34,257 bases of DNA from a virus. Of the stretch, positions 1-34,257 are shown piece by piece. Under the pieces are notes generated by a model. That model worked only from the letters and a program-made list of their open reading frames with translations. It was not told the origin of the DNA and made no database searches. Within the stretch, counting starts at the first letter, position 1. Every line of letters begins with the position of its first letter. Both the position numbers and the translations under genes were made by a program. The stretch lies in the IMG/VR virus record IMGVR_UViG_3300007734_000605, positions 1 through 34,257 of that record; one strand, given 5' to 3'.

Positions 1-127
1 AACTAAATCAAATATTTTATCTATTTTGACAGGCTTGGCAAGATTAATATTTAAAGCATTGTTGCACCCTCCTATATCAATGCAGTTGTATTCAATACCC
101 TTTGATTCGTAGTATGTAGATGCAAAT
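1..127. repeat. Left copy of imperfect terminal direct repeat
   Basis: The first 127 bases match the last 127 bases (34131-34257) with six mismatches. The repeat begins exactly at base 1 and its partner ends exactly at the last base, which is what two overlapping ends of a circular or circularly permuted molecule would give. Both copies lie inside the same methyltransferase reading frame (residues 42-83). Five of the six differences leave the protein unchanged; the sixth changes Asn55 to Thr. The copies therefore look like two population variants of one coding sequence rather than an identical physical terminal repeat. Confidence 0.9.
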
Positions 128-249
128 GGTGTAATAGTTCCGTAATCTTTATCAAATAAGTTCTGACTTCCTAATTCAATAACATTAGCAATATTATTAT
201 TATCAATAACTTTATCTATTAATTCTAAACTGAATCCAGTTAATCCCAT
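1..249 (-). CDS. SAM-dependent methyltransferase, N-terminal part (gene split by window ends)
   Basis: This is the first 83 codons of a gene that runs off the left edge and resumes at the right end, giving a joined protein of about 198 residues. Near residues 21-29 the sequence ANVIELGSQ resembles the glycine-containing SAM-binding motif I of class I methyltransferases, and YNCIDIGG (54-61) sits where the second strand with its acidic residue is expected. The ATG at 249-247 overlaps the stop of the upstream glycosyltransferase by one base (TAATG), suggesting translational coupling. Its place after five glycosyltransferases and an FkbM-type methyltransferase suggests a sugar or small-molecule substrate, but the substrate cannot be read from sequence. 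Confidence 0.7.
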   Translation of the reverse strand, partial: MGLTGFSLELIDKVIDNNNIANVIELGSQNLFDKDYGTITPFASTYYESKGIEYNCIDIGGCNNALNINLAKPVKIDKIFDLV

Positions 250-986
250 TATTTTATTCCCTTATTTAAAAAATAAATATTATCTCCATACTCTTTTGTT
301 TCCTGGTGCGGAGGATAGACTAGGTAGCCATAAGGTAGCAATGGTATTGATTCTTTTGCACAAATCAGACTCAATACTGCCTGATCGTGTCGGTGATCTC
401 TAAAGCCTTCTCTGTTGCTTCGTTCATTTTTAAAAGAAACACCATCCAATGAAGCTTGTTTCCATCGTTCAAATATTTCAACTCCTTTTGGATTAGTAAA
501 ATCAAAGATTATAACACAAGCCATAATCTGCTGCATGGTTTCCATTTCTGCATTCGTTACACCCTGCTTCTGTTGTGCAATATCAGAACACCAATTTTTT
601 AAAGGATGCCCTAAATTATCAAATACACAAACACCATATTTTTTAGCGTGGTCAAGTAATTCCTGCGGATGTTTAACCATTCGTATAGTTGAATCTACCC
701 ACACCACTTGCTCATAGCCTTGTTCAATAGCTATCTGAAACATAGCAGGTTTAAATTGATAAGGCACTTCACTATGAGCAGATGCGATAAATTGTTTAGG
801 CTGCGGAAACTTAATTGATTCGCATAGATTAATTTTAACTCCTAAAAATTCAGGGCAGTAGCCATCAAATGAATATAGTAAGTAATCGCCAAGCCACTTG
901 TTCTCGCATGATGCTATCATGTTTAGCATTGCTTCGTTGTAGTTTTCTCGCCCATGCGAACTAAAGGATATTAAACACTGTTTCAT
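249..986 (-). CDS. Putative glycosyltransferase (GT-A-like)
   Basis: The 245-residue protein has no signal peptide or membrane segment. Residues 94-100 (VVWVDST) resemble the metal-binding DxD-type loop of GT-A nucleotide-sugar transferases, preceded by YQFKPAMFQIA (76-86), an arrangement seen in small phage and capsule-locus transferases. DHRHDQAVLSLI (197-208) resembles the catalytic or metal-binding H/D segment of GT8-like enzymes. The start overlaps the upstream FkbM gene by 4 bp (ATGA) and the stop overlaps the next start by one base. It is the last of five transferases in the cassette. The exact family is uncertain; donor and acceptor are unknown. Confidence 0.6.
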   Translation of the reverse strand: MKQCLISFSSHGRENYNEAMLNMIASCENKWLGDYLLYSFDGYCPEFLGVKINLCESIKFPQPKQFIASAHSEVPYQFKPAMFQIAIEQGYEQVVWVDSTIRMVKHPQELLDHAKKYGVCVFDNLGHPLKNWCSDIAQQKQGVTNAEMETMQQIMACVIIFDFTNPKGVEIFERWKQASLDGVSFKNERSNREGFRDHRHDQAVLSLICAKESIPLLPYGYLVYPPHQETKEYGDNIYFLNKGIK

Positions 987-1573
987 CTTGCCATAATTAA
1001 ATTTTCAGCGTTCACATGAACAACTTTAAAGCCTGTAAAGGTACTAATATAATCAATATATTTCTGCGTTTCCTTACCATTTGTTTCAACACAAATCATA
1101 TTACATTTTACTTTATCAAGGTCTATTTGACTAAGAACATCGTAGTCTAAGCCTTCGCAATCAATAGAAATAAAGTCATAAGTATTGTATGGTGATATAC
1201 TTTGAAAAGTTTTAAAATCAAACACCTCCACATCAATAGGCTTGAACTCAAAATCTGTATTCTTCCAGCGTTCCATCTCACTATCAATCAAAGTAGAATA
1301 ATACGTTGGATTAGCGTTCAGCTGAAAGATCCCATTTGATTTGCCTATTGCAATTTCAAAGCAGAATACTTTATCAAATTCTAAACAGTTTTTTTCTAGT
1401 TGCTCAGAAATAGTTGGATGCGGTTCAACGCAACACCCTCCCCATCCTAGTTCAATTAATGCTCTAGTGTTTGATAACTCTTTGCCATCGTAAGCTCCTA
1501 AGTCAAGGAACGTGCCTTGTTTGTCTTTAAAGTGATTTAGGATGTATTTTTCCTCTTGATTTTGTGAGTACAT
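983..1573 (-). CDS. FkbM family methyltransferase
   Basis: The product is a 196-residue SAM-dependent O-methyltransferase of the FkbM type. Motif I is FLDLGAYDG (22-30); VEPHP (49-53) is the FkbM-type acidic loop, and DFISIDCEGLDYDVL (133-147) is the hallmark strand-helix segment of the family. The reading frame is open for six more codons to a TTG, but the ATG at 1573-1571 lies one base after the upstream stop (TAATATG) and gives the family-typical start MYSQNQEEKYIL, so that start is preferred. FkbM proteins often methylate sugars or glycan-linked metabolites, which fits the surrounding glycosyltransferases. The true acceptor is unknown. Confidence 0.85.
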   Translation of the reverse strand: MYSQNQEEKYILNHFKDKQGTFLDLGAYDGKELSNTRALIELGWGGCCVEPHPTISEQLEKNCLEFDKVFCFEIAIGKSNGIFQLNANPTYYSTLIDSEMERWKNTDFEFKPIDVEVFDFKTFQSISPYNTYDFISIDCEGLDYDVLSQIDLDKVKCNMICVETNGKETQKYIDYISTFTGFKVVHVNAENLIMAR

Positions 1574-1574
1574 A

Positions 1575-2150
1575 TTATTTATTTTCAACAAATTTATAAT
1601 GATAAACTGGTTCTGTAATTCTTGATTCTGTTTTTAATACTCCTGAATCATTTATACGTTTCGCCCACTCGTAATCCTCGCCTACTGTAACATTCAGAAA
1701 TTTAAAATCTTTTATTAGTTCTTTTTTCATTGGTGCTATATGGTTCGGAAATCTATCATAAACCTGCAATCCGTTCAAATATTTTACTCCATAGCCAAAG
1801 CCCAGCCCCATATCCCAAAACTTCTGACCATGTCCATTTGTACTCATGTAACCATTAATCGGTATTACATCGGGATTGCTTTCAATAGCTTTTAAAATTA
1901 AACTAATATAATTATTCGCAGGTTCGTCATCGTCATCCATGAATACAGTGTACTTACCTTTAGAATTTTCAATTAGTCTGTTACGCTTTGCCCCTGTTGT
2001 TGATTCTCTATTGTCTTCATCAATTAATATCTCTACCATTCCGAATGCTTGGCAGTCTTTAATCTGCTTGTTTAAAATTGAAACAACATTTAGTAACTGG
2101 TTTGTCCTGCTCTTTAATGTTGGGATTAATATTGATAGCTTAAAGTCCAT
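1575..2150 (-). CDS. Family 2-like glycosyltransferase
   Basis: This 191-residue GT-A enzyme begins with the GT2 nucleotide-binding strand LSILIPTLKSR (5-15). FMDDDDEP (70-77) supplies the acidic DxD metal site, and GEDYEWAKR (157-165) matches the E/D-containing catalytic-base segment of GT2 enzymes. It is shorter than typical GT2 proteins and consists of the catalytic domain only, with no membrane helix, so it is probably cytoplasmic. It overlaps the upstream transferase by 11 bp and is followed directly by the FkbM gene. The family assignment is firm; the sugar and acceptor are not known. Confidence 0.85.
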   Translation of the reverse strand: MDFKLSILIPTLKSRTNQLLNVVSILNKQIKDCQAFGMVEILIDEDNRESTTGAKRNRLIENSKGKYTVFMDDDDEPANNYISLILKAIESNPDVIPINGYMSTNGHGQKFWDMGLGFGYGVKYLNGLQVYDRFPNHIAPMKKELIKDFKFLNVTVGEDYEWAKRINDSGVLKTESRITEPVYHYKFVENK

Positions 2151-2778
2151 AGTTCATTGCTTTGCGTTTATAGTAGGTTGCTTGATCAATAGGGTGAAAG
2201 CTTTCAGTGTATCGATATTGCTCATCATTAAACGCATTCCCATTGGCAGGATGCAAATGTACAAAAATATTTTCATTAATAAATTTATAGCAGTTCAAAA
2301 TCTTTGCAACATCCATAGTTTCGTTGTCGCAATATACAGAATAATAGTCGGGATGGTAAATGTAATTAAATCGTGAGTAATATTCCATTCCTAATATTGA
2401 CAATGAAATAAGCTTATCCCCTGTTGTGCCATCAGGAAAGTGAATACATTGATCCCAATTATTCCCAATAGCATTCATAATGTCGCTGTCAAATCCTTTT
2501 TTTGTAAACATCATATCATCACTCATATTTACAATAATATCAGCATTGCTGTTTAAAATGTATTTGTGTCCCCTGTTAATAGCATCTACCTTGCTTTTAG
2601 ATTCACCTAATAAAACAGTGCATCCATCAAAATTATATTCCTTTAATGTTAGGTCATTGTCATCCACAATAGCCAGTATTTCAAAGTTAGCTGAATCTGA
2701 ATTTTCAATAATAGATTCTACACCTCTGCGAAATAAGGCAGGGCGGGATCGGGATGGATAGTTATATAATATTTTCAT
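2140..2778 (-). CDS. Glycosyltransferase, GT2-like
   Basis: This 212-residue protein has a GT-A-like layout: an N-terminal strand and loop (KILYNYPSRSRP, 2-13), a conserved acidic patch in VDDNDL (38-43), and NMSDDMMF (84-91) as the probable DxD metal site. LHPANGN near residue 175 may form the C-terminal catalytic loop. Similar compact transferases occur in phage genomes and capsule loci. The start overlaps the upstream GT2 gene by 4 bp and the stop overlaps the next gene by 11 bp, so it is translated as part of the same operon. Acceptor and donor are unknown. Confidence 0.7.
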   Translation of the reverse strand: MKILYNYPSRSRPALFRRGVESIIENSDSANFEILAIVDDNDLTLKEYNFDGCTVLLGESKSKVDAINRGHKYILNSNADIIVNMSDDMMFTKKGFDSDIMNAIGNNWDQCIHFPDGTTGDKLISLSILGMEYYSRFNYIYHPDYYSVYCDNETMDVAKILNCYKFINENIFVHLHPANGNAFNDEQYRYTESFHPIDQATYYKRKAMNYGL

Positions 2779-3401
2779 AAGTGAATGTATGTTGTTTTAG
2801 GTTCTTTAAAAAATTTATCCCAGTTATTTTTAACGTGAATTTGCTTTTCTTCATCTGTTATGCTTGATGTGTTACTCTCTGCATAGTCTAAAGAATATAA
2901 ATATTTATGTGTATCCGTTAATGATGTATATTGATGGACTGTAATCCCTGCCTTGTGTATTCTAATGCTGTAATCAGCGTGTTCAAATCCATACATTCCA
3001 TACTTCTCATCGAATGCGCCGACAGCATCAATACATTCTTTGGTCATAAACATAAATACACCTCCGCAATTTGCGTAAACAATGCCATCACCATTAAATC
3101 CTAAAGCATCATGCTCATTGTTTAAATATAGTAAATGCTTGAAACCACTATTAATAAAGAACTCCATCCATCCCTTTTTTATTGGGAAACAATCGTCATC
3201 GAATAGGAATACATAATCACAATCCCTCAAAGCCCTTAGACATTCGTTCTTACGTGCTGCAATCCCCTTCCTGTCTAGGTCTGTATCTTCGGCAATATAA
3301 AGCTTGATGTTATCACCTTGCGTATATTTTAAGTAATTTTCTAGCCAAAGTTTTTTTATCTTTGGTCTGTTGTACGTTGTAACTCCTATCCCTATTGACA
3401 T
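2775..3401 (-). CDS. Family 2 glycosyltransferase
   Basis: This is a 208-residue GT2-type catalytic domain. IGVTTYNRPK (5-14) is the classic N-terminal motif of GT2 enzymes. VFLFDDDCFP (64-73) holds the DxD metal site. AFDEKYGMYGFEHADYS (129-145) contains the E/D-D segment that positions the catalytic base, as in polypeptide-GalNAc-transferase-like GT2 proteins. No membrane segment is present. It overlaps the neighbouring transferase genes by 10 bp upstream and 4 bp downstream. It is one of three GT2-like proteins encoded in a row, which suggests successive additions to one glycan. Confidence 0.85.
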   Translation of the reverse strand: MSIGIGVTTYNRPKIKKLWLENYLKYTQGDNIKLYIAEDTDLDRKGIAARKNECLRALRDCDYVFLFDDDCFPIKKGWMEFFINSGFKHLLYLNNEHDALGFNGDGIVYANCGGVFMFMTKECIDAVGAFDEKYGMYGFEHADYSIRIHKAGITVHQYTSLTDTHKYLYSLDYAESNTSSITDEEKQIHVKNNWDKFFKEPKTTYIHL

Positions 3402-4516
3402 ATAGATTTGTATAATTGATTTCTAATAACATTCACGTTATCCATGTTGTATTTATCCTTAACAGTTTCATGCAAGGATTCTGCTAGTTCCTCCACCCTA
3501 TTAGGATTCAATATTAATGATTTCATAGCTACTCCCCAGCCTTCATTACGTTTGTTAGGACTGATTAAAATAGAGTTGTTGCGTTTACAATCAATGGTAT
3601 AGGGCATCACGTTTGAAACTATTACAGCTTTTTTAAAAAATCCTGCTTCAATTATTTTAATTTGTGATTTGAAGCTGTTAAAATTATGTTCAACTAAAGG
3701 AACCAGTGCAACATCAATCTCATTGTATAGTGTTCCGTATTGAAATACTGATTTGCCCCATAAACGCTTGTATGGTTGCTCGTTTGCAATCTCGTTGCCT
3801 TGTTCTATGTATTCAGATAAATACTTCCTGTAAAGGTCTGATTTGATGTTCTTATATTCGTTGGTGTAAATTACTTCTAAAAATTGATACACCTGGTTAG
3901 CCCCGAAACCTCCTAAGCATAGTTGAAATTTATCACTCTTAACACCTTTAAAAACTTCGTTAAAGCCTTCGTACATCAATCTAATATCTTTATGATGGTA
4001 GATGCCACCAATCCAACCTAAACGCAACCTATCTGAGTTTACTAACTTATTTTGGAATTGAAGTTCTGTTGTATCTATTGAATTAGAAAGTACTTCAACA
4101 TTGTTATTATGTTGTTTTATTCTGTCAGCAAAATGTTCAGTAGTGCAGGTTACATAATCAGCTAGTTCTAAGCCTGTAATCGTTTGCTCTGCTATTTTAT
4201 TATCTTCGTATGCCTTGAATAGTTCGTGTGTTGGATGCAGCTTCCAATAGTCATCAATATCAATTATAACTTTGCAACCTTGTTTTTTGCATCTGTCAAT
4301 TATTTCTTTTGTTTTAAATTGATAGTCTATAATACGCAGGAATGATACTATTTGATAGTCCTTTAATTCCTCATCAGTAACTAAATTAATATCATGGCAG
4401 GGGATTACTTGATACTCACCAGGATAGTTCCTTTCTAAATTAGTGTGTGGAATCAACTGCCTATGGTATGTCAAACCTGTGTGATTAACCTGTGTTACAA
4501 GTAATATTTTTATCAT
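3392..4516 (-). CDS. Family 4-like (GT-B) glycosyltransferase
   Basis: The 374-residue protein has two Rossmann-like halves. The N-terminal half starts MIKILLVTQVNHTG and contains KVIIDIDDYW (82-91). The C-terminal donor-binding half begins LRLGWIGG (164-171) followed by HHKD, and KSQIKIIEAGFFKKAVIVSN (283-302) matches the GT4 segment in which a glutamate and following glycine-rich loop contact the nucleotide sugar. Length is normal for the family. It is the only GT-B fold enzyme in the cassette and the first to be translated. Its start lies inside the 3' end of the sigma-like gene (32-bp overlap). Confidence 0.85.
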   Translation of the reverse strand: MIKILLVTQVNHTGLTYHRQLIPHTNLERNYPGEYQVIPCHDINLVTDEELKDYQIVSFLRIIDYQFKTKEIIDRCKKQGCKVIIDIDDYWKLHPTHELFKAYEDNKIAEQTITGLELADYVTCTTEHFADRIKQHNNNVEVLSNSIDTTELQFQNKLVNSDRLRLGWIGGIYHHKDIRLMYEGFNEVFKGVKSDKFQLCLGGFGANQVYQFLEVIYTNEYKNIKSDLYRKYLSEYIEQGNEIANEQPYKRLWGKSVFQYGTLYNEIDVALVPLVEHNFNSFKSQIKIIEAGFFKKAVIVSNVMPYTIDCKRNNSILISPNKRNEGWGVAMKSLILNPNRVEELAESLHETVKDKYNMDNVNVIRNQLYKSICQ

Positions 4517-5015
4517 TTATATTCTTTATTATTTTTTCTCTTAGTGTGATTATATGCTTCCTTACTGTCTTATATGGTATTTTAGTTCTATTTGCTACCT
4601 CTTGATATGAGCCACATTCAGCGTATATTTCAAGTAACTTAGCAGATGCAGGATAAATATTCTTTGAGTTACAATAGATTACTTCCTTTCTCAATTCTTC
4701 CTCAACATCTATAAAAATACTTTCATCAATTACTTCGTATTCAAACATATCAGCATACACTACCCTGTCCTTATATTGTTTGTTAAATTCGCTGCGTTCA
4801 CTCTTAGCATTGATGTAAATTATTCTAGCAACATACATTCTAAGCCCTCCAGATTCACTTAATGCAATTAATTTATCTTCGTTCATTTCCATTAAGTAAA
4901 GAACTACATATTGAAATAAATCATTGTAAGTATCGCCAATGCCACAAACCTGTTTACAATAGTTTAGGTATTGTTTATCGTTATAAATACCTTCTATTAT
5001 TTTGTTGCGTGTCAT
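4485..5015 (-). CDS. Sigma-70-like transcription factor
   Basis: The 176-residue protein resembles a reduced sigma factor. Residues 14-45 (ending in DLFQYVVLYLMEM) resemble the DLxQExxL helix of sigma region 2, and residues 125-162 contain a region 4-like helix-turn-helix with SYQEVANRTKIPYKTVRKHI (136-155). Between them is a charged linker with no recognised domain. It overlaps the upstream nuclease gene by 4 bp (ATGA) and the downstream glycosyltransferase by 32 bp. Such proteins in Bacteroidota phages are usually annotated as sigma-like regulators. It is a candidate partner for the GGGCA-N16-CTATATTA motif before late genes, though this is inference. It could instead be a plain HTH regulator. 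Confidence 0.65.
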   Translation of the reverse strand: MTRNKIIEGIYNDKQYLNYCKQVCGIGDTYNDLFQYVVLYLMEMNEDKLIALSESGGLRMYVARIIYINAKSERSEFNKQYKDRVVYADMFEYEVIDESIFIDVEEELRKEVIYCNSKNIYPASAKLLEIYAECGSYQEVANRTKIPYKTVRKHIITLREKIIKNINDKNITCNTG

Positions 5016-5476
5016 TTCGCTAAATTAATTAAAAATTTATCGTAATAAATAATAAATTCATCAAAACTATGAACTAACCAATACTGCCCTCCAGCAGCTT
5101 CAATATTCTTTTGATATTTCTTTTGATATTCAGATTGTTTATCCTTCATTTTTACTTCAATCTTTACACTCATTCCCTTTATTGTTGCGCTAATATCAGC
5201 ACTTCCTTTAGTGCTATTGCCAGGAATATATTTGCCACTGCCTATTGTTCTTTGTCTGCCTAATACATCTGTTACAACTATTGAATCATCAATATATCTT
5301 CCTGTTGTTGAAATCCGTTCAGCTTGATGGGATGAGAAGTTAAGAAAATCAACAATACTTTTTGTTAAACCATTTGCAGTCTTATCTGAATACTTAGGTA
5401 TTGGTAGTGCATGATCGGGGAAGTTAGGGTGCTTTTCTTTTAATTTTATCAATGCTAAATCTTTAATTCTTTTCAT
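5012..5476 (-). CDS. VRR-NUC-type (PD-(D/E)XK) nuclease
   Basis: The C-terminal half of this 154-residue protein carries a VRR-NUC/PD-(D/E)XK nuclease signature: KGSADISA (90-97) with Asp94, KIEVKMKDKQSEYQ (105-118) with Glu107, Lys109 and Gln114, then AAGGQYWLV (127-135). These residues bind the metal and cut DNA in this superfamily, which in phages often acts as a Holliday-junction or replication-linked resolvase. The N-terminal 60 residues are not recognised. The gene overlaps the primase-helicase by 14 bp and the sigma-like gene by 4 bp, which supports a role in replication or recombination. Confidence 0.8.
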   Translation of the reverse strand: MKRIKDLALIKLKEKHPNFPDHALPIPKYSDKTANGLTKSIVDFLNFSSHQAERISTTGRYIDDSIVVTDVLGRQRTIGSGKYIPGNSTKGSADISATIKGMSVKIEVKMKDKQSEYQKKYQKNIEAAGGQYWLVHSFDEFIIYYDKFLINLAK

Positions 5477-7694
5477 ATTTATAAATCATTTGTACACTAA
5501 TATTAAGCATTTCTGCAATTTCTCTTTTACTCATGTCGGGATTTACTTTCATTATTTCATTATACTTATCCTTATTACTTTTATTTTCATTATTCTTAAT
5601 AATTTTTTTAGCATCATTTTTTTCTGATGAATCTATCTTTATTTTTTTAGCCATCGAAATAAAATACTTACTTAGTTTTTCAGCCTTTAAAATACTATCT
5701 TTAGAAACTATCATTATGTCATCAAGTCTATTATCGTAATGGCTTAAAGCGTGTATTATCAATGCGAAACGTGGCACGTATGACTTTTGTTTAGGAAGCA
5801 TAGACTTCATGTATTCATTTTCAGTATCATTATTTTGCACGTTGGTAATATCGTTAAATATTCTCTTCCATTCTTTATTAGCATCGTTAGAAAATTTAAC
5901 GATATAAGGCTCTATCTCATTTTCATTATTAAATTTTGTAATTTCAAATTTAACAACTTGAAAAAAAGTAATCATATAATCTGAATACCAGGTCATAACC
6001 TCGTTGCTCATTTCTGCATCATTGTAAGTATCAATCTGCAATTCAGGAAAACAAGTAAGCATCCTATCTATAAATCCATTTTCTTTATTTTCTTCTGTAA
6101 AAAAGTTTGTCAATATGCTTGGCTGTATGCCACCTAATACTGGAATAATAGGACTTTCAACAAATGAACTTTTAGCAGTTTTTCTGTTTAATGCAATGCC
6201 TTTATTTGACCAGGATGATAACCAAAATTCAAGATCAGAACCTGCTCTATATTTATTCATATCTTTAAACCATCCAGCAAGTTCATCCTTAAATACACCT
6301 ATGCTATTCTTATTTTCTTCATGCAGTTCAATCAATGCTTCCTGAGTAATATCATTTACAATGAATTGACTTTTAAACGGTTTTTTTATTTCCTCTGCTA
6401 CATCCTTTTCTTTTTTGTCTAAGTCAATATAAGCTTCATACTTTTGGAACTGCTTAATGTATTTTTTAATTTCTTGATTGTTAATTTTTTGCAATGGAAA
6501 TAAAATATTAGATAGTGATGGTGTTTTACCTATACCAGCCTTACCAACGATACTTATCCATAAATTAACAGATTCAATCCATCCTGTTTTAACTTGTATT
6601 TTCAAGCTATTGCCAACTATTACAGATACCATCCATAGCATAGCGCAGCCCATAAAATCAACTGAACTGTCTAGCGTTTTATTGCATTCTATTAAATAGT
6701 TCTGAATCCTTAGAGGAAATATATCAATAGGAAATTCAATATTTTTTTTATCAAATACTATTTTTTCATTAAGCTGATCAACCTCTTTAATTACTCTGCT
6801 ACCATAACCTTTCAGATATAAATCTTTTGCTGATTCACTCCAGTTTCCGTTGTGATTTTTATATGTGTAGATGGCAAATGGATTAAGCCCCTTTTCATTC
6901 GGATAACAGGTGCCAGTAGTAAATAGGTACATTAACTCTTTATTATTAAAAATATACCCACTATGCGCTGATTCTGCATCGTTGCGCCTTATAACTACCT
7001 TGTCAGAAAGTTTTCTTACAATAGTAAATTCATTTGATATTAAATCCCAGCAGGTATTACGATCATTAAAATCATCCCAAACCTTAATGGAGGAATCAAT
7101 AGCTTGTTTCTCTATTTTTTTATCTATCTTAATTTCCTCTGAAACGTAGTTATAGAACCTAGAACATTCAAACAATACGTTTCTATCTTGTATAGAAATT
7201 TCACTTATTTGCGAATAAGATTTCTTTGATACTTTATTTTCATAAACAAATACATACCCACCATTTCCCCTTGTTTCAATGATAGCTGAGGTGCTATCTT
7301 TTAATTTAGCTATCTTTTGATTCCCCCCTATTTCAGCACATTTATAAAGTATATGATAGCCATTATTTATAGTCTTATAAATGACAAATTTATTATCGAA
7401 ATCATCAATATTGTCTTTAAGAAATAATAAATATTCATTCCAAAAATCTTGTTGCATTTTTAAGGATGGCAATATTTTTAAATCAATATCAATTACTTCA
7501 AGTCCATTGTAACCAGTGCAGATTCCAAAACCTTTTGTAGTATCTAAATGGTAATATTGTTCAAACAATTCTTTAGTGATAGATTCTGTTTGAAATTTCT
7601 TCCATAAAATATTAGGTATCTTTTTTTCTCCAATAGTAATGATGGAAAGTTCTGAGTCAATAAGTCTATTTAATTTTGATAATTCTATCTTCAT
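5463..7694 (-). CDS. Primase-polymerase / DUF3987-type helicase fusion
   Basis: This 743-residue replication protein has three parts. Residues 1-190 resemble the bifunctional primase-polymerase (Prim-Pol) domain: EVIDIDLK (66-73) gives the catalytic aspartates, NNGYHILYK (110-118) the conserved histidine and ETRGNGGYVF (140-149) the glycine-rich loop. Residues about 330-650 match the DUF3987 helicase-like ATPase, with Walker A GKAGIGKTPS (384-393) and a downstream DELAGW segment. The last 25 residues look like a helix-turn-helix (MSKREIAEMLNISVQMIY). It lies behind a 163-base leader with its own promoter and overlaps the nuclease by 14 bp. It is the likely replication initiator or primase-helicase. 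Confidence 0.85.
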   Translation of the reverse strand: MKIELSKLNRLIDSELSIITIGEKKIPNILWKKFQTESITKELFEQYYHLDTTKGFGICTGYNGLEVIDIDLKILPSLKMQQDFWNEYLLFLKDNIDDFDNKFVIYKTINNGYHILYKCAEIGGNQKIAKLKDSTSAIIETRGNGGYVFVYENKVSKKSYSQISEISIQDRNVLFECSRFYNYVSEEIKIDKKIEKQAIDSSIKVWDDFNDRNTCWDLISNEFTIVRKLSDKVVIRRNDAESAHSGYIFNNKELMYLFTTGTCYPNEKGLNPFAIYTYKNHNGNWSESAKDLYLKGYGSRVIKEVDQLNEKIVFDKKNIEFPIDIFPLRIQNYLIECNKTLDSSVDFMGCAMLWMVSVIVGNSLKIQVKTGWIESVNLWISIVGKAGIGKTPSLSNILFPLQKINNQEIKKYIKQFQKYEAYIDLDKKEKDVAEEIKKPFKSQFIVNDITQEALIELHEENKNSIGVFKDELAGWFKDMNKYRAGSDLEFWLSSWSNKGIALNRKTAKSSFVESPIIPVLGGIQPSILTNFFTEENKENGFIDRMLTCFPELQIDTYNDAEMSNEVMTWYSDYMITFFQVVKFEITKFNNENEIEPYIVKFSNDANKEWKRIFNDITNVQNNDTENEYMKSMLPKQKSYVPRFALIIHALSHYDNRLDDIMIVSKDSILKAEKLSKYFISMAKKIKIDSSEKNDAKKIIKNNENKSNKDKYNEIMKVNPDMSKREIAEMLNISVQMIYKYEKN

Positions 7695-7706
7695 ATATAA
7701 AAGTTA

Positions 7707-7808
7707 TGCCCCCATCAAATATCCTGAATGCAACCCGCAAGGAGCAATGGAATACCTTTCAAGGGGCAATATATTAAGTATGTAATTTAGTTTTATCACT
7801 TTGCGGGT
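7707..7808 (-). promoter_or_regulatory. Structured 5' leader with possible pseudoknot
   Basis: On the minus-strand transcript, ACCCGCAA (7808-7801) pairs perfectly with TTGCGGGT (7740-7733). TGCCCC (7768-7763), inside that loop, pairs with GGGGCA (7712-7707) outside it. The order a-b-a'-b' is that of an H-type pseudoknot, with 8 bp and 6 bp helices, the second extendable by one G-U pair. The last strand ends 12 bases before the primase-helicase ATG, so folding could control ribosome access. There is no reading frame of note here. No known riboswitch family was recognised. Confidence 0.45.
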
Positions 7809-7823
7809 GTTTTAATTCGGATG

Positions 7824-7831
7824 CAAATATA
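7824..7831 (-). promoter_or_regulatory. Bacteroidota-type -7 box (TATATTTG)
   Basis: Read on the minus strand, this is TATATTTG, a perfect match to the Bacteroidota TAnnTTTG -7 element. A TTTG at 7849-7846 lies 14 bases upstream, shorter than the usual 17-23 spacing, so the -33 element is doubtful. Transcription from here would give a leader of about 120 bases containing the pseudoknot candidate, then the primase-helicase operon. Confidence 0.5.
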
Positions 7832-7855
7832 GTAAAATAATTTAACAAATGAAAT

Positions 7856-8092
7856 TTATTTTATTTGTTTTGGTTCAGGTGTTATAAATTGCGTTGAAAC
7901 ATAATTACCATCCAAAATATCAACTGCCTTTATAAAGTCAATTTCAAGTTTAGCTGTATTAATTATTACTTGACTTATCCCTGCTATTGCTTTAGCTTTT
8001 TCAATCGTCATTTGGTTGCTTTCGCTATCTTTTAACAGTTCAATTGTTTCAAACAGATGGTCACGTAAGTCTTGTATTTTATTTTTTGCCAT
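7856..8092 (-). CDS. Small conserved-type phage protein, unknown function
   Basis: The 78-residue product is mainly helical by composition and acidic to neutral. A central segment (IEKAKAIAGISQVIINTAKL, 30-49) looks like an amphipathic helix. Proteins of this shape accompany replication genes in Bacteroidota phages, but no function is recognised. The ATG overlaps the end of the HNH-like gene by 14 bp, so it belongs to that transcript. The stop lies 25 bases from the -7 box of the primase-helicase leader. Confidence 0.6.
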   Translation of the reverse strand: MAKNKIQDLRDHLFETIELLKDSESNQMTIEKAKAIAGISQVIINTAKLEIDFIKAVDILDGNYVSTQFITPEPKQIK

Positions 8093-8720
8093 TGATTATC
8101 TTTTTTAGTTTAGTTAATGTTTTTATTGTTTGTTTTATTTCTTCGGGATAACGATGGATGCTATTCCGTTTCATATTTTCAGCTCTTGTTATACACATTA
8201 GATTTTCGACTGAACAATCTTCTGTTGAACCAATAAAAGCAAGAATCTTTCCTTTTGGAAGCTTACCGTTAATTTGCTCCCAATTATATACGTGTAACAT
8301 CTGCCATTTACCTAGTGATATTCTTATATGCTTATAAACTCGTTTTGTTTTAGAATCAGCACGATAAGTAATTATACCATCATGTAAGGTGTTTGGCGGT
8401 TTATTTCCTTTTTTAAAGGTTGTTTTTAAGGAATTAGATTTACTTTGTTCACTCATAAAGTCATTCCACTTCTTCCCAGTGTTGAATGGTATGTGATTTT
8501 TTTTAAACCTACTAGCCATACCAAAATTACCATTTATCATTCTGCCCGAAGATTCTGATTTGTTAAATTCTTCTGTTTTTTTTAATCCCATTAAATTTGC
8601 CTGAGAATAAATTGATCTAACACTCCTATTTAATTTTGTTGCAATCAAATACGATAATGTAGAAGGATAATCTTTTTTCATGATTATTAATTCTTTTTCA
8701 GTCCATAATTTTCTACTCAT
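8079..8720 (-). CDS. HNH endonuclease-like protein with N-terminal HTH
   Basis: Residues 4-50 of this 213-residue protein look like a Myb/SANT- or GcrA-like DNA-binding domain (WTEKELIIMKKDYPS, then NRSVRSIYSQANLMGL). Residues 115-190 follow the phage HNH pattern: a strand pair, LHVYNWEQINGKLPKG (142-157), VENLMCITRAENMKRNS (171-187). The central histidine expected in the usual HHxDG stretch is replaced by AFIGSTED, so the canonical metal site looks incomplete. It may still be active like other phage variants with this F-x-x-G pattern, or may only bind DNA. It lies directly downstream of the iteron field and could act there. Confidence 0.6.
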   Translation of the reverse strand: MSRKLWTEKELIIMKKDYPSTLSYLIATKLNRSVRSIYSQANLMGLKKTEEFNKSESSGRMINGNFGMASRFKKNHIPFNTGKKWNDFMSEQSKSNSLKTTFKKGNKPPNTLHDGIITYRADSKTKRVYKHIRISLGKWQMLHVYNWEQINGKLPKGKILAFIGSTEDCSVENLMCITRAENMKRNSIHRYPEEIKQTIKTLTKLKKIINGKK

Positions 8721-8736
8721 TTTACGATATATTTCA

Positions 8737-8979
8737 TTTTAAACCATTTTAAACTATTTTAAACCAATTTTAAACCAAACAATTCAATGTTTATAAGGCT
8801 TTGAGTACTTATTTTAAACTTTTAAACCATTTTTAGTTTAAAATATATTTTTTATTTTTTAAAAATTATTTTTTTTAATTATAACTTTAAACTAAAATAG
8901 GTTTAAAATCGCTGTGTCCTTAGTGTAACTAATTAACCAATGATTAAACTAGGTTTAAAATGGTTTAAAAGGTTTAAAA
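8737..8979. repeat. Iteron-like TTTAAAC repeat field, candidate replication origin
   Basis: Twelve copies of the heptamer TTTAAAC, in either orientation, lie within 243 bp. Four plus-orientation decamers TTTTAAAC(C/T)A start at 8737, 8747, 8757 and 8768, about one helical turn apart, with two more at 8812 and 8820 and one heptamer at 8885. Inverted copies lie at 8834, 8899, 8951, 8961 and 8970. Between the clusters, 8844-8884 is almost pure A/T. Inverted iteron clusters around an easily melted core, next to SSB, recombinase and primase genes, fit a replication origin. A repressor-binding operator array is the main alternative. The last copy overlaps the SSB stop codon. Confidence 0.6.
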
Positions 8980-9306
8980 TGGCAGTCCATCACTTACTTC
9001 ATTACTTAGACTAGGTGTTGATTCGTTTATGTTACTCAAAACTTCCAATCTCCAGCATTCTAAGGTATTAAAATACTTTACTTCGCCCTGAGCATTTGTC
9101 CACTCCTTACCACGTAAATTTATGTGAGCAATTACTTGACTTCCTACTGGTAAATTATCAAATAAGAGTACTTTTTCTTGACTACACTGGATTAAAATGT
9201 GCTGAGGGAACTTATCCTCAACAGTTAAAATTACATCCCTTGTTTTGAATTTATCGGATACATGTTTAGTTGCTCCAATTTTCTTAATTATTCCTTTTAT
9301 TTCCAT
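8974..9306 (-). CDS. DUF3127-type single-stranded DNA-binding-like protein
   Basis: The preferred ATG at 9306-9304 gives 110 residues starting MEIKGIIKKIG; the frame is open for six further codons only to a GTG. The body matches the DUF3127 OB-fold family common in Bacteroidota and their phages, including LRGKEWTNAQGEVKYFNTLE (65-84). The protein ends DGLPF, resembling the acidic, hydrophobic tip that bacterial SSB proteins use to recruit partners. It probably coats single-stranded DNA during replication and recombination, next to the YqaJ and ERF genes. The stop codon lies inside the last iteron. Confidence 0.8.
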   Translation of the reverse strand: MEIKGIIKKIGATKHVSDKFKTRDVILTVEDKFPQHILIQCSQEKVLLFDNLPVGSQVIAHINLRGKEWTNAQGEVKYFNTLECWRLEVLSNINESTPSLSNEVSDGLPF

Positions 9307-9315
9307 TTTTATAAC

Positions 9316-9335
9316 TCGGTTCACCGATATACCGA
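9316..9335. promoter_or_regulatory. Inverted repeat TCGGT-TC-ACCGA before SSB-like gene
   Basis: TCGGT (9316-9320) and ACCGA (9323-9327) form a short palindrome, and ACCGA recurs at 9331-9335. The GC-rich half-sites stand out in an AT-rich gap and lie 10-30 bases upstream of the SSB-like ATG. They could be a protein operator or a small hairpin near the ribosome site. No regulator is identified. Confidence 0.3.
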
Positions 9336-9347
9336 AAGATTTTAAAA

Positions 9348-9623
9348 TTAAAAACCTTTTTCTAAAAAATGTATTCTTGATTCAACTGCAATTTTTTGCG
9401 TATATTTTGGATTTGTATTTAAAATAAACCACTTTAAATAGTTTAGATCAGCGCATGAAGATATTGTTTGACCTTTATATTTTCCTATATAAAATTTAGG
9501 AATTTGATATGGCATATTTTTAATAAATTTCTGACACCCATTGCAAGTTGCAACATTTTGACCATTTTTCATAATGGTAATGTAATCATCAATTAAACCA
9601 CAATTTTTACAAGTTATTTCCAT
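9348..9623 (-). CDS. Small zinc-ribbon protein
   Basis: The 91-residue protein has two CxxC pairs, CKNCG (5-9) and CNGCQ (27-31), that form a probable zinc ribbon. This is followed by FYIGKYKGQTISSCADLNYL (44-63), which resembles the GKYKGxxxxDLxYLxW pattern of DUF3820-like proteins. It lies between the SSB-like and YqaJ exonuclease genes, with a 2-base gap upstream, so it is probably co-expressed with the recombination set. A role in nucleic-acid binding is likely but not shown. Confidence 0.65.
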   Translation of the reverse strand: MEITCKNCGLIDDYITIMKNGQNVATCNGCQKFIKNMPYQIPKFYIGKYKGQTISSCADLNYLKWFILNTNPKYTQKIAVESRIHFLEKGF

Positions 9624-9625
9624 TT

Positions 9626-10228
9626 TTAGAATTGTTTATTTTTATTTAATTCAATTACAAAATTATCACGAATAGCAACAGCTTCAAGTATTCTACTCTT
9701 AATTAAATCAATCATCACTTCATCACGCAGTACAATGATTTCGTGCCACATTTCAATACTATTAAAAATGATATAATTAAAAAAATGTGCTTGGTTGCTA
9801 TTAGTAACTAACATTTCCATCTGCATTTGTGCAATATATTCTTTATCAATAGCATCATAACCTTTTGCTACTAAATTAAAGAATTTAGCACTTCTAGGGC
9901 ATTTAATTTCCAAAACTGCATTAGTACCCACCAAACCATCAGGAGAAGCACCTGCGTTGTTTTCGTAGGCAAAAAAGGAACATTTCTCAACATCCCAAAT
10001 ACTCATAGATTTAAACTTATTAAATGCAAAGGGTTCTAAATTTAACCCCCTCTGCATATCAAATGTGATAAGTCCTTCATCTTGATTCCTACCAAATACT
10101 ATTTCTGCTGCATTTTCAAAAGCATAGGTTTTACCTGTTTCACCTAGTCCTTTTATACCTAGTAATTTATGTATTTGTGATCCAGTGAACTTACCAACCC
10201 TTGCATCTAACCAAATGTCTTTATCCAT
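9626..10228 (-). CDS. YqaJ/lambda-exonuclease-family recombination nuclease
   Basis: The product is 200 residues, normal for YqaJ-like exonucleases. Residues 60-66 (RGLNLEP) match the helix carrying the conserved glutamate. AGASPDGLV (92-100) gives the catalytic aspartate, LEIKCP (106-111) the E-x-K pair, and YIAQMQMEM (131-139) the Q-containing helix. Such enzymes digest one strand of double-stranded DNA ends to make single strands for annealing. The ERF-type annealing protein is encoded just upstream (12-base gap), so the two form a Red-like recombination pair. Confidence 0.9.
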   Translation of the reverse strand: MDKDIWLDARVGKFTGSQIHKLLGIKGLGETGKTYAFENAAEIVFGRNQDEGLITFDMQRGLNLEPFAFNKFKSMSIWDVEKCSFFAYENNAGASPDGLVGTNAVLEIKCPRSAKFFNLVAKGYDAIDKEYIAQMQMEMLVTNSNQAHFFNYIIFNSIEMWHEIIVLRDEVMIDLIKSRILEAVAIRDNFVIELNKNKQF

Positions 10229-10240
10229 TATAATAATTTT

Positions 10241-10786
10241 TTAACTGATTAATAATAATTTTACTGTTTCTGATAACTGGTATTTCTTTTCAATCTGATC
10301 CAATGTGCCGCCATCGGAAATATACTTCAAAGCTTCTTGAAATTGTGGGCTGTTTTCATTTAGATAACTTTTTGGAGCAATTTTTTTTACTTCGGGCTGT
10401 GATGCCTTAGCCCCATCGTCATCCTCGCTACCTATATTTACAAATGATTGCAGTCCGTATCTTCGTGCATAGGTAATACCACTACCTTGCGCCTGTGCAT
10501 CATTCTGCTTTGAGTATATTATCTCTGTTAAACTAGATAGCCATTCGCCTGATTCATGCAGCAAAATAGTATTAATGAAGTTCTTACCAGCAATATGAAC
10601 CATAGGCTGTAATGCACTGATTCCATTAATATTCAATGCAGGAATACAAGCTTCTCTCACGCTGTTTAAGTCTGCGTATTTTGATTTAAAAAAGGGATTA
10701 ACATTATCTTTAGATGCGTTACCCATCGACATTTGAGCTTTAATTAAAGCTGCCGAAATTTTAGTGATTGTGTTTGATGTTTCCAT
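10241..10786 (-). CDS. erf: ERF family single-strand annealing protein
   Basis: This 181-residue protein matches the ERF recombinase family. NPFFKSKYADLNSVREAC (30-47) is the diagnostic early segment, and residues about 99-118 (QGSGITYARRYGLQSFVNIG) form the conserved core, followed by an acidic EDDDGAKA stretch. ERF proteins anneal complementary single strands during phage recombination or genome circularisation. The C-terminal 45 residues look like a small helical module (EALKYISDGGTLDQIEKKY). The partner exonuclease gene lies 12 bases downstream. The start ATG follows an A/T-rich leader without a clear Shine-Dalgarno sequence, as is common in Bacteroidota. Confidence 0.9.
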   Translation of the reverse strand: METSNTITKISAALIKAQMSMGNASKDNVNPFFKSKYADLNSVREACIPALNINGISALQPMVHIAGKNFINTILLHESGEWLSSLTEIIYSKQNDAQAQGSGITYARRYGLQSFVNIGSEDDDGAKASQPEVKKIAPKSYLNENSPQFQEALKYISDGGTLDQIEKKYQLSETVKLLLIS

Positions 10787-10806
10787 GTTTTAAGGGGGAT
10801 TTAGGT

Positions 10807-11076
10807 TTAAGCGTAATTTAATAAAGAAATATATTCAAGTGCAGTTTTGTAAGCAAAATCAAACTCCTCCTCTGTGCATTGCTTTGCACCAAAATTAAAA
10901 GCATGGTCTGCCAGTGTATTTTGAATTTTACAAGCCTTCTCGCCTGGATAAGATACACATATAGCATCCCAGTTGTTACTTCCGTATACCTTATAAAAAT
11001 GCCCATCTGATAGGGAATAATAAGGTAGTTGAACTTCTATTTGATTAGTTGTGGTTGTTCTGATTTCGATTTTCAT
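10807..11076 (-). CDS. Hypothetical protein, 89 aa
   Basis: No family is recognised. The protein begins with a beta-rich segment (MKIEIRTTTTNQIEVQLPYY) and ends with a helical stretch (EEEFDFAYKTALEYISLLNY). Two cysteines (40 and 49) are too far apart for a zinc site. It sits 20 bases upstream of the ERF gene and 4 bases after the previous stop, so it is part of the early transcript. The coding frame is supported by this packing and by bacterial-style codon use. A host-directed early function is possible but untested. Confidence 0.55.
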   Translation of the reverse strand: MKIEIRTTTTNQIEVQLPYYSLSDGHFYKVYGSNNWDAICVSYPGEKACKIQNTLADHAFNFGAKQCTEEEFDFAYKTALEYISLLNYA

Positions 11077-11080
11077 AGTT

Positions 11081-11287
11081 TTAAGAATTTAGTTGGTTAA
11101 TATAATCGTTTTCTGTAAAAAAGCAATCTGTATTCCTAGTGTTAATCATTCTTTCGTAAGCTGCCAACACCTTAGCATTGTTGGTTATAAGCACGAACTC
11201 TTGAACTCTAGCCTTGTAAAATTTATCCCAATACTTATCTTTTTCATGCTTTTCGGTAAGTTTGAAATATTCGTCAGTTAGCTTCAT
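11081..11287 (-). CDS. Hypothetical protein, 68 aa
   Basis: This is a small charged protein, predominantly helical (EKHEKDKYWDKFYKARVQEF), with no recognised domain. The ATG at 11287-11285 lies within the last codons of a 46-residue zinc-finger-like gene (14-bp overlap), and the stop is 4 bases before the next start. That arrangement supports translation in one polycistronic early message. Nothing more specific can be said about its role. Confidence 0.5.
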   Translation of the reverse strand: MKLTDEYFKLTEKHEKDKYWDKFYKARVQEFVLITNNAKVLAAYERMINTRNTDCFFTENDYINQLNS

Positions 11288-11414
11288 TTTCTATACATTT
11301 AGGGCAATAGTTAGTTATTCTGTTGTATTCCATTTCCTCCTTACATTCGTGGCAATAAGTAATATCATCATCAAATGCAGGAGGGGTTTCTAATTTCCAA
11401 TTATCGTAGTTCAT
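11274..11414 (-). CDS. Small CxxC zinc-ribbon protein, 46 aa
   Basis: The frame starts MNYDNWKLETPPAFDDD and continues with CHECKEEMEYNRITNYCPKC: two CxxC pairs 14 residues apart, a compact zinc-ribbon pattern. The ATG (11414-11412) is 2 bases after the previous stop, and the end overlaps the next gene by 14 bp, filling what would otherwise be a gap in the operon. Conservation of all four cysteines in so short a frame supports a real gene. The role is unknown; nucleic-acid or protein binding is likely. Confidence 0.6.
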   Translation of the reverse strand: MNYDNWKLETPPAFDDDITYCHECKEEMEYNRITNYCPKCIENEAN

Positions 11415-11416
11415 AG

Positions 11417-11674
11417 TTAGTAATTTATAGTTAATTCAAGTTCTTTTATTTTGGTTAATCTTATATACATTTTTTCTGCATTTTCTAAAGCTATTTCAGG
11501 GCTATATCCACTGCCATAAGCATTATAATCTTTAAAATAAAATGTAGCATCAAATGTAGGCTTATCGTTTGAACTCCATTTCATAACTTGTACATAATAA
11601 TTTTCTACATCCATAAAATTCTCGGCTAACTTTTTAGCCATTGTTTCAAATTCTGATAGTGATATTGTTTTCAT
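11417..11674 (-). CDS. Hypothetical protein, 85 aa
   Basis: The acidic protein has an N-terminal helix (SLSEFETMAKKLAENFMDV) and a beta segment (YYVQVMKWSSNDKPTFDATFY) followed by a C-terminal helix (ALENAEKMYIRLTKIK). This alpha-beta-beta-alpha order could form a small independent fold, but no family is recognised. It overlaps the upstream gene by 4 bp (ATGA), indicating coupled translation. It belongs to the run of short genes between the recombination set and the early promoters. Confidence 0.5.
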   Translation of the reverse strand: MKTISLSEFETMAKKLAENFMDVENYYVQVMKWSSNDKPTFDATFYFKDYNAYGSGYSPEIALENAEKMYIRLTKIKELELTINY

Positions 11675-11910
11675 TTTTTTTTGCCCTTGCAGGACTTGTT
11701 AAATTGATTAATAAATAAAGTTACATTTTTGATTTCTCGAACTAATACATTTTTAATCCACTTTTTTTTATGGAATGGTAAATCTTTGTCAATATTAGTG
11801 TCATTCTCGGCAATCAGCTCAAGCGTGTATTTCTTTAGTTGCTCGATGTCATCTACCGATGGTTTCTTTTTTGTCAAGGTGATTTTTGTCATAAATTGTT
11901 TTTCTGTCAT
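11671..11910 (-). CDS. Hypothetical basic protein, 79 aa
   Basis: The protein is lysine-rich, especially at both ends (TLTKKKPS near residue 14 and CKGKKK at the C-terminus), and helical in the middle (VDDIEQLKKYTLELIAEN). The charge pattern could suit nucleic-acid binding. A second in-frame ATG six codons in is an alternative start. The gene overlaps the next one by 4 bp and is preceded by a weak hairpin. No family is recognised. Confidence 0.5.
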   Translation of the reverse strand: MTEKQFMTKITLTKKKPSVDDIEQLKKYTLELIAENDTNIDKDLPFHKKKWIKNVLVREIKNVTLFINQFNKSCKGKKK

Positions 11911-11919
11911 AATATAAGA

Positions 11920-11940
11920 ACTGGTTTTAGCAGAGCCAGT
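11920..11940 (-). terminator. Weak hairpin between early genes
   Basis: On the minus strand ACTGG and CCAGT form a 5-bp stem around an 11-base loop, followed by TCTTATATT. It lies between the 161-residue gene and the 79-residue gene. The stem is short and the T tract is broken, so at most it would attenuate transcription; it could also be chance. Confidence 0.25.
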
Positions 11941-11956
11941 ATGCTCTCGAATCTCA

Positions 11957-12442
11957 CTACGAGATTATATTCATTGTAGTTGATACGTATGGCAATGCCT
12001 TTAATTTTAAACGTAAATTGCTCAAAATAGAGTTATGCCTTACCATAAATGTTTGAGGATTGTAATTGGTTACTGCGGTAGCGTTAATCGTGGATGTTGT
12101 GATTGTTCTCCATGACCCGAACACCATCTTGCGCTTAGAAAAATAAGAGTACTTGTGTAACGGAGAATAGATACTCATGGAATACTCAACAGATTGAATT
12201 AAGCTAATTACCCTGTTACGTAATGCTTGTACAGCTATTACATCTTCATCCGTAGCCACTATACTATCAATACCTCTATCCTCAAAATTAATGTGAGATA
12301 AAGAAACGTGTGCGTGTTCTTGTGTACAGGCGAATATTTCGCCTTTAGAATTACCGCTATAATGGTTGCGGTAACAGATTGCATACTTGTAGCCCATTTC
12401 GATTGCTTCTTGTACGCTGCTAACATTAGTGTTTTTTTTCAT
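11957..12442 (-). CDS. Hypothetical early protein, 161 aa
   Basis: No family is recognised. The N-terminal part (SVQEAIEMGYKYAICYRNHY) looks like a small alpha-beta unit; the middle contains a helical stretch (ALRNRVISLIQSVEYSMSIY). The C-terminal third is rich in Ser, Thr and Asn. Its own -7 box lies about 40 bases upstream, making it the first gene of the transcript that runs into the small-gene cluster and then the recombination genes. Being first in an early operon is typical of host-takeover or regulatory proteins, but nothing in the sequence identifies one. Confidence 0.55.
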   Translation of the reverse strand: MKKNTNVSSVQEAIEMGYKYAICYRNHYSGNSKGEIFACTQEHAHVSLSHINFEDRGIDSIVATDEDVIAVQALRNRVISLIQSVEYSMSIYSPLHKYSYFSKRKMVFGSWRTITTSTINATAVTNYNPQTFMVRHNSILSNLRLKLKALPYVSTTMNIIS

Positions 12443-12482
12443 GATTTGTGAGATTTAAGGTTAGTAATTAATTTTCTTACAA

Positions 12483-12490
12483 CAAAGATA
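12483..12490 (-). promoter_or_regulatory. Bacteroidota-type -7 box (TATCTTTG)
   Basis: Minus-strand TATCTTTG matches the TAnnTTTG consensus exactly. A 14-bp perfect palindrome, ATTAAATATTTAAT (12493-12506), lies just upstream and could be an operator. No clear -33 TTG is present at the usual distance. The transcript would have a leader of about 35 bases before the 161-residue gene. Confidence 0.5.
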
Positions 12491-12555
12491 CAATTAAATA
12501 TTTAATTAATCATAATTTATTTTAACTTATTTTAATAATATTTTACATTTGCTAC

Positions 12556-12768
12556 TTAGACTAAGGATTTGCGACCTCTTTTTTTTGCTAAAACAGGGGG
12601 ATATTTCTCAATATCAACCATTTTTACAGGATTGCCGAATGGATTTTTAGCAGTTTCATGGTAAGTAAATTCAAGATGGCCATACCTTTGTCGCTGAATT
12701 ACTGATTGGAAGGATATTCCGCATAAATCTGCGTATGCTTGAACTGATTTGTATATTGGTTTTTTCAT
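12556..12768 (-). CDS. Small HTH-like DNA-binding protein with basic tail
   Basis: The 70-residue protein resembles small winged HTH or excisionase-type proteins: SVQAYADLCGISFQSVIQRQ (8-27) reads as a helix-turn-helix with recognition helix, followed by a beta-like wing. The tail KKRGRKSLV carries an RGR core like that of AT-hook peptides, suited to AT-rich minor grooves. It lies between two AT-rich promoter regions that each hold a TATCTTTG box, so it may regulate them. With no integrase nearby, an early regulator is more likely than an excisionase. The assignment is tentative. Confidence 0.5.
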   Translation of the reverse strand: MKKPIYKSVQAYADLCGISFQSVIQRQRYGHLEFTYHETAKNPFGNPVKMVDIEKYPPVLAKKRGRKSLV

Positions 12769-12772
12769 ATTT

Positions 12773-13150
12773 TTATAAATATATTTTATGTAATCCTTTA
12801 TTATTACCTTTTTTATCTATTTTAAAAAGAAATGAAGATTTGCCTGACTCTAACAATCCAAAAGTATCATCAAAATATTGCATCAAATCTCTTGATGAGA
12901 ATCTAAGCGAATGAGCATCCTTGCGTTTTAAAATAAAAGCATCAGCTTCATCATCCTTTAAAACATAGGCAGTCTTTTCTTTTTGATTAAATCCAAACAT
13001 TAAGCCATCATTATTATCTACCTTTAAAATCTTTGCCACAATATCGCTAACAATAAATCGAGCATTTTTTAATTCTAATTTTATAACTGGATTTTTATTA
13101 GTTCTTAATTGACAGTACTGAGTTCTTTTTACAAAAATTATATTTTCCAT
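12773..13150 (-). CDS. Hypothetical protein, 125 aa
   Basis: The protein starts MENIIFVKRTQYCQ and has an alternating beta-rich N-terminal half followed by a charged helical region (KEKTAYVLKDDEADAFILKR). No family is recognised. Its ATG is only four bases downstream of a TATCTTTG -7 box, so transcription would begin at or beside the start codon. It is followed after 4 bases by the HTH-like gene, so the two form a short unit, perhaps regulatory. The function is unknown. Confidence 0.55.
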   Translation of the reverse strand: MENIIFVKRTQYCQLRTNKNPVIKLELKNARFIVSDIVAKILKVDNNDGLMFGFNQKEKTAYVLKDDEADAFILKRKDAHSLRFSSRDLMQYFDDTFGLLESGKSSFLFKIDKKGNNKGLHKIYL

Positions 13151-13154
13151 TCTG

Positions 13155-13162
13155 CAAAGATA
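13155..13162 (-). promoter_or_regulatory. Bacteroidota-type -7 box (TATCTTTG) adjoining a start codon
   Basis: The box is identical to the one at 12483-12490. Only four bases separate it from the ATG at 13150-13148, so the predicted transcription start falls at the start codon and the message would be leaderless. The 13163-13220 stretch upstream is almost entirely A/T, with several TTAAATAA-like repeats, and shares TTTAATAATATTT with the region upstream of the other promoter. Confidence 0.5.
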
Positions 13163-13232
13163 ATAAAATTAATTAAATAAATAATTAAATAAAATAAATT
13201 TAATAATATTTATAAAATTACTTTGATTTTAA

Positions 13233-13463
13233 TTAGTCTTTAATGCAGAATCTTAATGAAATTTTATCCCCGATTGTAATTACTATTTCAATAACAAATG
13301 AAACAATAATCTTTTTTTGTAGTAATAATTGAAGCGTAGATAGCCCTATCCTTGCACTATCCCATTGTTTACAAAATATATCTTTAGCCCTCGAGCCTGT
13401 ATGTTCACCCTCTTGAATCTCAGCATCTAATGCTAATTCATCGTCTGTAAAGTCTGTATTCAC
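13233..13463 (-). CDS. Small lysis-region protein, 76 aa (GTG start)
   Basis: The acidic N-terminal half (NTDFTDDELALDAEIQEGEH) is followed by a helix and a hydrophobic stretch (IIVSFVIEIVITIGD) that could span or dip into a membrane. The GTG start overlaps the holin-like stop by one base (TAGTG), which supports coupled translation and the GTG choice. Proteins of this layout often follow holins in Bacteroidota phages, but the function is not known. It is the last gene of the lysis region. Confidence 0.5.
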   Translation of the reverse strand: MNTDFTDDELALDAEIQEGEHTGSRAKDIFCKQWDSARIGLSTLQLLLQKKIIVSFVIEIVITIGDKISLRFCIKD

Positions 13464-13705
13464 TAGCCTTTAAGAAATTCGTTATTCTCGTTTGATAGTA
13501 AATTCTTTAACAAATAAATAGCACCTGCTATTAATCCTGATATTAATAATTTACTAAAATCTTCTAATGTTGGAAGCTGACCAGTAGCATCTGTAATAGC
13601 TGATAGTATAGTAATAGCACCTGTTACAACTACTGTCAAACCTGCTATGATAGCAGACTTTGCAAGGTCTTTTAAATTTAGTTTTAAAAATTTCGATTCT
13701 TTCAT
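13463..13705 (-). CDS. Holin-like membrane protein, 80 aa
   Basis: Two hydrophobic segments, about residues 17-38 (SAIIAGLTVVVTGAITILSA) and 51-69 (LLISGLIAGAIYLLKNLL), are separated by a short acidic loop and flanked by lysine-rich ends. This fits a small two-helix holin that forms lesions in the inner membrane at lysis. It lies immediately downstream of a DUF5675 protein and close to a second small membrane protein, an arrangement typical of lysis modules. The start overlaps the DUF5675 gene by 4 bp. Confidence 0.65.
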   Translation of the reverse strand: MKESKFLKLNLKDLAKSAIIAGLTVVVTGAITILSAITDATGQLPTLEDFSKLLISGLIAGAIYLLKNLLSNENNEFLKG

Positions 13706-14112
13706 TTTATTATCAATTTAAAATTGTTAGGTAAAATTTCCATTAATTTCTTAAAGGTATTTGAGCTGTTGGTTACATCTAAATTCCCATCCTTATTCAT
13801 ATCTACGTGTTTATCTCCTACCGCTATACAACCCCTTAATTGTGATGCGTAATTAGCTTTATGTATCGCTATACCACTTCTATCCCTTACATTTAGAACT
13901 GTTACGTGCTGATAAGGAATGGCAGCAGTAGCTTCTTTTTTTTCACAACTATATTCTCCATAAGGAATACAGCTGATCTGCCTTGCATTATTATTCCATG
14001 CAAGTTCTAAAGTCATGCAGGAGAATAATTCAACACCACCATTTACAACCTCAAGAGTTCCAATGGTCTGTGATTGCGATAATTCTTTACGTATTACAAA
14101 AACTGAAATCAT
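13702..14112 (-). CDS. DUF5675-type protein, putative endolysin
   Basis: The 136-residue protein matches the DUF5675 pattern found in phage lysis modules: SCIPYGEYSCE (47-57), then VRDRSGIAIHKANYASQLRG (75-94) and CIAVGD. The order His84, then Cys95 in GCI, resembles the active-site arrangement of L,D-transpeptidase-like folds, so peptidoglycan processing is plausible. An N-terminal signal is absent, so release would need a holin, and holin-like genes lie on both sides with 4-bp overlaps. The enzymatic activity is inferred, not established. Confidence 0.65.
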   Translation of the reverse strand: MISVFVIRKELSQSQTIGTLEVVNGGVELFSCMTLELAWNNNARQISCIPYGEYSCEKKEATAAIPYQHVTVLNVRDRSGIAIHKANYASQLRGCIAVGDKHVDMNKDGNLDVTNSSNTFKKLMEILPNNFKLIIK

Positions 14113-14312
14113 TTAAAATAATTTTTTATTTTATTTGAAAACTTCTCATAATTTATAACACATAACATCAATGCAGAACAAATGGAAATAAATATTAATA
14201 CTATTCTTCCTATCTGCTCAATGTTATCTAAAGTACTAGCTACACCAGTAACTCCTGCTAATACGCTTAAAATTATATCTATAAATGTTTGTTCCTTAGT
14301 ACTCATACCCAT
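14109..14312 (-). CDS. Small membrane protein, second holin-like candidate
   Basis: The 67-residue protein has a moderately hydrophobic segment (FIDIILSVLAGVTGVAS, about 10-26) and a strong one (IVLIFISICSALMLCVINY, 37-55), ending in a basic tail. It overlaps the putative endolysin gene by 4 bp on its downstream side. It may be a holin, antiholin or spanin-like accessory. An alternative start two codons in (MSTKEQ) is possible. A short terminator-like hairpin lies just upstream, so lysis genes may have separate control. Confidence 0.55.
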   Translation of the reverse strand: MGMSTKEQTFIDIILSVLAGVTGVASTLDNIEQIGRIVLIFISICSALMLCVINYEKFSNKIKNYFK

Positions 14313-14330
14313 TGTTTTATTTTAAACACA

Positions 14331-14349
14331 TAAAACGCACTATTGCGCT
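14331..14349 (-). terminator. Short hairpin with T tract upstream of lysis genes
   Basis: On the minus strand CGCA-ATAG-TGCG, plus a closing G-T pair, forms a compact hairpin directly followed by TTTTA. It begins at the stop codon of the 73-residue gene and precedes the first lysis gene. The stem is only 4-5 bp, so it would be a weak, read-through terminator. Confidence 0.35.
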
Positions 14350-14569
14350 ACTTGTTAATTAAGTTTAAATAATCTTCAATTGCCTTACTACGTTGCTCAT
14401 CCACTTCATAGCCTGTTTGTGAGTTATCGCTTGTAACAATTATATCCACTGAGAAGTTAGGTGCTATGTTATCCGTTGGATGCAGTCCAATAGTTATATT
14501 AATTGAATATTTATTCTCATTAATATTTTGTTCTGCTCCGTATCCTAAGCCTGTTTTTTCGTATTTCAT
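14348..14569 (-). CDS. Hypothetical protein, 73 aa
   Basis: The protein is polar and beta-prone, with a repeated pattern of short strands (YSINITIGLHP, FSVDIIVTSD) and a C-terminal helix (DEQRSKAIEDYLNLINK). No family is recognised. It lies 11 bases after the fibre gene and before the lysis module. It could be a fibre assembly factor or a virion accessory, but only its position suggests this. Confidence 0.5.
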   Translation of the reverse strand: MKYEKTGLGYGAEQNINENKYSINITIGLHPTDNIAPNFSVDIIVTSDNSQTGYEVDEQRSKAIEDYLNLINK

Positions 14570-14580
14570 TTTGTTAAAAA

Positions 14581-16470
<1,890 letters not shown>

Positions 16471-16920
16471 TTAATTAGTTACTAAAGGAAGTTGAGGAAT
16501 GGCGCATCTGTCATAAGGATTCGATAATTTTAATTTTATCTGAAAATAATATCCGTATAATTCGCAATCAAAACTATCTTCAAAATCATTTAAAGTAATG
16601 CTGCTTTTATTTGCTAATATCCAGTCGTAATCATTTTGTTGCAGCTGATAAATTACATCTAAAGCAATCAGCTGACAATCACTCAACACCTCTTTTTTAT
16701 TTGATAAATCTTTCTGAACTAAATCACCAATATAAATTTTAAAGGAATGTGTTAGTGTACTTCCTTCTAATAGCGAAGGTTCTAAGACTGTTATCATTGC
16801 AGGACAATTAACAACACCACTACTAGCAAAATCATATTCCTCACCAAAAAAGAAATGATTTATCTGTAAATGATTTGTAGCAATATCATTTAACTCCTGG
16901 ATTACGTTGTTGAGTGTCAT
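16471..16920 (-). CDS. Putative tail terminator / tail-completion protein
   Basis: The 149-residue protein follows a pattern seen in neck regions of Bacteroidota phages: an N-terminal helix (VIQELNDIATNHLQINHFFF), a strand pair with a central proline (NCPAMITVLEP), then VQKDLSNKKEVLSDCQLIAL and an IALDVIYQL helix. Such alpha-beta proteins cap the tail tube or join it to the head. It is encoded after the portal and connector genes and before the fibre. The family name is uncertain; the neck or tail-terminator role rests on similarity of layout and position. Confidence 0.5.
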   Translation of the reverse strand: MTLNNVIQELNDIATNHLQINHFFFGEEYDFASSGVVNCPAMITVLEPSLLEGSTLTHSFKIYIGDLVQKDLSNKKEVLSDCQLIALDVIYQLQQNDYDWILANKSSITLNDFEDSFDCELYGYYFQIKLKLSNPYDRCAIPQLPLVTN

Positions 16921-16999
16921 TTAATACTTTTATTTTAGCAAAATAATCTTTTAATTTCTGCTCTATTTTTTTTGATACTGATCCTTTTGGTTTGCTCAT
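16886..16999 (-). CDS. Possible small basic protein, 37 aa
   Basis: This short frame (MSKPKGSVSKKIEQKLKDYF and onward) fills the 80-base gap between the connector and tail-terminator genes. It overlaps the latter's start by 35 bp and begins 2 bases after the connector stop. It is lysine-rich and helical. The tight packing favours a real gene, but its small size and long overlap leave doubt. No function is recognised. Confidence 0.4.
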   Translation of the reverse strand: MSKPKGSVSKKIEQKLKDYFAKIKVLNDTQQRNPGVK

Positions 17000-17000
17000 G

Positions 17001-17567
17001 TTATAAGTTATTAAGTCTGCCATAATCAATCGGCAATCCATAATCTTTATTTATATCGTCTAAATTCCAACCACAATTATAATTGTTATTATTAGGTTGA
17101 ACAGTATCGTAATCATTACCTGCATTAGTGTATAGAGGATAAGATAATTCATTTGTAATTAAATAGCGTGTAACTCTTTCGCTAAAAAACTGCGCCTTAT
17201 CTTTATTTCTATCCATCAATCTAATAACATCTATCTGCTGTATTGGTGAGCTGTTATCGCTTGTTTTAGTAGCTATTGACTTGTTTGTAATGTGATAAGT
17301 AAATAGGTCTATGCCTTCATAAATAGTCCAATATTTCAAAGCGTCTTGAATATAATCATTTAACAAAGTAGTGTTTAATGCTGTTAATGTTCCTGCTACT
17401 ATTTGCGTATCAAGTTCATTGTATAGTGCTGTTCCAAGTATTGGTAATATGTGCATACGTTGTGCATCTGCTATTGTAACAGTAATGTACTTCATATCCA
17501 CATTGCCATCAATTAAGGTATTATCCTTAATGAATTGTTCCGTAATAAATAATGCTGTTGTTGCCAT
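17001..17567 (-). CDS. DUF6712-like head-tail connector protein
   Basis: The 188-residue protein matches the connector or neck family annotated as DUF6712 in Bacteroidota phages. It begins TALFITEQFIKDNTLIDGNV and continues with ADAQRMHILPILGTALYNEL and a helical stretch ending LLNDYIQDALKYWTIYEGID. These helical proteins sit beneath the portal and join head to tail. The gene starts one base after the portal stop, consistent with adjacent assembly roles. The function is inferred from family pattern and position. Confidence 0.65.
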   Translation of the reverse strand: MATTALFITEQFIKDNTLIDGNVDMKYITVTIADAQRMHILPILGTALYNELDTQIVAGTLTALNTTLLNDYIQDALKYWTIYEGIDLFTYHITNKSIATKTSDNSSPIQQIDVIRLMDRNKDKAQFFSERVTRYLITNELSYPLYTNAGNDYDTVQPNNNNYNCGWNLDDINKDYGLPIDYGRLNNL

Positions 17568-17568
17568 G

Positions 17569-19593
17569 TTATTTTAATTTAGTAACATTTTGAAACCATA
17601 TATGTCTACATTGCGGAGTTGGTGCTGCTGTGTTAGGATTAGAATACCATCCGCCACGTGTTTCCCAAACATCAGTACCTAAATCATTGCTTAAATTTTG
17701 AATTTCTTCATAGGTATAAAGCTTGTCCATCTTAACCATATCAATACAGAACTCTCTTGAAACACCTTTTAATTTAGGCGCATTGGTACGCAGCTCATAA
17801 GAATAAAGTAATTCAATATTCGCTGTCTTTGCACCTTCTTCAATAACAATATCCAATGCTGCTGCGGATGGTGTAAATCCTAAGTCTGTTGCATTCAAAT
17901 ATTCTAATTGAACTAATGTATCAATTATTTTTTCTACCTCTTTATTTGATATTTTTAAAGCCTTCGCAATTTCTGTTGTGGGTGTATTTTCTTCCTTGTT
18001 CAATAAATCAATTACTGCCCTTTGATCTGCTGTTAATTCATTTGCAAAGTATTCAGCTTTTTTTTCTAATACAGAATGGAATGTAGCATTTTCAATTTCA
18101 GAACTTTTATAAATATTAAATAATGATTTTGACCTACCTATTTTTTTAAATTCGCTAGTTAATTTTAAGCTGTCAATTTGTTTTACACCAACTGCATAAC
18201 TGTTATGCGCTGACATTAATGTATCTGTTTGTGTTTTGGTAGTAGTTTTTACCAAGCCTCCAATAAGTCCAACAAGTCCTCTTATTTCTTCTGTACTCAT
18301 TGATTCTAATACCTTGTTAGCCACCAATGGACTTAATGAATTGATAGCATTTATAACTGTTTTAGCATCCGCATTTTCATTTTCTTTTTTCGCTGTTGTT
18401 ATTCCTAACTTTTCTTTAACAAAATCAATAGGCATCGCCTGTGCTATCAATGAATCAGGAATACCAAAACCAATGGCTGTTGTTTGTTCCAAATATAATT
18501 TTCCCGATATACCTTTTAATTTATAAAACTTGTTAAACACCTTTGCTAAAATTCTTTGTCTTTTTGAAACGTAAGTATTTTGAAATAGTTCGTAAGCTTC
18601 TGCAATCTCTGTCCTACCTCCTAACTGCCCTTCTGTCTTAACTCCAAATAAAATAGGTGAGCAAACTTTATGTCCAACAAATATCTCCTGCCTTACATCT
18701 TTTTTTAATTCAATATATCTCTTATCCAAATCATTTCCACTTAAAGAAACAACATCGCTACCCCTATCTTTGCCATCCGAAAAATTCACAATGATACCAC
18801 CTGCCCGATCACTCCCCATGAACTTAGACTTAATCATTCTTTCTATTTCTTTTTTCTTTGGCTCGTCAGGGATACCATTGTAAAAGTTTAAAATAGTTCC
18901 TGCCGAAAATCCTGTCTTTATTTCTGATAAATTATAATTAGAACATTCTAAATCAGTTTCCATTGCTTGTGTCGAGCCTATGTATTCAGGCATGGAATAA
19001 ACATTCGGATCTTTACCCTTGCGTGGTGCTGTTATTTGAAATAGAAATATAGATGAACCTTTAGTTACTTTTGCATCGAATGGCAAATACTCCTTTAGAC
19101 CTGTCTTTTCTTCGCTTTGCGCAACTATTGACCAGTCTTTACTGTAATAGTATTTCGTTTGTGATTCGTTCGTTCTAATCTTATTAAATGGAATATGAAA
19201 CAAATCAAAATCAGTTCCTAACTTATTCCAAATTACTTCTAAAGCAAATCCGTTGAATATTTCAAAATCTAAAAACACTGCATCACTTAATTCATCAAGT
19301 GATTCATAAGGATTAATAGAACTAATAAAATCATTTGCAATAGCTGTATTAACCATAGTCATTCCAGCTTTATTCACCTTCCAACCATTTCCTAAAATAT
19401 AATTTACTTTACCAGTAATAATAGCATTGTTCGTTGAAGACCGCATAAATAGGTCAATCAAGTAATCAGGATAGTCGTTTAATTCTCCCCAATATACCCA
19501 ATCCTTTGAACGTACTTGTTTAAATTCAGGAATCTTTTGATTCTCAAATTTAACAAACATCAATCCATGTTCCTTATGTGCTTCCTGTTCCAT
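17569..19593 (-). CDS. Portal protein with C-terminal winged-helix-like and MuF-like segments
   Basis: Residues 1-400 look like a phage portal: KDWVYWGELNDYPDYLIDLF (30-49), then NNAIITGKVNYILGNGW (55-71) and a conserved core with EIFVGHKVCSPILFGV (303-318). Portals form the dodecameric DNA entry ring. Residues about 520-568 read as a winged helix (TPTTEIAKALKISNKEVEKI). Residues 596-674 (LKGVSREFC, RGGWYSNP, ending CRHIWF) match the C-terminal piece of MuF-type minor head proteins. At 674 residues it is longer than most portals, consistent with a fusion. It overlaps the upstream virion gene by 20 bp. Confidence 0.75.
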   Translation of the reverse strand: MEQEAHKEHGLMFVKFENQKIPEFKQVRSKDWVYWGELNDYPDYLIDLFMRSSTNNAIITGKVNYILGNGWKVNKAGMTMVNTAIANDFISSINPYESLDELSDAVFLDFEIFNGFALEVIWNKLGTDFDLFHIPFNKIRTNESQTKYYYSKDWSIVAQSEEKTGLKEYLPFDAKVTKGSSIFLFQITAPRKGKDPNVYSMPEYIGSTQAMETDLECSNYNLSEIKTGFSAGTILNFYNGIPDEPKKKEIERMIKSKFMGSDRAGGIIVNFSDGKDRGSDVVSLSGNDLDKRYIELKKDVRQEIFVGHKVCSPILFGVKTEGQLGGRTEIAEAYELFQNTYVSKRQRILAKVFNKFYKLKGISGKLYLEQTTAIGFGIPDSLIAQAMPIDFVKEKLGITTAKKENENADAKTVINAINSLSPLVANKVLESMSTEEIRGLVGLIGGLVKTTTKTQTDTLMSAHNSYAVGVKQIDSLKLTSEFKKIGRSKSLFNIYKSSEIENATFHSVLEKKAEYFANELTADQRAVIDLLNKEENTPTTEIAKALKISNKEVEKIIDTLVQLEYLNATDLGFTPSAAALDIVIEEGAKTANIELLYSYELRTNAPKLKGVSREFCIDMVKMDKLYTYEEIQNLSNDLGTDVWETRGGWYSNPNTAAPTPQCRHIWFQNVTKLK

Positions 19594-19981
19594 ATCCTTT
19601 ATACTTGCGTGATGTAGGGTTATATACTGTGAATGTTGTATCCGTTCCTATTACTTTTATTTTACCATTTTCAACCATCGAGCCTGTTGCAGATTCTAAT
19701 AAATTACTCGTAGAAGCTTGTTCAAATATTTGATACTTCCAAAAGCCAGTAGGATTTAATTTTATTACACCACTTGAAACATTTATTGTTCCGCTAGTTT
19801 CTGTAATTAGAAATTTATCATATCTATCTTTATAGCTAGATAGATTAGCAGATAAAAATAGTACTGATTCCCTCGTTAAATCGTTTGTAAGCTTAAATAA
19901 AAATGTCGGTGATGCTATCGTTACCTTTTCAGTTAGCGTTAGTATAAGCGTGTTATTTGAGTTTTTATTTATTACTAGCAT
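19574..19981 (-). CDS. Beta-rich virion-associated protein, 135 aa
   Basis: The sequence is dominated by short beta strands (NTLILTLTEKVTIASPTFLF, VSSGVIKLNPTGFWKYQIFE), with a Ser/Thr-rich composition. Similar proteins lie beside portal or tail genes in Bacteroidota phages, and a structural role is likely. A TATATT-type promoter element lies 7 bases upstream of the ATG, making it the first gene of the portal-to-fibre unit. It overlaps the portal gene by 20 bp. The exact role is unknown. Confidence 0.55.
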   Translation of the reverse strand: MLVINKNSNNTLILTLTEKVTIASPTFLFKLTNDLTRESVLFLSANLSSYKDRYDKFLITETSGTINVSSGVIKLNPTGFWKYQIFEQASTSNLLESATGSMVENGKIKVIGTDTTFTVYNPTSRKYKGYGTGST

Positions 19982-19988
19982 CTTAAAT

Positions 19989-20017
19989 TAATATAGCAAA
20001 ATGTTATATTTTTTCCT
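19989..20017 (-). promoter_or_regulatory. Weaker copy of late promoter-like motif
   Basis: Minus-strand CTATATTA (19996-19989) is identical to the element before three other late genes. At the conserved 16-base distance the upstream half reads AGGAA, sharing three of five positions with GGGCA. It would drive the unit starting with the 135-residue virion gene and the portal. Confidence 0.45.
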
Positions 20018-20026
20018 TTTAATTGC

Positions 20027-20034
20027 TATTTTTG
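20027..20034 (+). promoter_or_regulatory. -7 box (TATTTTTG) for the plus-strand gene
   Basis: TATTTTTG matches TAnnTTTG and ends four bases before the ATG at 20039, so the message would be leaderless or nearly so. It lies back-to-back with the minus-strand late motif at 19989-20017. No -33 TTG is evident. Confidence 0.5.
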
Positions 20035-20038
20035 TAGA

Positions 20039-20392
20039 ATGGAAGCAAAAGAATTAAGGCTTGGTAATTTAATACTGTCAAAGGGATTGATATGTGAAGT
20101 AGAAAAAGTTGAACATGATGGCATAGTTGCACAGTTTAGGCATACCGATATTGAAATGGATAACACAAGAGGGATAGAAGGAATCCCACTAACAAAAGAA
20201 TGGTTGATAAAGTTTGGATTCGTAGACGATGAATTACATTTAGATATGAAAGAAACAGGGTGTATTGATACAATATATTTCAATGATGGAAAGATAGGGA
20301 CATCGGCATCAGAGTACTACGGACTCCATAACATAAAATATATTCATCAATTACAAAATCTTTACTTTGCACTAACAGGCGAAGAACTATAA
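20039..20392 (+). CDS. Plus-strand accessory (moron-like) protein, 117 aa
   Basis: This is the only convincing plus-strand gene. The protein starts MEAKELRLGNLI, has GIPLTKEWLIKFGFVDDEL (49-67), and ends HQLQNLYFALTGEEL, a pattern I recognise from small proteins scattered through Bacteroidota phages and mobile elements, without a known function. It carries its own -7 box and is closed by a hairpin whose A run begins at its stop codon. It interrupts the late operon between the tail tube and portal units. Independent expression and reversed direction fit a moron, a gene that benefits the phage or host outside the virion. Confidence 0.75.
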   Translation: MEAKELRLGNLILSKGLICEVEKVEHDGIVAQFRHTDIEMDNTRGIEGIPLTKEWLIKFGFVDDELHLDMKETGCIDTIYFNDGKIGTSASEYYGLHNIKYIHQLQNLYFALTGEEL

Positions 20393-20422
20393 AAAAAAGG
20401 CTCAACAAATTAATGTTAAGCC
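20391..20422 (-). terminator. Strong intrinsic terminator after tail tube gene
   Basis: On the minus strand a hairpin with paired GGCT/AGCC and AACA/TGTT blocks, one mismatch between them and a 6-base loop, is followed by eight T residues. It ends the capsid-tail tube transcript. On the plus strand it lies right after the accessory gene, so it may act on both, though the plus-strand T tract is only CTTT. Confidence 0.75.
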
Positions 20423-20445
20423 CTTTCCCCCTTAAACTTAAAGTC

Positions 20446-20973
20446 TTATGCTGTTATCTGCAATGATGCGTAAATAGCATCACTCACTGTGTTAGCAGGT
20501 ACTGGTTCTTTTGCTGTGAAAGTTAATGTGTAACCATTCATATCTCCTAAAGCCTTACCACTAGTACCTTCATTAGTTGTTAAGTCTGCGCCATTCACTT
20601 GCCCCATCACATAATTGATTCCGTTAGCATCCTTTACAACTATTATTAATCTGTTGTAAGCTAATGTTAATAGGTTGTTCCTGTGTGATGCACTCATTTT
20701 CTTAATTGTAAAAGTCAATGTTTGCTCAGAATGTGTTGTACCATTTTCAACTGAAACCATTACGCTATCAGTGAACGTAGCATTTTCTTTATCTAATTCG
20801 TACTTAAATAATCTTTTACCACTAGAGCAGGTCATTGCAGAAATAACGCCACTAGAAGCTGTTATATTAGCTTGTGGAACATTTCCATATTCGCCTATCA
20901 ATAAGGATAGCCCCAAGCCACCTACTGAATCCCTACAATCTATTGAATCTCCTTGAACTATATTACAAGCCAT
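20446..20973 (-). CDS. Major tail tube-like protein
   Basis: The 175-residue protein fits the tail tube class of Bacteroidota siphoviruses. It begins ACNIVQGDSIDCRDSVGG, has strands such as QTLTFTIKKMSASHRNNLLT, and ends with the recurring GKALGDMNGYTLTFTAKEPV (135-154). Size and beta-rich composition suit a subunit that polymerises into the tail tube. It follows the capsid gene after a terminator-like hairpin, a common way to adjust levels of abundant virion proteins. A head decoration protein is the main alternative. Confidence 0.65.
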   Translation of the reverse strand: MACNIVQGDSIDCRDSVGGLGLSLLIGEYGNVPQANITASSGVISAMTCSSGKRLFKYELDKENATFTDSVMVSVENGTTHSEQTLTFTIKKMSASHRNNLLTLAYNRLIIVVKDANGINYVMGQVNGADLTTNEGTSGKALGDMNGYTLTFTAKEPVPANTVSDAIYASLQITA

Positions 20974-21004
20974 TTTGTTATTGTATTAAAAGTTTATAAA
21001 TAAA

Positions 21005-21023
21005 TGGGGGATATTATCCCCCA
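21005..21023 (-). terminator. Perfect hairpin after capsid gene
   Basis: TGGGGG-ATATTAT-CCCCCA is a perfect inverted repeat, and the minus-strand transcript continues TTTATTTAT. It lies 7 bases after the capsid stop and 32 bases before the tail tube ATG. The T tract is interrupted, so partial termination or mRNA end protection is likely. This could set capsid-to-tail tube ratios. Confidence 0.6.
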
Positions 21024-21029
21024 CTTTTA

Positions 21030-21986
21030 CTATGTGTTTTTGTAAGTTACAACCTCTGTTGTATAGGCAATTTGATAACCAATTTTCCACTTAATTGACA
21101 TTTTTATATTTTGATCATCGGAACTATACCATGCCTTACTTTCCTCAAAATCACTTATTAAATCTGTTCCTACGAACATATTTGCAGGATAAGTACAAAC
21201 GATTCTTTGACCATAAGATGCTTTAGAACCACTTATAACATTCAATCCATGAACAGCAACTATTTTTAATCCGCTGCCTGGTAGTGTAATAGTTCCTGTG
21301 TTAGCTGCATCCCCTGCTGTGTAATTAAATGCGTTTAAATCTTTTAATGCAATAATTAAAAGTCTAAATACATCCCATCCGCAAAATGCTACTAAATCTT
21401 TCCCTGGTGCATTTAATAATTCCGCAGGTATTTTTTTGTAAACATCATCAAAAATTGAAATAACATTTGCTGCTGTAATTGCTGCTGTTGCTGATGCGTA
21501 GATTGGTGAACCTGCATCAATTTTTTTCAACCATCCATCAACTTGCTTTAAGTCTTGAACACCTAAAGTAGTATCTCCCTGCCATGTGTACTTCTCAGCA
21601 CTTGCATTTAAGTTAGCAATTACATTGTCCATAATCAACTGCTCAAATGGCATTGTATCATAGTTAGAACCAGGAACTAATTTTGTTGATGTGTATTTGT
21701 TCTCCAATGTTTCAGGACAAAAAGTATCATTCCATTTTAAAGGTGATACAGTCAATGTAACATCTGTGAATGTAGATGAACCTGATGCGTTGAACGCACA
21801 TACTCCACCAACCTGAATAGGAGCAACGTTTGCAAACAACATTAATTTGTCTGCGTTTTTAATTCCAGCCTGTATGCTAATACCAGGATACTTCAATGTT
21901 GTTGCCCCTAATATTGCTGCTGTGTAAATCTTGTCTGCGTTCTCACGAACATACGTGGTTAAGCCCGATACAGTAAATCCTGCCAT
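21030..21986 (-). CDS. Major capsid protein
   Basis: The 318-residue protein is the best capsid candidate. It has an N-arm (TVSGLTTYVRENADKIYTAA), a central region with NVIANLNASAEKYTWQGDTT (124-143) and KQVDGWLKKI typical of HK97-fold capsids, and a C-terminal beta-rich domain ending VVTYKNT. It follows a protease gene and a scaffold-like gene, the standard order for head maturation, and is followed by a strong hairpin. Length and composition suit an HK97-fold shell protein. The fold itself is inferred. Confidence 0.8.
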   Translation of the reverse strand: MAGFTVSGLTTYVRENADKIYTAAILGATTLKYPGISIQAGIKNADKLMLFANVAPIQVGGVCAFNASGSSTFTDVTLTVSPLKWNDTFCPETLENKYTSTKLVPGSNYDTMPFEQLIMDNVIANLNASAEKYTWQGDTTLGVQDLKQVDGWLKKIDAGSPIYASATAAITAANVISIFDDVYKKIPAELLNAPGKDLVAFCGWDVFRLLIIALKDLNAFNYTAGDAANTGTITLPGSGLKIVAVHGLNVISGSKASYGQRIVCTYPANMFVGTDLISDFEESKAWYSSDDQNIKMSIKWKIGYQIAYTTEVVTYKNT

Positions 21987-22003
21987 TTTTTTATAGTTTT
22001 AAA

Positions 22004-22633
22004 TTAATTTATTTCGTTATGTATTTTGTTTAAATCTTCTTTGTATGCTTTTCTAAATTCAGAAACATTAAATGCTTTTTTTGTAGGCTCTGTTGGTGCT
22101 GCACTAGGCTCGTTCCCAATTTTTGTCAATAAAGAAAACATTTGTTTTATTGTTTCATTTTGTAATTCTATTTTATTTTCTAATGCTGATAATTCATTAT
22201 TTTTTTGTGTTGCAAAATTTTCTTTTACAGTTAATAAATTTTCAAACATTTTATCAATAGCTTCTTTTGAATAATAAGATTCTTTGATAGTGCTTTCAAT
22301 TACTGATTTTGCTTTTGATTCTGTTGCAGCTATTGGAGCAACTACTGGAGCAGCAGCAGCAACTTCTACCTCTACCTCAGCAGGCATTACAGAAGTAACA
22401 ATACCGCCAACTGTTGTGAACATTGTACCATCTTCTAATACATGATCTGCGTCAGGTGCTTCTACTGCGCCTTGTTCTGTAATTACAAATACAGCAACAC
22501 CTATATCTAACTTCTCACCTTCATAGCGTACAATGGTAACACCATCAGCTAATTTAGCATCAACAAATTTTTGAAGCGTAACAAATGCTTCTTTAATTTT
22601 CTTTAGACCTTCCAATAATTTTGACTTATCCAT
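22004..22633 (-). CDS. Capsid scaffold-like protein
   Basis: The preferred ATG (22633-22631, MDKSKLLEGLKKIKEAF) gives 209 residues; the frame extends 24 codons upstream only to a TTG inside the promoter region. Residues about 25-85 (VTIVRYEGEKLDIGVAVFV, then LEDGTMFTTVGGIVTSV) form a small beta domain common in Bacteroidota head genes. An Ala/Val/Glu-rich linker follows, then a long coiled-coil helix (about 125-180) and a basic C-terminal helix. This layout suits a scaffold that binds capsid subunits. It lies between protease and capsid genes and has its own late promoter-like motif. Confidence 0.65.
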   Translation of the reverse strand: MDKSKLLEGLKKIKEAFVTLQKFVDAKLADGVTIVRYEGEKLDIGVAVFVITEQGAVEAPDADHVLEDGTMFTTVGGIVTSVMPAEVEVEVAAAAPVVAPIAATESKAKSVIESTIKESYYSKEAIDKMFENLLTVKENFATQKNNELSALENKIELQNETIKQMFSLLTKIGNEPSAAPTEPTKKAFNVSEFRKAYKEDLNKIHNEIN

Positions 22634-22651
22634 TTTGCTTTGTATTTTAAT

Positions 22652-22680
22652 TAATATAGTAGTTGTTTTTATTATTGCCC
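22652..22680 (-). promoter_or_regulatory. Late promoter-like motif before scaffold gene
   Basis: Minus-strand GGGCA (22680-22676), a 16-base spacer, and CTATATTA (22659-22652). This equals a 17-bp gap between a GGGCA-type -35 and TATATT as -10. The stretch TATAAAAGGGCA, from the end of the protease gene onward, is identical at the next site (23276-23304). An 18-base leader precedes the ATG. Confidence 0.55.
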
Positions 22681-22682
22681 TT

Positions 22683-23270
22683 TTATAATTGTGCGATGTC
22701 ATCAATCATATCTACTATTTCCTGTTCAATAGATACATCTTGTATTTCCATATCAAACATTCCTTCCACAGAATAACCCTGAAAAGTACCATCAATAACA
22801 GATTCCCAAACTTCATTATTATCTACTTTATATGAACCAAACCAACTACCTTCCGTTATTCCTGTGAATCCATCGGGGACTTTAATACCTCTTTTTTCAT
22901 CTATAATAAAACTCTCAAACATATATACACCATCAACCTGCTTGGCAGGATCGTGCATCATGTTTACATTTGAAGTATTTTTTTGTCTGAAAAACTTTTG
23001 CGCTATCTTCTCAATTTCGGCAGCAGGAAATACAACATAATATTCATCCCCTGTTTCTCCGATTCTGTATATCGGCAAGTCTGCCACCATTAACGCACCT
23101 GTGATAATTCTACGCTTTGCATCAACTTTAAACTTCATTTGCTTACTAAACGCAAACCAATTACGTTCTGTTGCAGGAGAATCAACTAACGCAACATAAT
23201 TAACTGAACTATCCCCATCCTCATTAATGGACATGGTGTATATCGGTAATTTCTTTTTAGGCTTTTTCAT
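22683..23270 (-). CDS. XkdF-like prohead protease
   Basis: The 195-residue protein fits the XkdF family of phage serine proteases. It opens IYTMSINEDGDSSVNYVALV, then GALMVADLPIYR (58-69), VNMMHDPAKQVDGVYMFES (102-120) and GSWFGSYKVD (141-150), and ends the core with GTFQGYSVEGMF (161-172). His106 and Ser167 are the likely catalytic residues by position. Such proteases trim scaffold and capsid during head maturation, and both target genes follow directly. The family is clear; the active-site assignment is inferred. Confidence 0.8.
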   Translation of the reverse strand: MKKPKKKLPIYTMSINEDGDSSVNYVALVDSPATERNWFAFSKQMKFKVDAKRRIITGALMVADLPIYRIGETGDEYYVVFPAAEIEKIAQKFFRQKNTSNVNMMHDPAKQVDGVYMFESFIIDEKRGIKVPDGFTGITEGSWFGSYKVDNNEVWESVIDGTFQGYSVEGMFDMEIQDVSIEQEIVDMIDDIAQL

Positions 23271-23275
23271 TTAAA

Positions 23276-23304
23276 TAATATAGTTGTATTTTAAATTAAT
23301 GCCC
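23276..23304 (-). promoter_or_regulatory. Late promoter-like motif before protease gene
   Basis: Minus-strand GGGCA (23304-23300), 16 bases, then CTATATTA (23283-23276), five bases before the ATG at 23270. Predicted transcription would begin at or beside the start codon. Together with the site at 22652-22680 it shares more than 20 aligned identical positions, beyond the two core boxes. Confidence 0.55.
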
Positions 23305-23306
23305 TT

Positions 23307-25157
23307 TTATAGATGAGAAGCCACTTCTAATGAATTAACTCTACGCTGTGAGGTACTTATATCAGTTTCAACTACAAATGCCCTTACAGATCCATTACCA
23401 CCTTGTTGATTATTTACTGTGCCATCAGGATTTAAGGATGTTGTTCCGCTGGATGGCGCATTAATTGTTGGTGCTGTTCCTGTAACTGGTGCTACTATTT
23501 CAGGAACTGAACCACCTCCACCTGTTCCACTTTCATTAAACTTTGTTGCTGCTATCTTAGCAACTCCAGCAGCACTTGATAAACCTACTGCAATGGGTAA
23601 AGCAATATTTAAAGGGAATGGTGAGTTAGTAGCATTTATAACACCTTGCAATCCTGAAATGATAGCACTTGAAATGGATAGAGCCTTATTAATATTGAAT
23701 TGCTTCTTAGCCATTTCCAACTCTTCCTTACTACCCTTCTTTAAATTCCTACTCTTTACAGCAAAGAATATATCTGACAGCCCTTGTAAAGATTGGTTTG
23801 TAGCATTTGCTAATTTAACATCCTCATCAAACTTCGCTTGATTTAATTTCTTAGTATCTTCTAAATCTTTTTTCTTTTTTTCCTCTGCTGTTAGTGCATC
23901 CTGCGTTCTTAAAGTATTGATGTCATCGTAATACTTAGATTCTATAAGTAGTTGAGCATCTATTTTAGATTTGTAAGCTTCTGCCCCTAGATTAGTTTTA
24001 GCGTATTCGCTTTCTATTTCTGCTAAATCTTTTGCTAGTTTAATATTTAATACCTCTTGGTCATTTGCTGCTAGTCTTATGCTTTCATCCTCTTTTAATT
24101 TAGCAACCTTTTGCAGTAATGAAATAGTATTTTCTAATTCTTTAGCATCGTTTTCCCTTTGTTCCTGTGCTGCTTTATCGGATAAGGTCTTTAAGAATGC
24201 AGCTTGTTTCTTTGCTTCTGCTAAATATTTCTCATCCTCTTGTTTTTTCTTATCTGCATCCTTTTGCCGCTGGTCAGCACTAGCCTTTAGATAATTTAAA
24301 TCAATTATTTCTAGCTTCCTAATCAAATCAACTTTCTCTGCTAATTCTTTTGAAGTTAATTTCCCTTGATACCCTGCAACAAAGCCTAACTCATCAAACT
24401 TATCCTGTACTGCCTTACGTTCTAAGTCCCTAACTTCCGTAATGCTTTTACCTTGTAATTTAGCAACCTCAATATCATGCTGAAATCCTTTATCATTTAA
24501 TTTCTGCTTTTCTCTTATAGCATCAATATCCGATTCAATTATTTTTATATGCTCACGTTCTAGCGCATTCATTCGCAATTGTACATTTGCTGCTGAATTA
24601 GTTGAATCAGTAAATAATTTTATCCCTACTACAACCGCTGCTAATCCTGCAATTAACAAGCCTATTGGATTCAACGCTAATGCAAGATTATAAGCGTACT
24701 GCGCTGCTGTTACTAAGTACGTTCCTAATGTTGTTGATTTTAATACTTTAGTTAAGGTCGCAAAGCTATCACCCATAGCTATTACACCCTTTATCCCTTC
24801 GGTGAATGCCATCACCGCCTGAACCTTCAATAGTTGTTTTTCTAATTCTTTATTCTCCCCACCAAATAAAGCCATCGCACCAGTAGCAGCTTGAAATCCA
24901 CTAGCCACACCGCTTATAACATTGCCAAATGCTTGTACTTTACCTTCGGGATTAAACGCATTTATCTCAGCATTCAAATCCCCAATGTTATCTCTGATAC
25001 TACCTAATTTCTTAAGCGTAGCAATATACTTTTCTGAACCTGTTGTTAATCCATCAAGTTCTTTTTGTGCATCTTTAAATTCTTGCTTTAGTGATTTAAG
25101 TGATTTCGTGCCATCACCAATATCCACCGAAGCTTTATACGCTATATCTATTGCCAT
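23307..25157 (-). CDS. Tape measure protein
   Basis: The 616-residue protein has the features of a tail tape measure: an N-terminal helical region, a hydrophobic segment at about 160-183 (NPIGLLIAGLAAVVVGIKLF), a long charged coiled-coil stretch from about 195 to 450 rich in Lys, Glu and Ala, a second hydrophobic region near 485-532, and a Gly/Pro/Ser-rich linker to a C-terminal piece (VETDISTSQRRVNSLE). At about 0.15 nm per residue it would set a tail near 90 nm, consistent with a siphovirus. It follows the large tail proteins in transcription. Confidence 0.85.
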   Translation of the reverse strand: MAIDIAYKASVDIGDGTKSLKSLKQEFKDAQKELDGLTTGSEKYIATLKKLGSIRDNIGDLNAEINAFNPEGKVQAFGNVISGVASGFQAATGAMALFGGENKELEKQLLKVQAVMAFTEGIKGVIAMGDSFATLTKVLKSTTLGTYLVTAAQYAYNLALALNPIGLLIAGLAAVVVGIKLFTDSTNSAANVQLRMNALEREHIKIIESDIDAIREKQKLNDKGFQHDIEVAKLQGKSITEVRDLERKAVQDKFDELGFVAGYQGKLTSKELAEKVDLIRKLEIIDLNYLKASADQRQKDADKKKQEDEKYLAEAKKQAAFLKTLSDKAAQEQRENDAKELENTISLLQKVAKLKEDESIRLAANDQEVLNIKLAKDLAEIESEYAKTNLGAEAYKSKIDAQLLIESKYYDDINTLRTQDALTAEEKKKKDLEDTKKLNQAKFDEDVKLANATNQSLQGLSDIFFAVKSRNLKKGSKEELEMAKKQFNINKALSISSAIISGLQGVINATNSPFPLNIALPIAVGLSSAAGVAKIAATKFNESGTGGGGSVPEIVAPVTGTAPTINAPSSGTTSLNPDGTVNNQQGGNGSVRAFVVETDISTSQRRVNSLEVASHL

Positions 25158-25169
25158 TTCTTTTTATTA

Positions 25170-27941
25170 TTAATCTGTCCATACTCCTTCTTCATAGCAG
25201 TAAATATGCAATGAGTTCCTACTTGCTACTGCATACCCTACATTCGCCCCTAACAATGTTGTTCCCCTTCTAAACTGATCTCCAAGTCTAGGGTACACTG
25301 TCATACTGTTTGCTCCTACATTTTTAAATGTCTGTTCTGCGTTTAATGTTGCTAATATTGTCTTGATAGAATCAGCAGTAGTAGCCACTGTTTCTATAAG
25401 ATTAAATTTCTTTGTAGTTTGATACCCATTTGTTTGTCCGCCCCCTGCATAGGCTGTAATGCCTTGTTCGCTTTGACTTCCGCTAGGTAAAAAAACACCA
25501 TTCACAATAGAAATATTACTTTCAGTAACAACTGCATTGTGCGAATTCAAAACGAAAACATCGGTAACACCAGGAAACACAGTTACTCCGCTACTTCCAA
25601 ATATCCCTACATTGCCCGAACCTGCACCAACATAATTCCCATTACCAAGCACAACACTATTAACCACAGTAGTATCTACTACACTCCCTGTCCCTACAAA
25701 TGTACTAATCGGACCAACTGTCGCTGTATCAACTAATATAGGTACATTGTCGCCTGTATTATAAGCAGGACCAATAACACCTACTGCAACACCTAATTCA
25801 GCAACAAATGCTAAAGCTTCTTTTATCTTTATGAACTCGCATTTAGTTAGTTCGTTGCTTAAAGGATTGTAATCGTAAATCTTATTCAATCGTAGCAAAT
25901 TGCCATCAACAAAAAACTGATTACGAAAATCTAATAAGTAAATATCTAATGGTGATAAATAAAAATAAGCTGTAATAATTTTAGAATCCTTATCCGTTAT
26001 TTCCTCTATGTATTTTTTATAATATTTATTATAAAGATTATTATTAGTGTACGCTGTTGTGATGTAATAAATATCTTGCGGAACTCCGAAATTCAAATCA
26101 AATGTAGGGAGCAATGGTGTATCAACATGCCCTGCGTATGGGTAAGTAGTTTCTGTTGTTGTTCCTGATACACTTCCTGTATATGTCCAAGAATCATTTG
26201 TATTTTTTAAATCAAAATAAAGAATTCTAAGATTGCAGTTTTTTATGTTAGTTAATCCTAATCCATCATTTCCTAGTGTTGATATTTGCGATATAATTCT
26301 ATCCGTTGTTCCTGTCTTAGATAATGGTGTTGGAGAAAAAATAATATCAATAGTTTTAGTTCCCTTTATAAAATCAGTATCAATATCTTTATTCATAGTT
26401 CCGTAAGGCTCTAAGAATCCATTTTGATATTTCTGATTATAATAATCTTTATCTTCCTTGTATTTAAAAGTATATCGTGAAGCGTTCAACTCACCCATTG
26501 GGTCAATATCCATCACCCTATCAATACTTAATTTGTCAGTCCAATCTTTTGTAACACCTGCTGAATAGAAGTCATTACGTGGCTCTATGTAAAGTTTATT
26601 GGCAATAGTTTTATCCGTTTCAATATAGAGGTTAAACATTTTAATTATCGAAGTAAAAAAATCTTTTATCTTGATGTTACGAGGGATAGCCATATCATTC
26701 ATGACTAGAGAATCACCATCAAATATTCCTGTGTTGATAGCTTTATTTTCAAATGTGCTATTTGCTAAAATATTAACAGTATAAACAGAATTGATTAACT
26801 GTAAATACTGATAGTCAAGACGAAAACCAACTACATATTTTGAACCTGCTAGTAAAACAGTTGTAGGTGTTGAAAAAGTTATTGTAAAGGTTGCAGATGA
26901 ACTATTATTATTAATGGTTTGAGATGGCATTGTATACGTTGCAGAACCAACTGTTACAATGTTGCCAAAAGAATCCATTATACCAATCAAAAAATGAATA
27001 TTAGTTGGTATTAAAGAAATAGATGCACCAGCTAAACCACTAACCCCTATTTTAAAATTAATTGTGCTTGTAAATTGATAACTACCTTTATTTCCATTTA
27101 CGTATTCAAATAATGTCGTATTGTATTGATTACTAACATCACTTACATCGGTGTCAAATTCTATTCTCGTATTTGCTAATAATGGTAAAAATGTAATGCC
27201 TGATGGTGTAATAGTATATGTCTTTGCTACGTAATTAGCATTTCGTTTAGCTTTAAAATATCGTAATGTTAGTTGTGCTTCCGATAATAATAAAGTAGTT
27301 GCATTAAAAGGTATAATTAATCTTTTAAAAAATGCACTATCAAAGAATGCAGAACTATAAGTATAGCCTGCTTTAACGAACATCGAATCAATATACTGCT
27401 TTACATAGATAGCAGGAAAGAAATTTTCTACATCAAAGGTCAAAGCATTCGTTACAGAATAGTCAATCATTGGATAAACATAACCAACACCATAAGTCGC
27501 TACCCATGAAGCCTTCTGTGCTGCCTTGTTATAGGTATGATTGTAAGCTGACAAATCCAAATCAATTAATTCTAAGTCTGCCCAGTCTGTGAAGATATTA
27601 CCAACATTGCCCTTGATGGCAACCTCGTACTCTATCTGATTGTCATCTGTTTTGTTTATTTTAAGTAGCTGTAAGAATCCCTGCATCTGCAATAGTTCAT
27701 CAACATATAGCCTACATGGTGTTTTAAGATTTGCGTTAAAATTAGATTGTATATTAATTTCAAAGATGTGAGCAAAGATTATATTATTTGCTTTGCTGCC
27801 TGGTATCTTGATGGTTTTAGAATAGCTACTATTACGCTTGTCAGGTTCTCTAATATCTGCAATAGCGTAATTTAATGAATAGGGTATATTATCAAGTAAA
27901 TCAATACTTCCACTCGTTCCTAGTTCTAGTCTTGTTCTCAT
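25170..27941 (-). CDS. Large tail / baseplate protein, 923 aa
   Basis: This is the longest gene. The N-terminal part (RTRLELGTSGSIDLLDNI, then YSKTIKIPGSKANNIIFAHI) is typical of a large tail protein family of Bacteroidota phages. The middle is beta-rich; the last 200 residues contain Gly/Val/Asn-rich repeats and a distal module (LNAEQTFKNVGANSMTVYPR, then LHIYCYEEGVWTD) that looks like a tail-tip or receptor-contact end. It probably forms the distal tail or baseplate hub. Its start is 1 base after the previous stop. The exact component is uncertain. Confidence 0.65.
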   Translation of the reverse strand: MRTRLELGTSGSIDLLDNIPYSLNYAIADIREPDKRNSSYSKTIKIPGSKANNIIFAHIFEINIQSNFNANLKTPCRLYVDELLQMQGFLQLLKINKTDDNQIEYEVAIKGNVGNIFTDWADLELIDLDLSAYNHTYNKAAQKASWVATYGVGYVYPMIDYSVTNALTFDVENFFPAIYVKQYIDSMFVKAGYTYSSAFFDSAFFKRLIIPFNATTLLLSEAQLTLRYFKAKRNANYVAKTYTITPSGITFLPLLANTRIEFDTDVSDVSNQYNTTLFEYVNGNKGSYQFTSTINFKIGVSGLAGASISLIPTNIHFLIGIMDSFGNIVTVGSATYTMPSQTINNNSSSATFTITFSTPTTVLLAGSKYVVGFRLDYQYLQLINSVYTVNILANSTFENKAINTGIFDGDSLVMNDMAIPRNIKIKDFFTSIIKMFNLYIETDKTIANKLYIEPRNDFYSAGVTKDWTDKLSIDRVMDIDPMGELNASRYTFKYKEDKDYYNQKYQNGFLEPYGTMNKDIDTDFIKGTKTIDIIFSPTPLSKTGTTDRIISQISTLGNDGLGLTNIKNCNLRILYFDLKNTNDSWTYTGSVSGTTTETTYPYAGHVDTPLLPTFDLNFGVPQDIYYITTAYTNNNLYNKYYKKYIEEITDKDSKIITAYFYLSPLDIYLLDFRNQFFVDGNLLRLNKIYDYNPLSNELTKCEFIKIKEALAFVAELGVAVGVIGPAYNTGDNVPILVDTATVGPISTFVGTGSVVDTTVVNSVVLGNGNYVGAGSGNVGIFGSSGVTVFPGVTDVFVLNSHNAVVTESNISIVNGVFLPSGSQSEQGITAYAGGGQTNGYQTTKKFNLIETVATTADSIKTILATLNAEQTFKNVGANSMTVYPRLGDQFRRGTTLLGANVGYAVASRNSLHIYCYEEGVWTD

Positions 27942-29159
27942 TTAGTAGCGTTGTCTATATCGGTCAAATCCATATTGTATATCTAATTCTAAATTAAATA
28001 CTTTATTATTTAAAATAGTTTTAGTATCGAATCTCGTTGCTGAACAGGTTACTGATATTAATCCGTAAGTACTATCATCTAAATATATTTCAGGGCTTTC
28101 AACGAGTTGCCTAAGCATTACCATTTCTAAATCAGTGAGCCAATCACTCTTTATTTTAATTGTATCTTTAGAACTAATAAAGTACTGCCTATCCCCTCTA
28201 TCTTTAACAGCGTAGCCAAATGCACTAGCGGAAGTTAATGCGCCTATTGGTGCTTTATATTGCAGTCTATTAATATCCGTTGATTTGCTGCTTAACTTAG
28301 TGAAGTTGAATGATTCAAAACCTCCTGAATCGTTAAGAAAATGTAGTCTGTAATTAGTGTACTTACAATCTGCATCCGTTAAATTATATTGAATGGTTGA
28401 ACTTATTACTCCGCTAGAACTATCTTGAAAATTTACTGTATAATAGGCAGCATTTGAAGCTATGATGGGTTGTGTTCCATATTTCAAAGCTGCTGGTATT
28501 GCATTTAACTGGTCTTTGCCTGTTCCGAATCTTGCAAAATGATTTCCTATTACTCCACTTGATGACAATGTATTCGTTACTCCGCATGACTTAATTAAAG
28601 CCCCTGCCGATGTATAACTCTTGATGCCGATATGTGATAGTGATGCAGGAGAACTTCCATCCGCTACCCAATACAACCAACTGTAATCACCTGTTAATTG
28701 ATTCCTTGCACCTGTGAACCTTGTAAGCCATGCGCCTGAACCTTCCATTGTGTACGCTTCTTGATTGTATGTTTGTGCTTCTAAGAAATCTAACACACCA
28801 TTCCATACATACTTTACAACTGTTTGTGTTCTGTTTAAATATTGAGTTATAGTAGTTCCGAACTCCTCACCAAATCTAACGTAGTATTCTTTATAGCTAT
28901 TTGCGTTTGTCTGAAAACTTAAAGCAGTTCTATCAATATCACTATTTACATAAGCTTCTATTATCCTACCAATATTAAATACACCACTTCCATAGGTAGG
29001 ATTCGCAGGTGCTTTAATAGTAATTACATCACTATTTATATACACCTGTGCTATGTAATTAAAGTTTGTCTGTCCGTTATTGCTCGATGTTACAACATAT
29101 ATCTGATCGTTGTAAGCAGGTGCATATAGTGATGGTTGCTGTGAAATTGAATAAGCCAT
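27942..29159 (-). CDS. Tail-associated structural protein, 405 aa
   Basis: The protein is beta-rich and Ser/Thr/Tyr-rich throughout, starting SISQQPSLYAPAYNDQIYVV and including VFNIGRIIEAYVNSDID (60-76), a pattern of conserved tail proteins in Bacteroidota phages. Near the C-terminus, LEMVMLRQLVESPEIYLD resembles the end of the same family. It is encoded between the tail-completion gene and the 923-residue tail protein, with no gap. A distal tail or baseplate location is likely; the precise role is unknown. Confidence 0.6.
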   Translation of the reverse strand: MAYSISQQPSLYAPAYNDQIYVVTSSNNGQTNFNYIAQVYINSDVITIKAPANPTYGSGVFNIGRIIEAYVNSDIDRTALSFQTNANSYKEYYVRFGEEFGTTITQYLNRTQTVVKYVWNGVLDFLEAQTYNQEAYTMEGSGAWLTRFTGARNQLTGDYSWLYWVADGSSPASLSHIGIKSYTSAGALIKSCGVTNTLSSSGVIGNHFARFGTGKDQLNAIPAALKYGTQPIIASNAAYYTVNFQDSSSGVISSTIQYNLTDADCKYTNYRLHFLNDSGGFESFNFTKLSSKSTDINRLQYKAPIGALTSASAFGYAVKDRGDRQYFISSKDTIKIKSDWLTDLEMVMLRQLVESPEIYLDDSTYGLISVTCSATRFDTKTILNNKVFNLELDIQYGFDRYRQRY

Positions 29160-29744
29160 TTATGATGTTGTAAAATTTATTTCAATATCTTTTTTTAATG
29201 CTTCGGATATTTCTTTTGTTAGTCGCTGTTTTAAATCTTCATTAATTACATTGGTAAAAAAATGCGTAGGTCTTAATCCATCTCGCTTTATCACTGCTCC
29301 TAAAGCCCATGCATAACTTTCATAAGCTGCATTTATTTTCTTTGCTCCAAGTTTTTTATTAACTCTTTTGTTCGGTTTCGCTACTGATTTAGGAACAAGC
29401 CCACGAAACTTAATTAATTTTAACATTGCATCTAATGGTATTCTTTTACCATTTTTTTTGTACTTATATTCTGATCCTCTGCTTTGCTTTGTGCCATCAA
29501 CCCCTTTATCAACGAACTTCCAATAGTCATTCATCACTAACTCAAAGGAAATATTATTAGATTCTACTTTAACAAATCCATCAATACTCTTTAATAATTC
29601 TCCAGGCTGGTCCCGATTAACATTGATTAAACTCTCTCGCAAATCTTGTATTAAGTCAGCCCTATATTTTAAAAATATATCTTCAACAGTCTTAGCAACA
29701 AATGTTTTATTTACAACTATCCTATCTGCTCTTTCTATTGGCAT
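29160..29744 (-). CDS. HK97 gp10-like tail completion protein
   Basis: The 194-residue protein resembles gp10-like tail-completion proteins. Residues about 12-50 form a helix with LIQDLRESLINVNRDQPGEL. FELVMNDYWKFVDKGVDGTK (66-85) is the recognisable core, followed by a basic loop rich in Lys and Arg. It ends in a helix (LKQRLTKEISEALKKDIEIN). Such proteins finish the tail at the neck. The start overlaps the tail-chaperone extension by 23 bp. The family assignment is fairly good; its order before the large tail genes is normal for siphoviruses. Confidence 0.6.
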   Translation of the reverse strand: MPIERADRIVVNKTFVAKTVEDIFLKYRADLIQDLRESLINVNRDQPGELLKSIDGFVKVESNNISFELVMNDYWKFVDKGVDGTKQSRGSEYKYKKNGKRIPLDAMLKLIKFRGLVPKSVAKPNKRVNKKLGAKKINAAYESYAWALGAVIKRDGLRPTHFFTNVINEDLKQRLTKEISEALKKDIEINFTTS

Positions 29745-30003
29745 TTCTTATTGCTATTTGATTTTGTTCGTGTTCCCATTTCTGTTTGTCTTTAAAAAAT
29801 GAAATACAATTTAAGAACTCTATTATATTCATCGAAGTAAAGAACTCCCATTTTGTCCTATCGTGATTTGAAAGACTATCTAATATTAAATGCCACCCCC
29901 AGTACTCTTGAAATCCTTGGCTATTGCTTTTTTCAGTTGCTTCCTCGCCTTGTTGGTTTGTAATTCCGAATAGTCCAGCGTAGCCTTTGCTAAGGTTTGC
30001 CAA
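29722..30003 (-). CDS. Tail chaperone frameshift extension (T-like part)
   Basis: This frame has no ATG before the middle of its conserved part; only a TTG at 30003 precedes it. Downstream of the overlap it encodes a coherent sequence (QEYWGWHLILDSLSNHDRTK, then MNIIEFLNCISFFKDKQK) that looks like the second half of a tail assembly chaperone. It lies in the -1 frame of the 212-residue gene and overlaps it by 118 bases. It is best read as a gpG/gpGT-type fusion made by -1 frameshifting, probably at the A run at 29928-29933, less likely at the T run at 30010-30018. Independent TTG initiation is the alternative. Confidence 0.6.
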   Translation of the reverse strand: MANLSKGYAGLFGITNQQGEEATEKSNSQGFQEYWGWHLILDSLSNHDRTKWEFFTSMNIIEFLNCISFFKDKQKWEHEQNQIAIRNANRKSR

Positions 30004-30524
30004 CTCTTCAAAAAAAAACCTGATAACATCATTACATCGTCCATCATTAAGTTATCCTCAACTATTTTAGCAGTCTTGTTCCTACTCTCTAAAGTTTGGC
30101 AATCCTTTTCGTAGCAGTTTTTCTTTTTAAACCTAAAGAAATTTACAGGATGCAGGAAGATGGCAATTATCTTAGGTAGATTTTTTGTAACATCGGACTT
30201 CTCTTTAATCATAGAAGTTAAATCTATGTATTCACCGCCACTAATTTTCTTTAAGTTAGTATTAATATTGAACCTATGTCCACCTATTTTTATAGATTGC
30301 TTAATATGTTTTGTCGGTGGCTTAGTATAAATGAATTGGCAGCTCCTTATTGCTGTTTTTAACGAGGATAGTTCCATAGCACATAGTAATTCCTCGTTAG
30401 TATTAGATAATACTGCTAAGACCTTAATTTGCTTGTCTAACTCATCCATATCAATTTGTGATATGTCAGTAATCTCGATGTATTGTTTTAGGGATACTTC
30501 CGCCCAGTTATTTGCGACCTTCAT
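29886..30524 (-). CDS. Tail assembly chaperone (G-like part)
   Basis: The 212-residue protein starts MKVANNWAEVSLKQYIEITD and is mostly helical, with a basic, beta-containing middle (IKQSIKIGGHRFNINTNL). It lies after the terminase genes and upstream of tail-completion and tape measure genes. In siphoviruses this position holds a chaperone pair, often joined by a programmed frameshift, that keeps the tape measure soluble. The last 39 codons overlap the -1 frame extension. A late promoter-like motif sits just before the ATG. The role is inferred from position and frameshift layout. Confidence 0.6.
   Translation of the reverse strand: MKVANNWAEVSLKQYIEITDISQIDMDELDKQIKVLAVLSNTNEELLCAMELSSLKTAIRSCQFIYTKPPTKHIKQSIKIGGHRFNINTNLKKISGGEYIDLTSMIKEKSDVTKNLPKIIAIFLHPVNFFRFKKKNCYEKDCQTLESRNKTAKIVEDNLMMDDVMMLSGFFLKSWQTLAKATLDYSELQTNKARKQLKKAIAKDFKSTGGGI
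29928..29933 (-). other. Candidate -1 frameshift site
   Basis: In the chaperone frame the message reads CTG AAA AAA GCA. Six A residues let a lysyl-tRNA slip back one base into the extension frame, giving KQLKK joined to SNSQGFQEYWGW. It is not the ideal A-AAA-AAG heptamer in frame. A T-TTT-TTT heptamer in the correct phase occurs at 30010-30018 and is an alternative. Confidence 0.4.
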
Positions 30525-30528
30525 AATT

Positions 30529-30557
30529 TAATATAGCAAATCAAATGACTTTTGCCC
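30529..30557 (-). promoter_or_regulatory. Late promoter-like motif before tail chaperone gene
   Basis: Minus-strand GGGCA (30557-30553), 16 bases, then CTATATTA (30536-30529), four bases before the ATG at 30524. It lies in the 74-base gap after the terminase gene, the largest gap in this part of the genome, and would start the tail-gene transcript. The flanking bases differ from the other sites, so the two boxes stand out. Confidence 0.55.
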
Positions 30558-30598
30558 ATCGGTAAGACAAGCGGAAATAAAGGGAAGTAATGTTTTTT

Positions 30599-31810
30599 TT
30601 ATCCTATGGAATAAACTCCCGAAGATTTTAAGGACTTCATAGCATTGTAAGCTATTGCCGATGCCATCACTCCATCATCATGGAATCCATTAGGGGCAGA
30701 ATAGCGAACTGATTTAGTCTTTGGGTTGTATTCGTAGGTGAATAGGTCTAACTCCTTTAATAACCATTCCTTATCTATAAATCGCACCTCTTTATTTTGA
30801 TTAGCAACAACAAGCTGCTCAATTATATCCTGCTTTGATTTCGATGTGGTTACAAATGGCTTGATTAAATTAGCATCATTAACCTTTGATTTGACTTGCT
30901 CATAGATTGGATCACCTACTCCGTTCACCTCCACAAATGTAAAGCAGTTGAACTCATTAATACGTTGCGTTACCTTGCCTACTATATTAGCCCATGTGTC
31001 ATGATTCCATCTTTCGATATAGTACATATCCCCCTTATCATTAAACACGCTTAGAACTGTGTAATCGTCTGCCCTGCCAATGTCAAGACCTGCATACATT
31101 CTATTAGTCTTTTCTGCGGATGTTATTGTTATTGGATTAATGAATAGCCCACTGCCACCATCTACAAACTCAGCTAAATACTCCTGCCTAAATACGTGTT
31201 CGGGTAGCGTTGCCCTTGCATCGTCTATTTCCTTTGCATCAATTAGGGGATTATCATAGGAAGTTAAATGATAGGATTTGTAAAGAGAATTATCCCCTGC
31301 TAAATTAAATATTTGATGGAAGTGATTTTTGCCTTTTGGTGTTGAAATTAGTAATACCTTTTTTCCACGAACTAATACAGTAGCCCTTAATACTTCTGTC
31401 CATGCTTCCGAGTTCATAAATGCAAACTCATCGCATATTAAATAGTCAAATGTGTTGCCCCTTATGTTATCGTAGTTTTCTGCGCTAAAAAACTGTATAG
31501 ATGAACCAGTAACGTATTCAATTATTAAATCGGAATGGCTTGTTTTCTTTGAATATATTTCAGGTCTTTTCTCAAATGCTTTGTAGGTTTCTTTGAATAC
31601 TTTTTTAGATTGTCTATAAATAGGGGACACCCATCCTATCTTAACATTATTATTATTCAAAGCCCAGTACATCATTTGATTAGTAGCCAGTAATGTTTTA
31701 CCGAACTGCCTACCTATTGAAAGCACATAGTACTTATAAGGCTCGTTATTTATCGAATGATGTATCTCCCTCTGTTTCCGATGGGGGATGTATAGTGTTG
31801 CTGATGCCAA
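30599..31810 (-). CDS. terL: Terminase large subunit
   Basis: The 403-residue DNA-packaging motor has an ATPase domain with Walker A SIGRQFGKT (31-39), Walker B DYLICDE (122-128) and coupling motif ISTPKGK (155-161). A RNase H-like nuclease domain follows, with GLDIGRADDY (241-250), FVEVNGVGD (292-300) and GFHDDGVMAS (375-384). It pumps DNA into the prohead through the portal. No ATG precedes Walker A: after an in-frame stop the first usable start is TTG at 31810, giving MASATLYIPHRKQ, with a 65-bp overlap with the small subunit gene. The start is therefore tentative; the identity is firm. Confidence 0.92.
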   Translation of the reverse strand: MASATLYIPHRKQREIHHSINNEPYKYYVLSIGRQFGKTLLATNQMMYWALNNNNVKIGWVSPIYRQSKKVFKETYKAFEKRPEIYSKKTSHSDLIIEYVTGSSIQFFSAENYDNIRGNTFDYLICDEFAFMNSEAWTEVLRATVLVRGKKVLLISTPKGKNHFHQIFNLAGDNSLYKSYHLTSYDNPLIDAKEIDDARATLPEHVFRQEYLAEFVDGGSGLFINPITITSAEKTNRMYAGLDIGRADDYTVLSVFNDKGDMYYIERWNHDTWANIVGKVTQRINEFNCFTFVEVNGVGDPIYEQVKSKVNDANLIKPFVTTSKSKQDIIEQLVVANQNKEVRFIDKEWLLKELDLFTYEYNPKTKSVRYSAPNGFHDDGVMASAIAYNAMKSLKSSGVYSIG

Positions 31811-32159
31811 AATCTGCTTTGAATTTCATGTTTCCTTTAATCTCAACTATATTTTGTTCAATATATCCTCGCCCTTTTGCTTTGCACTTCAAATAAAACA
31901 TTGTAGATAATGGATTGCCCTTTTGTATTTGTTTATGTAGGCAGGATTCTGCGAAGTCAAGAGCCACGTTCTCTATATCTTTACAGGCTTTCCTGTACGT
32001 TTTGTTTGTTTTAAGCCACTCGTAATGAGTTACCCTTGCAACTCCAACCTGCTTACAAGCAGTAGTAACAATACCTAATGCTTTTTCTAAAGCTTCAATC
32101 ATTGCTAACTGCCTTAAATCAAGCTCTTTTTTAGTGTTCGGTTTCGTTAGCTTAGTCAT
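31746..32159 (-). CDS. terS: Terminase small subunit-like HTH protein
   Basis: The 137-residue protein carries a phBC6A51-type helix-turn-helix: GIVTTACKQVGVARVTHYEW (29-48), followed by NKTYRKACKDIENVALDF and a helical oligomerisation segment ending LKCKAKGRGY. Small terminase subunits of this type recognise phage DNA for packaging. It lies directly upstream of terL, overlapping it by 65 bp, and its start overlaps the methyltransferase gene by 4 bp. The C-terminal 30 residues are polar and probably contact the large subunit. Confidence 0.8.
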   Translation of the reverse strand: MTKLTKPNTKKELDLRQLAMIEALEKALGIVTTACKQVGVARVTHYEWLKTNKTYRKACKDIENVALDFAESCLHKQIQKGNPLSTMFYLKCKAKGRGYIEQNIVEIKGNMKFKADFGISNTIHPPSETEGDTSFDK

Positions 32160-33328
32160 TGTTTAACTCCGTTCTTTTTAATTACTAATGTTGAATCTAA
32201 GTTCTTCATTCGGTCAATTATTACTTGGCAATACTTTGGGTCTAATTCCATACCAAAACATTTGCGTTTAAGTTGATTTGCAGCTACCATTGTTGAACCT
32301 GAACCAAGAAAAAAGTCAAACACTAAACTATTTTCGTTTGAGCTTATTTTCATTTCGTTAGCAATTAGTTCGATTGGCTTCATTGTAGGGTGCAATCCGC
32401 TTTCTCTTCCGAACTCTAAACATCTTGAATAATTAACATCTTTTAATCCATTATTCCATATAGCAGACTTTCTAAATAAAAGCAAATATTCTATATCAGG
32501 TCTATGTGAGTCACCTATTGGAATTGCATTGGGTTTTTTCCATATTAAAACGTTAAAAGAATATCTGTTATCCCTAGCCCAAATTAAATAATCAGGAAGT
32601 AATTCTTTATTGCAAAATATATATGCGTTTAATTTATTTTTTTCAAATATTAATGGCAATACTTGTAGAAATTCAGTCGGCTCAAAGTTTGCTATAAATT
32701 CTATGCTATCGCCTTGTTTTTTTAATCCTTGACCAATACTTCCTTTGCATCCACCTTCCGTTTCAATTTTATATGGTGGGTCGGTAAATACCATATCAGC
32801 CTTTTGTCCGTTCATTAACTTTGCCACCTGGTCGCTATCAGTACTATCCCCACAAAGTAATCTGTGTTCTCCTATCTCAAATAAATCCCCTAATACAATA
32901 TCGGTTTCTATTCCACCTTCGGGTACTGCAAAGTCATCTTCTTTTGCTTCTAATTCCGTTTCAAAATCTAATGGAATATCTAATCCCCACTCCGCTAACT
33001 GCTCAACATGCCATTCATTCGCCAATATATCCCAATCATGCTCACCAAATCCAACATTGTCAGCAATTACAAATCTCCTTGTTTCATCCGCTGTTAAGTC
33101 TTTAGCCTTCTTAATCCATCCGTTGGGTACTTCACTATACTTTAACTCTAATAACGCCTTCAATCTCATATTACCGCCTAAAATCATATTGTCATTATCA
33201 ATTATGATAGGTCTTAAATCCATCATTTTAGGAAATTCTTTTATTGAATTAACTAATTTTTTGAACTTGTCATCTTTGATAAGTCGGGGATTATTTGGAT
33301 TAGATTTTATCTCGGAAAGTTGAATCAT
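32156..33328 (-). CDS. ParB-like / DNA methyltransferase fusion
   Basis: The 390-residue protein has an N-terminal ParB-like nuclease-type domain (SEIKSNPNNPRLIKDD, 5-20; GGNMRLKAL, 51-59) and a C-terminal beta-type DNA N4/N6 methyltransferase: catalytic TDPPY (182-186) precedes the SAM-binding FFLGSGST (339-346) and MELDPKYC (360-367). This pairing is common in phages. It probably methylates adenine or cytosine in phage DNA to avoid host restriction or to mark packaging. It sits directly upstream of the terminase genes (4-bp overlap), and its ATG follows the previous stop immediately (TAAATG). Confidence 0.88.
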   Translation of the reverse strand: MIQLSEIKSNPNNPRLIKDDKFKKLVNSIKEFPKMMDLRPIIIDNDNMILGGNMRLKALLELKYSEVPNGWIKKAKDLTADETRRFVIADNVGFGEHDWDILANEWHVEQLAEWGLDIPLDFETELEAKEDDFAVPEGGIETDIVLGDLFEIGEHRLLCGDSTDSDQVAKLMNGQKADMVFTDPPYKIETEGGCKGSIGQGLKKQGDSIEFIANFEPTEFLQVLPLIFEKNKLNAYIFCNKELLPDYLIWARDNRYSFNVLIWKKPNAIPIGDSHRPDIEYLLLFRKSAIWNNGLKDVNYSRCLEFGRESGLHPTMKPIELIANEMKISSNENSLVFDFFLGSGSTMVAANQLKRKCFGMELDPKYCQVIIDRMKNLDSTLVIKKNGVKQ

Positions 33329-33439
33329 TTAGTTCTTACTTATTATTAATATTGTTTGTTTGTTTATTGAAATCACAGCTTCAAATTCTTTTATTAAAGG
33401 TAAATCAAATGCGAATGAAGTACCAATGTGCAATATCAT
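33329..33439 (-). CDS. Possible small protein, 36 aa
   Basis: This short frame (MILHIGTSFAFDLPLIKEFE onward) fills the gap between the zinc-finger-like gene and the methyltransferase gene exactly. Its ATG overlaps the upstream stop by 4 bp (ATGA), and its stop TAA is directly followed by the next ATG. Such exact packing on both sides is unlikely by chance. The C-terminal part (AVISINKQTILIISKN) is hydrophobic and beta-like. No function is recognised. Confidence 0.5.
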   Translation of the reverse strand: MILHIGTSFAFDLPLIKEFEAVISINKQTILIISKN

Positions 33440-33597
33440 TTCTTTACTTTTAAATCAATTAACATTGCCTTTGCCCTTCTCCACATATTAGGTCTGCATT
33501 TGTAACATATTCTAGCATCGCAGGATTGACAGTAGTATGTTCTCTTGATACTTATATCAGTATCCAGTAACTCGCAAACTCTACAAATTCCGTTCAT
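33436..33597 (-). CDS. Small zinc-finger-like protein, 53 aa
   Basis: The frame carries three CxxC pairs: CRVC (5-8), CQSC (23-26) and CYKC (31-34), followed by a basic helix (RPNMWRRAKAMLIDLKVKK). Two pairs could hold one zinc and the third may support a second site. Similar tiny cysteine-rich proteins recur in Bacteroidota phages. It overlaps the upstream gene by 17 bp and the next by 4 bp. Nucleic-acid binding is plausible from the basic tail. Confidence 0.65.
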   Translation of the reverse strand: MNGICRVCELLDTDISIKRTYYCQSCDARICYKCRPNMWRRAKAMLIDLKVKK

Positions 33598-33793
33598 ACT
33601 CTTTAATCTTATTGTTTACATCCAACAACATCACCCCTAAGCAACCAGGACACCTTGTATTAATGCTTGTTGAAAATAATGCTTCATAAATAGGAACTAA
33701 GCTATCTGCATCCCCTTTGTATTCGCCACATTTAGCGAATAGTTCGCAAATATCTTTATAAACTTTTAATTTGTTGTAATAATCAACTGTCAT
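33581..33793 (-). CDS. Hypothetical protein, 70 aa
   Basis: The protein has an N-terminal helical half (YYNKLKVYKDICELFAKCGE) and a single CPGC pair (48-51) in STSINTRCPGCLGVMLLDVN. With Cys16 and Cys22 it might form an additional metal site, but the spacing is not typical of a zinc finger. It overlaps the methyltransferase gene upstream by 11 bp and the zinc-finger-like gene downstream by 17 bp. No family is recognised. The dense packing supports expression. Confidence 0.5.
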   Translation of the reverse strand: MTVDYYNKLKVYKDICELFAKCGEYKGDADSLVPIYEALFSTSINTRCPGCLGVMLLDVNNKIKEYERNL

Positions 33794-34257
33794 AAATAGG
33801 AAGTTCTTTAAATGATGCTAGACTCATGAATGGTTTGTTATTTATTTTTTGCATAACACAATAAACATTCCACCCATCTGTTGAGTTACCCATTGCAGGA
33901 TGCTCCCCTAATTCTAATATAGCATAATCGTTAGATTTTGCCAGTTGAGTATAGAAGTCTGTTGAATAGTAGTTGTATCCATGCCCCCTCCAGTTGCCAG
34001 TCTTTGGATTCTCCGAAATAATAAATCCATTTTCTTTTGTTAAATTGTGCTTTGTTTTAAGGCAATTATAGAACGCTGTTACATTGTGTTTACTTTTTAC
34101 TTCAATATGTTCACTCGTACCAAAATCAGTAACTAAATCAAATATTTTATCTATTTTGACAGGCTTGGCAAGATTTATATTCAAAGCATTGTTGCAACCT
34201 CCTATATCAATGCAGGTGTATTCAATACCCTTTGATTCGTAGTATGTACTTGCAAAT
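33783..34257 (-). CDS. SAM-dependent methyltransferase, C-terminal part (gene split by window ends)
   Basis: This part runs from the right edge and continues the gene that begins at base 249. Residues 78-90 of the joined protein read KIFDLVTDFGTSE, the acidic motif that follows the SAM-binding core in many class I methyltransferases, and residues near 125-150 (GFIISENPKTGNWRGHGYNY) form a probable substrate loop. Total length would be about 198 residues. It ends 11 bp inside the next gene. Bases 34131-34257 repeat the first 127 bases of the window, so the gene is complete only after circular joining. Confidence 0.7.
   Translation of the reverse strand, partial: FASTYYESKGIEYTCIDIGGCNNALNINLAKPVKIDKIFDLVTDFGTSEHIEVKSKHNVTAFYNCLKTKHNLTKENGFIISENPKTGNWRGHGYNYYSTDFYTQLAKSNDYAILELGEHPAMGNSTDGWNVYCVMQKINNKPFMSLASFKELPIYDS
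34131..34257. repeat. Right copy of imperfect terminal direct repeat
   Basis: This copy differs from bases 1-127 at six positions. Two changes fall in one serine codon (TCT versus AGT on the coding strand), three are third-position silent changes, and one changes Asn55 to Thr. The pattern indicates purifying selection on a real gene and strain-level variation in the source. Confidence 0.9.

Follow-up and report, generated by a model that had tools for sequence, protein, structure and literature searches.

Candidate late promoters of a Bacteroidota phage family, probably read by its own ECF-like sigma factor

Three late genes in the window, the whole 34,257-nucleotide stretch of phage DNA analyzed here, are preceded by the same two boxes, GGGCA and CTATATTA, separated by exactly 16 bases. 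Are these boxes promoters and, if so, which protein reads them? An earlier note took them for a late-promoter class recognized by the sigma-like protein encoded at 4485-5015. We conclude that the two-box signal before the head and tail genes very probably serves as the phage's late promoter, most likely read by the phage-encoded small sigma. With good confidence, we regard these elements as the late promoters of a family of Bacteroidota phages, read by the family's own ECF-like sigma together with the host core RNA polymerase. That the sigma is the reader of the late boxes, that transcription switches from early to late over time, and where exactly transcripts start are points that we infer. 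The literature searched contained nothing relevant on sigma factors or late promoters of Bacteroidetes or Flavobacterium phages, nor did it describe a transcription switch for such Bacteroidota phages.

A two-box element before late genes of the window

The exact motif GGGCA-N16-CTATATTA occurs three times in the window, at the positions and spacing first reported, always on the minus strand and 4-18 nt upstream of a late gene; the plus strand has zero exact matches (Table 1). Allowing up to one mismatch yields four matches (0.09 expected). A fourth late site had been described with a weaker AGGAA upstream half, and it too has a gap of exactly N16, which is thus common to all four late sites. 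This site was said to precede the portal unit; the portal gene does belong to the unit, but the directly adjoining gene encodes a 135-aa protein, whose end the portal gene overlaps by 20 bases. The name "tail chaperone," given earlier to the target of promoter 1, is not backed by any family match. Promoter 3 lies upstream of the scaffold start because this start is the ATG at 22642 and not the upstream TTG at 22705, and its leader is longer than at the other window sites. An uncertain fifth site lies inside an ORF, ~120 nt upstream of a 70-aa gene whose counterpart in the close relative L008 has an adjoining AGGAA-N16-CTATATTA, with the boxes and gap of promoter 4.

Table 1. Positions of the candidate promoters, host-type boxes, and genes in the window
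Feature	Coordinates	Strand	Remarks
Late promoter 1, GGGCA-N16-CTATATTA	30529..30557	-	4 nt before ATG of 29886-30524; conserved in L004-L008
Late promoter 2, GGGCA-N16-CTATATTA	23276..23304	-	5 nt before protease ATG; conserved in L084, altered in L086 (AGGTA-N17)
Late promoter 3, GGGCA-N16-CTATATTA	22652..22680	-	Between protease stop codon and scaffold ATG; conserved in L084, L086
Late promoter 4, AGGAA-N16-CTATATTA	19989..20017	-	7 nt before ATG of 19574-19981; conserved in L084, L086
Possible fifth site, TGGCA-N16-CTATATTA	33915..33943	-	Uncertain; 1 mismatch
Late gene after terL, 212 aa	29886..30524	-	Promoter 1 target
Head maturation protease (XkdF-like, Peptidase_S78_2)	22683..23270	-	Promoter 2 target
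Putative scaffold gene	22004..22642	-	Promoter 3 target; placed by position between protease and capsid gene, directly before the latter
Capsid-type gene	21030-21986
135-aa gene before portal	19574..19981	-	Promoter 4 target
Portal	17569-19593		Downstream of 135-aa gene
70-aa gene	33581-33793
Small sigma-like protein, 176 aa	4485..5015	-	Assigned by predicted fold
Putative degenerate host-type -7 box, TAATTTAG	5020..5027	-	Directly before sigma ATG
Host-type -7 box, TATATTTG	7824..7831	-	Match to TAHHTTTG of PMC6847099
Primase/helicase	5463-7694

Such a motif could arise by chance in AT-rich DNA, and CTATATTA alone is only mildly enriched across the window (9 copies, 3.9 expected), with the five copies outside the late sites all falling within coding sequence. 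The minus strand of the late-region intergenic DNA (1,027 b) holds four copies against 0.10 expected. As the earlier note had suggested, we compared this DNA with shuffled versions of itself: the bipartite motif is present three times in the real sequence, in none of 400 shuffles, and not on the opposite strand. A generic E. coli-type promoter scan was uninformative in the AT-rich window DNA (40 found, 52 expected).

Conservation of the element across the phage family

The claim of a late-promoter class is borne out across the whole phage family, since a scan of relatives recovered a recurring, mostly two-box element in about 15 lineages of these uncultured phages at the same four syntenic loci: after terL and at the protease, the scaffold, and before the portal. 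The box sequences differ by lineage and are shared by unrelated sites within one genome. Box pairs include GGGCA/CTATATTA, GCACAA/TATACTTA, TTAGCCA/TATATATA, CAAC/TACTTA, and, at three sites of G034 (one from the near-identical G041), [AG]CCAA-N11-TAGTACTT. Both boxes vary between lineages, with TATATTA, TACTTA, GTAAGTTTA, and ACGTAATTTTAT among the sequences found, and in CTATATTA lineages the upstream box is more variable than the downstream one. The similarity of non-homologous late sites within a genome is 10.96, compared with 8.21 under the null (sd 0.25; z = 11), and none of 5000 permutations reaches the observed value; the same test on control genes (capsid, capsid+1, and portal) gives a z of 0.7. 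Genome-wide, lineage motifs are almost confined to these late gene starts (5/5 matches in G010 and 3/3 in G033), where 0-0.4 would be expected by chance.

Box-to-box spacing is mostly constant within a lineage (16 at all four window sites, 13 at five sites in G010, 15 at three in G037, and 15 at two in L090), though not in G017 and G018. The G023, G033, and G038 types exhibit a single obvious box only, and no recognizable element is found at the protease in G034, G036, and G037 or after terL in G033. TATATTA matches in L015-L034 were rejected as promoters because they are located in coding sequence. Among the named phages of the collection, the family lacks a close relative: a DNA-level search gave no match, and TerL is <30% identical to its counterparts there.

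Two readings would make the element something other than a promoter. One is that it serves as a translation or mRNA signal, either start-site context or an RNA processing site, as its closeness to the ATG (2-7 nt at most sites) might suggest. Yet the box-to-ATG distance ranges from 2 to 19 nt while the distance between boxes stays mostly fixed, a pattern that argues for a promoter and rules out a translation signal; moreover, these genomes do not carry the element before their capsid, portal, and capsid+1 genes, and initiation in Flavobacterium is tuned by an A at -3 and mRNA structure, with no such box (PMC6847099). We therefore give this reading a very slim chance. Slimmer still is the chance that the repeats are recent duplications or functionless AT-rich matches. 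In the window, the protease and scaffold sites do share a longer stretch (score 26) that could be a local duplication, but sharing persists when this pair is left out (z 9.5) and when the test is run without the CTATATTA lineages (z 8.8), and on these grounds we reject recent duplication as the source. The shuffles led us to reject a chance origin, and positions conserved in about 15 lineages speak against both.

The sigma-like protein and its proposed role

Which protein, then, reads the late promoters? The earlier note's sigma-like protein is, by its predicted fold, a small two-domain ECF-like sigma, comprising a region-2-like N-terminal domain, a flexible linker, and a region-4-like HTH C-terminal domain. 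AlphaFold models of the family contain two domains (1-85 and ~99-174) in members of about 155-192 aa, as in the 150-200 aa, region 2 plus region 4 architecture of ECF-like (group 4) sigma factors. For models of two members that are about 25-27% identical, ECF sigma factors make up most of the top PDB matches; both models thus resemble solved sigma folds, with middling individual scores. The region 2 domain matches RpoE (5uxx; Z 8.0); for the C-terminal domain, the match is region 4 of sigma-E in complex with -35 DNA (2h27; Z 7.3). Foldseek E-values are weak (best 0.005 for one search and 0.06 for another). Some viral matches carry the annotation sigma-70 region 2 or RpoE. Pfam Sigma70_r4_2 weakly matches 5 of 19 members (best E 0.0016) and Sigma70_r2 one of 19 (E 0.0013), with the window protein below the gathering score and all family sequence matches below curated cut-offs. 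Because a PDB search with the family's sequence profile returned generic HTH proteins and chance matches only, the sigma identity rests on fold together with weak Pfam and PHROG matches. The protein has no match in named phages, and a profile built from the full set of sigma rows proved too diverse to scan contigs with.

The sigma-like gene is found in all 10 lineages compared, and no other core gene has a transcription-type fold; the remaining ones are structural, packaging, and glycosyltransferase genes, and an Erf recombinase is present in 9/10. Sigma is thus the only core gene that could plausibly supply late-promoter specificity. Promoters of the Bacteroidota primary sigma carry TTTG or TAHHTTTG (PMC6847099), and the contrast drawn earlier between such boxes and the late ones holds: the host -7 TAHHTTTG occurs at only 1 of 55 late sites. 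In G017, G037, G013, and L008, the sigma ATG is preceded at 12-15 nt by the same host-type box. In the window, only the degenerate TAATTTAG stands directly before the sigma gene, at the position where L008 has TAATTTTG; farther upstream, TATATTTG precedes a gene run of primase/helicase, nuclease, and sigma.

We propose that the bipartite element acts as the late promoter of these ~33-38 kb tailed phages of Bacteroidota. The host holoenzyme would transcribe the early genes, that of the sigma included, from TAHHTTTG promoters. The phage sigma would then join the core RNA polymerase of the host, with its region-4-like domain reading the upstream box (GGGCA or AGGAA in the window) and its region-2-like domain the downstream box (CTATATTA in the window), and would steer the polymerase to 4-5 sites, from which transcription of the tail, protease, scaffold/capsid, and portal gene groups would begin. 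Based on box-to-ATG distances, most late mRNAs are predicted to start at the AUG or within about 2 nt of it, making them near-leaderless, with a longer leader predicted for the scaffold mRNA only. In the window, the near-leaderless prediction applies to the post-terL, protease, and pre-portal genes, while the scaffold transcript would start about 13 nt ahead of its AUG. Boxes and sigma have both diverged between lineages, which would leave each phage lineage with its own late code.

Sigma and promoter divergence are correlated given TerL (partial Mantel r 0.32-0.39, p 0.006-0.0006). In a comparison of specificity, the value for sigma (r 0.19, p 0.095) is no higher than for some structural proteins such as the portal (r 0.28, p 0.026); the co-variation is thus suggestive, though not specific to sigma. 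Evenly balanced, in our judgment, is the stronger proposal that the sigma diverges rapidly and that each lineage has re-coded its whole set of 3-5 late promoters, upstream and downstream boxes together, with positions kept, giving mutually orthogonal sigma/promoter pairs that drive near-leaderless late mRNAs; if true, such messages would occur in a host that rarely uses leaderless ones.

Alternatively, the late promoters could be served by the host RNA polymerase, a host sigma, and another phage-encoded activator bound to the upstream box, while the 4485-5015 protein acts otherwise, perhaps as a DNA-binding regulator or by targeting the host sigma. The more variable upstream box of CTATATTA lineages is as expected of an activator site, and a co-variation that does not single out sigma fits as well. 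We nonetheless consider an activator unlikely: both boxes change between lineages, so that the whole specificity shifts as it would for a sigma, the 10 lineages share no other gene with a transcription-type fold, and late sites almost never carry the host -7 consensus.

With the phage sigma as the probable reader, the family offers a testable regulatory map in which early genes use host boxes and late genes use those of the phage. Natural divergence at four shared loci supplies roughly a dozen sigma/promoter pairs, an unusually clean data set on joint changes of specificity in a two-domain sigma and its promoters. The pairs could serve as orthogonal expression parts in laboratory strains of Bacteroidota, and the boxes allow late operons to be predicted in uncultured phages.

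Comparison with known systems

T4 late promoters (TATAAATA) are read by gp55; they lack a -35 box, and gp55 lacks region 4. The window family resembles this system in pairing a small phage sigma with a -10-like, AT-rich box a short distance upstream of late genes, but it departs from the T4 type, defined by a -10-like box only, in having an upstream box at constant spacing and a region-4-like domain in the protein. Like cellular ECF sigma factors (SigL, SigH, AlgU, SigW, and sigma-E), the protein has a predicted region 2, linker, and region 4 in about 175 aa; unlike them, its sequence similarity falls below family thresholds, and no anti-sigma partner was found. The phages likely employ primary-sigma promoters of Bacteroidota to express other genes, sigma among them in several lineages, but the late boxes do not end in the TTTG of the -7 element (PMC6847099). 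Leaders also differ: 87% of F. johnsoniae mRNAs have leaders >10 nt (PMC6847099), whereas phage late transcripts are predicted to begin at the AUG or close to it.

Close parallels are found in phiEco32 and phage 7-11, where a phage ECF-like sigma, at first under host control (also a prediction in those phages), serves a few phage-specific promoters before structural genes alongside host-type early promoters (PMC4331800, PMC7881722). As there, the phage-specific motif is confined to structural (late) gene starts. In contrast to that group, an anti-sigma gene was not identified in the window phage. phiEco32 and 7-11 are C3-morphotype podophages of Enterobacteria, and thus different phages with different hosts, and their promoters have been modelled with a motif of extended -10 length, whereas those described here consist of two boxes at fixed spacing (PMC4331800, PMC7881722).

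The late element in the window

The late genes of the 34,257-b viral record lie on the minus strand, where a motif search recovered three exact copies of GGGCA-N16-CTATATTA, as an earlier note had described; the plus strand holds 0 exact matches. With at most one mismatch, the window contains 4 matches against 0.09 expected. The coding strand of the late intergenic DNA (1,027 b) contains CTATATTA alone 4 times (0.10 expected) and the full bipartite motif 3 times; none of 400 shuffles contained the full motif, in the comparison with shuffled sequence that the note had proposed. The scaffold gene begins at the ATG at 22642 rather than the TTG at 22705, so the third site follows the protease stop codon and precedes the start of scaffold. 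At the fourth site, before the pre-portal gene, the upstream half had been called weaker; AGGAA does replace GGGCA, yet the gap is 16 nt, as at the other three sites. The name "tail chaperone" for the gene after terL did not hold up, as searches of its product gave no family support.

In L008, a close relative, AGGAA-N16-CTATATTA lies immediately 5' of a 70-aa gene. The place of this late promoter is occupied in the window by an ORF without family hits, inside which only TGGCA-N16-CTATATTA is kept.

Features of the window
Feature	Coordinates	Strand
GGGCA-N16-CTATATTA, exact	30529-30557	-
GGGCA-N16-CTATATTA, exact	23276-23304	-
GGGCA-N16-CTATATTA, exact	22652-22680	-
Gene after terL	29886-30524	
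ORF at L008 promoter place	33783-34256	
Hairpin 5' of capsid+1 gene	20974-21029	
117-aa ORF	20039-20392	+
Host-type box TATTTTTG, 117-aa ORF	20027-20034	
Erf-type recombinase	10241-10786	
Repeat-rich intergenic stretch	8730-8990	
78-aa protein	7856-8092	
Clean host-type box TATATTTG, ahead of primase-nuclease-sigma gene run	7824-7831	
Degenerate host-type box TAATTTAG, before sigma ATG	5020-5027	
Sigma and glycosyltransferase gene run	1575-5015	

A family-wide element with a lineage-specific code

TerL and capsid scans of IMG/VR yielded about 150 related loci. No close named phage was found (TerL identity to named phages <30%); because related terminases in genome collections sit in Chitinophagaceae and Flavobacteriaceae MAGs, hosts in the Bacteroidota are suggested. 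Gene order in the late module is conserved among the relatives (terL, post-terL gene, tail-region genes, tape measure, protease, scaffold, capsid, capsid+1, pre-portal gene, portal), and scanning the relatives, as the note had advised, places a recurring element 5' of the same four late genes in nearly every lineage. The observation of a late motif is confirmed and extended: the element is common to the whole family, and its box code differs by lineage. A GC-rich hairpin 5' of the capsid+1 gene, also present in nearly every lineage, is probably a conserved attenuator or terminator tuning expression downstream of the capsid gene.

Late boxes of related phage lineages
Lineage	Boxes	Gap x sites	Genome-wide matches at late starts
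Window, L084/L086	GGGCA or AGGAA with CTATATTA	16 x4 (window)	
L090	GGTCA with CTATATTA	15 x2	
G012	AAAATATAA with CTATATTA		
G010	CACAA with TATACT	13 x5	5/5
G017	TTAGCCA with TATAT	varies by 2-3	
G018	GTACAA with TTATATTA	varies by 2-3	
G034/G041	GCCAA or ACCAA with TAGTACTT		
G037	CAAC with TACTTA	15 x3	
G033	ACGTAATTTTAT		3/3
G038	GTAAGTTTA		4/5
G023	GGTACTTT		

No visible element was found at the protease sites of G034, G036 and G037 or the post-terL site of G033, which are perhaps read through from upstream. The L078, L066 and L082 types (G022/G023) show a single obvious box, GGTACTTTATAA, near the ATG, the upstream box being at most weak; their sigma is the shorter VIDEL-type, and promoter architecture possibly changed in this clade.

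Sites had been spotted by eye before the permutation test was designed, and the test took all four sites of all 15 chosen lineages, motif visible or not, and dealt them out among genomes. The mean pair score within genomes was 10.96 versus 8.21 permuted (sd 0.25; 0/5000 permutations), and the sharing persists when the window, the protease-scaffold pair or all CTATATTA lineages are left out. As a control, capsid, capsid+1 and portal were put through this test and gave z 0.7. Genome-wide, the lineage motifs are confined almost wholly to these late starts (0-0.4 expected by chance).

Promoter signals and host-type boxes

The late element is very probably a promoter and not a translation signal: the gap between boxes is constant across sites in most genomes, whereas the box-to-ATG distance ranges from 2 to 19 nt, usually longest before scaffold. 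A T4-type late promoter does not fit, as that type has no -35 and the layout here is clearly two-box. The host promoter TAHHTTTG does not fit either, occurring at 1/55 late sites versus 11% of other gene starts having an upstream gap, which bears out the contrast drawn in the note. With the first T of TATATT set as -12, after the host -7 element of F. johnsoniae (PMC6847099), predicted starts would coincide with the AUG or lie no more than about 2 nt from it in three of the four window late genes, and would lie about 13 nt 5' of the scaffold AUG; 87% of F. johnsoniae mRNAs have leaders >10 nt (PMC6847099).

In G017, G037, G013 and L008, TAHHTTTG directly precedes the sigma gene, 12-15 nt from the ATG, and genes with host-type boxes may be termed "early" by analogy. 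The 117-aa ORF (PHROG 10066, unknown), opposite in strand to the late genes, is inserted so that it separates capsid+1 from the pre-portal gene. A host-type box of its own lies 4 nt upstream of the ORF's ATG and stands back-to-back with late promoter 4; the relatives L084 and L086 have no space for the ORF, and it looks like a moron. The repeat-rich stretch, ahead of an HNH-endonuclease gene, carries (GG)TTTAAAAT / TTTTAAACC in numerous direct and inverted copies and may serve as an origin of replication or an operator array. The 78-aa protein matches PHROG 2044, labelled "RNA polymerase beta subunit", probably a mis-annotation because it is too small for a whole polymerase subunit.

The sigma-like protein as probable reader of the late boxes

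Sequence matches of the 176-aa sigma-like protein are weak (PHROG 1190 sigma factor, E 0.034; Pfam Sigma70_r4_2, E 0.04); its relatives reach E 0.0013 for Sigma70_r2 and 0.0016 for r4_2. For AlphaFold models of two family members about 25-27% identical (pLDDT 75.8 and 85.5), ECF sigma factors make up most of the best PDB matches, and among the viral-structure matches are proteins labelled sigma-70 region 2, RpoE and ECF. A second-look alignment matched region 2 to RpoE (5uxx; Z 8.0, 76 residues, 2.9 A) and region 4 to sigma-E bound to -35 DNA (2h27; Z 7.3, 68 residues, 4.0 A). These scores are middling; what carries weight is that the list is consistent and that the two domains both find matches, in the right order.

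The sigma is core in 10/10 lineages compared, the other core genes being structural, packaging, glycosyltransferase or without assigned function; none is another family-shared candidate reader of the late boxes. An Erf-type recombinase occurs in 9/10. The glycosyltransferase run after the sigma gene is core in all 10, so the two may form a conserved cassette.

Given TerL, promoter similarity follows sigma similarity in region 4 (r 0.32, p 0.006) and region 2 (r 0.39, p 0.0006); controlling for the mean of other core proteins leaves a non-significant r of 0.19 (p 0.095) for sigma, and portal performs equally well. With a family-wide motif and a core protein of sigma-like predicted fold, the note's pairing of phage sigma and late promoters is supported, and the phage sigma quite probably recognises the late boxes.

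In phiEco32 and 7-11, a phage sigma, distant kin of the sigma-A family, serves a few phage-specific promoters (PMC4331800), and sigmas of this type have been assigned to the ECF group (PMC7881722). The working principle, a phage sigma with phage-specific promoters, would be the same here; unlike those phages, this family has probable hosts in another phylum, a clear two-box layout and a code that changes fast between relatives.
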